A DNA stretch of 64,000 nucleotides from Nocardioidaceae bacterium (lineage in GTDB: Bacteria; Actinomycetota; Actinomycetes; Propionibacteriales; Nocardioidaceae). The translations under genes were made by a program, and so were the position numbers. The stretch is from assembly GCA_025980475.1 (NCBI GenBank), contig JAICXL010000001.1:1-64000 (forward strand), written 5' to 3'. Under the pieces are notes generated by a model that saw only the letters and a list, made by a program, of their open reading frames with translations, was not told where the DNA came from and did no database searches. Each line of letters starts with the position of its first letter. Within the stretch, counting starts at the first letter, position 1. This document shows positions 1 through 64,000 of this stretch, one piece after another.

Positions 1-229
1 ACGCTCCCCGATCTCTGGTCCCCGGCCACGACACAACGTTGCTTCACACGGCACCTGAGCACCTGATCCGCGTGAAGCGACGTTGTGCCACGTGATGGGG
101 ACGCGACAGCCGGTAGCCGCGAGCTACCGTCGTTCTCGAGATCGGTCTCGACCTTTTTCGACCGGAACTGCTGGTCGGTCGACCGGCGAAGCTGGGTCGT
201 CCACAACGCGCCGCCTGACCATTCGCGTG

Positions 230-271
230 GTACCCCCGACCGGATTCGAACCGGCGCTACCGCCTTGAGAG
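230..271. repeat. attL-type direct repeat DR1: 42-bp copy of the tRNA-Glu 3' end
   Basis: gtacccccgaccggattcgaaccggcgctaccgccttgagag, identical to 26631-26672 and 48817-48858. Confidence 0.92.
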
Positions 272-424
272 TGCGTCCAGATGGTGATTGAGTGCCGTCG
301 AAACTCGATGAAACCGCAGGTCAGAGGCCTTTTTTCTAACTTGCTCTTGTTGGACATTTAGAGCAGTTTCTGATCCTGGTGTTGCCCCAGTGTTGCCCCG
401 GAGCGTGGCCGAGGACGACAGGCG

Positions 425-445
425 ATATAGCAACGACTGCTATAT
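425..445. promoter_or_regulatory. Inverted-repeat operator (atatagca-acgac-tgctatat) at the XRE gene
   Basis: Perfect 8-bp inverted repeat with 5-nt spacer just upstream of the likely ATG at 453. Confidence 0.55.
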
Positions 446-452
446 TGATGCC

Positions 453-971
453 ATGACCGGGCGGAGTGGCGTGCTGCGCGACGTGATGATCGAGACGGGC
501 ACCACGCAGTCCGAGCTGTCCCGGCTCAGCGGTGTGCGCCAGCCGAGCATCAGCGGCTTCCTCTCCGGGAAGGTCGACCTCAGCGACGACCAGCTCGACC
601 GGCTGCTCTCCTGCATGGGCTTCCGCCTCGAAGTCGTCAGGCGTCCCGTCGTCCCCAAGCTCACCCGCTCTGAACGCAGGTCCTGGCAACTGCATCGGCA
701 GCTCTCGACATTGCTCAACCGCGAGACGTTCGAGGACTGGACGGCACCGATCGAACGCAACCTCGGCCACCTCCGCGAGCGGGTCACCGGCCAGCCGCAC
801 GAGCGTAACGTCGGCCGCTGGCGACAGCTCGTCGAGGACCGAGACCTCCCGGGCATCCACCGAGTTCTGACCGGCCTCGACCGCGACTCGATCCAGATGC
901 GCGAAGTCTCCCCCATGTCCGGGCTACTCTCCGACGAGCAGCGCCGCGAAGTCCTGCGGCTGGCCGGCTGA
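453..971 (+). CDS. XRE-family HTH regulator (probable antitoxin)
   Basis: GTTQSELSRLSGVRQPSISGFLSGKVDLSDDQLDRLL helix-turn-helix; overlaps the next gene. Confidence 0.75.
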   Translation: MTGRSGVLRDVMIETGTTQSELSRLSGVRQPSISGFLSGKVDLSDDQLDRLLSCMGFRLEVVRRPVVPKLTRSERRSWQLHRQLSTLLNRETFEDWTAPIERNLGHLRERVTGQPHERNVGRWRQLVEDRDLPGIHRVLTGLDRDSIQMREVSPMSGLLSDEQRREVLRLAG

Positions 972-1533
972 TGCGGCGCGACCAGCTCGAGCACGCGATC
1001 CGCACGGCCTGCCAGATCATCGATAAGCCAGAGGTGATCGTGGTCGGCTCGCAGGCCATCCTCGGCACCTACGACGAGTCGCAGCTCCCCGCGGCCGCCA
1101 CCATGTCGATCGAGATCGACATCCTCCCGATCGCCGACACCAACGAGGAGACCGCCCGCCTCGCCGATCTCATCGAGGGTGTCGCAGGCGAGTTCTCCTC
1201 TTTCGAGGGACTCCACGGCTTCAGCATCGACGGCGTCGACCTCGAGACCGCTGTCCTCCCCGACGGCTGGCGCCATCGCCTGGTCAAAGTGCAGAACGCC
1301 AACACGCCGCCCCTGCTGGCGAGCTGCGCTACACCGGCTGGTGTCTCGACAAGGAAGACCTCTGCGTCGCGAAGCTGGCCGCCTTCCGCAAGAAGGACCG
1401 CAACTTCGTCGCCGCTCTCCTCGAAGCCAACCTCGTGAACGCCGATCTGATCGCAGCGCGGTTGCCCACGGTTGCAGATGGGCACACCGCAGCAATCGAG
1501 CGTGCACTGCCCTGGTTGCACTCGATCCGCTGA
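971..1533 (+). pseudogene. DUF6036/AbiEii-like nucleotidyltransferase, frameshifted near 1300-1320
   Basis: N-part VVGSQAILGTY...MSIEIDILPI in the 971 frame; C-part ELRYTGWCLDKEDLCVAKLAAFRKKDRNFVAALLEANLV resumes in the 1321 frame. Confidence 0.65.
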
Positions 1534-1708
1534 GGCCCGCCATCGGCGGAGCAGTCATCGCTTGCGCCCATGGGCGCCGCGTCGGACCTGAGACGAAAGA
1601 GCGCCTCCGCCGTGACACGACCAGCGGGTCTGACGGTCCCCTGCTTCCCGGCCCTGAAGCTGCGCAGCCGAGCTGGGTCGCGGATGCGCTAACGTGGTTC
1701 CACGCGCC

Positions 1709-1764
1709 GGCGGAGGGGCCCGCCGATGACTGCGGAGCAACGATGGCCGCCAACGGTCCCTGCC
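1709..1764 (+). ncRNA. Fluoride (crcB-motif) riboswitch, divergent variant
   Basis: GGCGGAGGGGCCCGCC ... CCAACGGTCCCTGCC; stem GGCG/CGCC, pseudoknot AGGGGCC with GGTCCCT; same form as 11686-11746. Confidence 0.72.
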
Positions 1765-1787
1765 TGATGAGGTAGGAGGCTGTCGCC

Positions 1788-3563
1788 GTGACGTCCCTGG
1801 GAACACCGTCGCCGCTGAGCACGGCCGTGCTGGTGGCTGAACTTCTTGAGCACGTCGACGCCGATCTGGCCGTTGATGTGCACGCGTTGGGCCGGCGCCT
1901 CGCCTCGGGCAATCTCACCGTGTTGGTGGCTGGTGAGGCCAAGCGGGGGAAGTCCACGCTGACCAACGCCCTGCTGGGCAGGCCACTTCTGCCGTGCGGG
2001 GTCGTGCCGGTGACCGCCTTTCAGACTACCGTCGTCCCCGGCCAACCCGAGCGGCTCGAGGTCGATCTGGCCGACGGCAGCACGCAGCGCCTTCCCCTCG
2101 ACCAGCTACCGCAGTACGTCACTCAGCGGGGGAACCCCGGAAACCGGCACGGCGTCCGCGAGGTGCGTGCCGTGCTCGCCGAGGGGCTCCCTCATCCCAG
2201 CCTCTTGCTCATCGACAGCCCCGGGTTCGGCTCGACCGTGGAAGACAACTCCCGGCAGGCAGCCATCGCCCTGGAACAGATGGACATCGCGGTCCTGGTG
2301 CTCTCCGCCGATGCGCCGATGTCCGCCAGCGAAGCAGCACTGTTGAGCCGCCTCGCAGAACTGTCCGTCGAGGTCGTTGTTGCGCTGAACAAGATCGACC
2401 TGGTCGAGGAGAGCCAACGTGACGAGGTTCGCGCCTACGTCGCCGACGCGGCGGCCGCGGAACTCCAACGCCCGGTCAGCGTCCTGCTCTGCTCGGGCCG
2501 CGCGGCTCTGGAAGCCCGGATCAGCGGTGACGGCGACGCCTGGCGCGCCAGTGGTGTCGACGAACTCCACGCGCTGCTCAGCATCCGGGCCGACTCCAGA
2601 GTGGAGCAGATCCTGGAGCGGAGCATCGCCAAGCGCGCAGGACAGCTTGCGGCGCGGCAACTCGACCGGTGCAACGTCCAAATGAGCACGATGCGTTCCC
2701 TGCGCGAGGACCGGAACCAGGAACTGAACGCGTTCGAGGCCTCGATCACCGAAACCACCAGACTCGGCTCTGCAGCCATCGCCCTGCTCGAGAGCGCGCT
2801 GGCGAGGCACAGAAGCGATCTCGCCCACGCTGCCGAGCAGGCCGTGCCTCGCCTGCGTCGAAGGCTGCGTGCCGAGCTCGATGACTGCCTGCCCTCCCCG
2901 GCTGCCGGCTTGGCGGCCAGCGAGCTCGAAGCCGGAGCACGCGCCCGCATCGAGGACCATTTGCGGATCGAGGTCGAGCAGTGGCGCGCCGAATGGCAAC
3001 AGAGGTTGTCGGCGGAGCTTGCCGCCCAACGTGCGCGGGCCACAGAGCTGTTGGGTCAGGCCGTGGCAGACCTGCGCATCTCGGCCCGTGAGAACCTCGG
3101 AGTTGAGCTGACAACAGGAGTTCCCGAGTTCGACCCACCCGACTTCGGTGCGCTGGTCTACGACGCCTCCCCCGATCCCGGCTGGAACCAGGCCGCGACC
3201 GCATTCGTCCGACACGCCGGGCCCGGAGCGCGGAAGCGCACGGTGCGGTTCCTTCGCCAGGAGTGCTCGCGGTTGGCGGACAAGCATGTGGGCCGGGCAC
3301 GGGCTGAGATGCAACGGCGCCTCGACGAAGGCGGGCGTCAGCTGCGGTCCGCGCTGCAACGCGCGTTCGCCGAGTCCACCCAGGATTTGACGCAGGCGCA
3401 GGAGGCTGCACGCATCCTGCAGGCAAAGTCTCAAAGGGAGTTGTACGAGGCGATCGCCAGCGTGACCACCCGCCACCGAGCTCTGCTCGAGATCGGCCAA
3501 CAGTTGCAGCAACGGACAGCCCGACTTCGCAAGGACGACCCGGTGGAGGCGATGCGTGGCTGA
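1788..3563 (+). CDS. Dynamin-like GTPase
   Basis: G1 GEAKRGKSTLTNALLG, G3 DSPGFGS, G4 NKID; long helical C-terminus; RBS ggtaggagg before GTG. Confidence 0.82.
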   Translation: MTSLGTPSPLSTAVLVAELLEHVDADLAVDVHALGRRLASGNLTVLVAGEAKRGKSTLTNALLGRPLLPCGVVPVTAFQTTVVPGQPERLEVDLADGSTQRLPLDQLPQYVTQRGNPGNRHGVREVRAVLAEGLPHPSLLLIDSPGFGSTVEDNSRQAAIALEQMDIAVLVLSADAPMSASEAALLSRLAELSVEVVVALNKIDLVEESQRDEVRAYVADAAAAELQRPVSVLLCSGRAALEARISGDGDAWRASGVDELHALLSIRADSRVEQILERSIAKRAGQLAARQLDRCNVQMSTMRSLREDRNQELNAFEASITETTRLGSAAIALLESALARHRSDLAHAAEQAVPRLRRRLRAELDDCLPSPAAGLAASELEAGARARIEDHLRIEVEQWRAEWQQRLSAELAAQRARATELLGQAVADLRISARENLGVELTTGVPEFDPPDFGALVYDASPDPGWNQAATAFVRHAGPGARKRTVRFLRQECSRLADKHVGRARAEMQRRLDEGGRQLRSALQRAFAESTQDLTQAQEAARILQAKSQRELYEAIASVTTRHRALLEIGQQLQQRTARLRKDDPVEAMRG

Positions 3564-4158
3564 TCGGGGAACGCGATGGATGGCCGCCCTCGCGACCGCG
3601 GCGTTTGCCGCGCTCACCGTGGACGTGTCGCGAAACGGACGCATCGACTGCCTGGAGCGCCGGCTCATCGAACGTCGACCCCCCGCAGCTGCTACAACCG
3701 ACCCGGAGCCCTGGCCGGTGATCACCCGCCTCGGCGGTCGCCCCGCACTGGCCACGATGACCTCGATCGCCGCCGCCATCACGATTGCGCGTGGCCACTC
3801 TGCGGCGCCAGCGGTGCTCCCCGTCCTCGTCGGAGTGCCGCTGCGCGTCGCTGTGATGCGGACAGTCGACCGGCCGCGACCGGCTTCCGAGCGCTGGCTG
3901 GTGCAACCGGAGGGCGCCAGCTACCCGTCCCGCCATGCCACGGCTGGCGCACTCGGCATGCTGGCCCTGCGGCGGTCGCTGCCGCCGTCCCCGATGACCA
4001 GCATTGTCTGCGTTGTGCTCATCGCAGTCGAGGCCCACAGCCGGGTCCGGCTCGGCGTGCACTGGCCCAGCGACGTCGTCGGCGGAGTACTGCTGGCGAT
4101 CGCGCTCGATGCGGCCACCTCCGCCCTGCTTGACAGCGACGGGGCGGCGTACGCTTGA
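3556..4158 (+). CDS. PAP2-family membrane phosphatase
   Basis: SYPSRHA and HSRVRLGVHWPSDVVGG motifs. Confidence 0.8.
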   Translation: MADRGTRWMAALATAAFAALTVDVSRNGRIDCLERRLIERRPPAAATTDPEPWPVITRLGGRPALATMTSIAAAITIARGHSAAPAVLPVLVGVPLRVAVMRTVDRPRPASERWLVQPEGASYPSRHATAGALGMLALRRSLPPSPMTSIVCVVLIAVEAHSRVRLGVHWPSDVVGGVLLAIALDAATSALLDSDGAAYA

Positions 4159-4167
4159 CTGCGGTGC

Positions 4168-4240
4168 GGCGGTGGAGCCCGCCGGCGAGCCCGGGTCTGA
4201 TGAGTCGGGATCGCGAACCGCATCCGCCGATGGCTCCTGC
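4168..4240 (+). ncRNA. Fluoride riboswitch upstream of eno
   Basis: GGCGGTGGAGCCCGCC ... GAACCGCATCC GCCGATGGCTCCTGC matches the crcB-motif core and pseudoknot. Confidence 0.88.
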
Positions 4241-4264
4241 AGACGCGACGTCTGGAGGAATGGC

Positions 4265-5547
4265 GTGCCCGCGATCTCGTTTGTCGATGCCCTGGAGATC
4301 CTCGACTCCCGCGGGAACCCGACGCTGCAAGTGACAGTCGGCCTGGACAACGGCATCCGCGGTGTCGCCGGCGTGCCGTCCGGGGCCTCGACAGGCCGGC
4401 ATGAGGCTGTCGAGCTCCGCGACAGCGAACCCGACCGCTACCTGGGCAGGGGCACGCTGGCGGCCGTGGGATCGGTGCGCCGCCAGATCAACGACCTGCT
4501 GCGGGGCCACACGGTGACGAACCTGGCCGATGTGCTGGGCATCGACCAGCAAGTCCGCGAGCTCGACGGCAACCCCGACTACTCACGGCTCGGCGCGAAC
4601 GCGGCCGTGGGCGTCTCGATGGCGGTGACGCGGGCGGCCGCGGCCTGCCGCGAGCTCCCGGTGTGGGAGCTGCTCGCCGACATCTCGGCTGGGAGCCGCG
4701 GCTGCCGGTGCCGCACTTCAACGTGGTCAACGGCGGCGCGCACGCTGCGAACGACCTGGACTTCCAGGAGTTCATGATCGCCCCGGTGGGGGCGCCGTCG
4801 TTCGCCGAGGGGCTGCGCGCGGGCGCTGAGTGCTACGCGGCCTTGCGTCGCCGACTGACCTCGCTGGGCATGGACTGCGGCCTGGGCGACGAGGGCGGCT
4901 TCGCCGTACAGATGTCCGGGGTCGAGGACGTGCTGAGCCTGCTGGTCGGGGCCATCGAGGAGGCCGGCTATCGCCCGGCACGGGACGGGGTGGCGATCGC
5001 GCTGGACCCGGCCGCCAACGGATTCCACGATGGCGATGGCTACACGGTGGCAGGCAGCCAGCACTCCGCAGCCGACATGGCGGCCTGGTACGACGAGCTC
5101 TGCAGGGCGTTCCCGATCTGGAGCATCGAGGACGGCCTCGCGGAGGACGACGACGGTTGGCGGCAGCTGACGGCCGTCGTCGGTGATCGGGTGCAGGTCG
5201 TCGGCGATGACATCTTCGTCACCGACGCCGCCCGGGTCGAGGCAGCGGCCATCGGGAAGATCGGCAATGCCTGCCTGATCAAGCTCAACCAGATCGGCAG
5301 CCTGGACGGCACGCTTCGAACCGTGACCACCTGCCGCGACGTCGGCTATGCCCAGATGGTCTCCCACCGCTCCGGGGAGACCGTCGATGCGTTCATCGCC
5401 GACCTGGCTGTCGGCATCGGGTGCGGCCAGCTCAAGAGCGGCGCGCCGGCGCGAGGCGAACGGGTGGCGAAGTACAACCGGCTGCTGGAGATCGAGCACC
5501 GCACCGGGATGCCCTACGGGTTGTGCGATGCCGACACCCGCCACTGA
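4265..5547 (+). pseudogene. eno: Enolase with apparent 1-nt deletion near 4690-4700
   Basis: AISFVDALEILDSRGNPT...GVPSGASTGRHEAVELRD in one frame, PRLPVPHFNVVNGGAHAANDLDFQEFMI...SHRSGETVDAFIADLAVG in another. Confidence 0.85.
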
Positions 5548-5575
5548 GAAAGAGTCGACCGGGAAGGAGACGGCG

Positions 5576-6058
5576 ATGACGGTCGTGGACGTGATCATCG
5601 AGATCCCGCGCGGATCTCGCAACAAGTACGAAATGGACCACGCCCGCGGAAGGATCCGCCTGGACCGCACCCTGTTCACCTCGACCTCCTACCCCGCCGA
5701 CTACGGGTTCGTGCCCCGCACCCTGGCCGACGACGGCGACCCGATCGACGCCATGGTGCTGGTCAGCCAACCCACCTTCCCCGGCTGCACGATCCGCGCC
5801 CGGCCGGTTGGGGTGTTCTGGATGCACGACGAGGCCGGCCCGGACGCCAAGCTGCTCTGCGTGCCCGACCGCGACCCGCGATACGCCGAGTACCACGACA
5901 TCGACGACCTCCCCGAAGCGCTGCTGAAGGAGATCTGGCACTTCTTCGACGTCTACAAGGACCTCGAGCCACTGAAGTCCAGCGACACCCGCGGCTGGGG
6001 CCACGCCGCCGACGCCGAAAAGTGCCTGAACGCAGCCCAAGCGAACTTCCGTGACTGA
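5576..6058 (+). CDS. ppa: Inorganic pyrophosphatase (family I)
   Basis: VIIEIPRGSRNKYEMD, PADYGFVPRTLADDGDPIDAMVL. Confidence 0.93.
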   Translation: MTVVDVIIEIPRGSRNKYEMDHARGRIRLDRTLFTSTSYPADYGFVPRTLADDGDPIDAMVLVSQPTFPGCTIRARPVGVFWMHDEAGPDAKLLCVPDRDPRYAEYHDIDDLPEALLKEIWHFFDVYKDLEPLKSSDTRGWGHAADAEKCLNAAQANFRD

Positions 6059-7331
6059 ACCGCCGGCTGCCGCGGACCGCCGCAGCTGGCTCAGCCGAGG
6101 CGTCGTCGGTGTCGGGGCGGCCTCGTTCTTCAGCGACTCCGGCCACGAGCTGACCACCTCGCTGCTGCCGTCACTGGTCACCACACTCGGGGCAGGCCCC
6201 GGCGCACTGGGCATCATCGACGGCGTCTCCGACGCCCTCACCGGCCTCAGCAAGCTGACTGGCGGGCCGCTTGCCGCGGATCCGGAGCGACGCGGCCGAC
6301 TCGCCTCGGGCGGGTACCTCGGCACCGCGGTCGCCACCGCCGCCATCGGTGCCTGCACGGCCGTCTGGCAGATCGCGCTGCTGCGCGCCTTCGCCTGGAT
6401 CTCACGCGGACTACGCGGACCGGCACGAGACATGACCTTGACCTCGCTGGTCGAACGCGAACAGTACGGCCGGGCCGCCGGGATCGAGCGCGCCGGCGAC
6501 AACGCCGGCGCCATCCTCGGCCCGGTGCTCGCCGCCGCCTTGGTCGGCGTGCTCGGGGTCCGCGCCTCAATCGGCGTGTCGTTCATCCCGGGCGTGCTCG
6601 CCGCGGTCGCGATCACCCTCGCGGTCCGCGAGGCCCGACGCCGCGCCGTGACCACACCCAACACCAAGCCCGGCCTGCAGGTTCGGATCCGCGAGCTGCA
6701 CCGTGCCGGACTGACCCCCCAGCTGGTGCCGATCGCGTTCTTCGAGCTGGGCAACCTGGCCACCACCCTGCTGATCCTGCGCGCCACCCGCGTCCTGGAA
6801 CACGCCGGCACCGGCGCGACCCGGGCGGCCAGCCTGGCGATCTTCCTCTACGCCGCCCACAACGCTGTCGCCGCCGGCAGCTCGCTGCTCGCCGGCAGCA
6901 CGGTCGACCGGTTCGGGCCCCGACCGGTGCTCGCCGCCGGGGCCACCAGCTACCTGGCCGGCTACGGACTACTCGCCGCCGTCCATTCGTCGTCGGCTCT
7001 CCTCGGCGCCGGCTTCTTGCTTGCCGGCCTCGGCATCGGCCTGGGCGAGACCGCGCAGACGGCATTGGTTGCGCTCGCCCTGCCCACCGAGCTGCGCTCC
7101 CAAGGGTTCGGCCTTCTCGGCCTGGTCCAGGCCGCCGGAGACCTCGGCGCGACCGTCGTCGCCGGAGCGCTCTGGGCCGCTGTCGGTGCGATCGTCGCCT
7201 TCGGCTACGCCGCCGGATGGATGCTGCTGGCAGTTCTCGCGCTCGCGGTCCACGGCCGCACAGTCCCCGGGCCGCCGCCCCGGGGGGAACCAACGACACC
7301 AGGCCGACAAGACAAGGATGGGCAACCATGA
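6051..7331 (+). CDS. MFS transporter
   Basis: About 12 hydrophobic segments; SGHELTTSLLPSLV, GLRGPARDMTLTSLV motifs. Confidence 0.8.
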   Translation: MTEPPAAADRRSWLSRGVVGVGAASFFSDSGHELTTSLLPSLVTTLGAGPGALGIIDGVSDALTGLSKLTGGPLAADPERRGRLASGGYLGTAVATAAIGACTAVWQIALLRAFAWISRGLRGPARDMTLTSLVEREQYGRAAGIERAGDNAGAILGPVLAAALVGVLGVRASIGVSFIPGVLAAVAITLAVREARRRAVTTPNTKPGLQVRIRELHRAGLTPQLVPIAFFELGNLATTLLILRATRVLEHAGTGATRAASLAIFLYAAHNAVAAGSSLLAGSTVDRFGPRPVLAAGATSYLAGYGLLAAVHSSSALLGAGFLLAGLGIGLGETAQTALVALALPTELRSQGFGLLGLVQAAGDLGATVVAGALWAAVGAIVAFGYAAGWMLLAVLALAVHGRTVPGPPPRGEPTTPGRQDKDGQP

Positions 7332-8404
7332 TCGGGGACTGCCTGAAGGTCACCAGCTACTTCGGCGAACGACAACACCACCAGGGACGGTTGCTGTCCG
7401 ACGCACTGCTGGACGCCTTCGAGGACTACGACCTGGCCACCAGCATCCTGCTGCGCGCCACCGGAGGCTTCGGGCTCCACCACCACCTGCGCACCGACCA
7501 AACGCTGACGATGTCCGAGGATCCCTCGCTGATGGCCATCGCCGCCGACAGCCGCTCCCAGGTCGAGGCGGTGCTCCCCCGGCTGCTGGAGCTGCAGGGC
7601 CGAGGCATGGTGACCCTCGAACGAGCTCGCCTGATCCGCGACGACCGGCCGATCGAGGAGTTCCCCGAGGAACTGCACGAGGCGACCAAGCTGACCATCT
7701 ACGTGGGACGGCACGAGCGGATCGGTCGGCAGCCGGCATACCTGGCCCTGTGCGACGTGCTGCACCGTCGTGGCATCGCCGGCGCCTCGGTGCTCATCGG
7801 GGTGGACGGCACCAGTCACGGCGCAAGGGAACGAGCCAGCTTCTTCAGCGCCAACCGCGACGTCCCCACCATGGTGCTCGCCGTCGGGGACGGACACCGG
7901 ATCCGGCGGGTGCTGCCCGAGCTGCACACCATCGTGGACAGACCGATAACCACCGTGGAGCGGGTCCGGGTCTGCAAGCGCGACGGTCATCTGCTCGCAC
8001 GCCCGCACGAGCTGCCCGAGACCACTCCTGGCGGCCTCGGGCTGTGGCAGAAGCTGACGATCTACACCTCCGAGCACCATCGCAGCGGGGGAGAGCCGAT
8101 CCACCGCGGCATCATCCGGCAACTGCGCGCCACTCGTGCACGCGGCGTCACCTCGCTGCGAGGGATCTGGGGGTTCCACGGCGACCATGCACCCCACGGC
8201 GACCGGCTCTTCCAGCTCGGCCGGAGGGTGCCGGTGGTCACCGTCGTGGTGGACACTCCCGCGGGCATCGCGCACTCCTTCGACGTCGTCGACGCTCTCA
8301 CCACCGAACACGGGCTGGTCACCTCCGAGATGGTCCCCGCCATGCAGTACCTGACCCCCGATGGCGACCGAGGGGGGCTGATTCTCGCCGACCACGACTA
8401 CTGA
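7328..8404 (+). CDS. DUF190 protein with three DUF190-like modules
   Basis: Repeated LKVTSYFGER/LTIYVGRHERI/LTIYTSEHHRS strands, each followed by GASVLIG- or GVTSLRGIWGFHG-type segments. Confidence 0.75.
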   Translation: MIGDCLKVTSYFGERQHHQGRLLSDALLDAFEDYDLATSILLRATGGFGLHHHLRTDQTLTMSEDPSLMAIAADSRSQVEAVLPRLLELQGRGMVTLERARLIRDDRPIEEFPEELHEATKLTIYVGRHERIGRQPAYLALCDVLHRRGIAGASVLIGVDGTSHGARERASFFSANRDVPTMVLAVGDGHRIRRVLPELHTIVDRPITTVERVRVCKRDGHLLARPHELPETTPGGLGLWQKLTIYTSEHHRSGGEPIHRGIIRQLRATRARGVTSLRGIWGFHGDHAPHGDRLFQLGRRVPVVTVVVDTPAGIAHSFDVVDALTTEHGLVTSEMVPAMQYLTPDGDRGGLILADHDY

Positions 8405-8476
8405 CCCACGACTCCGCATCGTCCCCGCGCATCGTCGTCCTCGCGGACTCCGGGTGGGATCTGGCACACTGGAGAC

Positions 8477-8535
8477 GGCGATGGAGCTCGCCCGGCCGGG
8501 GTCCGGCCCGAACTGCACCAGCTGATGGCTCCTGC
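8477..8535 (+). ncRNA. Fluoride riboswitch upstream of the MutS-like pair
   Basis: GGCGATGGAGCTCGCC CGGCCGGGGTCCGGCC CGAACTGCACCAGCTGATGGCTCCTGC, canonical. Confidence 0.93.
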
Positions 8536-8558
8536 ACCGCAAGGTCAGGAGTCTTCGC

Positions 8559-10094
8559 ATGCCTGCCGCTCCGTTCACCAGCCTCATCTTCCGCGGCGAC
8601 GTCAGCCTCGAAGACGTCGACGCAGCCACGCAGCCGGAGTGTTTCCACGACCTGAACCTCGACCAGCTGGTCGACAACGTGTGCGCCAACCACCAGCGCA
8701 CCAACCTGGAGCACTTCTTCTGGCTACTGCCGGGCAGCATCGAGGCGATCCGCTACCGCCAGGACGCTCTCCGGCAGGCGGCTCAGCCGGCCGTCCGCGA
8801 GGCGGTCACCGCCTTCGCCGAGGGCTTCACGAACGTCCGCATCGGCCAGTCCGAGGAGAAGCACCTGCGCTACGACCTGCAACGCCAGCGCGTCCACCTG
8901 GACACCGCGCTCGACTACTGCGCCACCGTGAAGTCCTTCGCCGAGCAGCTCAGCGGTGTGGCACTGGAATCGGAGGCCTTCGACTCGCTGCGCGCGCACG
9001 TCACCGACTATGTGGCCTCCGATGCCTTCGGTGAGCTCGAAGCCGACGCCCACCGCGTCTCGGCCGCCCTCGCGCAGGTGACCTACCTGCTGCAGATCCG
9101 GGCCAACCGGATCCGGGTGCGCCACTACGAGGAGCACCCCGACCTGAGCCGCGAGGTGGCGGAGTTGTTCGACCGCTTCAGGGAAACCCAGGACCGGCTG
9201 GAGCAGCGGCCTCGCCGGTGGACCAGCGGGTTCGGTCATGTCGAGGCCGCTGTCCTGGGCCACGTGGCCCAGCTCTTCCCCGAGCAGTTCGGATTGCTCG
9301 CGAACTTCTGTGAGAAGCACCAGCGGTTCGTGGAACGCGCCCTCGGCAGGCTCGGCCGCGAAGTCCACTTCGTGATCGCGTGGCTGGACTTCACCGACCG
9401 GCTCGATACCGCGGGGCTGTCGACCTGCTATCCCGAGCTCTCCACCGAACGCGAGCTCCAGGTGGAAGACACCTACGACGCAGCCCTGGCCGCGACCCTC
9501 GAGGGCGCGCCGGTGGTCACCAACGACGTGCGACTGGAGGGTGAGGACCGGATCATCGTGGTGACCGGGCCCAACCAGGGCGGCAAGACCACCTTCGCCC
9601 GCGCCATCGGACAGATCCACTACCTCACCGCGCTCGGGTGCCCGGTTCCGGGCAGCCGCGCACGGATCCCCGTGGTGGATCGAGTGCTGGCCCAGTTCGA
9701 GAGACAGGAGATCCCCGACAGCGACCGCGGCAAGCTCAAGGACGACCTGATCCGGATGCGCCAGCTGCTCGAAGCGGCGACACCGCAGAGCCTGGTCGTG
9801 CTGAACGAGGTGTTCAGCTCGACCGCAACCGACGACGCGCTGGCGCTGGCGCAACGGGTGCTCGACCGGCTGCTCGACCTCGACTGCTTCGGCGTGTGCG
9901 TGACCTTCCTCGACGAGCTCGCCGACGACAACCCGCGCATCGTGAGCATGGTCGCCGAGGTCGACCCCGACGACCCGAGCGTGCGCACCTTCCTCCTCAA
10001 CCGGCGGCCCGCCGACGGGAAGGCCTACGCGGCCTCGATCGCCCGCAAGTACGGGCTGACTCCCCAGCTGATCCGGGAGCGGGTGGCGTCATGA
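8559..10094 (+). CDS. MutS-like ATPase (1 of 2)
   Basis: VTGPNQGGKTTFARAIGQ Walker A, SLVVLNEVFSSTATDDAL Walker B/signature; lacks the N-terminal mismatch-recognition domain. Confidence 0.82.
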   Translation: MPAAPFTSLIFRGDVSLEDVDAATQPECFHDLNLDQLVDNVCANHQRTNLEHFFWLLPGSIEAIRYRQDALRQAAQPAVREAVTAFAEGFTNVRIGQSEEKHLRYDLQRQRVHLDTALDYCATVKSFAEQLSGVALESEAFDSLRAHVTDYVASDAFGELEADAHRVSAALAQVTYLLQIRANRIRVRHYEEHPDLSREVAELFDRFRETQDRLEQRPRRWTSGFGHVEAAVLGHVAQLFPEQFGLLANFCEKHQRFVERALGRLGREVHFVIAWLDFTDRLDTAGLSTCYPELSTERELQVEDTYDAALAATLEGAPVVTNDVRLEGEDRIIVVTGPNQGGKTTFARAIGQIHYLTALGCPVPGSRARIPVVDRVLAQFERQEIPDSDRGKLKDDLIRMRQLLEAATPQSLVVLNEVFSSTATDDALALAQRVLDRLLDLDCFGVCVTFLDELADDNPRIVSMVAEVDPDDPSVRTFLLNRRPADGKAYAASIARKYGLTPQLIRERVAS

Positions 10095-11620
10095 AGGTGA
10101 GGTTGATGTTCTCCGACGCCGACTTCGATGCGGAGCTGCCCCTGCCTGCACATGCCGAAGCGCTGGCCGCCGACCTCGGCATCCCACTGCTCCTGCAGAC
10201 CATGGCGGCGGGCGATGAGTTCCTGTTCACCATGTGCCGCGCCGCGGTGTTCCAGTCGCTGACCGACATCGCCACCATCGACTACCGCCAGCAGGTGCTC
10301 TCCGATTGCCTGGAACACCCGGCAGTAGTTCGCGGCTTCTACGACCTGGCGGTCGAAGGCGTCCAGGCCGACCGGCACATCCATCTCGGCCTCTTCCACG
10401 ATCGGCCCGGACCGAAGCTGCGCAAGGCCCGACAATGCCTGGTCGCCTATTTCGCCATCCTGCGCCGCCTCCGCGCGGAGATCGACGCCCACGCCGGAGA
10501 CTTCTCCTCACCGGGCCTGCGCCAGCTCTGCGCCACCGTGCAGGAGCAGCTGCCTTACGACTACCTCGACGAGGTCGAGGGATACCTCAAACTGCTGGGC
10601 TTTCCACGTGGCACGCTGCAAAGTGTCCGTCTCGGCAAGACCAACCGCAGCACCGACCATGTCCTGCGAACCCTTGAACAACGCGCAGGGTTGCGCCGGT
10701 TCCTGCCGGCCCAGGACTTCACCCGCCATACGGTCACCGTCGCCGACCGTGACATCGCTGGCATGGAGCAGCTGAACGAGTTGCAGGAATGGGGCCTGGC
10801 GGTCGCCGCCGACGCCGTGTCGGAGAGCGCCGACCACGTCTTGTCGTTCTTCCGCGCACTGCGCCGCGAGCTCGGCTTCTACCTGGGCGCGATCAACCTG
10901 CACCACGTCCTGACCGAGGCCAACAACGCTGCCTGCCTCCCCGAGGTGCTGGCACACGGGACCGAGCTCGAGGCAGCCGAGCTCTACGACCCTCTCCTGC
11001 CGCTGCACGGGCAACCGCACCCGGTGCCCAATGACGTCAAGACCCACGGCGGCGGGCTACTGCTGATGACCGGGGCCAACCAGGGCGGCAAGTCGACGTT
11101 GCTGCGCGCACTCGGCCTGGCCCAGCTGATGATGCAGTGCGGCCTGTTCGTGCCGGCCAGATCCTTCCGGGCGAGCGTGGCCACCGGTATCTTCACCCAC
11201 TTCAAGCGTGAAGAGGACGAGTCGATGACCAGCGGCAAGTTCGACGAGGAACTTGCCCGGATGAGCACTGTGGTCGACCAGATCGCGTCCGGCGCCCTGC
11301 TGCTGTGCAACGAGTCCTTCTCCTCCACGAACGAGCGCGAAGCCGCGGCGGTCGGCGGCGACGTCATCGGAGCCCTGATCGACGCCGGGGTGCGGGTCCA
11401 CCTCGTGACCCACCTCTACGAGCTCGCCCACCGGCTCGGCCGCGACGTCGCCGACGTCACCTTCCTCCGCGCGGACCGACGCGACGACGGCAGCCGATCG
11501 TTCCGAGTGCTCCCCGGCGAACCGCTGCGCACCAGCTTCGGCGCCGACCTGTACCAGGAAGTCTTCGGCGAACCTCTCCATAGCGCCGACGTCGACGAAG
11601 CCACGCCGGCGGACTCCTGA
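10091..11620 (+). CDS. MutS-like ATPase (2 of 2)
   Basis: MTGANQGGKSTLLRALGLAQLMMQCGLFVPA, LLLCNESFSSTNEREAA; ATGA overlap with the upstream gene. Confidence 0.85.
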   Translation: MKVRLMFSDADFDAELPLPAHAEALAADLGIPLLLQTMAAGDEFLFTMCRAAVFQSLTDIATIDYRQQVLSDCLEHPAVVRGFYDLAVEGVQADRHIHLGLFHDRPGPKLRKARQCLVAYFAILRRLRAEIDAHAGDFSSPGLRQLCATVQEQLPYDYLDEVEGYLKLLGFPRGTLQSVRLGKTNRSTDHVLRTLEQRAGLRRFLPAQDFTRHTVTVADRDIAGMEQLNELQEWGLAVAADAVSESADHVLSFFRALRRELGFYLGAINLHHVLTEANNAACLPEVLAHGTELEAAELYDPLLPLHGQPHPVPNDVKTHGGGLLLMTGANQGGKSTLLRALGLAQLMMQCGLFVPARSFRASVATGIFTHFKREEDESMTSGKFDEELARMSTVVDQIASGALLLCNESFSSTNEREAAAVGGDVIGALIDAGVRVHLVTHLYELAHRLGRDVADVTFLRADRRDDGSRSFRVLPGEPLRTSFGADLYQEVFGEPLHSADVDEATPADS

Positions 11621-11685
11621 CGATCCATCGAGACAGATGCGGCCCGGCGACGCCGCTGCTAATCTGAGAACCCCCCGGAGGGGTC

Positions 11686-11746
11686 GGCGGAGGGGCTCGC
11701 CGTCCAGCATCAGCTGGAGAACGCATCCAGGCCAACGGTCCCTGCC
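11686..11746 (+). ncRNA. Fluoride riboswitch, divergent variant, upstream of the hydrogenase-4-like operon
   Basis: GGCGGAGGGGCTCGCC ... GAACGCATCCAGGCCAACGGTCCCTGCC; pseudoknot AGGGGCT with GGTCCCT retained. Confidence 0.72.
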
Positions 11747-11801
11747 AGGCAGTACGACTGGTAGGAGACGCCGTGTCCCCTCTGTTCGCAGGGCTCGGAT
11801 C

Positions 11802-12755
11802 GTGACGCCCGGCATCGCGCTCCAGGTGATCCAGGGCCTGGTCGTGCTGGCGTTCGCACCGCTGTACGCCGGTGTCATGGCCCGTGCCTCGGCCATCGTC
11901 GCGTCCAAGCGCGGCCCCAGTATCTGGCAGCCCTACCGCGACCTGGCGAAGTGGCTGCACAAGTCGACGGTGATCAGCGACCAGGCGTCATTCGTGTTCC
12001 GGGGGGCGCCGTTCGTCGCGTTCGCCTGCTACCTGACCGTCGCGGCGATCGTCCCGATCATCACCGATCAGCCGCTGCCGCTGGCATTCCTCGGCGATCT
12101 CATCGGTGGGGCGTTCGTGCTGAGCCTGGCCAGCTTCGCGATGTCGCTGGCCGCGCTGGACACCGCCAGCCCGCTCGGCGGGCTGGGCGCAAGCCGGGCC
12201 AGCTGGATCGGCAGCCTGGCCGAGCCGGCCCTGATCCTGGTGTTCTTCACCGTGGGCGCCGTCTCGGCCTCGGACAACCCCTACCTGATGAATCAGGCAG
12301 TGGCCGGATCGCCGTACGTGATCGTGCTGCCCACGCACCTGCTGGGTCTGGTTGCGTTCTTCATGCTGGTCCTGGTCGAGGGCGGACGCATCCCTATCGA
12401 CAACCCGACCGGGTCGATCGAGATCTCGATGATCGAAGAGACCAGGGTCCTGGAGTTCTCCGGCCGCGAGTACGCGTTGGTCAAGTGGGCCAGCTGGATG
12501 AAGCTGTTCGTGCTCTCGGCGATCTTGATGAACATCTTCGTCGTCCCGTGGGGGCTGGGGGACGCGACCTCGATCACCGGCGGGCTGCTCGCGATCCCGG
12601 TGCTGCTGGGCAAGCTCGCGGTCTGTGCCTTGGCGATCGTGATCATCGACAGCTCGTTCGCCAAGCTCCGGTTCTTCCGGATCGCGGAGTTCCTCGGCGC
12701 CTCGTTCCTGCTGGCGCTGGTCGGGATCGTGACCTCCTATGTGATCGGAGCCTGA
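11802..12755 (+). CDS. HyfC/NuoH-like membrane subunit
   Basis: RGPSIWQPYRDLAKWLHKS, EGGRIPIDNPTGSIEISMIEE; multiple TM segments. Confidence 0.85.
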   Translation: MTPGIALQVIQGLVVLAFAPLYAGVMARASAIVASKRGPSIWQPYRDLAKWLHKSTVISDQASFVFRGAPFVAFACYLTVAAIVPIITDQPLPLAFLGDLIGGAFVLSLASFAMSLAALDTASPLGGLGASRASWIGSLAEPALILVFFTVGAVSASDNPYLMNQAVAGSPYVIVLPTHLLGLVAFFMLVLVEGGRIPIDNPTGSIEISMIEETRVLEFSGREYALVKWASWMKLFVLSAILMNIFVVPWGLGDATSITGGLLAIPVLLGKLAVCALAIVIIDSSFAKLRFFRIAEFLGASFLLALVGIVTSYVIGA

Positions 12756-12757
12756 GC

Positions 12758-13429
12758 ATGGAGAGCCTGAACGCCACCTCTGCCGCCGGAGTGCTGCTCG
12801 ACCTGTGCGGGGTGCTGATGCTGCTCGGCGCGTTCGCCTGCCTGGGGTCGAAGCTGTTCAATCGCTACGTCGTCTACTACGGGTTGCAGTCGGTGGTCCT
12901 GTCAGCGGCCACCGGGGTGGTCGCCTTCCACTTCGCTCGCATCGAGCTGTGGGTGCTGTGCGTGTTGACCCTGCTGATCAAGGGGATCGCCATACCGACC
13001 GCCACCCGGCGGCTGCTGATCGCACTCGAGCTGAAGCGTGACGTGGCGGTCTCGACCGGCCTGTCCACCGCCCTGATCCTGGGTGGCGGACTGACAGCAT
13101 TCGCCTACCTCGTCATTCGTCCGGACCTGTTGCCTCACGGCGTGGTGGCCTCGGCCGTGGTGCCGCTGTCGACCGCCATCGTGTTGCTCGGCGCGCTGGA
13201 GATGGTCCTGCGGCGACACACCATCGCCCAGCTGATCGGCTGGCTGATCGTCGAGAACGGCGTCTTCCTCGGCGCGATCACCTTGGTGGCGACCTTCCCG
13301 TTCATCGTGGAGGCGGGCATCTTCCTCGACCTCGTCGCCGGGGTGCTGATCATGGTGGTCTTCGTCTCCGGGCTCACCCGGGAGCTGGCGCACGCCAACG
13401 CCAGTGAGCTCAGGGAGCTGCGCGGATGA
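12758..13429 (+). CDS. HyfE-like membrane subunit
   Basis: LLIKGIAIPTATRRL, IGWLIVENGVFL; position between hyfC- and hyfF-like genes. Confidence 0.78.
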   Translation: MESLNATSAAGVLLDLCGVLMLLGAFACLGSKLFNRYVVYYGLQSVVLSAATGVVAFHFARIELWVLCVLTLLIKGIAIPTATRRLLIALELKRDVAVSTGLSTALILGGGLTAFAYLVIRPDLLPHGVVASAVVPLSTAIVLLGALEMVLRRHTIAQLIGWLIVENGVFLGAITLVATFPFIVEAGIFLDLVAGVLIMVVFVSGLTRELAHANASELRELRG

Positions 13430-14901
13430 CGACGATCCTGATCCTCCTTGCGGTCCTGCCGCTGGCCGGCACCGTGGCGGCCGTCCTCGGCGCGGCAGCA
13501 CGTGCCGCGGGCTACGCCGCCGTGGCCGGAGCGGTCGCCGCGCTTGCCCTGGCGACCTATGTACTGGTGCGGACCACCACCGAGGGGCCGTCCCAGGCCC
13601 TGGCCGGCTTCATCTACGTCGACGAGCTCAGCGGCTTCTTCCTGTTCACCGTCGCCCTGGTGGTCCTGCTCGCCTCGCTGGGATCGGCGGCCTACCTGCG
13701 AGTGGAGGAGCACACCGGCACCTTGAGCAGATTCCAGGTGCGGCTGTACTTCGGGTTCTTCGGCGCCTTCGCCTCCCTGATGCTCGCCTCACTGACCACC
13801 GGGAACCTGGGCATGCTGTTCGTGCTCATCGAGGCCAGCACCCTGGCCAGCGCCGCCCTGGTCGGCCTGGAAGCGAGGTCCACCTCGCTGGAGGCGGCGT
13901 GGAAATACATCATCATCAGCTCACTGGGAGTGACCATCGCCCTGGTCGGGACCTTGTTCTTGTTCTACTCCGCCACCGGACTGCACCTGAGCGCGAACCA
14001 GGGCCTGACCTGGCCGTACCTGTTCCACCACGCAGGTGCTCTCGCGCCGGCGAGCCTGCGACTGGCCTTCCTGCTCGCCGTCATCGGCTACGGCACCAAG
14101 GTCGGTCTCGCGCCGATGCACACCTGGCTACCCGACGCCCACTCCGAGGCGCCCAGCCCGGCCAGTGCGATGCTGTCCGCTGCGCTGCTCAACACCGGCA
14201 TGTACGCAATCATCCGGTTCCTGGCGCTAGCCCGCGTCGGCCTCGGCGATGCCTACGTTCAACGTGTCATGCTCGTCTTCGGCTTCGGTTCGGTGATCAT
14301 CGGCGTGCTGTTCATGGTCCACCGCGGCAACTTCAAGCGCCTATTCGCCTACTCCTCGGTCGAGCACATGGGCATCATCGCCATCGCATTGGGGTTCGGC
14401 GGCCCGCTGGGGATGTACGGCGCCCTCCTGCACACCCTCAACCACGCGGTCGGCAAGTCGGTGCTGTTCATCTCCAGCGGCGACGTGGTGCTCGGCTACC
14501 GCACCCGCGACGCCCGGCGCCTCCACGGTCTACTCGGCTCGCTGCCACTGACCGGCGGCGTACTCCTGCTGGGTTCCTTGGCCATCTTGGGATCGCCACC
14601 GTTTGGACTGTTCCTCTCCGAGTTCACCATCATCCGCGCCGGCTTCGCCTCCGGCAGCGGCTGGCTGCCCGCGCTGCTGCTGCTCTTCCTGGCCATCGCC
14701 TTCATCGCGTTCGCCCGGACCACCACCGGGATGGTTCTCGGTCGAGCCGACACCTCCCCGCAGGCCACCTACTCCGGCGCGGAACGAGTCCTAGCTGTTG
14801 CTCCCCTGGTGCTGGGCATCGGCGTCCTGCTGCTGCTGGGCCTGTGGATCCCCAGCGGCCTGAACCAGGCGATCCTCGCCTCGATCGGAGCCGCCACGTG
14901 A
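13426..14901 (+). CDS. HyfF/NuoN-type antiporter-like subunit
   Basis: YGTKVGLAPMHTWLPDAHSEAPSPASAMLSAALLNTGMYAIIR. Confidence 0.87.
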   Translation: MTTILILLAVLPLAGTVAAVLGAAARAAGYAAVAGAVAALALATYVLVRTTTEGPSQALAGFIYVDELSGFFLFTVALVVLLASLGSAAYLRVEEHTGTLSRFQVRLYFGFFGAFASLMLASLTTGNLGMLFVLIEASTLASAALVGLEARSTSLEAAWKYIIISSLGVTIALVGTLFLFYSATGLHLSANQGLTWPYLFHHAGALAPASLRLAFLLAVIGYGTKVGLAPMHTWLPDAHSEAPSPASAMLSAALLNTGMYAIIRFLALARVGLGDAYVQRVMLVFGFGSVIIGVLFMVHRGNFKRLFAYSSVEHMGIIAIALGFGGPLGMYGALLHTLNHAVGKSVLFISSGDVVLGYRTRDARRLHGLLGSLPLTGGVLLLGSLAILGSPPFGLFLSEFTIIRAGFASGSGWLPALLLLFLAIAFIAFARTTTGMVLGRADTSPQATYSGAERVLAVAPLVLGIGVLLLLGLWIPSGLNQAILASIGAAT

Positions 14902-16457
14902 CCAGCCGGACGACAGCCGGACCGCGACACAACCCGGTCCTCGCGGAACTGGCCACCGGGATCGGTTCACCGCAGCCACTCGGGCACGACAGCGGGACGC
15001 TGCACTTCACGGTCACGGCCGCAGACCTCGAACACTTCACCCACCGGCTCGCGGAAACAGCGGGTGCCCGACTGGCCGACCTGTTCGCCGCCACCGGTGA
15101 CCCGCCCGACCAGGTCGTGCTGAACATGCTGTGGGCCCTGGATGCCGACGACGCCTACCTTCTCATCCAGACCCAGCTCAGGGGGGAGAACTATCCCGCA
15201 CTGTCCGACATCGCGCCTGCTGCGTTCGTCGAGGAGTGCGAGATCTTCGAGCAGTTCGGCGTCCGGCCCGCGGGCGACAAGCCGCTCAACCGGGTCGCCG
15301 TGCCGCCCCAGGCTGACCACGACATCCCTCGACTGGGCGCGGCGCCCCGACACGTGGACGGTGAGGTGCACGCGCCCCACGCCGTGGGCGGGCACGCGTT
15401 CGAGTTCCCCTTCGGCCCGGTCCGGGCCAGCGCCCAGGAGTCGCTGTACTACGGGCTGGTGACCAGCGGGGAGGAGGTCGTCGACTTGTACCTGCTCACC
15501 TGGCACAAGTACCGCGGCCTGGAGTGGCGACTGCAGGGCATGCTGCCAGACGCCGCGCTGTTCTACGTCGAACGCGCCGAAGGCCTCTCCGCCGTCGCGC
15601 AAGCCTGGGCCTTCGCCGCAGCCGTCGAGCACGCCACCGGCCTGCGACCGGACCCAGGAGCGTCCCGGACCCGGGCGCTGGCCCTGGAGCTGGAGCGGCT
15701 CTACAACCACGCCGCAGCCATCGCTGCGCTGTGCCAAGCCACCGGCCTGTCCGTCGGTCAGGCCGGCGCCGAGATCGCCCTCGAGCGACTTCTGCGGGTC
15801 AATGCGGCGGTGTTCGGGCACCGGTACCTGTTCGGTGTGGTCGGAATCGGCGGAGCCCAGCGGGCACCAGATCTTGGCCCATTGCAGACCGAGCTTCCCG
15901 AGGCGGTCGCCGAGCTGCGAGCCGTCTGCCGCCTGTTGTCGGGCACCAACTCCTTTCTCGACCGGCTCGAGGCCACTGGCATCCTCACCACCGAGCAGGC
16001 CGTCCGGCTCGGCCTCGTCGGGCCCGTCGCCCGTGCCGCGGGGGTGGCGATCGACGCGCGCAACCAGCACCTGCAGCCGCCCTACGACGACGTGGCGGTC
16101 CACCCGGCGCAGGGTACGACCGGTGACGTCCTGGCCCGGTACCAGACCTTTCTTGCCGAGATCGACGAGTCAGCGCGGCTGATCAGCGAACTCGCCAGGC
16201 GAGGGGCCACCGCGGGCGGCACGACATCGCCCCGGAAGGCCGGCTCGGGCCTGGGCTGGGCGGAGTCACCACGCGGCGAGTCACTGGCCTACGTCGAGCT
16301 CGACGGCGACGGCTCCATCCGCCGGGCTCGACTGCGCCCAGCCTCGGCGCGCAACTGGAGGGCCTTCGACGACGCCTGCCGCTCCCAGAACGTCTTCACC
16401 GACATCCCCATCATCGAAGCCAGCTTCTGGCTCACGGTCGCCGGGACGGCACGCTGA
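14898..16457 (+). CDS. HyfG/NuoCD-like large subunit lacking NiFe cysteine motifs
   Basis: VERAEGLSAVAQAWAFAAAVE at the L1 position (no CxxC); C-term DIPIIEASFWLTVAGTAR (no CxxC); LALELERLYNHAAAIAAL conserved. Confidence 0.8.
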   Translation: MTSRTTAGPRHNPVLAELATGIGSPQPLGHDSGTLHFTVTAADLEHFTHRLAETAGARLADLFAATGDPPDQVVLNMLWALDADDAYLLIQTQLRGENYPALSDIAPAAFVEECEIFEQFGVRPAGDKPLNRVAVPPQADHDIPRLGAAPRHVDGEVHAPHAVGGHAFEFPFGPVRASAQESLYYGLVTSGEEVVDLYLLTWHKYRGLEWRLQGMLPDAALFYVERAEGLSAVAQAWAFAAAVEHATGLRPDPGASRTRALALELERLYNHAAAIAALCQATGLSVGQAGAEIALERLLRVNAAVFGHRYLFGVVGIGGAQRAPDLGPLQTELPEAVAELRAVCRLLSGTNSFLDRLEATGILTTEQAVRLGLVGPVARAAGVAIDARNQHLQPPYDDVAVHPAQGTTGDVLARYQTFLAEIDESARLISELARRGATAGGTTSPRKAGSGLGWAESPRGESLAYVELDGDGSIRRARLRPASARNWRAFDDACRSQNVFTDIPIIEASFWLTVAGTAR

Positions 16458-16798
16458 TGAGCCTGTGGTTTCTGCGCGGACTGCGTCGCGGCGTGGTCAC
16501 CACCCGCTACCCGAAAACTCCGCCGGATCCCTGGACAGCAACGCTGCCGACACCCCCGTCCTTCGTTACAGACCGTCTCGACATCGCGACGGCCGACGCG
16601 CTCGTCGCGGTCTGCCCACCGGCGGCACTGCGCCGCGAGGGTCTCGAGCTGGTCTACGACGTCGGCGCCTGCACTGCCTGCGGACGCTGCCTCGTCGTGG
16701 CCGACGGCGCAGCCGTGCCCAGCGGGCAGATCGAGCTCGCGACCCAACGCCGGGAAGACCTTGTCAAACGCGTCGCGATCGAAGGAGGAGTCCAGTGA
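16457..16798 (+). CDS. HyfH-like small Fe-S protein with ligands for one 4Fe-4S cluster
   Basis: VCPPAALRREGLELVYDVGACTACGRC: one CxxCxxC plus one distal CP. Confidence 0.72.
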   Translation: MSLWFLRGLRRGVVTTRYPKTPPDPWTATLPTPPSFVTDRLDIATADALVAVCPPAALRREGLELVYDVGACTACGRCLVVADGAAVPSGQIELATQRREDLVKRVAIEGGVQ

Positions 16799-17355
16799 CC
16801 AGCCCAGTGCACGGCCCGGCAGGCTTGTCCACCACGTCGTCGCATTCCGCCGATCCGGAGCGGCTCGCGGACGAACTGTCCCGCAACGTCCAGCGCTGGT
16901 TCGGCCGGAGCCTGCACATCCGCACGATCGACACCGGTTCGTGTGCCGCCTGCGAATCCGAGATCCGACTGTTGGGCGCCCCGCACTACGACCTGCATCG
17001 CCTCGGGTTCTTCTTCACCCCCGCGCCCCGGCATGCCGACCTGCTGATGGTCACCGGACCAGGCGTGCGGGCCATGGACCCCGCCTTGACCAAGACCTGG
17101 ACCGCCATGCCTGAGCCCAAGGTCGTGGTGGCGGTCGGCGCCTGTGCCCTCGGCGGGGTCTACCCGACCGACGCGTTCACCCATGGCGCGATCGACAAGG
17201 TGCTGCCCGTTGACGTCTACATCCCCGGTTGTCCGCCTTCCCCGATCGCGCTGCTGCACGGCCTGCTCGTGGCGGTGGGCAGGCTCGTCGACCGCGTCGG
17301 CGCCCAGCCGTTCACCACCACGACCACCGGCCCCGCGGCGGCATCACCATGCTGA
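16795..17355 (+). CDS. HyfI/NuoB-like small subunit
   Basis: DTGSCAACESEIRLL ... GACALGGVY ... IPGCPPSPIALLHGLL. Confidence 0.86.
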   Translation: MTSPVHGPAGLSTTSSHSADPERLADELSRNVQRWFGRSLHIRTIDTGSCAACESEIRLLGAPHYDLHRLGFFFTPAPRHADLLMVTGPGVRAMDPALTKTWTAMPEPKVVVAVGACALGGVYPTDAFTHGAIDKVLPVDVYIPGCPPSPIALLHGLLVAVGRLVDRVGAQPFTTTTTGPAAASPC

Positions 17356-19364
17356 CCGGTCTCGCGCTGGCCGTCGCAGCCGGGCTCTGGGTGCTGGCCG
17401 CCTGTGTGTCCGCGACCGGTAACCACGCGCTGCGTCTGAGGCTGACGTCGCTGATCGGCGGCGCCGGCGGCCTGGCCTGCCTCGTCGGAGGCCTCTCCAC
17501 ACTTCTCGGCGGATCGGTGCTGCACTGGCGCCTTGGCGCGGCCAACCCGGTCGGTGCGATGGTGCTGCGGGCGACACCGCTGGCGGCGGTGTTCGTCTGC
17601 CTGCTGGGTCTGGTCTCGCTGAGCATGGCCCTGTACGCGCCGCGCTACCACCATGGCGACGGGAGTATCGGCGGCTACCTGGCCGCTGTGCAGCTCGCCG
17701 AACTCGCCTCGTTGGCGCTGTTGGTGGCCGGGAACGTGACCGTGTTCCTGGTCGGCTGGGAGTCGATGGCGCTGTTCTCCTACCTGTTGGTTCTGCGCCA
17801 CCACCAGCGCGACCAGGTCGCGACCGGAGCGTTCTGGTTCCTGGCCCTGTCCGAGGCCGGGTTCGTTCTGATCGTGGCCGCCTTCGCGCTGCTCGCGGTG
17901 CGCACCGGCAGCATGGACTTCACCGTCATCGCCCACCGCGCACCCACTCTGCCGCTGGGGTTGCGCTCGGCGGTGTTCGTTTTGTCACTGCTCGGCTTCG
18001 GCTTCAAGGCCGGCATCGTACCCCTGCACGTGTGGCTGCCCGAAGCCCACCCCGTGGCGCCGGCCGACGGCTCGGCCTTCCTCTCCGGGCTGGTGGTCAA
18101 GCTCGGCATCTATGGCATCGTGCTCGTCGCCTTCGACCTGCTCGGCACCGGACCAGCATGGTGGGGCGTCCTGACCATGGGCCTGGGCGCCGCCTCTGCG
18201 GTGCTGGGCATCCTCTACGCCCTCACCGAGCGCGACCTCAAGCGGTTCCTGGCCTACTCCACCATCGAGAACATCGGCGTGATCCTGATCGCTGTCGGCG
18301 CTGCGATGACCTTCGCCGCCTATGGCAAGGCCACCTTGGGCGGCTTCCTGCTGCTCGCCGGGCTCTACCACACTGCGAACCACGGCAGCTACAAGACGCT
18401 GTTGTTCCTCGAGGCCGGCGTGATCGAGCACGCCACCGGTACCCGCAACATGGACCGCCTCGGCGGCCTTGCCCACCGGCTGCCCCGCCACGCGGTCATC
18501 ACCCTGATCGGCACAATCGGCATCGCCGCACTGCCGCCACTCAACGGCTTCGTCAGCGAATGGCTGATCTTCCAGGGCCTCTTCCAGGGCTTCCGGATCC
18601 CCAGCCACCTGGTCGGCATCCTGATCGTCACCGCCGCCGCCTGCCTCGGTCTGACCGGTGGCCTGGCGATCAACGCCTTCGTCCGCGCCTACGGCATTCC
18701 GTTCCTCGGGATGCCCCGCACCCACCAGGCCGCGGTCGCCAACGAGGACAGCCAGCCATGGGCCGGACCGACCCTGCTGGCCGCAGCAAGCGTCTTCCTG
18801 GGCCTCGGGGCGCCGCTCGTCATCACCGCCCTCGCTCGTGCCGTGCAGAACGCGACGGGGGTCAACGTGCTGCCCCAGGTTCTCGTCGGCAACCTCACCG
18901 TCCTGCCGGCCCACACCGATTTCTCGGCGTTCTCGCCCACCTACCTGGCCGTCTTCCTCATCGGGGTCACGGCCGTGCCGCTCGTGGTGTACCTGTCCGG
19001 GCACCCTGTCCGGCGCACGCGACAAGCCCCGGTGTGGGACGGCGGCATCGTCACCTTCAAACCCCGCATGCAGTACTCGGCGATGACCTTCGCCGCTCCT
19101 GTCCGAGTCACGTTCTCCCGGCTCTACCAGCCGACCGTGAAGCTCAGCCGACCCTCCGACGACGACCCCGCCGGACGCTCCGGGCCAGTCCACTACGAGG
19201 CCGAGATCGCGCCGCTGTTCCAACGCTGGCTCTACCAACCCGTCGTCAAGCTCGTCCGGGTCCTGGCCGCCGTGGTTCGCCCGATCCAGTCCGGCGACGT
19301 CAACCTCTACCTGCTCTACGTGTTCCTCGCCGTCCTGGTCGCCTACCTCCTGGCTGCGCTGTGA
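17349..19364 (+). CDS. HyfB/NuoL-type antiporter-like subunit
   Basis: GFGFKAGIVPLHVWLPEAHPVAPADGSAFLSGLVVKLGIYGIV, LKRFLAYSTIENIGVI. Confidence 0.87.
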   Translation: MLTGLALAVAAGLWVLAACVSATGNHALRLRLTSLIGGAGGLACLVGGLSTLLGGSVLHWRLGAANPVGAMVLRATPLAAVFVCLLGLVSLSMALYAPRYHHGDGSIGGYLAAVQLAELASLALLVAGNVTVFLVGWESMALFSYLLVLRHHQRDQVATGAFWFLALSEAGFVLIVAAFALLAVRTGSMDFTVIAHRAPTLPLGLRSAVFVLSLLGFGFKAGIVPLHVWLPEAHPVAPADGSAFLSGLVVKLGIYGIVLVAFDLLGTGPAWWGVLTMGLGAASAVLGILYALTERDLKRFLAYSTIENIGVILIAVGAAMTFAAYGKATLGGFLLLAGLYHTANHGSYKTLLFLEAGVIEHATGTRNMDRLGGLAHRLPRHAVITLIGTIGIAALPPLNGFVSEWLIFQGLFQGFRIPSHLVGILIVTAAACLGLTGGLAINAFVRAYGIPFLGMPRTHQAAVANEDSQPWAGPTLLAAASVFLGLGAPLVITALARAVQNATGVNVLPQVLVGNLTVLPAHTDFSAFSPTYLAVFLIGVTAVPLVVYLSGHPVRRTRQAPVWDGGIVTFKPRMQYSAMTFAAPVRVTFSRLYQPTVKLSRPSDDDPAGRSGPVHYEAEIAPLFQRWLYQPVVKLVRVLAAVVRPIQSGDVNLYLLYVFLAVLVAYLLAAL

Positions 19365-20233
19365 GACAGCACGAATCGCCACCCACTCCCCGCGGTGCCC
19401 CCCGGCGGATCCCCAGCGGCGCAGACCCAGCACCCCAGGAGTTGCGGCGCGAGGTCACCGAGCGGTACCAGGCGGGGCACTCCCTCCGGCAGATCTCAAG
19501 CACGATGGGCATCGGCCGCCGACTGGTTCGCGCCTTGCTGTCCGAGGCGGGCGCGAAGGTCCCGGCACGCGGGCGCGGGCGGCCGCGACCCGCCACCAGG
19601 CTTCCGCGCCCCCAGAACCTCCCGCAGGTCCTACGCGCCCTGTACCTCGACCAAGGCATGACGCGACGCGAAATCGCCGACGAACTCGGCGTACCCGAAC
19701 ACCGCGTCCGCGCCTGGCTGACCGAGAGCGGCATCACCCCACGAACCCGCGGCGGCGCCAACCGGGAGGACCGCCACAGAGTCCCGCGCGACGACCTGGA
19801 GAAGCTGTACGTGGATGAACGCCTCACCTCCGCGGAGGTCGGGAACCGCACGGGCGTGAACCTGCAAACCGTGCTCAAGTCCCTGCACGAACAGGAGCTA
19901 CCGGTCCGAGTCCCGAACGATTCCCAAGCCGAGATGGTCCTGCTTGACGAGCTCTACGACGACGATCTAGTGCGCCGGGCATTGCGGCGCTGGCACATCC
20001 CGGTCGTCCGGCGACCCGGGCTGGTCCACGAGCGCTTCCCGACACCGACGCCGCTTACGCACCCGCTCTTACGCGACCTCTACCTCGACTGCGGACTCTC
20101 CGGCGCGCAGATCGAACTGCTCACCGGACAGCCCTCGACCATGATTCTGGGACAACTGAAGAAGGCCGGCATCCCAAGACGCCCACCAGGTGGGCTATCC
20201 CCCTTCCTCCGCCGCGCACGACAACGGCACTGA
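19361..20233 (+). CDS. Multi-HTH DNA-binding protein of the mobile element
   Basis: Repeated HTH-like segments (YQAGHSLRQISSTMGIGRRLVRALL; YLDQGMTRREIADELGVPEHRVRAWL; YVDERLTSAEVGNRTGVN). Confidence 0.6.
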   Translation: MRQHESPPTPRGAPRRIPSGADPAPQELRREVTERYQAGHSLRQISSTMGIGRRLVRALLSEAGAKVPARGRGRPRPATRLPRPQNLPQVLRALYLDQGMTRREIADELGVPEHRVRAWLTESGITPRTRGGANREDRHRVPRDDLEKLYVDERLTSAEVGNRTGVNLQTVLKSLHEQELPVRVPNDSQAEMVLLDELYDDDLVRRALRRWHIPVVRRPGLVHERFPTPTPLTHPLLRDLYLDCGLSGAQIELLTGQPSTMILGQLKKAGIPRRPPGGLSPFLRRARQRH

Positions 20234-20344
20234 CCCCGACTCCCACACTCGGCGCCCGGACTGATGGCGTTACGCCTCGGCGCCCATCGCAACGTTCCCC
20301 CTGCACGAACCGACCCGTCGAACCCCTACACACCTCATGCCGAC

Positions 20345-20410
20345 TCGGTGCTTAAAGTTTCAACCAGTTGGTTGGGGAGCTCGTATAGCGCCACTTTCGG
20401 GGGTGTGACG
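20345..20410 (+). other. Candidate oriT upstream of the relaxase
   Basis: Inverted repeat caacca-gt-tggttg (20361-20374) followed by tcgtatagcgccactttcgggggtgtg immediately before the relaxase ATG. Confidence 0.35.
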
Positions 20411-23400
20411 ATGTCCATCCACAAGCTCACTGCCGGGAGTGGGTATGACTACCTGACCCGGCAGGTGGCGGCGATGGATGCCACCAACAAGGGCCACACC
20501 GGACTGGCGTCGTACTACACCGAGAAGGGCGAGACTCCCGGCCGGTGGGTGGGTTCGGGGATGGCCGGGATCGAAGGGCTGGCGGCCGGAGAGGTGGTCA
20601 CCGCCGAGCAGATGCAGGCGCTGTTCGGCGCCGGTCATCACCCGCTCGCGACGAAACGCCAGGCGCAGGTGCTGGCCGAGATCGGCGCCGAGGTCCGCGC
20701 CGCGGTGACCGCGCCGGGAGCCGGTGGGCGCCGTCCGCGGGGCCGGCCACGGCAGACCGTCACGCACCGGGAGCTGCAGCACCGGATGCGGGAAGCGGCC
20801 CGGCTGGGGCGCCCGTTCGCGGTCTATGACGGCGAGGTGTCGGCCTTCCGTCGGGAGGTCGCGGGCCGGTTCACGGCGTTCAACACCGCCGCCGGGCTGC
20901 CGGGCGACTGGCCTGTGCCCGTGACCGAGCGGGCACGGATCCGCACGCAGGTGGCGGTGGAGTTCTTCGGTGCCGAGCACGGCCGCGCCCCGACAGATGC
21001 CCGCGAGGTCGCCGCCACCATCGCCAGGCAGTCCCGCCCATCCGCCACGGCGGTGGCCGGGTTCGACCTGACGTTCTCCCCGGTGAAGAGCTTCTCGGTG
21101 CTCTGGGCGCTCGCCGACCCGGGCACCGCCGCACGTCTGGAGCAGGCCCACCAGGCGGCGGTCTCCGACGCGCTGGCGTTCCTCGAGGAGCACGCGTTGT
21201 TCACCCGCACCGGGCGCGACGGGGTCCGCCAGGTCGAGGCCCGTGGCCTGGTCGCGGCGGCGTTCACCCACCGCGACTCCCGCGCCGGGGACCCCGACCT
21301 GCACACCCACGTGGCGGTGGCGAACAAGGTGCAGACCGCCGATGGGCGTTGGTTGGCGATCGACGCGCGGGTGTTGTTCAAGGCCAACGTGGCCGCCTCG
21401 GAGGTCTACAACACCGCTCTGGAGGCCCACTGCGCGAAGCTGGGGCTGCGGTTCACCGAACAGCCCAATCCAGATGCCCGCAAGCGGCCGGTGCGCGAGA
21501 TCGTCGGCATCGACCAGGCACTGATCAAGGCGTTCTCCAGGCGGCGGGCCAGCATCGAGCAGCGCCGCGACGTGCTCGCCGCGCAGTTCCAGCGCGCGCA
21601 TGGCCGTCCGGCGACGGCGGTCGAGATGCTCAAGCTGGACCAGCAGGCCACCTTGGAGACCCGGCAGGCCAAGCACTCCCCGCGCAGCCTGGCCGACCAA
21701 CGAGCAGCCTGGCACACCGAAGCCAGCGACGCGCTGGGTGGTGACCGGCGGCTGCGGCGGATGCTGCGCGAGGCCTTCCACCCCGCCACGACGAAGCCCG
21801 AGCGGGTGGATAGCCAGTGGGTGTCGGCGGCCACCGACCGAGTGCTGGCGGCGGTGGAGATCCGTCGGGCGACCTGGCAGGAATGGCACGTTCGCGCCGA
21901 GGCGCTGCGCCAGGTCCGCGGCCTGGACCTGTCCGCGGCCGACCTGGGCCGGCTGGTGGACCTGCTGGTCGACCAGGTCCTCACCGACCGGTCGGTGCCG
22001 ATCAGCCGACCGGCCGCGGACGACATCACCGAGCCCGAGCTGCTGCGGCGCCGCGACGGCGCCTCGGTCTACACCATCGCCGGCTCCGAGCTGTTCACCT
22101 CAGCGCGGATCCTGGTGGCCGAACGCGAGCTGGTCGCCGCGGCCAGCCGCACCGACGGCCACCGGGTGCCCGCAGCCTGCGTCGATGCCGCACTGAGCGA
22201 GACGACGGCCACCGGGATGGTGCTGAACCGGGGGCAGGCAGACCTCGTGCGGCAGATGGCAACCTCCGGTGCCCGGGTGCAGCTGGCGATCGCCCCGGCC
22301 GGGTCCGGGAAGACCACCGCCATGCGCGCCCTCGCCGCCGCCTGGACCGCCGGCGGCGGACAGGTGATCGGGCTCGCACCCTCCGCGGCAGCCGCCGACC
22401 AGCTCGGCGCCAGCCTGCGTGGCCACCCCAACACCCGGCCCGAGGCCCGGCCCGAGGACCGGCCCGACGCCCGGCCCGATGCGGCTCTCGGTGTCGCTCC
22501 TGGTGTCGGTCCGGAGCCTGGTCCCCGGGCCGAGACGTTGGCGAAGCTGACCCACGCCCTATCGACTGGAAGGGCGACCGGGACGATCCCGGAGTGGGTC
22601 GCGGGGATCGGGCCGCAGAGCCTGGTGGTGATCGACGAGGCCGGGATGGCCGACACCCTCTCCCTGGCCACCACCGTCGGCTACATCCTCGAGCGGGGTG
22701 GCAGCGTGCGGCTGATCGGGGACGACCGGCAGCTGGCCGCGATCGGGGCCGGCGGGGTGCTGCGCGACATCGCCGCCACCCACGGAGCCCTGCGGCTCTC
22801 GGAGCTGGTCCGGTTCACCGACCCCGCCGAAGCAGCCGCCTCGCTGGCCCTGCGTGAGGGCAGACCGGAGGCGCTCGGGTTCTACCTGGACCACCAGCGG
22901 GTCCAGGTCGGCGACCAGGCCAGCCTCACCGAACAGGTCTTCACCGCCTGGGCCACCGACCGGGGTGCCGGGGTCGACGCGATCATGCTGGCCCCCACCC
23001 GGGACCTGGTCGCCGAGCTGAACCAGCGCGCCCGCACCCACCGACTTGATGCCCTGAACCCCGACCGCGGCCCCGGCCCCGGCCGCGGCCGCGGTGACGG
23101 GGTCGGTCGCGAGCGGGCGCTGGCGGACGGCAACACCGTCAGCGCCGGGGACCTGGTGATCACCCGCAGCAACGACCGGCGGCTGCGCACCAGCCCGACC
23201 GACTGGGTCAAGAACGGCGACCGCTGGCTGGTCCGCCAGGTCCACGACGACGGCGCGTTGACCGTGCAGCACACCCGACACCGCCGCACGGTCCGGTTGC
23301 CCGCGGACTACGTCGAGGCGTCCACCGAGCTGGGGTATGCCACCACCATCCACACCGCCCAGGGCCTCACCGCCCAGACGATGCACGGGCTGGTCACCGG

Positions 23401-24991
23401 GCAGGAGTCCCGCCAGCAGCTCTACACGATGCTGACCCGCGGCAAAACCGCCAACCACCTCTACCTGAAGGTCGTCGGCGACGGCGACCCGCACAACCTG
23501 ATCCGCCCCGAGACCACCCAGCAGGCCACCGCCACCGAGGTGCTCGAACAGATGCTGGCCCGCGACGACGCCGCGACCTCGGCCACCAGCCTGATCCGCC
23601 GCCAGGCCGATCTCGCCCCCCGGCTGGCCGACGCCGCCGCCTGCTATCTCGACGCCCTCTACGTCGCCGCCGAAACCACCCTCGGTCTCGACGCCGGGGG
23701 CCGTCTGGACGAGGCCACCGAGGAGCTCATCGACGGTCTCACCGAGGCGCCCGCCTGGCCGGTGCTGCGCGCGCACCTGCTGCTGATCGCCGCCACCGGC
23801 GACGACCCCCTCGACGCGCTGGCGGCCGCTGCGCGAGGCGAGTTGGACACCGCGCGTGACCCGGCCGCGGTGTTGGACTGGCGGCTGGACGACACCGGGA
23901 TGCGGGGCACCAGCCCCGGTCCGCTGCCCTGGCTCCCCGGCATCCCGTCCGCGCTCGCCCAGGACCCGCAGTGGGGCGATTACCTGATCCAACGCGCCGA
24001 GCTCGTCACCGGCCTCGCCGGCCAGCTCCGCGACGACGCCCTCACCGCCGCGGACACGATGGGCAAGGCGCCTACGTGGCTGACCGCCGAGACGAGTACC
24101 GACTCGGAGGTCGTCGCCGACATCGAGGTCTGGCGCGCCGCCATGTCCGTGGACCCCGAGGATGCGCGGCCCACCGGCGCTCCCCAGCTGCAGAAGGCGG
24201 CCGCCACCTGGCAACGCCGGCTCGACAACCGCCTCGCCAGCCAGCACACCCCGGCACTGGATGAATGGGCACCGCTGCTGGAAAACCTCCTCCCACGCAT
24301 CGGCGAGGATCGCTTCATCCAGCAGCTGGCCGAACGACTGGCAGAGCTGAACCGAGCCGGCCTCCCGGCCGCCAGTCTCGCCCACCAGGCCGCCGCCGAA
24401 CGGCCGCTGCCCGACGACCACGCCGCCGCCGCGCTGTGGTGGCGGATCACCTCCCGGTGCGACCCCGCGATCAGCACCGCCGAACTAGGCGACCGATCCC
24501 TCGTCGAGGACTGGCGGCCGCAGCTGATCGAGCTCCTCGGCGCCGACCGGGCCACCCGCCTAGAGACCAGCCCCGCCTGGCCAGCCCTGGCATCCCTGAT
24601 CGACCAAGGCACCCAACGCGGATGGCGGCTCGAGGACCTCCTCTCACCCGAGACGCGACACCACGGTCCGAGCGGACCCGACGAGATCGACGAGGGCGAG
24701 GCGATGCTCTGGCGCATCGGGACCCTGCTGCGCCCGCGCCCGACCGCGGACACCGACGACGAGCCCCTGCCCGACCACGACCCGACCCTGCAGACAGGGA
24801 TCCCGCCGTTGCCCGAACCGGCCAACCCCGACCCGCCGCCGACGGCCTCCCCCGACGAGCCGCGCTGGGCGCGGACCTGGGTCCCCCAGCCGGGACTCGA
24901 AGAGCCAGCGGGGCCGGCGACCGCACGGCACGACGAGCCGCCGCTCCTCGGGCACCGCCAGGACCGCCACCGTCCCGGCCCCAGCCGCTAA
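20411..24991 (+). CDS. traA: MobF/TraA-type relaxase-helicase
   Basis: HTGLASYYTEKGETPGRW, AGFDLTFSPVKSFSVLWALA, HRDSRAGDPDLHTHVAVANKV (HUH triad), helicase APAGSGKTTAMRAL and TIHTAQGLTAQTMH. Confidence 0.9.
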   Translation: MSIHKLTAGSGYDYLTRQVAAMDATNKGHTGLASYYTEKGETPGRWVGSGMAGIEGLAAGEVVTAEQMQALFGAGHHPLATKRQAQVLAEIGAEVRAAVTAPGAGGRRPRGRPRQTVTHRELQHRMREAARLGRPFAVYDGEVSAFRREVAGRFTAFNTAAGLPGDWPVPVTERARIRTQVAVEFFGAEHGRAPTDAREVAATIARQSRPSATAVAGFDLTFSPVKSFSVLWALADPGTAARLEQAHQAAVSDALAFLEEHALFTRTGRDGVRQVEARGLVAAAFTHRDSRAGDPDLHTHVAVANKVQTADGRWLAIDARVLFKANVAASEVYNTALEAHCAKLGLRFTEQPNPDARKRPVREIVGIDQALIKAFSRRRASIEQRRDVLAAQFQRAHGRPATAVEMLKLDQQATLETRQAKHSPRSLADQRAAWHTEASDALGGDRRLRRMLREAFHPATTKPERVDSQWVSAATDRVLAAVEIRRATWQEWHVRAEALRQVRGLDLSAADLGRLVDLLVDQVLTDRSVPISRPAADDITEPELLRRRDGASVYTIAGSELFTSARILVAERELVAAASRTDGHRVPAACVDAALSETTATGMVLNRGQADLVRQMATSGARVQLAIAPAGSGKTTAMRALAAAWTAGGGQVIGLAPSAAAADQLGASLRGHPNTRPEARPEDRPDARPDAALGVAPGVGPEPGPRAETLAKLTHALSTGRATGTIPEWVAGIGPQSLVVIDEAGMADTLSLATTVGYILERGGSVRLIGDDRQLAAIGAGGVLRDIAATHGALRLSELVRFTDPAEAAASLALREGRPEALGFYLDHQRVQVGDQASLTEQVFTAWATDRGAGVDAIMLAPTRDLVAELNQRARTHRLDALNPDRGPGPGRGRGDGVGRERALADGNTVSAGDLVITRSNDRRLRTSPTDWVKNGDRWLVRQVHDDGALTVQHTRHRRTVRLPADYVEASTELGYATTIHTAQGLTAQTMHGLVTGQESRQQLYTMLTRGKTANHLYLKVVGDGDPHNLIRPETTQQATATEVLEQMLARDDAATSATSLIRRQADLAPRLADAAACYLDALYVAAETTLGLDAGGRLDEATEELIDGLTEAPAWPVLRAHLLLIAATGDDPLDALAAAARGELDTARDPAAVLDWRLDDTGMRGTSPGPLPWLPGIPSALAQDPQWGDYLIQRAELVTGLAGQLRDDALTAADTMGKAPTWLTAETSTDSEVVADIEVWRAAMSVDPEDARPTGAPQLQKAAATWQRRLDNRLASQHTPALDEWAPLLENLLPRIGEDRFIQQLAERLAELNRAGLPAASLAHQAAAERPLPDDHAAAALWWRITSRCDPAISTAELGDRSLVEDWRPQLIELLGADRATRLETSPAWPALASLIDQGTQRGWRLEDLLSPETRHHGPSGPDEIDEGEAMLWRIGTLLRPRPTADTDDEPLPDHDPTLQTGIPPLPEPANPDPPPTASPDEPRWARTWVPQPGLEEPAGPATARHDEPPLLGHRQDRHRPGPSR

Positions 24992-25098
24992 CCGGACCCG
25001 AACTGCACTGGTGATGCGCCAAGTGAGCGGCCAGACCCCGTTCGCGCACATACGGGGATAGGGCCAACCACTGTCCCTCCCGATCCAAGGAGTTCACC

Positions 25099-25335
25099 AT
25101 GAGCCACCAGTTCCGCACCGCCCTCGCCAGCGACGGCCCCCTCGTCGACGACGAGCTGCTCACCATCACCGAAGCAGCCGCGATCCTGCGCACCCCGGTC
25201 GCCACCCTGCGCTACTGGCGCCACATCGGCACCGGCCCGCACAGCTTCCGCATCGGCCGCAGCGTCCGCTACTGGCGCAGCGAGCTCATCGCCTGGCTGG
25301 AGCAGCAGAGCAGCGATCCACAGGCCGCCCACTGA
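25099..25335 (+). CDS. xis: Excisionase-type HTH (AlpA/MerR-like)
   Basis: LLTITEAAAILRTPVATLRYWRHIGTGPHSFRIGRSVRYWRSELIAWL, directly upstream of the integrase. Confidence 0.8.
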   Translation: MSHQFRTALASDGPLVDDELLTITEAAAILRTPVATLRYWRHIGTGPHSFRIGRSVRYWRSELIAWLEQQSSDPQAAH

Positions 25336-25373
25336 GGCGCCCTCGACCCGTCAAACCTGGGAGAAGATGCACC

Positions 25374-26630
25374 ATGGCCAGCATCGAGAAGCGCATCCGC
25401 AACGGACAGAGCACGTGGCGTGCCCACTACCGCACACCCGCAGGTGCGCAACGCAACAAGACCTTCAACCGCAAGGTCGACGCCGAACGCTTCCTCGCCT
25501 CGGTCGAGCATGCGAAGCACACCGGCTCGTTCGTCGACACGAGCCTGGCGAAGATCACCGTCGGCGAGTGGGCCGCGCACTGGCTGAGAACCAGACTCAC
25601 CTCAAACCCTCGACGAGGGAGCGCTATGCAAGCATCGTCGGAAAGCACATCGAGCCCAAGTGGGGTCGGCTCCCGCTCGGCGGCGTCTCGCACTCCGACG
25701 TGCAGACCTGGGTCACGTCTCTGTCCCGCCGTCTTTCCCCCGCCAGCGTGCGCAAGATCCACCGGGTGCTGTCACTGATGCTGGACATGGCGGTCAAGGA
25801 CGGACGGCTCGCTCGCAACGTCTCCGCCGGAGTGAACCTGCCGCGACCGGTCAGGGACGAGCGACGCTACCTCACCCACGCCCAGGTCGAAGCACTCGCA
25901 GAGGCGTGCGGATACCCGGCCGAGGCCAACAAGCACAGCAACTACGCCACCCGCAGCAACGAGACCTACCGGCTGGTGGTGCTGTTCCTGGCCTACACCG
26001 GCGTCCGGTTCGGCGAGATGGCCGCGCTTCGAGTCGGTCGTCTGGACCTTGCCCGCCGCCGTGCGGTCATCGCCGAGTCGGTGACTGAGGTCTCCGGCAC
26101 GGGCCTGGTGTGGGGTACGCCCAAGACCCACCAGCGGCGCGAGGTCCCGATCCCGCGCTTCCTCATCGCCGGCCTCACCCGACAGGTGGCCGGCCGGCAA
26201 CCCGAAGACCTGGTGTTCGGCGGGATCCGCAACGGGAGCGCCCTGCGGGTGACCACCTTCCGCACCGCCTTCACCGCAGCGGCCAGGGTCATCGGTCTTC
26301 CCGGCCTGCACCCGCACGAGCTGCGGCACACCGCCGCCAGCCTGGCGATCGCCTCCGGCGCCGACGTCAAGGTGGTCCAGCAGATGCTCGGCCACGGCTC
26401 GGCGACGATGACCCTGGACACCTACGGTCACCTGTTCGCCGACCGCCTCGACGAGGTCGCCGACGCCATGGACTCAGCACGCAGCGGAGCACTCGGAGCC
26501 CGCCCAGCGGCCCCTGCCGTTGCCCAGGCCGATTCTGCTGTTGCCCCAGTGTTGCCCCGGCCCGATCAGGGGCCAGAAACACGCAAGCCCCCGAACTGCA
26601 TTCCTGCAGGTCAGAGGGCCTTTTCGCGTC
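25374..26630 (+). pseudogene. int: Tyrosine recombinase (tRNA-Glu integrase) with apparent frameshift near 25582; frame runs through the att site
   Basis: N-part MASIEKRIRNGQSTWRAHYRTPAGAQRNKTFNRKVDAE; C-part with LHPHELRHTAASLAIASGADVKVVQQMLGHGSATMTLDTYGHL catalytic box. Confidence 0.85.
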
Positions 26631-26672
26631 GTACCCCCGACCGGATTCGAACCGGCGCTACCGCCTTGAGAG
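26631..26672. repeat. Internal att direct repeat DR2 (element A/B junction)
   Basis: 42 bp identical to DR1 and DR3. Confidence 0.92.
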
Positions 26673-27818
26673 GTGACTCAGCGGCTCGCCGGACGACGTT
26701 GGAAACTACTGAAACAGCACGTCAGGCCCGCAATGGACGACCGACTGTCGTTGCCTGTTTTCCGCTCGGCGAAGTTCGCCGCCTGGGGCGAAGTCCTGTG
26801 GAAGCACCCGGTCGCATGGGGTTCAGCGTCACTGATCATCCTGCTCGCGCTCGCCGCACCGATCCTCGGTCTGAAGACCGCCATGCCATCGATCAAGGTG
26901 CTGCCCACGAGTGCCTCCGCCCGGATCGGCTACGACCAGGTCCAGCGGGCCTTCGGGCCAGGCGCCCCCGGCACCCTGCAAGTCCTCACCGACAAGGCCG
27001 ACGCCAAGACGACCAGCACCGTCCTCGCTCACGACCCGGGCATCTCCGCCGCCATGGCACCGATGCCCTCGCGTGATGGCACGGACCACGTCCTCATCCA
27101 GGCGGTCCCGACCGTCGACCCGTCCTCTCCCGATCTCGCCAGGACGGTGGACAGACTTCGTGCCGACCTCCCACCCTCCACCCTGGTCGGCGGCGCGGCC
27201 GTGGAGAACCTCGACCTGAACTCCCAGCTGGACTCCTCCACGCCACTGGTGATCGGCGTGATCCTCACCCTCGGGTTCCTACTCCTTCTGGTGGCCCTCC
27301 AAGCGCCACTGATCGCGCTGCTCGGCACGTTGGCGAGCCTGCTGTCGACCGCTGCCGCCTTCGGGGTCGCCCGGCTGGTCTTCCAGAACGGCTGGGGATC
27401 TCACCTCTTCGGGTTCGAGCCGCAAGGCTTTCTCGACGCGTGGGCGCCGGTGTTCTTCTTCGCGATGATCTTCGCCATCGCCATGGACTACACGGTGTTC
27501 CTGCTCGCCTCGGCCAAGGAGCACTACGAGAACAGCGGCGACCCCAGGGAGGCCATGGTGGGCGCACTCGCCCATTCCGGTCGCGTCATCTTCGCTGCCG
27601 GAGCCGTCATGGTCGCGGTGTTCTTCACCTTCTCCCTTTCTGGGCCACTGCCCCCCAAGGAGATGGGCATCATCCTCGGCGTCGCCGTACTGCTCGACGC
27701 CTTTCTCGTCCGGCTGGTGCTGCTGCCTGTGCTGCTCCGCCTCACCGGCGCAGCCGCCTGGTACGTCCCCACCTGGTTGTCCCGAGCTCTTCCCGACATC
27801 CGCTTCTCACACAGCTGA
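26673..27818 (+). pseudogene. 5'-truncated MMPL/YdfJ-type transporter, abutting the att site
   Basis: Only the second half of an MMPL protein; GFLDAWAPVFFFAMIFAIAMDYTVFLLASAKEHYE conserved; coding begins at the DR2 edge. Confidence 0.75.
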
Positions 27819-27871
27819 ACAGTCACCAAACGCACCGACCACCCCCCTCCTCGATCGAACGGAGAACCACC

Positions 27872-28048
27872 ATGTGTCGAGCAGTCACCTGCAAGACCTG
27901 CGGCAAGACCACCTGGGCCGGATGCGGCCAACACATCGCCCAGGTTCGCGCCACCGTCGCCAACGACCAGTGGTGCCCCGGCGGCCACCCCAGGTCAGAA
28001 CGACACGGAGGCGGACTGCTGGCCAAACTGCTCGGTCGGAACCGGTAG
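27872..28048 (+). CDS. Small Cys/His-rich, probably zinc-binding protein
   Basis: MCRAVTCKTCGKTTWAGCGQHIAQVRATVANDQWCPGGH; RBS ggag upstream. Confidence 0.65.
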   Translation: MCRAVTCKTCGKTTWAGCGQHIAQVRATVANDQWCPGGHPRSERHGGGLLAKLLGRNR

Positions 28049-28266
28049 TCGCCGAGAGGGCAACACGGCCCGAGACCGAGCCTACTCGCGAGCGCCGACG
28101 AGGCGATCCTCGAGCACACCCCGGTCGGCGGGTTACCGCTATGGAGGTCTTGCCACGTCCCCGACGTCGAGGCGGTTGCGAGATGCGTGGGCGTGTGGTG
28201 ATTCGAAGCGGTGTCGGACCAGGTCCCCTCCGTGGTCTCGTGAAGTCGGCGGGCCTGTCACCGACT

Positions 28267-28288
28267 GTTCATCCGTCGTTCAACTGCA
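28267..28288 (+). promoter_or_regulatory. PHO box upstream of pstS
   Basis: Two 11-nt direct units GTTCATCCGTC GTTCAACTGCA. Confidence 0.7.
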
Positions 28289-28362
28289 CACCCCGAAGCC
28301 GTCATCCGTACTCCTTAGCGTCGACTCGACAACGACAGAACGACGACATCAGGAGACTCTCC

Positions 28363-29487
28363 GTGATCAGCTCTTCGCAGAGCAACAGGGCGCGTCGGTT
28401 CGCCCTCCCAGCCGTCGCCGCCCTCGCGCTCGGCACGACGCTCACCGCGTGCGGTGCCGCCAACGAGTCGAGCGCCCCGGCCAACGACAGCTCCCCCGCC
28501 TCGTCGAACCAGCTCTCCGGCACCCTGAAGGGTGCCGGGTCGAGTGCCCAGGCGAGCGCGATGGACGTGTGGCGCGCGGCCTTCCAGACCAAGAACCCCG
28601 GCGTCACCGTCAACTACGACCCCGCCGGCTCCGGCGCAGGGGTCGAGCAGGTCACCGCCGGAGGCGTCGACTTCGCTGCCTCCGACAAGGCGCTGGACCC
28701 GGCTGCCGGCGAAGTGGCCGCTGCCGCCAAGCGGTGCGGCGGCGACGTCATCGAGGTGCCCGACTACGTCAGCCCGATCGCGATCATCTTCAACGTCCCG
28801 GGCGTCTCCGGGCTGAAGCTCGACGGTCCCACGATCGCGAAGATCTTCGCCGGGACCATCACCAAGTGGAACGACCCGGCCATCGCCGCCCAGAACAAGG
28901 GCACGAAGCTGCCGGACCTCAGGATCGCTCCGGTCCACCGCTCCGACAAGTCGGGGACGACGAACAACTTCACCGACTACCTGCACCAGGCCGGCGGCGG
29001 CGCGTGGAAGTACCCGGCCGGCGAGGTGTGGCCGATCTCCTCGGGCGAAGGCGCGAACGGCACGTCCGGCGTCGTGTCCGCGGTCAAGGCCGGCAAGGGC
29101 GCGATCGGGTATGTCGACGCCAGCCAGGCCGGATCGTTCAGCACGGTCGCGGTCAAGGTCGGCTCCTCGTACGTCCCACCCACAGCCGACGGTGCCGCCA
29201 AGGCACTCGCCGCATCTCCGCTGGAGAGCGGCCGGTCCTCGACCGACATCGCGGTCAACGTGGCGCGTACCACCACCGCACCGGGCGCCTACCCGCTGCT
29301 GCTGACGTCGTACCTGATCGCCTGCCCGACGTACTCGGACGGCAAGGGGGCCGCAGTCAAGGCCTTCCTCAGCTACATCGTCAGCAACGAGGGACAGCAG
29401 GCCGCGGCCTCCCACGCCGGCTCCGCTCCCCTCCCGGCATCGCTGCAGAGCAAGGTCGCTGCAGCGATCGACACGATCAAGGGTTGA
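28363..29487 (+). CDS. pstS: Phosphate-binding lipoprotein PstS
   Basis: Lipobox LTACG; GAGSSAQASAMDVW, NYDPAGSGAGVEQ, RSDKSGTTNNFTDYL. Confidence 0.92.
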   Translation: MISSSQSNRARRFALPAVAALALGTTLTACGAANESSAPANDSSPASSNQLSGTLKGAGSSAQASAMDVWRAAFQTKNPGVTVNYDPAGSGAGVEQVTAGGVDFAASDKALDPAAGEVAAAAKRCGGDVIEVPDYVSPIAIIFNVPGVSGLKLDGPTIAKIFAGTITKWNDPAIAAQNKGTKLPDLRIAPVHRSDKSGTTNNFTDYLHQAGGGAWKYPAGEVWPISSGEGANGTSGVVSAVKAGKGAIGYVDASQAGSFSTVAVKVGSSYVPPTADGAAKALAASPLESGRSSTDIAVNVARTTTAPGAYPLLLTSYLIACPTYSDGKGAAVKAFLSYIVSNEGQQAAASHAGSAPLPASLQSKVAAAIDTIKG

Positions 29488-30425
29488 TGAACAGCCTCGT
29501 CAGGACGTCCGGATCGCCCAGGAAGAGAAGCCTGGGCGATCCGGCGTTCGCCGGTCTCACCCGCTCGGCGGCACTGGCCATCCTGGTCGCGCTTGCCGGC
29601 GTCGCGGTGTTCCTCACCATCGAGGGCATCCCTGGCTTCACCGCGCCCGCGGACGCGCTCGCCGGCCACACCACGTTCCTGGGCTACGTGTGGCCGCTGG
29701 TGTTCGGCACCGTGCTCGCCGCCGTGCTGGCGTTGGTGATCGCCGTGCCGCTCTCCGTAGCCCTGGCGCTCGCCGTGTCCCATGTCGCCCCGCCGCGGGT
29801 GGCGACCGGCATCGCCTACGTCGTCGATCTGCTCGCGGCGGTCCCCAGCGTGGTCTACGGGTTGTGGGGCATCGGCTTCCTCGGCCCGCAGCTGGTGCCG
29901 CTGTACCGGTGGCTCAACGCGCACGCCGCCTGGATCCCCTTCTTCGCCGGCCCTGTGTCGACGACCGGCCGCACCATCCTCACCGCGGGCCTCGTCCTCG
30001 CGGTGATGGTGATGCCGATCATCACCGCGATCACCCGTGAGGTCTTCGCCCGCAGTCCCCGGCTCACCGAGGAGGCGGCGCTGGCGCTCGGGGCGACCCG
30101 TTGGGAGATGATCCGCATGGTGGTGCTCCCTCACGGCCGGTCCGGGGTGGTCTCGGCGGCCATGCTCGGCCTCGGCCGGGCACTCGGCGAGACGATGGCG
30201 GTGGCGATGGTGCTCTCGGCGAGCGGTGTGGTCACCTTCCACCTGATCTCGAGCACGAATCCCTCGACGATCGCGGCGAACATCGCCCTCACCTTCGCCG
30301 ACGCCACGGGACTCCAGGTCAATGCCCTGATCGCCACCGGCCTGGTGCTGTTCGTGCTCACCCTCCTCGTCAACATGGCGGCTCGTGCGATCGTCGTCCG
30401 CAGCGCTCCGGGAGGTCGACCATGA
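29487..30425 (+). CDS. pstC: Phosphate ABC permease PstC
   Basis: AVPSVVYGLWGIGFLGP, EEAALALGATRWEMIRMVVLPHGRSGVVSAAMLGLGRALGETMAV. Confidence 0.92.
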   Translation: MNSLVRTSGSPRKRSLGDPAFAGLTRSAALAILVALAGVAVFLTIEGIPGFTAPADALAGHTTFLGYVWPLVFGTVLAAVLALVIAVPLSVALALAVSHVAPPRVATGIAYVVDLLAAVPSVVYGLWGIGFLGPQLVPLYRWLNAHAAWIPFFAGPVSTTGRTILTAGLVLAVMVMPIITAITREVFARSPRLTEEAALALGATRWEMIRMVVLPHGRSGVVSAAMLGLGRALGETMAVAMVLSASGVVTFHLISSTNPSTIAANIALTFADATGLQVNALIATGLVLFVLTLLVNMAARAIVVRSAPGGRP

Positions 30426-31498
30426 CCCAACTGCTCCTCGACCGCAGCGCACCGCCGGTGCCGACGCTCGACCTCCAGCGCCCCCGCCTCCCGCGGTGGG
30501 CGCCCGTCGTCGTTCTGGGCGTCAGCGTCGCCGGGGCGGGGCTGCTCGGCCTCCTGCTCGGTTGGTCGCTGGCCCCGATGGTGATCGTCGCGGTCCTCGC
30601 CTTCATCGTGCTCCTGCCCGCGTGGTCGAGCGTGATCGAAGGCGGTCGGGCCGCTCGCAACCGGCTCGCGACGGCGCTCGTGTGGAGTGCCGTCGGCGTG
30701 GCCCTGGCTCCGCTGGTCTCGCTGTTGTGGAAGGTCGTGCAGTACGGCCTTCCCCAGATCAACGGACGGTTCCTGACCTGGTCGATGCGCAACGTGATCG
30801 GTGAGCCGGGGGGAATCTTCCACGCGATCATCGGCACGCTGTTGATCACCGCGCTCGCGACGGCGATCTCCGTCCCGGTCGGGCTGCTCGCCGCGATCCA
30901 CCTTGTCGAGTACGGCGGCACGTCACGAGTCACCGCCCTGGTGCGGTTCCTGGTGGACGTGATGACCGGCATTCCCTCGATCGTGGCGGGCCTGTTCGCC
31001 TACGCCCTGTTCGCGTTGATCATCGGCCCCGGGACCCAGTTGGCGCTGGGCGGCGCGGTGGCGCTCTCACTGCTGATGGTGCCGATCGTGGTGCGCTCCA
31101 CCGAGGAGATGCTCAAGCTCGTCCCCCAGGAGCTGCGCGAGGCGGCGTACGCCCTCGGCGCGCCCCGGTGGCGCACGATCGTCCGGGTCGTGCTGCCCAC
31201 CGCGAGCGGGGGCATCATCACGGGCGTGACGCTGGCGATCGCCCGCATCATCGGCGAGACCGCCCCCCTGCTGATCGTCTGCGGCGCCACCGACTCGACG
31301 AACTTCGACGTGCTCAAGGGCCAGATGGCGAGCCTGTCGGTGTTCATCTACTCCAGCTACACCCAGACCGGCACGCATCCGGAGATTTTGCAGGGCATGG
31401 CCTGGGGGGCCGCGTTCGTGCTGATCGTCGTCGTGATGGCGCTCAACCTGACCGCGCGGCTCCTCGGCCGCTTCCTGAGCCCGCGCCGGCCGCGCTGA
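30422..31498 (+). CDS. pstA: Phosphate ABC permease PstA
   Basis: [63 protein letters not shown]. Confidence 0.92.
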
Positions 31499-31530
31499 CC
31501 TCTCTTCCATCCACTGCCCGAAGGAATCCG

Positions 31531-32310
31531 ATGGCTACCAGCATCGACGTCTCCGACCTCGACGTCTACTACGGCGACTTCCTCGCCGTCCAGGGCGTCA
31601 CCATGACGATCCCGGCCCGGTCCGTCACCGCGCTGATCGGTCCGTCGGGCTGCGGCAAGTCCACGTTCCTGCGCACGTTGAACCGAATGCACGAGGTGGT
31701 GCCGGGGGCGCACGTCGAGGGCAAGGTCGTCGTCGACGGTCAGTCCCTCTACGACTCCGCAGTCGACCCGGTGGAGGTGCGTCGGCACATCGGCATGGTG
31801 TTCCAGCGTCCCAACCCGTTTCCGACGATGTCGATCCGGGACAACGTGCTCTCCGGGCTCCGTCTCAACGGCAACGCCCCCAAGGGCGACCAGGCCGACG
31901 AGGTCGCCGAGAAGGCGCTCCGTGGGGCCAACCTCTGGGACGAGGTCAAGGACCGGCTCGGCAAGCCCGGCATGAGCCTGTCGGGCGGTCAACAGCAGCG
32001 GCTGTGCATCGCCCGCGCCATCGCGGTCGAACCACAGGTGCTGCTGATGGACGAGCCCTGTTCCGCGCTCGACCCGATCTCCACCTCCGCGATCGAGGAC
32101 CTCATCGACGAGCTGCGCTACGACTACGCGATCGTCATCGTCACCCACAACATGCAGCAGGCCGCCCGGGTCTCGGAGAACACCGCCTTCTTCAACCTCG
32201 CCGGACCGGGAATGCCCGGACGCCTGGTCGAGATGAGCCCCACGCGCAAGATGTTCACGAAGCCGGACGACCCCGCCACCGAGGCCTACATCTCCGGGCG
32301 CTTCGGCTGA
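31531..32310 (+). CDS. pstB: Phosphate ABC ATPase PstB
   Basis: [55 protein letters not shown]. Confidence 0.95.
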
Positions 32311-32339
32311 CCGAGCTCGTACCCCGAAGGGCCGCTACG

Positions 32340-32379
32340 CCGAAGGGCCCTCCTCCCGGCCGGGAGGAGGGCCCTTCGG
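32340..32379. terminator. Bidirectional terminator hairpin between convergent pstB and phoU
   Basis: Perfect 20-bp palindrome ccgaagggccctcctcccgg/ccgggaggagggcccttcgg. Confidence 0.85.
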
Positions 32380-32393
32380 GCGTTCGGGGCCGT

Positions 32394-33056
32394 TCAGCCG
32401 CGCACCGGCTGCTCGCCGGTGGTCAGGAACACGATCCGCCGGGCGACCGAGACCGCGTGATCGGCGATCCGCTCGTAGTACCGGCCCAGGAGGGCCACGT
32501 CCACGGCCGGCTCGACATCGCGCTGCCAGGAGTCGGCAAGCAGGATCCGGAAGGTGTCACCACGCAGCCGGTCCATCTCGTCGTCGACCGACTCGAGTTC
32601 CCGAGCGATGTCGGGGGTGGGGTTCTCGAAGACGTCGACGAGCACGTCCTCGAGCCGCGCGACCATGTGCTGGCAGATGGCCGCCATCCGAGCGAACAGC
32701 GGCACCGCCTCCGTGGGCAGCGTCGGGTCTGGCGCTCGCATCCGGGCGATCTTTGCCACGTGGACGGCGAGGTCTCCCATCCGCTCCAGTTCGCCGACCA
32801 TCTGCAGTGAGGCGACGAGCATCCGCAGATCCGCCGCGACCGGGTTCTGGAGCGAGAGCAGCTCGATGCTCCGCTCCTCGATCCGCTCGCGGAGCAGGTC
32901 GACCGCTCGGTCGGCGTCGATGACCGCCTCCGCGATAGCGAGGTCCCCCTCGAGGAGCGCGACCGTGGACCGGTCCAGCGCCCCGTGAACGAGGCGGACG
33001 AGGTCGACGAGGTCGCCGTGGACCGCATGGAGCTGGTGGAGGTAGGCATTGCGCAC
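32394..33056 (-). CDS. phoU: Phosphate regulator PhoU
   Basis: MRNAYLHQLHAVHGDLVDLVRLV, ERMGDLAVHVAKIAR, GRYYERIADHAVSVARRIVFLTTGE. Confidence 0.93.
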   Translation of the reverse strand: MRNAYLHQLHAVHGDLVDLVRLVHGALDRSTVALLEGDLAIAEAVIDADRAVDLLRERIEERSIELLSLQNPVAADLRMLVASLQMVGELERMGDLAVHVAKIARMRAPDPTLPTEAVPLFARMAAICQHMVARLEDVLVDVFENPTPDIARELESVDDEMDRLRGDTFRILLADSWQRDVEPAVDVALLGRYYERIADHAVSVARRIVFLTTGEQPVRG

Positions 33057-33095
33057 GTGATGAGACTAGGAGCGCGTCGTGAAAGCAGGTCGGCC

Positions 33096-33117
33096 GGGCG
33101 GTGAACAGGCGGTGAAC
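33096..33117 (-). promoter_or_regulatory. PHO box between phoU and senX3
   Basis: Reverse strand GTTCACCGCCT GTTCACCGCCC, two 11-nt direct units. Confidence 0.7.
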
Positions 33118-33176
33118 GTTGGGCGACGGTTCCCCGACAAGGCGTTCCCGGCCGCGAATCGCCCTACCATTTCGTC

Positions 33177-34316
33177 GTGGACTCGACGATGCAGGTCGTG
33201 CTGGCCGCTGTCCTCGGCGCGGTGCTGGGCGGCGGCGTGGCCCTGGCGTGGCGCGCCAGCGAGGCGCTGCTGCATCCCCGAGAGGCCGAGGAGGAGCCCG
33301 TCCTGCCGCCAGGGGTGACCTCGGTCCTGTCGGTCCTCGCCAGTAGTGCGCTCGTCGTCCAGCACGACGACACGGTCGTCAAGGCATCCGCACCGGCTTA
33401 TGCGATGGGCCTCGTCCGGAACCGGCGCCTTCTGCTGCCCGAGGTCATCGAGCTGGTGCACGCCGTACGACGGGACGGGGAGATCCGCGAGGAGGAGCTC
33501 AGCATCGGTTCCCCGGCTCGGCAGGTCTGGCTCCGAGTTGCGCCGCTGACGACGAGGCTGGTGCTCGTTCTCGCCGAGGACCGGACACGTGAGCGACGCG
33601 TGGAGGCCATCCGTCGAGACTTCGTCGCCAACGTCAGCCACGAACTGAAGACGCCCGTCGGTGCCATGCTGCTCCTGGCCGAGGGCGTCCTCGATGCCGC
33701 TGAGGACCACGTCGCGGTTCGCCGGTTCGCCGAGCGGATGCAGATCGAGGGCAACCGCCTCGCCACCCTGGTCAGCAGCATCATCGAGCTCTCCCGGGTT
33801 CAGGACGACGATCCGGCGAGCCGCGACGCCGTAGACGTCGCAGCGCTCGTCGACCGGGTGGTCGAGGAGAACACCGTGGAGGCCGGAGCCCACGGCATCC
33901 GGCTCGCCCGCGACGTGCCCGCTGGGCTCTCGGTGCGGGGGAGCGCCGGTCAGCTGGCTCTGGCGCTCGGCAACCTGGTCTCCAATGCGGTGGCCTACTC
34001 GTCCGATGGCGCACGGGTGCTGGTGCGCGCAGCGGAAACGAACCACCGCGTGGAACTCTCGGTCGTGGACCACGGCGAGGGCATCCCCCCCGACGAGGTC
34101 GACCGTATCTTCGAGCGGTTCTACCGCCTCGATCCCGCACGGCAGCGCTCGACCGGAGGAACGGGACTCGGGCTCTCGATCGTCAAACACGTCGTCGCTT
34201 CCCACGGCGGAGAGGTCCGGGTGAGGTCTGTGCCGGGAAACGGCTCGACGTTCACCCTGGTACTGCCGGCTGCCGTCACGGCAGCGTCTCCACCGCTGGA
34301 GGGGAGCATCGGATGA
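33177..34316 (+). CDS. senX3: SenX3/PhoR-type sensor histidine kinase
   Basis: RRDFVANVSHELKTPVGAMLLLAEGV, RFYRLDPARQRSTGGTGLGLSIVKHVVASHGGEV. Confidence 0.92.
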   Translation: MDSTMQVVLAAVLGAVLGGGVALAWRASEALLHPREAEEEPVLPPGVTSVLSVLASSALVVQHDDTVVKASAPAYAMGLVRNRRLLLPEVIELVHAVRRDGEIREEELSIGSPARQVWLRVAPLTTRLVLVLAEDRTRERRVEAIRRDFVANVSHELKTPVGAMLLLAEGVLDAAEDHVAVRRFAERMQIEGNRLATLVSSIIELSRVQDDDPASRDAVDVAALVDRVVEENTVEAGAHGIRLARDVPAGLSVRGSAGQLALALGNLVSNAVAYSSDGARVLVRAAETNHRVELSVVDHGEGIPPDEVDRIFERFYRLDPARQRSTGGTGLGLSIVKHVVASHGGEVRVRSVPGNGSTFTLVLPAAVTAASPPLEGSIG

Positions 34317-34990
34317 CCCGGGTGCTGGTGGTCGAGGACGAGCAGAGCTACCGCGAGCCGCTCAGCTATCTTCTGCAGCGGGAGGGATTCGAGGTCGTCG
34401 AGGCCGAGACGGGCCCGGATGCCCTCGAGGCTTTCGACCGGCTCGGAGCCGACATCGTGCTGCTCGACCTGATGCTGCCCGGCATGTCCGGGACAGAAGT
34501 GTGCCGTCACCTCCGGGCGCGGTCCCGAGTACCGGTCATCATGGTGACCGCACGAGACGACGAGGTCGACAAGGTGATCGGGCTCGAGCTGGGCGCCGAC
34601 GACTACGTCACCAAGCCCTACTCCTCGCGTGAGCTGGTCGCCCGCATCCGCGCCGTACTGCGCCGCGGGGAGGAAGTGCCGACAGCGGGCGAGGCGCTCG
34701 AGGTCGGCCGCGTCCGGATGGACGTCGACCGCCACCAGGTCACCGTGGCCGGTTCCGATGTCTCACTGCCGCTCAAAGAGTTCGAGCTGCTGGAGATGTT
34801 CCTGCGCAACCCTGCCCGTGTGCTGACCCGCCAACAACTGATCGACCGCGTCTGGGGCGCCGACTACGTCGGTGACACCAAAACACTCGATGTGCACGTC
34901 AGGCGACTGCGCTCCAAGCTCGAGGAAGACCCGGCACACCCTCGCATGCTCTTGACCGTGCGAGGCCTCGGCTACAAGCTCGCGCAGTGA
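34313..34990 (+). CDS. regX3: RegX3/PhoP-type response regulator
   Basis: VLVVEDEQSYREPLSYLLQREGFEVVEAETG, KPYSSRELVARIRAVLRR, C-terminal winged helix. Confidence 0.92.
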   Translation: MTRVLVVEDEQSYREPLSYLLQREGFEVVEAETGPDALEAFDRLGADIVLLDLMLPGMSGTEVCRHLRARSRVPVIMVTARDDEVDKVIGLELGADDYVTKPYSSRELVARIRAVLRRGEEVPTAGEALEVGRVRMDVDRHQVTVAGSDVSLPLKEFELLEMFLRNPARVLTRQQLIDRVWGADYVGDTKTLDVHVRRLRSKLEEDPAHPRMLLTVRGLGYKLAQ

Positions 34991-35088
34991 CGGCCTCCCG
35001 GCAGTTGCCCGTCCGCGAAACGGCTCCGGCCCGGTGGGCACGCGAAGTCGTCCACAGGCAGCGACCGGCACAACGCAGGCAGCCGAAA

Positions 35089-35844
35089 TCAGTCAGCGAG
35101 AGTCCGCGGATGGGAATGCAGTGGTGCACCCCGTTCGGCGCCGTGGAAAGAGCCCCAGGTGCCGTCGGCGTGTACGAGCAGAACCGCGAGGGCGGCGGCT
35201 ACGGCGGTCATCGTGACGAACCAGAGCCCGCGCGTCCACCTGCCCGGCACGTCGGCCGTGCTGCCACCGAGCACGGTGAAGCGCAGCGCGGGGACGATCC
35301 GGCCCAGGAGGTGGAGGCCGGTCACGGTGGCCCAGGCGAGGAAGAAGCCTTGATGCAGGGTCACCCAGTCAATCCGAAATCCGAGGACTGTCAGGAGATT
35401 GCTGCGGGCGCGCTCCTCTCCGAGGACGACCAGCAGGACGCCTGTGCCGAGAAGCCCGAGGGTTGCGGCGACGACGAATGGACCCAGCAGTCTAAGCAGC
35501 AGAGGAGGCGGTCCAGATTGGACGTAGGGCGCGCTGCCCAGGTAGTAGCGGGTCATGCGCCAACCGGTGCTTGCTGTCTTCATGACCGCCGGGGGGATGA
35601 GCAGGGCGCCGAGTGCTACGTGCCAGGAGAGGAGTCCGCGTACGTCGAACAGGGTGAGGAGCTCTCCAAGGGAGAGGACGAGCAGCACCAGGCCGGTCCA
35701 CGAGGTGAGTAAGGCGTTTCCGGCAGGGCCGCCGGTGCGGGGCGAGATGGGCTGGGCCCGCTCGCGTTGCCCGGTCGCCTCCGCGACGGTGCCACTCACG
35801 GCCTGCGCAACGGCACTGTGGTGGTTCGCCATGTGCGGCTCCAT
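35089..35844 (-). CDS. Multi-TM membrane protein (cytochrome b-like)
   Basis: TM segments with conserved His (LLSWHVALGALLIPP, VTLHQGFFLAWATVTGLHLLGR); ATG at 35844. Confidence 0.6.
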   Translation of the reverse strand: MEPHMANHHSAVAQAVSGTVAEATGQRERAQPISPRTGGPAGNALLTSWTGLVLLVLSLGELLTLFDVRGLLSWHVALGALLIPPAVMKTASTGWRMTRYYLGSAPYVQSGPPPLLLRLLGPFVVAATLGLLGTGVLLVVLGEERARSNLLTVLGFRIDWVTLHQGFFLAWATVTGLHLLGRIVPALRFTVLGGSTADVPGRWTRGLWFVTMTAVAAALAVLLVHADGTWGSFHGAERGAPLHSHPRTLAD

Positions 35845-35861
35845 CGTCAGTCCTTCCCGGA

Positions 35862-36524
35862 TCAGGACGCGTTCGTGCCGCTGTTGCTGGGTCCGCCGGA
35901 GCCACTGGAGACCCCAGGGGGCTGGGTCGGTGAGGGGGGCGGCGGCGCTGGTTGAGCCGCGTGGCTCAGTGGCGCCGGCGCGGTGTGCTGGGTCGGAGTT
36001 GTGCTCGCCGTGCGAGCCGCAGTGACGGTCCGCACCGGGCTCGGCGGGTGGGTCGGCGAAGGAGTGCTGGTTCGGCGCGTGGGGGAAGCGGTTGCGCTCG
36101 GCGCCGGCGCGGCGGCGCCAGCCTGGTGGGCGGCTGTCGCTGTGGTGCTCGTTCGCGACGTCGGCGGGGCCGCGGCCTTCTGGACTAGTGCGTGGTGCCG
36201 GCGGTGAGGCGGTGCGATGGCCCTCGTCCTTCGGTGATGAGTTCGCTGATGGGGCGTCGGCCTGATGCCCGACGTCGTACTCCGCGCAGGGTCGTGCCCG
36301 GGGCCAGCGCTGGTTCCCGGTGCGGCGGCCGCACCGGCTGTTGAGCTCGAGGCAAGTGAGACGAAGGCTGCCGCGGCTCCGACGAACGTTGTGCCGACGA
36401 GAGCGAGATAGCGCCTGGCCTGGACGAGTGTTGGTGACATCGCCGGTCGGGCGCTCGAGTCGCTGGGGCGGTTCACGTCGCTCACTGGTCTCCTTCGTCG
36501 ATCCACAGGGCCAGTTTGGGGCAT
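35862..36524 (-). CDS. Exported Pro/Ser/Thr-rich low-complexity protein
   Basis: Hydrophobic N-terminal segment (YLALVGTTFVGAAAAFVSLASS), then low-complexity T/P/S tail. Confidence 0.5.
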   Translation of the reverse strand: MPQTGPVDRRRRPVSDVNRPSDSSARPAMSPTLVQARRYLALVGTTFVGAAAAFVSLASSSTAGAAAAPGTSAGPGHDPARSTTSGIRPTPHQRTHHRRTRAIAPPHRRHHALVQKAAAPPTSRTSTTATAAHQAGAAAPAPSATASPTRRTSTPSPTHPPSPVRTVTAARTASTTPTQHTAPAPLSHAAQPAPPPPSPTQPPGVSSGSGGPSNSGTNAS

Positions 36525-36691
36525 ACGCCGGTTGTGCGACGCGCAAACGGCAGGTCATCATCGGCGAGAGGTGCTGGTGCGAGGATCGGGAATCCCCATT
36601 CGTCGAGCGAGATCCGCTCGGGCCACATCGGTGCACACAGCCCGTGGCCATCGCAGCGGGTCCAGTCGACCCTCAAGTGCGGGCCCCTCAC
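36482..36691 (-). CDS. Small ferredoxin
   Basis: RVDWTRCDGHGLCAPMWPERISLDEWGFPI ... GVCPKLAL; GTG start overlaps the upstream stop. Confidence 0.8.
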   Translation of the reverse strand: MRGPHLRVDWTRCDGHGLCAPMWPERISLDEWGFPILAPAPLADDDLPFARRTTGVCPKLALWIDEGDQ

Positions 36692-37968
36692 CGGGCGACT
36701 CGAACCGGCGGTGGCAGGGGCAGAGCCCCGCGGACGGGCAGGCCGCAGCTGTGGCCGCCTGCGTGGCTCGCCACGTGGTCGCGGAACGCTTGGAGGGCCG
36801 TCGCGACGAAGCGGGAGGCGCCGTCGGGGTGAGAACAGGCGCCCCGGCCATCTACCAGGCCCAGCCGGACGTGGAGGTTCCTCAGATCGACCGGTCTGCC
36901 GGCCGCGAGTGTTTCGAGGTCCTCCGCGATGGCGGCGAGGCCGAAGATGCAGGGACCGCATTGGCCGGCCGACTCGTTGGACAGCCATCGTGCGACCCGC
37001 GCGACCTCACCGATGGGGCAGGTGTCCGGCGGAAGGACGGCGACCACGCCGGCTCCGAGGCCGATGCCGTGGGATCGGAGAGCGGGCCTGTCCAGACACA
37101 GATCCATGTCGGTCACCCACGTTCCGTGGTACCCGCCGAGCAGGACCGGCGAGCTCCCGGGCCCCACGAGCGCGCGCAGCGGGGTGCCGGTGGGGATCTC
37201 GGCGACGCCGGCGCGAGGAACATCGCCGAGCAGCGTGACCAGGGTCGTGCCGGGCTCGTCCGGGGATCCGGCGCCGCGGAAGCTGGCGGGCCCCAGGCGT
37301 GCGAGCAGACCGAGTTGCGCGAACGTCTCGACGTTGGAGGCGAAGGTCGGTCGTCCGTCGACCCCTCGGTCCACGGGGAGGATCCGGCGCCCGTTCGGGA
37401 CAGGAGGACGACCGCCAAGCCCGTTGATGAGTGCCTGCACCTCGCCGGCCACGAAGCCCCCACCGGTCTCGATGACGCGGATCTTGCGAACGTCGGGTCG
37501 CTCGTGGGCGGCGGCCCGGAGTATCCGAGCCGAGGCCGTGTCGTGGACGGCGATCGTCGTTCTGCGAGTTCCCAACGCGTGTGCCACCAGGATGGCGCCG
37601 TCCAGGACCCGGTGAGGCGCACACCGCATCAGTGCCCGGTCCTTCCAGCTCGCAGGCTCGCTCTCGCTGCCGTTCACGAGGACCCTGTTGTGCCGGCCTG
37701 TGTGCAACGCCGCGAGCTTGGCGGCGACCGGGAACGCGGCGCCGCCGCGTCCCAGCAGGCCGACGGTGCGTGCCGCGGCGATCAGGGTGTCCAGGCGCCA
37801 CTGCGGCAGGGTACCGGGGAGCATGAGCTGCTCGGTATAGCCGACGGCCCTCGCACCGGTTGCTCCGTCGAGAAGTCGTGCTGTCCCCAGCACGTGCAGG
37901 GCTGGGACCGGCACTCCGGCGTCCGGGTGCGATCCCTGCTCGAGCACCGTGCGCGCGAACGAGGTCAT
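36688..37968 (-). CDS. NuoF-like (51-kDa type) NADH-binding oxidoreductase
   Basis: LLGRGGAAFPVAAKL, VNGSESEPASWKDRALM, NVETFAQLGLL, NESAGQCGPC. Confidence 0.85.
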   Translation of the reverse strand: MTSFARTVLEQGSHPDAGVPVPALHVLGTARLLDGATGARAVGYTEQLMLPGTLPQWRLDTLIAAARTVGLLGRGGAAFPVAAKLAALHTGRHNRVLVNGSESEPASWKDRALMRCAPHRVLDGAILVAHALGTRRTTIAVHDTASARILRAAAHERPDVRKIRVIETGGGFVAGEVQALINGLGGRPPVPNGRRILPVDRGVDGRPTFASNVETFAQLGLLARLGPASFRGAGSPDEPGTTLVTLLGDVPRAGVAEIPTGTPLRALVGPGSSPVLLGGYHGTWVTDMDLCLDRPALRSHGIGLGAGVVAVLPPDTCPIGEVARVARWLSNESAGQCGPCIFGLAAIAEDLETLAAGRPVDLRNLHVRLGLVDGRGACSHPDGASRFVATALQAFRDHVASHAGGHSCGLPVRGALPLPPPVRVAR

Positions 37969-38552
37969 CGTGTTCCTCGATCGACGAGGGCGAGGTGTCC
38001 GCGGCGGTCGAGGACCCGGCGCGGCTCCCGCCGTCGCCAACGGGTGACGAGCGCGGCAGCACCCGCCATAGCGCACAGGACGTAGGTCAGCGTGGTCCAC
38101 CAGGTGCCTGTGTCGGTGCCGGTCAGTACGCCGTGCGCGATGCTCAGCGCCCAGCCGGCATACGAGATGCCGTGCACGACGCGCCACGTCCGTTCGCCGG
38201 TCTCTGATGAATTGCGCAGGAACGAGCCGCGCGTCCAACCCGAGAGCGCTGCCAGCACCACCGCCCACATCGCGATGGTTCCGAGTCCGACGGCAAGCGG
38301 ACGGTATGGCGCCGTGAACGGCACGAGGACCGCCCGGACCGAAATCGGCACGGAGCTGTCAAGCACTACGAAGGTCAGGTGCAACAGCAGGAAGATCAGT
38401 CCAAGGACCGCGATCGAGCGGTGCAGCAGCTGGTGCAGCAGCCGTCGCTCCGGATGCCACCCCACCGTCGAGAGGGCACCGAGCCCGACGGCCGTGCTGA
38501 AGGCAAGCAGTGCCACCAGACCACAGGCCCGCATCAGGTACCAGATGGTCAC
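37965..38552 (-). CDS. Ferric-reductase-like transmembrane (heme b) protein
   Basis: RRLLHQLLHRSIAVLGLIFLLLHLTFVVLD, RTWRVVHGISYAGWALSIAHGVLTGTDTGTWW. Confidence 0.75.
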   Translation of the reverse strand: MTIWYLMRACGLVALLAFSTAVGLGALSTVGWHPERRLLHQLLHRSIAVLGLIFLLLHLTFVVLDSSVPISVRAVLVPFTAPYRPLAVGLGTIAMWAVVLAALSGWTRGSFLRNSSETGERTWRVVHGISYAGWALSIAHGVLTGTDTGTWWTTLTYVLCAMAGAAALVTRWRRREPRRVLDRRGHLALVDRGTR

Positions 38553-39478
38553 GATGCCTCCCGCTCCTCCATCGGCCACGCGCCGCGCCGGGCCGCCACG
38601 CCGTCGTGGTCGATCATGCGGGCAGCGAAGCCGGATGCCTCGATCCATGCAGCCGCGGCGTCGGGCTCGACCAGAAGCCAGGTACTGGCGATGTTTGCCT
38701 CCAGCGCCGAGGGTGCCCAGACGGTGGCGGTGCGCCACCGTGCCTCCGCGGGCCGCCCCGTCCTGGGGTCGACGAGATGGTGACGGTGCTCACGCCGCTG
38801 CGACTGCCACGTACGCCCCTGCGTCGAGGAGGTCGCCAGGCCACCGAAGGCCAGGTCGACGCGAACCGCAGGGCCGCCTCGGCGTTCAGCGACATCGATT
38901 CGCCAGCTCTGTGCGGGCGTACCGGCACTGGCCACGTCACCGCCGATCCCCACCAGGGCTGCGCAGCCGAAGCGCTGGTGGATCCGGTGCGCCGCCTCGT
39001 CGACCGTCCATGCCTTCGCTGTTGCCCCAAGATCGAGTGCCGCGCCGGCGGGCACGGAGACAAGGCGGAGGTCGGCGTCGAGTCGAATGCCGCTCCATGG
39101 CGGTATGTCACCGGCACACGGCAGGTCATCGTCACTGCAACGGCTTGTCCGGACCTGCTCGATGTCACGGTCATAGCCGAGCTTCTCGAGGACGGTTCCC
39201 AGCGCAGGGTGCACAACGCCGCCGGTCGTCGCTGCTGCATCAAGGGCGACGGCGACGAGCTCTGCGGTCAGCGACCGCACCGGGACGAGCCGCCCGCCGC
39301 CGCGGTTGACCCGCTGAAGGTCGGAGTCGGTTCGAAAGCGACTCACTGCCCCGTCGACCTCGTCCATCAGCGTCCGAACCAGTGCCGCGGCCGCGGTCAG
39401 CGCGGCGGGATCCGTCACGGTGACATCGACGGCGCAGGACCACGCCGTCCACTTCTGCGACGTCGGCGCAGTCCTCAT
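38549..39478 (-). CDS. apbE: FAD:protein FMN transferase (ApbE family)
   Basis: MDEVDGAVSRFRTDSDLQRVNR, LDLGATAKAWTVDEAA, ALVGIGGDVASAG, HHLVDPRTGRPA. Confidence 0.9.
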   Translation of the reverse strand: MRTAPTSQKWTAWSCAVDVTVTDPAALTAAAALVRTLMDEVDGAVSRFRTDSDLQRVNRGGGRLVPVRSLTAELVAVALDAAATTGGVVHPALGTVLEKLGYDRDIEQVRTSRCSDDDLPCAGDIPPWSGIRLDADLRLVSVPAGAALDLGATAKAWTVDEAAHRIHQRFGCAALVGIGGDVASAGTPAQSWRIDVAERRGGPAVRVDLAFGGLATSSTQGRTWQSQRREHRHHLVDPRTGRPAEARWRTATVWAPSALEANIASTWLLVEPDAAAAWIEASGFAARMIDHDGVAARRGAWPMEEREAS

Positions 39479-39861
39479 GAGCTGTGGCTGTTGCTGTGCG
39501 ACAGACCCGTGCTGCCGCTGGACACGCCGGTGCTGTTGCTTGAGCCACCGGTGCTTGACCTACCGGAGCTCGGAGCCGTTGTAGGACTCATTGTCCTGAC
39601 GGTCGGTCGAGCTGGATGGCGTGGCCGAGGGCGTCGGTGAGTCGAAGTCGGCGCTTGGCGGCGGCGCGCATGCCGCTTTCGGTCGTGGGCCGGCGCGGAG
39701 GGCGACGCGCTGTTCGGGCTGCGGTGGCCGGCGGCGGCGGTCGTTACTGAATGTTGCTCTGCTCCGACAGCGAATGCACCGCCGACGATGACGGCCAGAC
39801 CGACCGCCGCGGCTTGATAGCCCCGGACCCGGTCGTGGAGGGTGCTCGACTGAGGAAGCAT
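39475..39861 (-). CDS. Exported Ser/Thr-rich low-complexity protein
   Basis: TM/signal AAAVGLAVIVGGAFAVGA, then S/T/G-rich tail; overlaps the apbE start. Confidence 0.5.
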   Translation of the reverse strand: MLPQSSTLHDRVRGYQAAAVGLAVIVGGAFAVGAEQHSVTTAAAGHRSPNSASPSAPAHDRKRHARRRQAPTSTHRRPRPRHPARPTVRTMSPTTAPSSGRSSTGGSSNSTGVSSGSTGLSHSNSHSS

Positions 39862-39907
39862 GCCTCCACCATGCGTGAGAGAGCGTCAGGGGCGCCGCAG
39901 GCCAACG

Positions 39908-41305
39908 TCAAATCTGTCTCAAGCGTTCCGGAGTGTGTCCTGTGTCGACGGCGTTGAGCACGAGGCGCGGTCCGGTGCGGCCACCCGCACGGATGAGTTC
40001 CAGCCGTCCACCGGTGCTCCGTGCCAGGGACTGAGCGATGTCCAGGCCCAAGCCGCTGGACCCACGGTCGCTACGCCCCCGCTCCAACGCAGCCTCCGTG
40101 AACCCACCCCCTTCGTCTAGAACATCGATCGTCACCTCGCCACCACGACGCCCGAGAGCGACTTCACAACCGACGCCCTCCTCGGTGTGCGCGAAGACGT
40201 TCTCCAGCAGCGCGTCCAGCGCCACGGCCAAGTCCTCCTCCGACGCGCGGACGAACGCCTCGCCGCCGGGCAGGCGCTCCCGGATCGAGCGGTGCTGGTC
40301 CTCAGCGAGCGGAGCCCAGAACGCGACCCTTTCCCGGACCACCGCCACCGCGTCACAACGAGGGTGGGCGCCCTCGCGCTGCGGCATCCGCGCGGCGCGG
40401 ATCACCATGGTCAACGTCCGCTCCAGCAGCGCGATCTGCTGCTCGAGCTCATCGCGACGACCGTCCGCCGGCAGAGCCTCCACGCTCAGTCGCACTGCGG
40501 TGAGAGGGGTCCGCAGACGGTGCGACAGGTCGGCGACCTCCTCCCGCTCCCGGGCCAACAACTCATCGAGACGGTCAGCCAGCGCATTGATCTCTTGAGC
40601 AACGCGTGCCACCTCCACCGGACCCTGCTCCGGGGCACGAGCGTCGTTCTCGCCGTTGCTCAAGCGCATCGCCGTCTCGGCGGTCAAGGCGAGTGGGCGA
40701 ACCAGACGGCGCGCGCTCAACTCAGCCGCCACCCCTGCGACCAGCAGTAGCGCCAACGCCACACCGGTCACCAGCAGGTACTCCTCGTGCAGCCGATCCG
40801 CAACGATCGCGACCGGCGTCACGGCGTAGACCCGCGTCGCCCCTCGACGGGCGGTGACGAGGACCTCCACTGCCGAGCCGAGCCGAGAGGGGATCTGGCG
40901 TGGCATCGAGACCCGTCCCAGGTTGTCCTTGTCGTGATCACCACCAGCAGCTGGCTGCCGGGGTGGGTTGGTGAAGAGTCCCCGGTCATTCCGAGTCGAG
41001 CCCTGGAGGGGCGGCTGCGTAGCACCGAGGACGGCGCCACTGGGCGTCACCACCGTGACGTGGACATCGCCGCGCGCGTTGATCCTGGCGACGTAGGCGG
41101 CCAGGACCGTGGCGTCGTACCGGTCGGTGCTGACGAAGACGGCTGTGGCCTCGGCGGCGGATTCCGCCTGACGTTCCGCCTCGCCACGCGCCTGTGCCCG
41201 CAGCATCACCACCAGGGGCACGCCGGCAAGAACGATGACCAACGCGGCGATGCCCGTGGCAAGCAGCAGGAAGCGAGTCCGCAAGCTGGTTGTCGGCCAC
41301 CTCAT
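39908..41305 (-). CDS. Sensor histidine kinase
   Basis: HAMP region, EVADLSHRLRTPLTAVRLSVEAL H-box, SGLGLDIAQSLARSTGG. Confidence 0.88.
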   Translation of the reverse strand: MRWPTTSLRTRFLLLATGIAALVIVLAGVPLVVMLRAQARGEAERQAESAAEATAVFVSTDRYDATVLAAYVARINARGDVHVTVVTPSGAVLGATQPPLQGSTRNDRGLFTNPPRQPAAGGDHDKDNLGRVSMPRQIPSRLGSAVEVLVTARRGATRVYAVTPVAIVADRLHEEYLLVTGVALALLLVAGVAAELSARRLVRPLALTAETAMRLSNGENDARAPEQGPVEVARVAQEINALADRLDELLAREREEVADLSHRLRTPLTAVRLSVEALPADGRRDELEQQIALLERTLTMVIRAARMPQREGAHPRCDAVAVVRERVAFWAPLAEDQHRSIRERLPGGEAFVRASEEDLAVALDALLENVFAHTEEGVGCEVALGRRGGEVTIDVLDEGGGFTEAALERGRSDRGSSGLGLDIAQSLARSTGGRLELIRAGGRTGPRLVLNAVDTGHTPERLRQI

Positions 41306-42012
41306 GGCGCGTCGCCGGCGGCTCCGGCCGCGTCCGGATCCACCAGCTTCACGCCGACACCACGGACGCTGATCAGGTACCGGGGATCGGCGGCGGTCTC
41401 TCCGAGTTTGCGTCGCAGCCACGACAGGTGCACGTCGACGGTGCGATCGGCGCCACCCCACGGAAGCTGCCACACCTCACTGAGTAGACGCTGTCGAGAC
41501 ACCACCTCGCCGGGACGGAGCATCAGCGTGTGCAGCAGGTCGAACTCCTTGCGCGTCAACGTGATCTCGTCGGTCCCGAGGTGCGCCGTCCGGCCGATGG
41601 GATCCAGCCGCAACTGTCCGACGACCACGGTGGCGTCCTCGGGCTCCGCTGCCTGGGTGCGGCGAAGGACGGCACGAATACGAGCATCGAGCTGGGCAAC
41701 CGAGAAAGGCTTGACCAGATAGTCGTCCGCGCCAGCGTCGAGGATGCGCACCACCTCTCGTTCGTCGTCGCGGGCAGTGGCCACGATGACCGGTGCAGAG
41801 TTGAGGACCCGACTCATGGACAGCACATTTGCCCCGTCGATGTCCGGGAGACCGAGATCCAGAACGATCACCTCCGGCCGGTGCGCCGACAGCGACGTGA
41901 TCGCCTCCGCGCCCGTTGCGACCGCCGCAACGACATGTCCGTGCTCGGCGAGCCCCCGGATCAGCGCCGACCGAATCCCGCTGTCGTCCTCGACCAGGAG
42001 CACGTCCGCCAC
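41302..42012 (-). CDS. OmpR-family response regulator
   Basis: VLLVEDDSGIRSALIRGL, VIVLDLGLPDIDG, KPFSVAQLDARIRAVLRR. Confidence 0.92.
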   Translation of the reverse strand: MADVLLVEDDSGIRSALIRGLAEHGHVVAAVATGAEAITSLSAHRPEVIVLDLGLPDIDGANVLSMSRVLNSAPVIVATARDDEREVVRILDAGADDYLVKPFSVAQLDARIRAVLRRTQAAEPEDATVVVGQLRLDPIGRTAHLGTDEITLTRKEFDLLHTLMLRPGEVVSRQRLLSEVWQLPWGGADRTVDVHLSWLRRKLGETAADPRYLISVRGVGVKLVDPDAAGAAGDAP

Positions 42013-42136
42013 AAGGTCAATCTAATCGGGCGGCAGGCAACTTCAGCGGTAGGCGACCTCGAACGCTTGGCGGCGTGCACCGCGGGCGGCTGCCTCGCGA
42101 ATGACCTTGCTCTCTGCGCGCACGGCGGTCTTGTCT

Positions 42137-43093
42137 TCAGGGCCGCCAGATATCCGATATGGGCGCACGGTGGTGGGCGGCGCCGATGGGCGACAGCTGG
42201 TAGACGGCCTCGACCGTCCGGAGGAGGCGGTAGTGGTCCACCGCCTCGGGATAGGCCGCGGGCCGGACGTGGGCGCCGTAGACCAGCATCGCGATCCTGT
42301 TGCGAGGGCGGTCGTCGTTCTCGTCCCATGTCACGACGAGAAGGCTGTCGTGTTTCTGGGCCCACCGGGCGTACGCCGCGAAGTGCGCGTGCAACCAGTT
42401 GTCTGCCTGGGCCACGGTGCCGTCATGCATGTCGTGGATGAGATCGGGAGCCACGAACGCGACCGTCGGCAGCCGGCGAGGACTCGTCGGCCAGTCGGAC
42501 AAGGGCTGGTTGATCCGTGCCGGTAGCGCCGGGAAGTCGGTCCAGGGTGCGTGCCTGCGCGCGTACGAACCTACGCTGCATCCCAGGTACCCGACGTGAG
42601 GCAGGCCCTCGGAGTAGCCGACGAACGTTCGGCCCGAGCGCAACAGCTGAGCCGCCAGGTTGGGACCGCCGAACTCTTTCGGGCAGGCGTCCGACGTCAT
42701 CCCGTGCGTGGAGCCCGAGAACAGCGCGAGGTAGTTCGGCTCGCTGGGGTGAGCGACGCCGTAGGCCTGGGTGAAGGTGGCGCCGCCCCGGCTCAGTGCG
42801 TTGATGTAGGGCGCGCTGCGGTTCCCGATGATCTGTGACCGACCATGGTTCTCCTCCACCACCACCACGATGTGGCGGAACTGGGGCAGAAGCGGTGTCG
42901 CGTTGTGATGCCTCACCGCCTGTGCAGCGAGTTCGCTCCGCACCGAGGCCGGCTCCGCCGGTCCACCACCGCCCGAGCAACCGCTCGCGGCGAAGGCGAT
43001 GACGGCCAGGAGGAGCAGCGCTCCTCCGGCAGCCCGCGAACCAGTCCGACCCCAGCGCACAAGTTTCGGGGCTCCTCGGTACACGACTTGCAT
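42137..43093 (-). CDS. Lipoprotein phosphoesterase (acid phosphatase/phospholipase C-like)
   Basis: Lipobox FAASGCSG; FRHIVVVVEENHGRSQIIGN, HPSEPNYLALFSGSTHGMTSD, LLVVTWDENDDRPRN. Confidence 0.82.
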   Translation of the reverse strand: MQVVYRGAPKLVRWGRTGSRAAGGALLLLAVIAFAASGCSGGGGPAEPASVRSELAAQAVRHHNATPLLPQFRHIVVVVEENHGRSQIIGNRSAPYINALSRGGATFTQAYGVAHPSEPNYLALFSGSTHGMTSDACPKEFGGPNLAAQLLRSGRTFVGYSEGLPHVGYLGCSVGSYARRHAPWTDFPALPARINQPLSDWPTSPRRLPTVAFVAPDLIHDMHDGTVAQADNWLHAHFAAYARWAQKHDSLLVVTWDENDDRPRNRIAMLVYGAHVRPAAYPEAVDHYRLLRTVEAVYQLSPIGAAHHRAPISDIWRP

Positions 43094-43161
43094 CGTGCCC
43101 CGACGCGCCCCCCTCCAACCCAGCCGAATGGGTCACGGATCGTCCCGCCACCCATGCCCAC

Positions 43162-44268
43162 CTAGTCGACGTAGAGGTGGCCGTCGGACACCGCGACGTG
43201 GATTGGCGGTAGGGGTGACGGGGGCGGGCCGCCCAGAACGGCCCCCGTGCGAGCGCTGAAGACACCTCCGTGGCAGGGACAGACGAACTCCTTGTTGCTC
43301 GCCTGGTACTGGACGATGCAGCCGGCGTGCGTACAGACGGCGCTGAACGCGGCGAACTTCCCCGCTGACAAGCACACAAGCCAGCCCGGGTTGCCCGTCG
43401 CGGGGTCCTTGAACTCGGCGGCCTGGCCGACCGGAACGGCGCTCACCGGCCCGACGTTGGTCCCCGACGGGCGCCGCTGGGGCGCCGACGACTGGGTGGG
43501 GTCGGTCGAGGGCCGGGCGGAGGGTCGGGTCGCCTGGCGGGAGCGGTTCGGTGTGAGTTGCTTCCTCGCCGCTGTCGACGCCGTGCCCCCGGCGAGCCTT
43601 CCGACGAAGGCGGTCAAGCCGGCGACGAGCAACGTCGCGGCGCCCGCCGTCACGATCGCCCGCCTTTCGCGCGTACCGGCCAGCTCCTGTTGAGTTGTGC
43701 CGCCTCGCCCGTGGGTCGGGGCGGCGCTCCTTGCCCGTTCAGCAATCCATCCGTCGAGCGAGAGCACACCGGCCGCCCCGGCGGCCACGAAGGGCGTCCA
43801 GGCGAAGAGGAAGACGATGTCCGCGCCGTAGTAGTACGGCGACGCGTTCCAACTCACGGTCAGGAAGAACGTGAGCGCGAGCAGGGCGCCCCCGACGGCG
43901 GCAAGCCGCGCTCGCAGACCGAGCAGGGTGCCGACGCCGACAGCCAGCTCGGCAAGGGAGATCAGGATGCCGGTCAGAGAACCCACATGCAGGCTCAACC
44001 TGACCAACGGTCCGATCGGGCTCTGACCGGCCAACAGAGCCATCTGGTGCTGGACCGAGGCTGGCGAACTGGCGTTGAGGAAGTCGGGGTTGGCCAGCTT
44101 CTGAAGACCCGCGAAGGCGAACGTGACCCCGAGGAACGCTCGCAACGGCAAGAGCACCCATCCCGCCTGCCGATAGCGCTGGGTCTCCCACTCCGGCCCC
44201 CGCACCCCCAGCACGAACCTCATCGGTCGGTCCGGGCTTCGGCGGCATGAAGGCTGTCTCTCTGTCAC
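43162..44268 (-). CDS. DoxX-like membrane domain fused to a Rieske 2Fe-2S domain
   Basis: N-term LRAFLGVTFAFAGLQKLANPDFL; C-term VCTHAGCIVQYQASNKEFVCPCHGGVFSARTG. Confidence 0.85.
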   Translation of the reverse strand: MTERQPSCRRSPDRPMRFVLGVRGPEWETQRYRQAGWVLLPLRAFLGVTFAFAGLQKLANPDFLNASSPASVQHQMALLAGQSPIGPLVRLSLHVGSLTGILISLAELAVGVGTLLGLRARLAAVGGALLALTFFLTVSWNASPYYYGADIVFLFAWTPFVAAGAAGVLSLDGWIAERARSAAPTHGRGGTTQQELAGTRERRAIVTAGAATLLVAGLTAFVGRLAGGTASTAARKQLTPNRSRQATRPSARPSTDPTQSSAPQRRPSGTNVGPVSAVPVGQAAEFKDPATGNPGWLVCLSAGKFAAFSAVCTHAGCIVQYQASNKEFVCPCHGGVFSARTGAVLGGPPPSPLPPIHVAVSDGHLYVD

Positions 44269-44439
44269 ACGCCATAGTCAGCCACCGTCTCCTAAGAAGC
44301 CGTTAAGCACACGTAAGGACCAGAGCCGGGTTCACCTCTCGCAGCGGTTCTCGGCGAAGCAGTGCTACCCGAGGACCGCCTGTTGACGGCGCCCGGGCGC
44401 TACCGCTGCCTGCGCCTTACCTACTGTCTCCCACAAGTC

Positions 44440-45400
44440 GCTCAGGGGACGAACGGCACCAGCGCGACCGTTACGAAGAGCAGCATAAAATGCAAGGTCG
44501 GAGAAGTGGAAGGTGCGCATGGCGCGCTTCTGCACGAGCGAATCCGGCTCGCCGGCGAGAGCGCGCCGGTGCAGCGTCAGCGACTCCAACACGAAGGCCA
44601 CACCGAGGCCGAGAGCTGCGACGGGATACGTGTAGCGCCCGCTACCGGCCAGAGCGCCAGTGAAACTCCGACTGTGGCGACGGAGTACCCGACCATCTGT
44701 CGGGTGACCTCCGTGAGCGGAGCGACCACCGGGAGCATGGGCACCCCAGCAGCGGCGTAGTCGTTGCGGTAGCGGATGGCAAGAGCCCAGAAGTGGGGCG
44801 GTGTCCAGAAGAACACGACCAAGAACAGCACCACCGGGGCGACGTTGGGTTCGCCGCGGACTGCGACCCATCGGATCAGGGTCGGGAAACACCCGGCAGC
44901 ACCGCCCCACACGATGTTCTGAGACGTTCGTGGCTTGAGCCACATCGTGTAGACGATTACGTAGAACACGTTGGCAGACAACGCGAGCAGAGCCGAGAGC
45001 CAGTTCACCAGAAGGCGCAGTCCCACGGTCGAGATCAGGCCCAAGACCAGTCCGAAGGCCAGGGCCGCGGAGCGTGAGACGACGTCGCGTGCAAGTGGAC
45101 GTCGGCTCGTACGTCGCATTCGGCGGTCGATGTCGGCGTCCACGACGCAATTCAGGGCATTGGCGCTGCCTGCGGACAAAGTGCCGCCGACGAGCGTAGC
45201 CACGGTCAGGCCGACGGGTGGCACGCCTCCGCTGGCGAGGAACATCACGGGCAATGTGGTGAGCAGGAGCAGCTCGATGATCCGGGGCCGGGTCCGCCAG
45301 CGTCCCGCGGCCGGCCTTCGGGTCCACCCGTAGAGCACGGGCCGGGATGCCGTGCGGTGTGCGAGAAGATGGCTCAGGTGAGGGTGACCAGGAGCCTTTG
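44440..45400 (-). pseudogene. ctaB: Protoheme IX farnesyltransferase (CtaB) with apparent frameshifts
   Basis: [25 protein letters not shown] and [27 protein letters not shown] in one frame; [28 protein letters not shown] in another; native end ALLFVTVALVPFVP needs a second shift. Confidence 0.7.
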
Positions 45401-45793
45401 AACCCGCGCGTCGATCTCGTCTCGGATGAGCCGCACCTCGTCTACCCCCTTTCCGGCGGGGTCGGTGATGGTCCAGTCCTCGTAGCGCTTTCCGGGGTAG
45501 ATGGGGCAGCTGTCTCCACAACCCATCGTGATGACGACATCAGAGATCGCGACGTCGTCGGTAGCCAACTTCTTGGGCACTTCACGCGAGAGGTCGATGC
45601 CGAGCTCAGTCATCGCTTGGACGACCGCGGGGTTGATCTGGTCAGCGGGTGCTGACCCGGCCGACCGCACGGCAACCCGGTCCTGCGCGTGGTGGCTCAA
45701 GAGGGCGGCGGCCATCTGTGAGCGCCCCGCGTTGTGCACGCAGACGAAGAGAACCGTCGGCTTGCCGGTTGTCTGGTTGGCATCGGCTGTCAT
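45374..45793 (-). CDS. arsC: Arsenate reductase, low-MW PTP type
   Basis: [44 protein letters not shown]. Confidence 0.92.
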
Positions 45794-46896
45794 GCGCTCT
45801 CCTGGTGGGTCTGAGTCGGGTAGAAGCGTGGGCGCGCCGACAGGGCGACGTAGACCAGGGCAACGAGGGCAGGCACCTCGATGAGCGGGCCGACAACTCC
45901 GGCGAGGGCTTGTCCGCTCGTGACGCCGAAGACACCGATGGCGACGGCGATGGCGAGCTCGAAGTTGTTGCCGGCCGCGGTGAACGCCAGCGTGGTCGTG
46001 CGCTCGTACGTCATGCCCAGGCCCTTGCCCAGTGCGAAGGACCCGCCCCACATGAGCGCGAAGTAGGCCAGAAGCGGCACCGCGATCCGCGCGACATCGA
46101 GGGGTCGGTGCGTGATCGTGTCGCCCTGGAGGGCGAACAGGACCACGATGGTGAACAGCAGCCCGTAGAGCGCGAGCGGACCGATCCGGGGAAGCAAGCG
46201 GTCCTCGTACCACGTGCGTCCTTTGGCCTTCTCGCCGAAAGTTCGAGTGAGGAACCCGGCGAGCAAAGGGATGCCCAAGAAGACGAGGACGGACTTCGCG
46301 ATGCCCCACACCGAGATGTCCAGACCTGTCGTTGTGGACAGCCCGAGCCAGCCGGGCAGGACTTCGAGATAGAAGTAGCCCAGTCCCGCGAAGGCGAGGA
46401 TCTGGAACACCGAGTTGATCGCAACCAGGATCGCTGCCGCTTCGCGGTCCCCGCACGCGAGGTCGTTCCAGATCAGCACCATCGCGATGCACCGAGCAAG
46501 TCCGACGATGATCAGTCCGGTCCGGTACGCCGGGAGATCCGGGAGAAGCAACCAGGCGAGGGTGAACATCACCGCCGGGCCGAGAATCCAGTTGAGGACG
46601 ATCGAGCTGACGAGGAGTCGCTTGTCGGCGGTGACATGCCCGAGCTCGTCGTAGCGGACCTTCGCGAGCACCGGATACATCATCACGAGCAGCCCGATGG
46701 CGATCGGTAACGACACCGATCCAACCTCGACCTTGGACAGGGCGCCGTCCAAGCCGGGGACCAGGCGGCCCAGCAGGAGTCCTGCTCCCATCGCGGCGAG
46801 GATCCAGACCGGCAGGAACCGGTCGAGCCTGGAGAGCCGCTGGTAGACGGCGACCTCCTCGGACGCCTGAGCGGTCTCGTAGACGGTGTCACTCAT
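45790..46896 (-). CDS. acr3: Arsenite efflux permease ACR3
   Basis: VGLARCIAMVLIWNDLACGDREAAAILVAINSVFQ, AFTAAGNNFELAIAVAIGVFG. Confidence 0.93.
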   Translation of the reverse strand: MSDTVYETAQASEEVAVYQRLSRLDRFLPVWILAAMGAGLLLGRLVPGLDGALSKVEVGSVSLPIAIGLLVMMYPVLAKVRYDELGHVTADKRLLVSSIVLNWILGPAVMFTLAWLLLPDLPAYRTGLIIVGLARCIAMVLIWNDLACGDREAAAILVAINSVFQILAFAGLGYFYLEVLPGWLGLSTTTGLDISVWGIAKSVLVFLGIPLLAGFLTRTFGEKAKGRTWYEDRLLPRIGPLALYGLLFTIVVLFALQGDTITHRPLDVARIAVPLLAYFALMWGGSFALGKGLGMTYERTTTLAFTAAGNNFELAIAVAIGVFGVTSGQALAGVVGPLIEVPALVALVYVALSARPRFYPTQTHQESA

Positions 46897-47267
46897 CAGC
46901 ACGCCCCGACTGTGGCGAACAGCGCGCTCACGGCCTGCAGCGACTCCGCCCTGGCCCGGTAGTAGACCCAGGTGCCGCGCTTGTCGCGATCCAGCAGCCC
47001 CGCTTCGTGAAGGACCTTCAGGTGGTGGCTGATGGTCGGCTGGGACAGGTCGAAGGCCGGGGTCAGGTCGCACACGCACGCCTCGCCGCCTTCGTGGGAC
47101 AACACGATCGACATCAGCCGCAGCCGGACGGGGTCGGCGATCGCCTTGAGCAGGGGCGCGACGGCCTCGGCCTGTTCGGCGCTCATCGGCTCACGCGAGA
47201 GCGGGGTGCAGCACGCGAGTGCGTCGCTGGGGTTGAGGACTCGAAGCTCAGCCGAAGATCTAGACAC
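46896..47267 (-). CDS. arsR: ArsR-family repressor
   Basis: ADPVRLRLMSIVLSHEGGEACVCDLTPAFDLSQPTISHHLKVLHEAGLL; CC pair near the N-terminus. Confidence 0.88.
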   Translation of the reverse strand: MSRSSAELRVLNPSDALACCTPLSREPMSAEQAEAVAPLLKAIADPVRLRLMSIVLSHEGGEACVCDLTPAFDLSQPTISHHLKVLHEAGLLDRDKRGTWVYYRARAESLQAVSALFATVGAC

Positions 47268-47285
47268 GTATCTATGTTGACAGTC

Positions 47286-47316
47286 ATCTATGCGCGTGGC
47301 AACCTTACGCATAGAT
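47286..47316. promoter_or_regulatory. Probable ArsR operator between divergent arsR and arsI-like genes
   Basis: Inverted repeat atctatgcg ... cgcatagat. Confidence 0.65.
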
Positions 47317-47370
47317 AGACATCGATATCTCGAACGCGCGAGCCACCAGGCTCGCCGGAAGGAAGCGCTC

Positions 47371-47871
47371 ATGTCCCGCGTACAACTCGTCCTCCGCGTC
47401 GCCGATCTCGAAGCCTCCGTCGCGTTCTACTCGACGTGGTTCGACACCGCTCCGGCCAAGCGCCGGCCGGGCTACGCGAACTTCGCCATCACCGAGCCGC
47501 CCCTGAAGCTGGTCATCCTCGAGGGCCAGCCCGGCGAAGAGACCCGGATGGACCACCCCGGCGTCGAGGTCGAGAGCACCGATCTCGTCGCCACTGCAAG
47601 CCGCCGCCTCGCCGAGGCCGGACTCGCCACCGACGTCGAGGACAACACCACCTGCTGCTACGCGGTGCAGGACAAGGTCTGGGTGACGGGCCCCGGCAAC
47701 GAGCCGTGGGAGGTCTACACCGTCACCGGCGACGCCCGCCCCGCCCTCGAAGGCAAGACCGACCTCGGCCTGTCCGGGGTCGGCAGCGACGGCACGTGCT
47801 GCACCACGAACCGAGCCGAGACCACGCAGACTGCCCCGGCCGCTGCTGCCAAGCAGTCCGCCTGCTGCTGA
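47371..47871 (+). CDS. arsI: ArsI/CadI-type glyoxalase-fold protein
   Basis: MSRVQLVLRVADLEASVAFYSTWFDTAPAKRRPGYANFAI, DNTTCCYAVQDKVWVTGPGNEPWEVYTV; Cys-rich tail. Confidence 0.82.
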   Translation: MSRVQLVLRVADLEASVAFYSTWFDTAPAKRRPGYANFAITEPPLKLVILEGQPGEETRMDHPGVEVESTDLVATASRRLAEAGLATDVEDNTTCCYAVQDKVWVTGPGNEPWEVYTVTGDARPALEGKTDLGLSGVGSDGTCCTTNRAETTQTAPAAAAKQSACC

Positions 47872-47995
47872 AGGATCGCCGCCCGACGGAGCGCAAAAGG
47901 CGGAGGTCGTGCGCTTCGGGTCAGCGAATACGGAGACCGGCACTGCCCGCACCTACACGCGCGCCCGGGGGCGGCTGAGGGCCGATGAACTTCTC

Positions 47996-48067
47996 GCGGT
48001 CGTCGTTGTCAAGCGCAGTCCGTCGAGGCGCGCGGTCGTCGTTGTCAAGCGCAATCCGTAGAGGCGC
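47996..48067. repeat. Tandem duplication of a 36-bp unit
   Basis: gcggtcgtcgttgtcaagcgcagtccgtcgaggcgc x2, two mismatches. Confidence 0.85.
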
Positions 48068-48103
48068 GGGCTCGCGGATCGAACGGTTGAGCGGAGCGCC
48101 CTT

Positions 48104-48370
48104 TTAACGCGTCCAGATGTCCGTCATGGGCGCCCGCTGATGCGCGGCCCCGATGGCGGGCAGGCCATAGAGGGCCTCCAGCGTGCGGAGCAGCCGGTAG
48201 TGGTCGACCGCCTCGGTGTAGGTCCCGGGCCGGACATGGGCGCCATAGATGAGGGTCGGAATGTGGTTGGTGGAGGTGTTGTCGTCCTCGTCCCAGGTGA
48301 CGATGAGCAGGCTGTCATGCTGTTTCGCCCATGCGGCATAGCGCCCTAACCGGCCGAGCTCGCTGCTCAT
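48104..48370 (-). pseudogene. C-terminal fragment of a second phosphoesterase like 42137-43093
   Basis: YAAWAKQHDSLLIVTWDEDDNTSTNHIPTLIYGAHVRPGTYTEAVDHYRLLRTLEALY. Confidence 0.85.
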
Positions 48371-48371
48371 G

Positions 48372-48871
48372 GGGCCGGTCGTGCCCCCGAGGATCTGGTG
48401 TCCGCCGGCATCCGCAACGGCCAGCCGCTGCGGGTGAGCACCTTCCGGGGAGCATTCAGCGTCGCCGCGCGGACCATCGGTGTGCCCGCCCTGCACCCTC
48501 ACGAGCTGCGGCACACCGCCGCAAGTCTCGCCATCGCCTCCGGCGCGGACGTCAAGGTGGTACAGCAGATGCTCGGGCACAGCTCCGCGACGATGACGCT
48601 GGACACCTACGGCCACCTCTTCGGTGATCGCCTCGACGAGGTGGGCGACGCGCTCGACGCTGCCCGGGAGGCGGCGCGGCGCCGGCAGACCCAGTCGGAT
48701 CTGTTGCCCGAGCCGTTGCCCCGTGTTGCCCCAGCGTTGCCCGAGGCGGATCTGGCCCCGAATGACGAAGGAGCTCCGATCAGCGTTTCCGCTGGTCAGA
48801 GCCCCTTTTTCGATGTGTACCCCCGACCGGATTCGAACCGGCGCTACCGCCTTGAGAGGGCGGCGTGCTAG
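48372..48871 (+). pseudogene. C-terminal remnant of a tyrosine integrase, running into tRNA-Glu
   Basis: EDLVSAGIRNGQPLRVSTFRGAF...LHPHELRHTAASLAIASGADVKVVQQMLGHSSATMTLDTYGHLF; N-terminal half missing. Confidence 0.9.
48817..48858. repeat. att direct repeat DR3 within the intact tRNA-Glu
   Basis: 42 bp identical to DR1 and DR2. Confidence 0.92.
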
Positions 48872-48890
48872 GCCACTACACAACGGGGGC
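48818..48890 (-). tRNA. tRNA-Glu (CTC)
   Basis: gcccccgttgtgtagtggcctagcacgccgccctctcaaggcggtagcgccggttcgaatccggtcgggggta; cloverleaf, loop ctCTCaa. Confidence 0.95.
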
Positions 48891-48946
48891 TTGAGCCCAC
48901 GAGACTCTATCGGCCCCGCTCCCGCGGGCCAAATCGTGCGCTCTCG

Positions 48947-49018
48947 CTGGGGTACTAGGACTCGAACCTAGACTAACTGGACCAGAACCAGTCGGGCTGC
49001 CAATTACCCCATACCCCA
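48947..49018 (-). tRNA. tRNA-Gln (CTG)
   Basis: tggggtatggggtaattggcagcccgactggttctggtccagttagtctaggttcgagtcctagtacccca; anticodon CTG. Confidence 0.95.
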
Positions 49019-49064
49019 TGGGCGTTCCCGAGTCCTCAAAGGCCAGCGGGACCGAGGGAAGAGG

Positions 49065-50096
49065 CTACACGACCGGCGATCCGCTCACCAATCGAGGGGC
49101 CGCCGGCTGGGCGTGCGGCGGGTCCGTGCGGTTGCGCAGCGCGAGCCTCTTGGCCAGCCAGAGGACCAGCAGCAGGTAGAGGCCGTTCTGCACGATCGTC
49201 AGCGGGATGTTCCACCAGGAGACGGTGCTCACGTTCAGCGTGCTGTCGAGGTTGCCCAACGCGAGCGCGAATCCGAAGGCGACGAAATTGTTGAGGATGT
49301 GCATCGCGATCCCTGCCTCGAGGCCACCGACCTTGACGACCACGTAGCCGGCCATCAGGCCGAAGGCGAACCGGTCGAAGAACAGCGGAAAGTTCTGGAC
49401 ACCGTGGGCGAGGGCGAAGAGCACCGACGTGATCACCACGGCCGCCGCCCGCGAGCGGGTGAGCGACCCGAAGGCCTGCATCAGGTAGCCACGGAAGGCG
49501 TACTCCTCGCCGATCGCCTGGAGTGGCGTGCTGACCAGGATCACCAGCGCCAGCGCGATGATCCTGCCGGCGGAGTAGTGCGAGTGGGACCCGAGGTCGT
49601 TTGCGTCACCTGGCAGCACCGAGCCGACCACCACCTGGGCGATCAGCGCGACGACCGCGAGGCCGAAGCACGGCAGCAGGAAGCGCCAGCGCAGCCCCGG
49701 CCTGACCGAGGCCAGCCAGCGCGGGCGCAGGTGGTGGAAGAGCCGCATGATCGCCCACGAGATCGGGATCGCCGACGCCAGTGCGAGGTTCAGGTAGAGC
49801 ATCGAGGCCGGGGTCACCGAGGCCAGCGATCCGGCCCTGGTGAACCGGTCCACGAAGTCGCCCTTGCCGCCCTGGATGGCGACGCCCGCGAGCAGCACCG
49901 GCATCAGCACGATCGGCGCCACCACGATGACGCCGAGGGCCAGCGTCACGATGCCGACGACCGGTCGCCACCAGGCGTACTCCCACGTACGCAGCATCAG
50001 CGGGTAGCTGCGCGGCTCGGCGTGCGGGTGGCCTGCGCGATTCGGCTCGATGGCCGCGCCGTGGGGCGCGTCGGGGGCCCCGCCCGCGGTGGTCAC
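49065..50096 (-). CDS. CPBP-family intramembrane metalloprotease
   Basis: AIGEEYAFRGYLMQAFG, SVLFALAHGVQNFPLFFDRFAFGL. Confidence 0.88.
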   Translation of the reverse strand: MTTAGGAPDAPHGAAIEPNRAGHPHAEPRSYPLMLRTWEYAWWRPVVGIVTLALGVIVVAPIVLMPVLLAGVAIQGGKGDFVDRFTRAGSLASVTPASMLYLNLALASAIPISWAIMRLFHHLRPRWLASVRPGLRWRFLLPCFGLAVVALIAQVVVGSVLPGDANDLGSHSHYSAGRIIALALVILVSTPLQAIGEEYAFRGYLMQAFGSLTRSRAAAVVITSVLFALAHGVQNFPLFFDRFAFGLMAGYVVVKVGGLEAGIAMHILNNFVAFGFALALGNLDSTLNVSTVSWWNIPLTIVQNGLYLLLVLWLAKRLALRNRTDPPHAQPAAPRLVSGSPVV

Positions 50097-51592
50097 GCGG
50101 CCACCGCGTCAAGGCGGGCCAGCGACTCGTCGCGGCCGAGCAGCTCCATCGACTCGAAGAGTGGGGGTGAGATGCGCCGGCCCGTGATGGCGACCCGCAC
50201 CGGTCCGAAGGCCTTGCGGGGCTTGAGCCCCAGGTCCTCGACGAGTGCCTGTCGCAGCGCGGCCTCGATCGCCTCGGTGGTCCAGTCGTGCAGGTCGGCC
50301 AGGGCTTCCCGAGAGGCGCGTACGGCGACGCGCCCGTCGTCGTCGAGCAGCGCGGCCACGTCGGCGTCGTCGTACTCGACCTTGTCCCGGAAGAGGAAGC
50401 CGAGCATGGGCACCGCCTCGGACAGGGTGCCGATGCGCTCGTGTACCAGGGGCATCGCCGCGTCGAGGAGCCGCCGCTGATCACCGGTCGGCGGATCGCT
50501 GACGAGGCCGGCGCCGGCCAGGAACGGGATGACGCGCTCGGTCATGTCCTCGACGGTCAACAGCCGCATGTGCGCCGCGTTGATCGCCTCGCACTTCTTC
50601 AGGTCGAAGCGTGCGGGGTTCGGGTTGACCCGGCGGATGTCGAAAGCCTCGGCCATCTCGGCCATCGAGAACACGTCACGGTCCTCGCCGATCCCCCAGC
50701 CGAGCAGGGCGAGGTAGTTCAGCACACCCTCGGGGAGGAAGCCCCGCTCGACGTACTCCGAGAGACCGGACCCCTTGTCACGCTTGGAGAGTCGCTTGTT
50801 GCCCTCGCCCATCACGATCGGCAGGTGTCCGAAGCGTGGGGCGCCGCGGCCGACGCCGATCGCGCGGAGCGCGTCGTAGAGCGGGATCTGCCGCGGCGTG
50901 GAGGAGAGCAGGTCCTCGCCGCGCAGGACGTGGGTGACCTGCATCATCGCATCGTCGACCGGGTTGACCAGTGTGTAGAGCGGGGTCCCGTTGGCGCGCA
51001 CCAGGACGTAGTCGGGCACGTGCTCGGGGAGGAAGGTCACCTCGCCGCGGACCAGGTCGGCGAAGGTGATCGGGTCGTCGGGCATCCGGAAGCGCAGCAC
51101 CGGCTCGCGACCCTCGGCCTCGAACGCGCCCCGCTGCCCGCTGGTGAGGGTGCGGCAGAAGCCGTCGTAACCCTGCACCTTGGAGCCCGACTGCTTGCGG
51201 CGGGCCTCGACCTCGTCTCCCGTGCAGTAGCAGTCGTAGGCCCGGCCGGAGTCGCGGAGCTTCGCGGCGACGTCGGCGTAGGTGTCGAAGCGCTCCGACT
51301 GCCGGTAGGGGCCGTGGGGGCCGCCGACCTCGGGCCCCTCGTCCCAGTCGATGCCGAGCCAGCGCAGCGACCCGATGATCGAGTCGTAGCCCTCGTCGGT
51401 GTTGCGGGCCAGGTCGGTGTCCTCGATGCGCAGCACGAGCTTGCCGCCGTAGTGGCGCGCGAACGCCCAATTGAATAGAGCGCTGCGGACGTTGCCGACG
51501 TGGATGAACCCGGTTGGCGAGGGGGGAAAGCGCACCCGCACGTCCTCGGCCGGGAGGTCACCCAGCACGGGGTCCGGGTAGGGAGCGCTCAT
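50093..51592 (-). CDS. gltX: Glutamyl-tRNA synthetase
   Basis: VRFPPSPTGFIHVGNVRSALFNWAFAR, GNKRLSKRDKGSGL. Confidence 0.96.
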   Translation of the reverse strand: MSAPYPDPVLGDLPAEDVRVRFPPSPTGFIHVGNVRSALFNWAFARHYGGKLVLRIEDTDLARNTDEGYDSIIGSLRWLGIDWDEGPEVGGPHGPYRQSERFDTYADVAAKLRDSGRAYDCYCTGDEVEARRKQSGSKVQGYDGFCRTLTSGQRGAFEAEGREPVLRFRMPDDPITFADLVRGEVTFLPEHVPDYVLVRANGTPLYTLVNPVDDAMMQVTHVLRGEDLLSSTPRQIPLYDALRAIGVGRGAPRFGHLPIVMGEGNKRLSKRDKGSGLSEYVERGFLPEGVLNYLALLGWGIGEDRDVFSMAEMAEAFDIRRVNPNPARFDLKKCEAINAAHMRLLTVEDMTERVIPFLAGAGLVSDPPTGDQRRLLDAAMPLVHERIGTLSEAVPMLGFLFRDKVEYDDADVAALLDDDGRVAVRASREALADLHDWTTEAIEAALRQALVEDLGLKPRKAFGPVRVAITGRRISPPLFESMELLGRDESLARLDAVAA

Positions 51593-52386
51593 CGCCGCAC
51601 CACCTTGTTGGTCAGGGCGCCGATGCCGTGCACGAGCACCTCCACCTCGTCGCCCGGCTGCATCGGGCCGACGCCTTCGGGCGTACCGGTCAGGATGACG
51701 TCACCCGGCAGCAGCGTCATCACCGAGCTGACGTGGGCGACCAGGGTCGGCACGTCGAAGATCAGGTCCCTCGTCGATCCGTCCTGCTTCAGGACGCCGT
51801 TGAGGAACGTCTGCACCGACAGGTCGCCGACGTCGAGCTCGGTCTCGACCCAGGGCCCGAGCGGGCAGAAGGAGTCGAAGCCCTTCGCGCGGGTGAACTG
51901 GACGTCCTTGCGTTGCAGGTCGCGTGCGGTCACGTCGTTGCCGACGGTGTAGCCCCAGATGACGTCGTTGACGCGCTCCCGGGGGACCTCGCGGCAGATC
52001 CGGCCGATGACCACGCCGAGCTCGCCCTCGTAGTGCACCTCGTTGCTCTGCTCGGGGTAGAAGATCGGGTCACCGGGGCCGATCACGCTGGTGTTCGGCT
52101 TCATGAACAGCATCGGTTCGGGCGGCACGTCGCTGCCCATCTCCGCGGCGTGGGCGGCATAGTTCTTGCCGATCCCTACCACCTTGCTGCGCGGGAGCAC
52201 CGGGGACAGCAGCCGGACGTCGGCCAGCGCGTGCTCCTTGCCGCTCAGGTGGATGCCGACGTGGAGCGGATCGCCGGCCAGCGCAACCATCCTGCAGTCG
52301 TCCGCGGGGATGCCGTTGTCGTCGACCTCGCCGGTGACCACGCCGTAGAGCGGGTCGTCTCCCGTGGTGAACCTCGCGATGCGCAC
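51589..52386 (-). CDS. Fumarylacetoacetate hydrolase family protein
   Basis: KVVGIGKNYAAHAAEMG, EGELGVVIGRICREV, GDVILTGTPEGVGPMQPGDEVEV. Confidence 0.92.
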   Translation of the reverse strand: MRIARFTTGDDPLYGVVTGEVDDNGIPADDCRMVALAGDPLHVGIHLSGKEHALADVRLLSPVLPRSKVVGIGKNYAAHAAEMGSDVPPEPMLFMKPNTSVIGPGDPIFYPEQSNEVHYEGELGVVIGRICREVPRERVNDVIWGYTVGNDVTARDLQRKDVQFTRAKGFDSFCPLGPWVETELDVGDLSVQTFLNGVLKQDGSTRDLIFDVPTLVAHVSSVMTLLPGDVILTGTPEGVGPMQPGDEVEVLVHGIGALTNKVVRR

Positions 52387-52440
52387 CCCCTGAGCCTATC
52401 GACGTCGCAGATGGGCCTGTCCAGACGTACCCTCGGGGCC

Positions 52441-53373
52441 GTGCAGGAGCTCTTTCGCGACACGTGGCGCGCCCGGGCTGCAGCGCACGAGCAGCGCGTC
52501 GACGCCTGGATCCGGCCGCACCTCGAGCGCCGCCAGCGGGGCGAGAAGCACCCTGTGCACGACTTCCTGTTCACCTACTACTCCCAGCGTCCGTCCGCGC
52601 TGCGCCGCTGGCATCCCGGGTTCGGGGTCGTGCTGCTGGACGCGCCGGAGTACGCCTCGTCGAAGGGCTACGCCGCGACGGTCCGTGACGTTCGGTCGGG
52701 ATCGCTCGTGTCGCCGGCTGATCGTCGCCGGCTGTCCGTTGCCCGTCAGTACCTGGTTTCCCAGTCGCCGCTGGTGGAGTCGGTCCGGCGGTTGCTGCTG
52801 GCGACCGCCTCCCGGCCCCCGTCGCTGGGCTGCTTCGGGCTGCACGAGTGGGCGATGGTGCACCGCGGCACGGGGGCCGAAACGGGGGGCGACCCGCGCC
52901 GGCACGACTGGCCGCTGCGGCTCGGCCAGCGGGGCACCGACGCGGTGGTCGAGTCACACCGCATCGCCTGCTCTCACTTCGACGCGTTCCGGTTCTTCAG
53001 CCCGAGCGCTCGGCCGCTGAACACGCTGTCGCCCGGACGCGACGACCGCGAGGCGTTCGAGCAGCCGGGCTGCCTGCACGCCGGGATGGATCTCTACAAG
53101 CACGCGTTCCGGCTGACCCCGCTGATCTGCTCCGAGCTGGTCGCCGACTGCTTCGCCCTCGCCCGGGACATCCGTGAGCTCGACATGCGGGCCTCGCCGT
53201 ACGACTTCTCCGACCTCGGCCACTCCCCCGTGCCGATCGAGACCCCGGAGGGCAAGAAGGAGTACGTCGCTGCCCAGCGTGCGTTCGCCCAGCGGGGCGC
53301 TGCGCTGCGCGCCCGGCTGGTCGACGAGTGCAACCGCCTCCTCGCGGCGGTCGGCGGCAGCGTCCGACCCTGA
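52441..53373 (+). CDS. Conserved actinobacterial protein (often annotated as 3-methyladenine DNA glycosylase)
   Basis: PVHDFLFTYYSQRPSALRRWHPGFG, DLYKHAFRLTPLICSELVADCFALARDIRELDMRASPYDF. Confidence 0.7.
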   Translation: MQELFRDTWRARAAAHEQRVDAWIRPHLERRQRGEKHPVHDFLFTYYSQRPSALRRWHPGFGVVLLDAPEYASSKGYAATVRDVRSGSLVSPADRRRLSVARQYLVSQSPLVESVRRLLLATASRPPSLGCFGLHEWAMVHRGTGAETGGDPRRHDWPLRLGQRGTDAVVESHRIACSHFDAFRFFSPSARPLNTLSPGRDDREAFEQPGCLHAGMDLYKHAFRLTPLICSELVADCFALARDIRELDMRASPYDFSDLGHSPVPIETPEGKKEYVAAQRAFAQRGAALRARLVDECNRLLAAVGGSVRP

Positions 53374-53535
53374 GCAGGATGTGACAGAAGTCAGCGTCGA
53401 ATCCGGGAGGATTCCCGTGGTGGCCCGCTCACCTCGCCGCCTGGTGCTCAGCGCGACAGCACGATGTCGCCCTGGACCTGAACGCCCGCGAGTTCACCGC
53501 GATCATGGGGCCTTCCGGCCCTCACCACCTGGTGA

Positions 53536-54927
53536 TCACCAGCAGGGCGCACGGCGGTCGCGCCACGGCGCGGCCGCCTCGACCTGGGCGGCCAGCGACA
53601 GCAGGGTGGCGTCCTCTCCCGGCCGGGCGGCCAGCATCACGCCGACCGGCAGGCCCTCGGCCGTCCAGTGCAACGGCAACGAGACCGCCGGGCTGCCGGT
53701 GACGTTCCACATCGAGGTGTAGGGCGTGAACCGCTTCTGCGCCTCGAAGTCGGCCGCCGGGTCGTCGTCGTCGCGGATGGCACCGAGCGGCAGCGGCGGC
53801 ACCGCGAGCGTGGGCGTGAGGACCGCGTCATAGGACGACAACGCCGCCAGCGTCCTGGCCGCCACGCGGCGCAGCTCACCGACGGCCAGCCCGAAGGCCG
53901 GGCCGCTCACCGCCTCGCCGCGCTCGCCGAGCCACCGGGTCAGCGGGCGCAGCGCCGGGCGGGCCTCGACCGGTAGCGGCACCGTGGACAGCGCGGTGAG
54001 CACCGACCAGCAGGTCTCGAAGACCGGCACCGCCTCGGCGGGCAACGGCATCGGGACGTCCTCGACGTCGTGGCCCAGCGACTCCAGCAGCCGGCTGGCG
54101 TCCTCCCACGCCTGGACGCACTCGGAACTGACCTGCGCCTCTGCGATCGCCGGCTCGACGAAGCGGGCCACCCGCAGCCGACCGCGCGGTCGGCTGCACG
54201 CGGTGAGGAACGGTTCGGGCTCCGCCGGGGCCCAGAACGGGTCGCCGACCGCGCGGCCGGCGAGCACGTCGAGCAGGGCTGCCGCGTCCCGGACGGTCCG
54301 GGCGATCGCCCCGCTGGTGGACAGCCCGACGGGGTCGCCGTACATCGGGGCCCCGGAGATCCGCCCGCGGGAGGGCTTCAGCCCGACCAGACCGCAGCAG
54401 CTGGCGGGGATCCGGATCGAGCCGCCTCCGTCGGAGCCCTGCGCCACCGGGACCAGCCCGCCGGCGACCGCGGCCCCGGCTCCCCCGCTCGACCCACCGG
54501 CCATCCGGGTGGTGTCCCAGGGCGTCACCGCCGGCGGGGCGACGGCGGGCTCGGTGTAGCACGGCGAGCCGAACTCAGGGGCATTGGTCTTGCCCAGGCT
54601 GACCATCCCGGCGCGCTCGATCCGCAGCACGACCTCGTCGCTCACGTCGGGCACGTTGTCGGCGAACACGGCCGACCCGAAGGTGGTGCGCACGCCCGCG
54701 GTGGCGTTCAGGTCCTTGATCGCCGTGGGCACACCGGCGAGCGGCCCGTCACCGGTGGTCGTCGCTGCCCGGGCCCGGTCGCCGGTCACCGTGACGAAGG
54801 CGCCCAGGACCGCGTCCAGCGACTCGATGCGGGCCAGGTAGTGCGCCACCAGCTCGGCGGTCGAGGTTTCCCCGGAGCGGATCGCGGCGCCCTGCTCCAG
54901 CGCGGTCAGGTCGTGCAGCTCGGCCAT
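53536..54927 (-). CDS. Amidase (amidase-signature family)
   Basis: PLAGVPTAIKDLNATAGV, MAGGSSGGAGAAVAGGLVPVAQGSDGGGSIRIPASCCGLVGLKPSRGRI. Confidence 0.92.
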   Translation of the reverse strand: MAELHDLTALEQGAAIRSGETSTAELVAHYLARIESLDAVLGAFVTVTGDRARAATTTGDGPLAGVPTAIKDLNATAGVRTTFGSAVFADNVPDVSDEVVLRIERAGMVSLGKTNAPEFGSPCYTEPAVAPPAVTPWDTTRMAGGSSGGAGAAVAGGLVPVAQGSDGGGSIRIPASCCGLVGLKPSRGRISGAPMYGDPVGLSTSGAIARTVRDAAALLDVLAGRAVGDPFWAPAEPEPFLTACSRPRGRLRVARFVEPAIAEAQVSSECVQAWEDASRLLESLGHDVEDVPMPLPAEAVPVFETCWSVLTALSTVPLPVEARPALRPLTRWLGERGEAVSGPAFGLAVGELRRVAARTLAALSSYDAVLTPTLAVPPLPLGAIRDDDDPAADFEAQKRFTPYTSMWNVTGSPAVSLPLHWTAEGLPVGVMLAARPGEDATLLSLAAQVEAAAPWRDRRAPCW

Positions 54928-54937
54928 GGCCGTGAAC

Positions 54938-56548
54938 CTACCGTTGCGGAGCCTGCTGGCGCGGAGCCGGCGATCGGCGGCGCAGCCCGAAGGTGAGCCC
55001 GTCGAGCAGGGCGAACCAGGAGGCCTCCACGACGTTGGCGCCACAGCCGACGGTCACCCACGAGGACTCGCCGTCGGAGGTCTCGATCAGCACCCGGGTG
55101 ATCGCGTCGGTGCCGTGGCCCTGGTCGAGGATGCGCACCTTGTAGTCGATCAGCTGGAACTTCCCGACCTCGGGGTAGAGCTGCTCGATGGCCTGCCGCA
55201 ACGCGTGGTCGAGCGCGTTGACCGGGCCGTTGCCCTCCCCGGTGACCACCACGCGGGCGCCCCCGGCCATCAGCTTCACGGTCGCCTCGGAGATCGCCTC
55301 GTCGCTCGGCCGGGTCTCGGTGATGACCCGCCAGGACTCGACGTCGAAGTACGACGGCCTCTGCCCCTCGACCTCCTCGACCAGCAGCAGCTCGAAGGAG
55401 GCGTCCGCCGCCTCGAAGGTGTAGCCGCGCGACTCGAGCTGTTTGACCCTCGCCGTCACCCGGTCGACCAGGGCCCGGTCGTTGTCGGGTCCAGTGAGGT
55501 CGAACCCCAGCTCCCTCCCCTTGAGCTCGATCGAGGCGCGCCCGGCCATGTCCGAGACCAGCAGTCGCATGTCGTTGCCCACCTCGGCGGGGTCGAGGTG
55601 CTGGTAGAGGCCCGGGTCGACCTTGATCGCGCTGGCGTGCAGGCCGGCCTTGTGGGCGAAGGCGCTGGTGCCGACGTAGGGCTGCCGCGCGGCTGGCGGC
55701 ACGTTGGTGACCTCCGCGACCGCGTGCGCGATCCGGGTGGCCTCCCCGAGGAGCCCCTCCGGCAGGACTGGCCGGTGCAGCTTGAGCTGGAGGTTGGCCA
55801 CCACGTTGACCAGGTCGGCGTTGCCGGTCCGCTCGCCGTAACCGTTGAGGGTGCCCTGCACGTGCGTGGCGCCGGCCTCCACCGCGGCGAGCGTGTTCGC
55901 GACGGCGCACCCGGTGTCGTTGTGGCAGTGGATCCCGACGCGCACGCCGGTCGTGTCAACGACGTCGCGGACCACGTCCGAGATCCAGCCGGGCAGCATC
56001 CCGCCGTTGGTGTCGCACAGCGCCACCACGTCGGCCCCGGCCTCTGCGGCGGTGCGGAGCACCTCGAGCGCGTAGGCGCGGTTGGCCCGGTAGCCGTCGA
56101 AGAAGTGCTCGGCGTCCAGGAACACCCGCAGACCCTCGGCGCACAGGTGACTGACGGTGTCGCGGACCATCGCGAGGTTCTCCTCGAGCGTGGTCCGCAA
56201 CGCCAGCTCGACGTGCCGGTCGTGCGACTTGGCCACCAGCGTGACCACGCCGGCGCCGGACTCGCGGAGCGCCGCGACCAGGGGGTCGTCCGCCGCGCTG
56301 CTCCCGGCCCGCCTCGTGGAACCGAACGCCGCCAGCTGTGCGTGCTCGAGGTGCAGCTCCTCGCGGGCCCGGCGGAAGAACTCGGTGTCCTTGGGGTTGG
56401 CGCCGGGCCAGCCGCCCTCGATGTAGCCGACGCCGAGCCCGTCGAGCTGCCGGGCGATCGCGAGCTTGTCCTGCACGGAGAGGTTCAGCCCCTCCTGCTG
56501 GGCACCGTCACGCAGCGTGGTGTCGTAGACGTGGAACGCGTCGTCCAT
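54938..56548 (-). CDS. cimA: Citramalate synthase (CimA, alpha-IPM synthase family)
   Basis: VYDTTLRDGAQQEGLNLSVQDKLAIARQLDGLGVGYIEGGWPGANPKDTEFF, C-terminal regulatory domain. Confidence 0.9.
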   Translation of the reverse strand: MDDAFHVYDTTLRDGAQQEGLNLSVQDKLAIARQLDGLGVGYIEGGWPGANPKDTEFFRRAREELHLEHAQLAAFGSTRRAGSSAADDPLVAALRESGAGVVTLVAKSHDRHVELALRTTLEENLAMVRDTVSHLCAEGLRVFLDAEHFFDGYRANRAYALEVLRTAAEAGADVVALCDTNGGMLPGWISDVVRDVVDTTGVRVGIHCHNDTGCAVANTLAAVEAGATHVQGTLNGYGERTGNADLVNVVANLQLKLHRPVLPEGLLGEATRIAHAVAEVTNVPPAARQPYVGTSAFAHKAGLHASAIKVDPGLYQHLDPAEVGNDMRLLVSDMAGRASIELKGRELGFDLTGPDNDRALVDRVTARVKQLESRGYTFEAADASFELLLVEEVEGQRPSYFDVESWRVITETRPSDEAISEATVKLMAGGARVVVTGEGNGPVNALDHALRQAIEQLYPEVGKFQLIDYKVRILDQGHGTDAITRVLIETSDGESSWVTVGCGANVVEASWFALLDGLTFGLRRRSPAPRQQAPQR

Positions 56549-56570
56549 GGCTTCTGTCCTTGCTCGGGCA

Positions 56571-56662
56571 ACAAAAAAACCTCCCGTGGGACGAGAGGTC
56601 GGCGCGGCGGGAGTCCCGTCGCGCTAGGCGATGATGATCGTGTGGCTGGTCTGCGGCTGCAC
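56571..56662 (-). promoter_or_regulatory. Transcription attenuator with Ile-rich leader peptide upstream of cimA
   Basis: Leader ORF 56624-56662 VQPQTSHTIIIA*, then 9-bp hairpin acctctcgt-ccc-acgggaggt and ttttttt. Confidence 0.8.
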
Positions 56663-56787
56663 GCCCCGGAGTCTGCCACATGTGGCGAGTCGGGGTCGCG
56701 AAGTCCTACGATCCGGCCCGCGCTGGTCTACGCTTCAGGGCGGGCTCGGGACCACTCGGACAGGCACGCCCCACCGGAGGACCCGCC

Positions 56788-57342
56788 ATGCTGCTGCTCC
56801 ACCTCGCCCTCTACGTCCACCTGCTGGCGCTGCTGGTCGCCTTCAGCGCATCGGCCGTCAACCACTACCTCGGCGCCCGCCAGCGGAGCTCGGTCACCGC
56901 CGAGGAGGCGCTCGGCCACGCGGCCGTGATGCACTCGGTCGTCAGGGCCTTCCCGGTCGCCTCGATCCTCCTGCTGGTCAGCGGCTTCTACATGGCCTGG
57001 AAGCTCGACTCCCTGTCCGCGGGATGGGTGTGGGTCGCGGTTGTGGGCCTGGTGCTCATCGGGGTCGTCGGCGACGGCGTCCTGGGCAAGCACCACAAGG
57101 AGCTCGCCCAGGAGCTGGGCCGCAACGGCATGACCGCCAAGGCCCGCGAGATGCTGGACAGCCCCGTCGGCCGGGTCACCCCGGTGGTGGTGGACACGCT
57201 GGTGCTCGGGGTCGTGTGGGTGATGGTCAGCGAGCCCTCTACGGCCATCTCGGTGCTGACCCTCGTGGTCGCCATCCTCGTCGGGATCGGCGCACCACTG
57301 GCGGTGATCCGCCGGAGCCCGACGGCCAAGGTCGCCGGCTGA
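56788..57342 (+). CDS. DUF2269-like membrane protein
   Basis: LLHLALYVHLLALLVAFSASAVNHYLGARQRS; four TM segments. Confidence 0.6.
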   Translation: MLLLHLALYVHLLALLVAFSASAVNHYLGARQRSSVTAEEALGHAAVMHSVVRAFPVASILLLVSGFYMAWKLDSLSAGWVWVAVVGLVLIGVVGDGVLGKHHKELAQELGRNGMTAKAREMLDSPVGRVTPVVVDTLVLGVVWVMVSEPSTAISVLTLVVAILVGIGAPLAVIRRSPTAKVAG

Positions 57343-57356
57343 GCGGCCCAGCCCGA

Positions 57357-58949
57357 TCAGAGGACCTTCGCGACGTCGTGGACGAAGCCGTGGCTCCACG
57401 GCGCGTGCTGCCACGGTGACCACCGGGGCCCGTCGCCGAGCAACGCGACGACCAGCACCACGGTGGCGATGACCGCGAGGCCGAAGGCCACCACGCCGGC
57501 CGAGGACTGGCCGCCGAGGACCCGGGTGCTGCGCCGGCCCATCTCCCGCACCCGCGCGGAACCGGGCCCCCACCACGTCGCCAGGACGTACGACGCCCCG
57601 ACCACGAGCGTCCCGCCCACGAGGGGGACACCCGCGACCTTCTCGATCAGTGCGACGGCCACCGCCACCAGCACCGACCAGGCCACCAGCAGGACCGTGC
57701 CGACCAGGCTGATCAGCAGGTAGAGCGGAAGGCCGATGGTGGAGGCGGGAACGTCGTACCACCGCGACCGGCCGCGCGCCTGCTGGCGGCGGGTGTGTCG
57801 CTCGGCGGTGACCGACGAGACCCGCAGGACTGAGGCGAGGGCCGCGATGACCGCGGCCCCCACGTAGGGCGCGAAGCCGACCACCGCCGCCCCGAGGAGC
57901 CCGATGCCGAACAGGGCGAGGCGCTGCTGGCCCGGCCGCGGCGTGCCGAGGCGTGCCACCGGCAGCTGGCGGGTGGTGGGCTCGTCCCACGGCGCCCAGG
58001 CGGGCTCGACCCGGCGTGTGGCCGGCTCGACCTGCTCGGTCGGCGGCGCGGCGTCGCGGACGTGCGCGAGGGCCAGCGGCATCGTCCACTCGTCGGTGGC
58101 GCCACGGGCCGCTGCGGCGCCACCGGCCAGCTCGGCATGCAGGTCGGCGAGCGCCGGCCGCTCCAGCGGCTCCGGGGCCAGCGCGTCCTGCAGCAGCGGG
58201 CGCAGTGAGGCCGGCACCCCGGTCAGGTCCGACTCGCCGCGCCGGGCCCGGTCCATGATCGCCATCGCCGGCCCCCGGCCGTAGGGCGTGCGTCCGGTCG
58301 CGGCGAAGACGACGGTCGCTGCCCACGCGTGCACGTCGGCGGCCGGGGTGGCGTCGTCGCCGTACAGGATCTCCGGGGCGAGGTAGCCCGGCGTGCCCAG
58401 AAGGAACCCGGTGGCGGTCAGCCGAGGGTCCTCGGCGAGGCGGGCCAGGCCGAAGTCGATGAGGACCGGGTTGCGGCCCTCCATCAGCACGTTGGAGGGC
58501 TTCACGTCGCGGTGCAGCACGCCGACGCGGTGCACCGCGAGCAGGGCCTCGGTCAGCCCGGTGGCGAGCACCCGCAGGTCCTCCTCGGGCAGCGGGCCGT
58601 GCTCACGGACCTCCTGGTGCAGCGAGAGGCCGGGGACGTAGCGGGTGGCGACGAACGGGATCGGCCCGAAGGGGTCGGCGTCGACGATCTCGGCGATCCG
58701 CGGCGAGGTGATCCGGCGCAGCGAGCCGACCTCCTGGGCCAGCCGCTCCCGGGCCTCCTGGTCGCCGACGACGTGCGGGCGGAGCACCTTGAGCGCGACC
58801 CGCGAGGCGTCGCTGCGGCCGGAGGCCCCCGTCATCCGCTGGGCCAGGTGCACCACGCCCATGCCGCCCTCGCCGATGACGGTGAGCAGCCGGTAGTCGC
58901 CGACCCGCCCCTCCTCGCCCCGATCGAAGGCACCGTTCGCCGTGCTCAC
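57357..58949 (-). CDS. Ser/Thr protein kinase with C-terminal membrane domain
   Basis: IGEGGMGVVHLAQRM, VLHRDVKPSNVLMEGRNPVLIDFGLARL, GTPGYLAPEIL. Confidence 0.92.
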   Translation of the reverse strand: MSTANGAFDRGEEGRVGDYRLLTVIGEGGMGVVHLAQRMTGASGRSDASRVALKVLRPHVVGDQEARERLAQEVGSLRRITSPRIAEIVDADPFGPIPFVATRYVPGLSLHQEVREHGPLPEEDLRVLATGLTEALLAVHRVGVLHRDVKPSNVLMEGRNPVLIDFGLARLAEDPRLTATGFLLGTPGYLAPEILYGDDATPAADVHAWAATVVFAATGRTPYGRGPAMAIMDRARRGESDLTGVPASLRPLLQDALAPEPLERPALADLHAELAGGAAAARGATDEWTMPLALAHVRDAAPPTEQVEPATRRVEPAWAPWDEPTTRQLPVARLGTPRPGQQRLALFGIGLLGAAVVGFAPYVGAAVIAALASVLRVSSVTAERHTRRQQARGRSRWYDVPASTIGLPLYLLISLVGTVLLVAWSVLVAVAVALIEKVAGVPLVGGTLVVGASYVLATWWGPGSARVREMGRRSTRVLGGQSSAGVVAFGLAVIATVVLVVALLGDGPRWSPWQHAPWSHGFVHDVAKVL

Positions 58950-58985
58950 CCGACCGAGGCTATCCGGCGACCGGGAACGGGCCGG

Positions 58986-60068
58986 TCACACCACGCGGTG
59001 CATCCAGCCGAAGCCGTCCTCGGCCCGGCCGAGCTGGATGTCGACCAGCTCCCGGCGGATCCGCATCGTCAGCGGGCCACCCTCCTCGCCGGTGGGCGAC
59101 GGGGCCTCCCCGCCGTCCCAGAGCAGCCGGCCGACCGGGGTCACCACGGCCGCGGTGCCGCAGGCGAAGACCTCCGTGATCTGCCCGCCGGCGACGCCCT
59201 CGCGCCACTCGTCGATGGAGATCTTTCGCTCCTCGACCTGGTGGCCCATCTTGCCGGCGAGCTCGATGATCGCGCTGCGCGTGATGCCCTCGAGGATGGT
59301 GCCCGTCTCCGGGGTGACGATGCGCCCGTCGGCGAGGACGAAGTACATGTTCATCCCCCCGAGCTCCTCGACGTACCTGCCCTGCTGGGCGTCGAGGAAG
59401 ACCACCTGGTCGCACCCGTGGCGAGTGGCCTCCTGCTGGGCGACCAGCGAGCTGGCGTAGTTGCCGCCGGTCTTCGCCGCGCCCATCCCGCCACGCCCGG
59501 CCCGGGTGTACTCCTCGGTGAGCCACAGCGTCACCGGCTTCACGCCACCCTTGAAGTAGGCGCCGGCCGGGCTGGCGATCACCATGAACGTGACGTGCTG
59601 TGAGGGGCGCACGCCGAGGAACGCCTCGGTGGCGATCATGAACGGGCGCACGTAGAGCGTCTTCTCGCCGTCCGCGTCCGGCACCCACCGCTGGTCGACG
59701 GTGACGAGCGCGTCGACGGCCTGCACGAAGTCGTCCGGGTCGAGGACGGGGAAGGCGAGCCGCCTGCTCGAGCGCACCATCCGCTGGGCGTTCTCCTCCG
59801 GCCGGAAGGTCCAGATCGAGCCATCGTCGTGCCGGTAGGCCTTCATCCCCTCGAAGGTCTCCTGCGCGTAGTGCAGGACCGCGGTGGCCGGGTCGAGGCT
59901 GAGCGGCGCGTACGGCGTGATCCGCGCCTCGTGCCATCCTGCCTCCGGAGTCCACTCGACGGTGAACATGTGGTCGGTGAAGTGCACGCCGAAACCGGGT
60001 TTCGCCAGGATCGCGGCGAGGTCGGCGTCGCTGCGCGGCTGCTCCGATCGGGTGGTGCGGATCTCCAT
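58986..60068 (-). CDS. ilvE: Branched-chain amino acid aminotransferase
   Basis: HYAQETFEGMKAYRHDDGSIWTFRPEENAQRM, EELGGMNMYFVLADGRIVTPETGTILEGITR. Confidence 0.94.
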   Translation of the reverse strand: MEIRTTRSEQPRSDADLAAILAKPGFGVHFTDHMFTVEWTPEAGWHEARITPYAPLSLDPATAVLHYAQETFEGMKAYRHDDGSIWTFRPEENAQRMVRSSRRLAFPVLDPDDFVQAVDALVTVDQRWVPDADGEKTLYVRPFMIATEAFLGVRPSQHVTFMVIASPAGAYFKGGVKPVTLWLTEEYTRAGRGGMGAAKTGGNYASSLVAQQEATRHGCDQVVFLDAQQGRYVEELGGMNMYFVLADGRIVTPETGTILEGITRSAIIELAGKMGHQVEERKISIDEWREGVAGGQITEVFACGTAAVVTPVGRLLWDGGEAPSPTGEEGGPLTMRIRRELVDIQLGRAEDGFGWMHRVV

Positions 60069-60102
60069 GGTGTGCAGGCTATCCCTCGGTGGGCCCGGGC
60101 CG

Positions 60103-61233
60103 TCAGGCGAGGCGCGCAGCGACGGCGTCGCCCACCTCGGCCGTCGCGCGGCTGGCGCCGGGCTCGCGCGCCGCGAGGTCCGCGACGACCGCCTGCTCGA
60201 CCGCGCGGGCGGCATCGTCGAGCCCGAGGTGCTCGAGCAGGAGGGCGACCGACAGGATCGCCGCGGTCGGGTCGGCCTTCTGCTGACCGGCGATGTCGGG
60301 TGCCGAGCCGTGCACGGGCTCGAACATGCTGGGCGTGGTGCGGTCGGGGTTGACGTTGCCGCTCGCGGCCAGGCCGATCCCACCGGTGACCGCTGCGGCG
60401 AGATCGGTGATGATGTCGCCGAAGAGGTTGTCGGTGACGATCACGTCGAAGCGCGCGGGGTCGTTGACCATGAAGATCGTGGCCGCGTCGATGTGGAGGT
60501 AGTCCACGGCGACGTCCGGGAACTCTCGGCCGATCTCCTGCACCAGCCGGGACCAGACCGCGCCGGCGTGCACGAGCACGTTGGTCTTGTGGACCAGGGT
60601 GAGCTTCTGGCGGCGCTTCCGGGCCCGGCGGAAGGCGTCGCGGACGACGCGCTCGACGCCGAAGGCGGTGGTGAGGCTGACCTCGGTGGCCACCTCCGCC
60701 GGGGTACCGGCGCGGAGGGTGCCGCCGTTGCCGGTGTAGGGACCCTCGGTGCCCTCGCGGACCACGACGAAGTCGACGTCGCCGCGCTCGAGGACACGGT
60801 CGGCGAGTGGGGAGAGGGCTCCCGGGAAGATCCGCGAAGGTCGCAGGTTGACGTAGTGGTCGAGCTCGAAGCGCAGCCGCAGCAGCAAGCCGCGCTCGAG
60901 GATGCCCGGCGGCAGGTTCGGGTCGCCGGGCCTGCCGCCCACGGCTCCGAGCAGGATCGCGTCGTGCTGGCGGATCTCGTCGAGGACCGCGTCGGGCAGC
61001 ACCTCACCGGTGCGCAGGTAGCGCTCCGCGCCGAGGTGGTAGCGGGTCGGCTCGAACTTCACCCCCTGCGGCGTTGCCTGCTCGAGGACCTTGAGGGCCT
61101 CGGCGATCACCTCGGGGCCGATCCCGTCACCCGGGACCACGGCGAGCTTCAACGACTGGTCCCCGGGCGACTCTGCTGACGCCTCTGCTGACAACTCTTC
61201 CGGCGACTCTCCTGGCGACTCTCCTGGCGGCAT
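60103..61233 (-). CDS. leuB: 3-isopropylmalate dehydrogenase
   Basis: [66 protein letters not shown]. Confidence 0.94.
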
Positions 61234-61243
61234 GCCCTCGAGG

Positions 61244-61369
61244 CTAGTTGTCGTCGGGGCGCTGGCCGCCGTTGTCTCGCAGGTCAAGCGCGGCCTGGAC
61301 GGCCTCGTGGCTGTAGCGGCTGTCGGGGTTGTTCCGAGCCGGGCCCCAGTCGGGGTACATGTCGTACAT
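61244..61369 (-). CDS. Small conserved protein (41 aa)
   Basis: [41 protein letters not shown]; short but well-formed frame upstream of leuB. Confidence 0.5.
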
Positions 61370-61766
61370 CTCTTGACTTCCTTCGGTCGTGGTCGGTGCG
61401 GGTCTCCCCTTCCCATTGCTGGGTGACCCCTCCGCGGTGGGCGGGCCGGGCGGCACACCTGAGCGGGACGCGGGTAACGCGTCGACCGCAGCTGGGCCGA
61501 GTGAAGGAATCGCGGGTGGGATCTTCGCTGCTCGGTCGCGGAGGGGTTCGTAAGCCGGTGGCGGGGGAACGCCGGAACTCCGCGGCGAGGTGGCCTACTT
61601 AACAGGCCCCGCCACGGCGGCAAATAAGTACGAAGGTCCTCCGCATGGTGACCACAGGCTACGGGACGAGCAGTGGCGGCCGCAGGGGTTCTCCCCAGTC
61701 GTCCCGGATAGCGAGACGACCATCCAGGGCGCGGACCGCTGGCCGGCGTTTGCGAGACTCGACGAC

Positions 61767-62333
61767 ATGAGTGCTCCCCCGGACCTGCCGGAGATCGTCT
61801 CCCGCGCCTTCGTGGTCTCCCGCAAGGCGGGCTACGTCGCCTTCTGCCGCAATGAGACCGGCCGGCTGCTCGCCTCGCTGGCGGCCACCAGGTCGGGCAC
61901 CCTCGCCGAGTTCGGCACCGGCACCGGCGTCGGCACCGCCTGGCTGCGCTCGGGCGTCCGCGGGGGCACGCACATCCTCACCGCGGAGCTCGACGCCAGG
62001 CTGGCGAATGCCGCGGCCGAGATCTTCACCGACGACGACCAGGTCGAGGTGGTTGCCGCCGACTGGGCCACGCTGCGCGACAAGGGCCCGTTCTCGCTGC
62101 TCTTCCTCGACGCCCACGAGTCCGGTGGTTCCACCGCCGACGACGTCATCGACCTCGTGGAGACCGGCGGCATCGTCGTGCTCGACGACTTCAAGCCGTG
62201 CGAGTCCTGGCCACCGGTGGCCGCGGGCAGGGTCGACGTGCTGCGCGAGCAGTGGCTGACCGACGAGCGGTTCACCACCGCCGAGGTGATGGTCGCGCCA
62301 GACGCCGCCGTGCTCATCGCGACGAAGCGTTGA
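61767..62333 (+). CDS. Class I SAM-dependent O-methyltransferase-like protein
   Basis: [32 protein letters not shown]. Confidence 0.8.
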
Positions 62334-62997
62334 CGCTCCCGTCCCGGCCGGGGAGCTCGACGATGAAGTGCGGCAGGAGCAGCTGGGTCAGCGGGCCGAT
62401 GGCGATCGCGTAGAGCACGGTGCCGACGCCGACCAGCCCGCCGAGCAGCCAGCCGGCGAGCACGACGGTGACCTCGATCGAGGTGCGCACCAGCCGCAGC
62501 GACAGCCCGGTGCGCCGGTGCAGCCCGGTCATCAACCCGTCACGGGGACCGGGGCCGAGCTGGGAGCCGATGTAGAGCGCAGTGGCGACGCCGTTGAGCA
62601 GGATCCCGCCGAGCATCAGCGCGATCCGGAACGAGAGCTGGTCCGGCACCACCAGGACGTGCAGGACCTGGTCGGTGACCAGACCGATGACCACGGCGTT
62701 GGCGACCGTGCCGAACCCGGGCGCCTGGCGCAGCGGCAGCCACAGCAGCAGCACTGCGAAGGACACCACGATCACCATCTCGCCGATGCTGAGCGGCACG
62801 TGCCGGGCGAGCCCGACGTGCAGGACGTCCCAGGGCAGCTGGCCGAGGTCGGAGCGGATCATCATCGCCATCGACGTGCCGTAGAGCGCGAGCCCCGCGA
62901 AGAGCCGGACCATCCGGCTGCCCAGCCGGCCGGCACGCAGCTGCCCCAGCGGGCCGAGCGCGGCAAGCTGCCGGGGCGGCGGGGAGACAGTGGTCAC
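62314..62997 (-). CDS. YczE/YitT-type membrane protein
   Basis: LFAGLALYGTSMAMMIRSDLGQLPWDVLHVGLA, IGSQLGPGPRDGLMTGLHRRTGLS. Confidence 0.82.
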   Translation of the reverse strand: MTTVSPPPRQLAALGPLGQLRAGRLGSRMVRLFAGLALYGTSMAMMIRSDLGQLPWDVLHVGLARHVPLSIGEMVIVVSFAVLLLWLPLRQAPGFGTVANAVVIGLVTDQVLHVLVVPDQLSFRIALMLGGILLNGVATALYIGSQLGPGPRDGLMTGLHRRTGLSLRLVRTSIEVTVVLAGWLLGGLVGVGTVLYAIAIGPLTQLLLPHFIVELPGRDGSVNASSR

Positions 62998-63019
62998 CGG
63001 ATGAAACCTACCGCGTGCC

Positions 63020-64000
63020 TCATCCCGTGCTGACCGCGCGGACCGCCTCGGCGTCGATGGCGTCGCGGATCTGCTCGAGCACGTCGGCGGGGATCGCCGA
63101 GTCGACGGCCACCGCGACCAGTGCCCGGCCGCCCGGGGCGTCGCGGGCGACCTGCATGCCGGCGATGTTGATGCCGGCGTCCCCGAGGATGCGGCCGAGC
63201 GTGCCGACCATGCCCGGCCGGTCGGCATAGGTGAAGAATGCCAGGTGCTCTGTCGGCTCGATGTCGATCGGGAAGCCGTTCACCTCGACGAGTCGCTCGC
63301 GCTGGGCGAGGCCGACGAGGGTCCCGCTGACCGACACCCGGGAGCCGTCCGCGAGCGTTCCCCGCACGGTGACCAGGTTGCGGTGGTCGGGGCTGTCCGG
63401 CTCGGTGACGAGGCGTACGGCGATCCCGCGCTCGGCAGCCAGCAGCGGGGCGTTGACGTGGCTGACCTGCCCCTCGACCACATCGGTGAAGACGCCCTTG
63501 AGCGCAGCCAGCTCGAGCGCCTTGACGTCGTAGGCCGTGATCTCCCCGCGGACCTCGACGTCGAGGCCCTGCGCCATCTCCCCGGCCACCGAGGTGAAGA
63601 TGCGCCCGAGGCGCTCGGTCAGCGGGATGCCCGGACGGACGTCCTCGGCGATGGCGCCGCCCTGCACGTTGACCGCGTCGGGGACCAGCTCGCCGCGCAG
63701 CGCCAGCCGCACCGAGAGGGCGACTGCGAGCCCGGCCTTCTCCTGGGCCTCGACCGTCGAGGCGCCCAGATGAGGGGTGGCGACGACGTTCTCGAGCTGC
63801 AGCAGCGGATTGCCCGTGGCCGGCTCGACCGCGAAGACGTCCAGCCCGGCCGCGGCGATCCGGCCGGTCTTGAGGGCGTCGTACAAGGCGTCCTCGTCGA
63901 CGATGCCGCCGCGGGCGGCGTTCACCAGCACCAGTCCGGGCCTGGCGCGGGCGAGCTGCGCGGCCCCGATGAGGCCCACCGTCTCGGCCGTGCGGGGCAG
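63020..64000 (-). CDS. serA: D-3-phosphoglycerate dehydrogenase (5' end outside the window)
   Basis: LVNAARGGIVDEDALYDALKTGRIAAAGLDVFAVEP, ATPHLGASTVEAQEKAG, C-terminal ACT domain. Confidence 0.94.
   Translation of the reverse strand: MPRTAETVGLIGAAQLARARPGLVLVNAARGGIVDEDALYDALKTGRIAAAGLDVFAVEPATGNPLLQLENVVATPHLGASTVEAQEKAGLAVALSVRLALRGELVPDAVNVQGGAIAEDVRPGIPLTERLGRIFTSVAGEMAQGLDVEVRGEITAYDVKALELAALKGVFTDVVEGQVSHVNAPLLAAERGIAVRLVTEPDSPDHRNLVTVRGTLADGSRVSVSGTLVGLAQRERLVEVNGFPIDIEPTEHLAFFTYADRPGMVGTLGRILGDAGINIAGMQVARDAPGGRALVAVAVDSAIPADVLEQIRDAIDAEAVRAVSTG

Follow-up and report, generated by a model that had tools for sequence, protein, structure and literature searches.

Formate hydrogenlyase is repeated in reviews as one of the systems induced by fluoride, and energy-converting-hydrogenase-related (Ehr) complexes are presumed to couple a redox reaction to ion translocation. 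That fluoride riboswitches are linked to "formate hydrogenlyase" genes has been in print since 2010, with mutS listed as well (PMC2864571), and the passage on fluoride-riboswitch genes in another paper names "formate hydrogen lyase" among them, citing Baker 2012 (PMC11139923). Na+/H+ antiporters are given there as the second commonest class of fluoride-riboswitch genes, and fluoride stress is described as acidifying the cell (PMC11139923). Ehr complexes, described in Sulfobacillus, Nitrospira and Margulisbacteria, are group 4-like membrane complexes of unknown function with a NiFe-less large subunit (PMC4378227, PMC10284858, PMC6349859), while the sulfane reductase MBS of Pyrococcus has a catalytic (proximal) cluster held by three cysteines, a shortened loop and a larger Mrp-like arm (PMC7684303).

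In the window, that is, the whole stretch of 64,000 nucleotides analyzed here, seven ORFs in the order hyfC-E-F-G-H-I-B occupy positions 11802-19364 of the forward strand, and ORF, Pfam and NCBIfam matches bear out the order and span given in an initial annotation. The membrane arm comprises the NuoH-like HyfC (11802-12755; Pfam NADHdh, 4e-31), which retains its acidic loop residues, a HyfE-like subunit (12758-13429; NCBIfam hydrogenase 4 membrane subunit, 3.2e-17) and two antiporter-like subunits, HyfF (13426-14901; NCBIfam hydrogenase 4 subunit F, 3e-123) and HyfB (17349-19364; NCBIfam hydrogenase 4 subunit B, 7.6e-175). The peripheral arm consists of the NuoCD-like large subunit HyfG (14898-16457), a HyfH-like protein (16457-16798) and the NuoB-like small subunit HyfI (16795-17355; Pfam Oxidored_q6, 9.4e-25).

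We examined HyfG by alignment, in 17 relatives and as an AlphaFold model. Compared with E. coli HyfG, RVCGICGFAH becomes RAEGLSAVAQ and SLDPCYSCTDR becomes SFWLTVAGTAR, and the cysteine positions that bind NiFe (RxCGxC, DPCxxC) are E228, S231, T513 and G516. The protein stops at R519, the Arg of CTDR, and the C-terminal maturation tail of E. coli HyfG is absent. In agreement with the proposed loss of the NiFe ligands and of the C-terminal CxxC, the ligand positions are free of Cys in all 33 close relatives aligned, and the substitutions are conserved among relatives. Displaced NiFe cysteines, the result set beforehand as refuting, were not found; the only candidate was a single Cys, placed one residue ahead of the first ligand position, in a divergent subclade (L026, L029-L034) that does not include the window. 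The missing ligands and tail thus rule out a hydrogenase or formate hydrogenlyase, as had been claimed from the sequence. The literature label implies a working formate hydrogenlyase or energy-converting hydrogenase, which would agree with the closest solved relative of HyfG, the formate hydrogenlyase subunit HycE (7z0s_E, TM 0.80; model pLDDT 77.6), and with the presence in the genome of HypD and another NiFe-type hydrogenase, for which reason we dropped missing maturation genes as support. However, ligands and tail are absent family-wide and no formate dehydrogenase or HycB-type gene was found within the operon or the window neighbors examined, making this reading vanishingly improbable.

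The emptied pocket is not decayed: E181 (HycE Glu193), R459 (HycE Arg478), E507, T513 and G516 are invariant in 17/17 relatives. The quinone-site His and Tyr of the complex I 49-kDa subunit are replaced by Q180 and G229, and the canopy Asp is a Trp in the alignment. The lack of these Q-site and canopy residues speaks against a quinone-reducing machine.

The cluster cysteines of the small subunit, reported as intact, are indeed so: the CxxC, GAC and PGC ligands of HyfI are retained in the window and in 32/32 close relatives, with hydrogenase-type CxxC spacing (GSCAACE) and no tandem Cys for N2 as in NuoB. The single 4Fe-4S cluster predicted for the HyfH-like protein also stands, with C53, C72, C75 and C78 present in 31/32 close relatives, and alignment with E. 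coli HyfH identifies it as the inner (N6b-type) one. The electron path is only partly conserved. Both antiporter-like subunits, HyfF and HyfB, are intact, as annotated: in each, TM5 has its Glu, TM7 its Lys and TM12 its Glu (Glu/Lys/Glu in HyfF, Glu/Lys/Lys/Glu in HyfB). Values of dN/dS in four close pairs range from 0.03 to 0.34 across subunits, with HyfI among the most constrained and HyfH the least; HyfG, HyfH and HyfI are all present and under constraint. A group 4-like HyfG without NiFe ligands, together with antiporter-like and NuoH-like subunits, supports the suggested Ehr-type identity, and the relatives strengthen it.

The fluoride riboswitch anticipated upstream is an RF01734 aptamer at 8468-8541 (forward strand; cmscan 40.5 bits, E 9.1e-8, above the gathering score of 34). 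It lies upstream of the gene run as proposed, but not directly 5′ of hyfC: it is 3.3 kb away, separated by two overlapping genes for MutS-like ATPases on the same strand, the first at 8559-10094 (Pfam MutS_V, 2.4e-20), immediately 3′ of the switch, and the second at 10091-11620 (MutS_V, 6e-17). The gap of about 180 nt between the second of these and hyfC contains a probable decayed fluoride aptamer (11677-11756, forward strand, 46 nt 5′ of hyfC; model R1, 12.1 bits with filters off), in which core GATG and CTGATG letters are altered and where relatives have an intact aptamer. The fluoride locus is larger than had been recognized. It includes a second, weaker aptamer 5′ of enolase (4159-4246, forward strand; RF01734, 25.4 bits, below gathering) with an intact GGAGC/GCTCC pseudoknot, and a gene for a DUF190 protein (7217-8404, forward strand; Pfam, 9.5e-65). 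DUF190 genes are often close to fluoride exporters.

Since the good aptamer is 3.3 kb off and the local copy has decayed, control of hyf in the window depends on read-through. We found no terminator-like site between 8541 and hyfC, and a promoter/terminator scan did not rise above shuffles. In the relatives the arrangement is direct: each of the 27 close homologues whose 5′ end is intact has a covarying fluoride aptamer 24-66 nt 5′ of the hyfC match. Across 34 hyf-associated aptamers the helices pair in 100% of cells, 14 cells having changed on both sides (0/500 shuffles). Rfam alone was too strict for these relatives, scoring hyfC aptamers at 22-33 bits or missing them (15/27 recovered at E <= 1e-3), and we built our own model; because 7 of the 27 aptamers were among those used to train it, we turned to independent phylum and plasmid tests. 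The switch might control only the MutS-like pair, leaving the hyf operon an unrelated neighbor in this genome, as the 180-nt gap and the lack of an intact aptamer directly before hyfC would allow, yet this is improbable given an own aptamer before hyfC in every intact close homologue and the terminator-free interval. The MutS-like pair is also present in the fluoride islands of relatives, which strengthen the link overall, and we infer that fluoride induces the hyf operon in the window strain.

The complexes in which hyfB is the final gene group into a single clade (100/99). In a sample of unselected genomes and plasmids, independent of the aptamer model, 7/9 hyfB-last complexes carry the switch versus 0/16 of other gene order (p = 7e-5). 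Rfam aptamers above gathering lie 5′ of the complex on plasmids of M. branderi and B. multivorans, alongside genes for enolase, DUF190, inorganic diphosphatase, MutS and dynamin. Carriers are acidic-soil bacteria and some cultured isolates. Among the conserved neighbors no redox partner was recognized, only MutS, enolase, MFS/dynamin-type and other unnamed clusters. The complex is not the cell's only complex I, since nuoA and a tandem-Cys nuoB were found at a contig end; in this light, the finding of only one gene each for PF00146 and PF00346 points to a gapped assembly.

In nine operons of the clade, HyfI no longer has any of its four cluster cysteines, although the membrane residues persist. 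The cysteines are changed to Asp, Glu or Ser, HyfI dN/dS is 0.20-0.24 in two cluster-less pairs, and a fluoride aptamer accompanies the operon in two of the nine, L018 (aptamer at 14470-14547) and M. branderi. In these relatives the complex must operate without electrons.

We hypothesize, with a probability of roughly 0.55, that the operon encodes a fluoride-induced, H+- or cation-translocating complex of Ehr type that restores pH and proton-motive force. The complex lacks a NiFe site, has an intact membrane proton path and is under purifying selection; fluoride aptamers occur clade-wide, and fluoride genes are among the neighbors. In this model, the complex has the architecture of complex I and group 4 hydrogenases, its NiFe pocket emptied, and would belong to a clade devoted to coping with fluoride stress. 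Fluoride bound to the aptamer would raise expression; HF would enter and dissociate, and F- export would leave acidification and a loss of proton-motive force, which HyfB, HyfF and HyfC could undo by carrying H+ (or H+ against Na+ or K+). The direction of transport, the ion moved and the benefit to the cell are thus predictions of the model. The clusters kept in the window's type may allow electron input, for example from ferredoxin through HyfH and HyfI to an acceptor, but a redox function is put forward tentatively because the proximal cluster is missing altogether from some relatives under fluoride control. No electron-feeding partner was found, and together with the read-through needed in the window this weighs against the model.

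How such a complex would be energized divides the alternatives. A redox-driven pump, passing electrons from a ferredoxin-like donor via HyfH and HyfI to a substrate in the remodeled HyfG pocket, comparable to polysulfide in MBS or quinone in complex I, would explain the near-universal HyfI and HyfH ligands, the strong constraint on HyfI and the invariant pocket; it is nevertheless doubtful, given the replaced quinone and canopy residues, a CxxC spacing unlike the three-ligand MBS catalytic cluster (PMC7684303), the constraint on HyfH, lower than on any other subunit, and the cluster-less paralogues within the fluoride clade. Those paralogues, with their maintained membrane residues, constrained HyfI and occasional aptamers, instead suggest a redox-independent antiporter whose membrane arm swaps H+ for Na+ or K+ as in Mrp, with the peripheral arm serving as a structural or gating lid. 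For the window this too is a tentative possibility, as its own type retains the clusters and the TM8 Lys of HyfB is an Asn in the cluster-less forms; for the family, a redox-independent mode is about as likely as an electron-driven one because the cluster-less relatives must run without electrons. More speculative still is a complex I branch that became a redox-free ion transporter for fluoride stress, its arm stripped first of NiFe and then, in several lineages, of the proximal cluster, to serve as a gate or ion sensor. The clusters kept in the window's type count against a purely redox-free machine.

The initial annotation considered a fluoride-responsive complex to be functionally new. The association itself dates from 2010 (PMC2864571), but the identity of the complex is new, as are the NiFe-less complexes, the Ehr-type clade and the cluster-less forms. 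What has long been catalogued as a fluoride-induced "formate hydrogenlyase" is probably a machine that moves ions and aids survival of fluoride, and the genes of Baker 2012, as far as the citing passage describes them, presumably belong to this clade. Two puzzles are thereby joined: the riboswitch-linked complex is of Ehr type rather than a hydrogenase, and its physiological signal would be fluoride. This suggests for Ehr a role in pH and ion homeostasis during HF stress that can be tested in cultured organisms, and the cluster-less members would be natural complex I-like machines without redox cofactors that bear on ion movement in the membrane arm.

Among known systems, the fluoride-riboswitch "formate hydrogen lyase" genes share the RNA class, the gene annotation and mutS with this locus, but the gene name accepted in those papers does not apply here. 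E. coli hydrogenase-4 and formate hydrogenlyase are homologous subunit by subunit, HycE being the best PDB match, whereas here the NiFe site, maturation tail and formate dehydrogenase are missing, HyfH is short and hyfB is last, not first. Respiratory complex I has the 49-kDa fold and membrane arm in common with the complex, which lacks the tandem Cys in its NuoB equivalent, the quinone His/Tyr and the NADH module. Mrp antiporters have no peripheral redox arm, while HyfG, HyfH and HyfI are present here. MBS is likewise NiFe-less with an antiporter arm, but HyfI has four ligands in hydrogenase-type CxxC spacing, and MBS-like catalysis at an open cluster is not favored since all four are retained. 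With Ehr the complex shares a group 4-like large subunit that lacks NiFe ligands, as well as the antiporter-like and NuoH-like subunits in one operon; its own features are the terminal hyfB, the separate clade, the fluoride aptamers, the single HyfH cluster and the cluster-less paralogues.

The plus-strand gene run at 11802-19364 consists of seven overlapping or nearly abutting genes, in the order hyfC-E-F-G-H-I-B. Aligning its large subunit with E. coli HyfG shows that both NiFe ligand loops have been replaced (RVCGICGFAH by RAEGLSAVAQ, and SLDPCYSCTDR by SFWLTVAGTAR), and that the protein ends at the second loop. It lacks the C-terminal tail of E. coli HyfG, which in hydrogenases is cleaved off at nickel insertion. 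No cysteine occupies a NiFe ligand position in any of 33 relatives, and in 17 aligned relatives these positions hold E/D, S/G/N, T and G.

The relatives were 33 loci obtained from a scan of genome contigs, and a fluoride aptamer was found at E <= 1e-3 in 33/33 source genomes, above the gathering score in 25. Using our own model, trained on 31 aptamers, we detected an aptamer 24-66 nt 5′ of the hyfC match in every one of the 27 loci whose 5′ end is intact, 20 of them outside the training set; 15 of the 27 were also picked up by Rfam, under its cut-off, and two are weak (20.7 bits in relative L011, 24.5 bits in L019). When 34 hyf-associated aptamers were aligned, both helices, including the pseudoknot, were paired in every cell. 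Double changes numbered 14, and none of 500 shuffles did as well.

In the window, the only aptamer directly before hyfC is decayed (11677-11756, 12.1 bits, core letters altered) and lies 46 nt from the start codon. Further 5′, at 8468-8541, is an Rfam fluoride aptamer (40.5 bits), with two MutS-like genes between it and hyfC. Another, below the threshold, lies at 4159-4246 ahead of an enolase gene, and a third copy is found elsewhere in the genome, just 5′ of crcB-like genes (crcB assigned by eye). The two MutS-domain-V ATPases (8559-11620) recur as a pair beside the complex, often behind their own fluoride aptamer (relatives L005, L007, L012, L014, L016, L018, L020, L023, L031 and L034). Because they match KamC, a MutS-like reactivase of lysine aminomutase, they may reactivate an enzyme rather than repair DNA. 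The enolase gene behind the weak aptamer (4265-5547) is split across two reading frames, that of 4004-4777 coding for the N domain and 4663-5547 for the C domain, by either a frameshift or an assembly error. Several fluoride islands carry dynamin-like genes; in the window, one lies at 1788-3563. After hyfB, 19361-20233 encodes a helix-turn-helix protein (HTH_58/sigma-70 region 4-like), also present near the complex in L004, L005, L006, L007, L010 and L012 (38-43% identity). A TrwC/TraI-type relaxase-helicase (20264-24991) immediately follows the island, which suggests that the latter lies in or beside a conjugative element.

An independent set came from Actinomycetota, in which 53/397 genomes carry HyfG-like proteins and 20 loci were read out. 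Seven have hyfC first, hyfB last and no NiFe ligands, while 13 have hyfB or hyfI first, with NiFe ligands in some and not in others. The fluoride switch was found in 5/7 of the former versus 0/13 of the latter (p = 0.0014), the gene order having been spotted only after the first loci were read. In two of these five, the switch leads through a dynamin-like GTPase gene, first in the hyf run (aptamers at L077 3082-3155 and L078 14553-14626). Above-threshold Rfam aptamers also lie 5′ of the hyfB-last complexes on plasmids of Mycobacterium branderi and Burkholderia multivorans, beside enolase, DUF190, inorganic diphosphatase, dynamin or MutS genes; none was found on the Azospirillum, Rhizobium and Rhodococcus plasmid records, where hyfB or hyfI comes first. 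Pooling the phylum with the plasmids, which were examined later, gives 7/9 versus 0/16 (p = 7e-5), leaving out an Alicyclobacillus plasmid where only hyfG remains. On that plasmid (Alicyclobacillus sp. ALC3, L100), the lone HyfG gene (8543-10245) lies directly 3′ of a 47.4-bit Rfam fluoride aptamer, the only other subunit trace nearby being a short HyfC-like piece (13228-13470). In a tree, a branch supported at 100/99 separates all 47 hyfB-last large subunits both from hydrogenases and from the other Ehr complexes.

The four cluster ligands of HyfI are intact in 32/32 close relatives, and C53, C72, C75 and C78 of HyfH in 31/32. HyfH of L005 (11547-11867) has lost one of its four cysteines, with CTVAGWC where its near relative L007 has CTACGRC. 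The ferredoxin pattern of E. coli HyfH has two clusters, and C53, C72, C75 and C78 map to its fourth cysteine and its second CxxCxxC; the cluster on the side of the small subunit, which we take to correspond to N6b of complex I, is retained and the outer one lost. In nine clade operons (L011, L013, L016, L017, the second copy in L018, L024, L080, L082 and M. branderi), all four HyfI cysteines have been lost, in most cases replaced by Asp, Glu or Ser, and several of these operons lie in the same island as a copy that bears the cluster. Two have a fluoride aptamer at the operon, L018 (14470-14547) and M. branderi, the latter with an intervening NUDIX gene; L080 and L082 lack one, and the sequence of the others is cut before hyfC. 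Since cluster-less operons can carry fluoride aptamers, electron transfer via the small subunit cannot be a requirement for all fluoride-controlled members. A non-fluoride Ehr complex with hyfI first (L093, 1518-8683) has lost three of the four HyfI cysteines (GSTNACE, GDD, PGDPP); cluster loss therefore occurred more than once.

The AlphaFold model of HyfG (pLDDT 77.6) best matches E. coli HycE (TM 0.80). At what we take to be the quinone His and Tyr positions of complex I, it has Q180 and G229. Two residues of HycE (PMC9474812), Glu193 as the loop acid and Arg478 in the canopy, are retained as E181 and R459, both invariant in 17 relatives; the canopy Asp is W511. Neither H2 chemistry nor standard quinone chemistry would therefore be expected, although conservation of the pocket is strong. 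The antiporter-like HyfF and HyfB retain the TM5 Glu, TM7 Lys and TM12 Glu, and dN/dS of the subunits in four close pairs of the window's type is 0.03-0.34, lowest for HyfC and HyfI and highest for HyfH, indicating constraint.

HF entry acidifies the cytoplasm, fluoride export consumes proton-motive force, and among the genes under fluoride riboswitches, Na+/H+ antiporters rank second in frequency (PMC11139923). The simplest common function would be translocation of H+ or another cation, repairing pH and proton-motive force; the regulation class, the loss of NiFe, the intact membrane path and the constraint are shown by the sequences, while transport, its direction and its benefit are inferred. 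Electron input to a yet unnamed acceptor and ion exchange seem about equally likely as the driver of such translocation.

In the open-access literature searched, we found no paper joining the formate hydrogenlyase genes of fluoride riboswitches with Ehr complexes. The former were listed, with mutS genes, behind the fluoride RNA by Weinberg in 2010 (PMC2864571), and later papers name formate hydrogenlyase as a common fluoride-induced enzyme (PMC11139923); the latter have been described as NiFe-less complexes of unknown function (PMC4378227, PMC10284858, PMC6349859).
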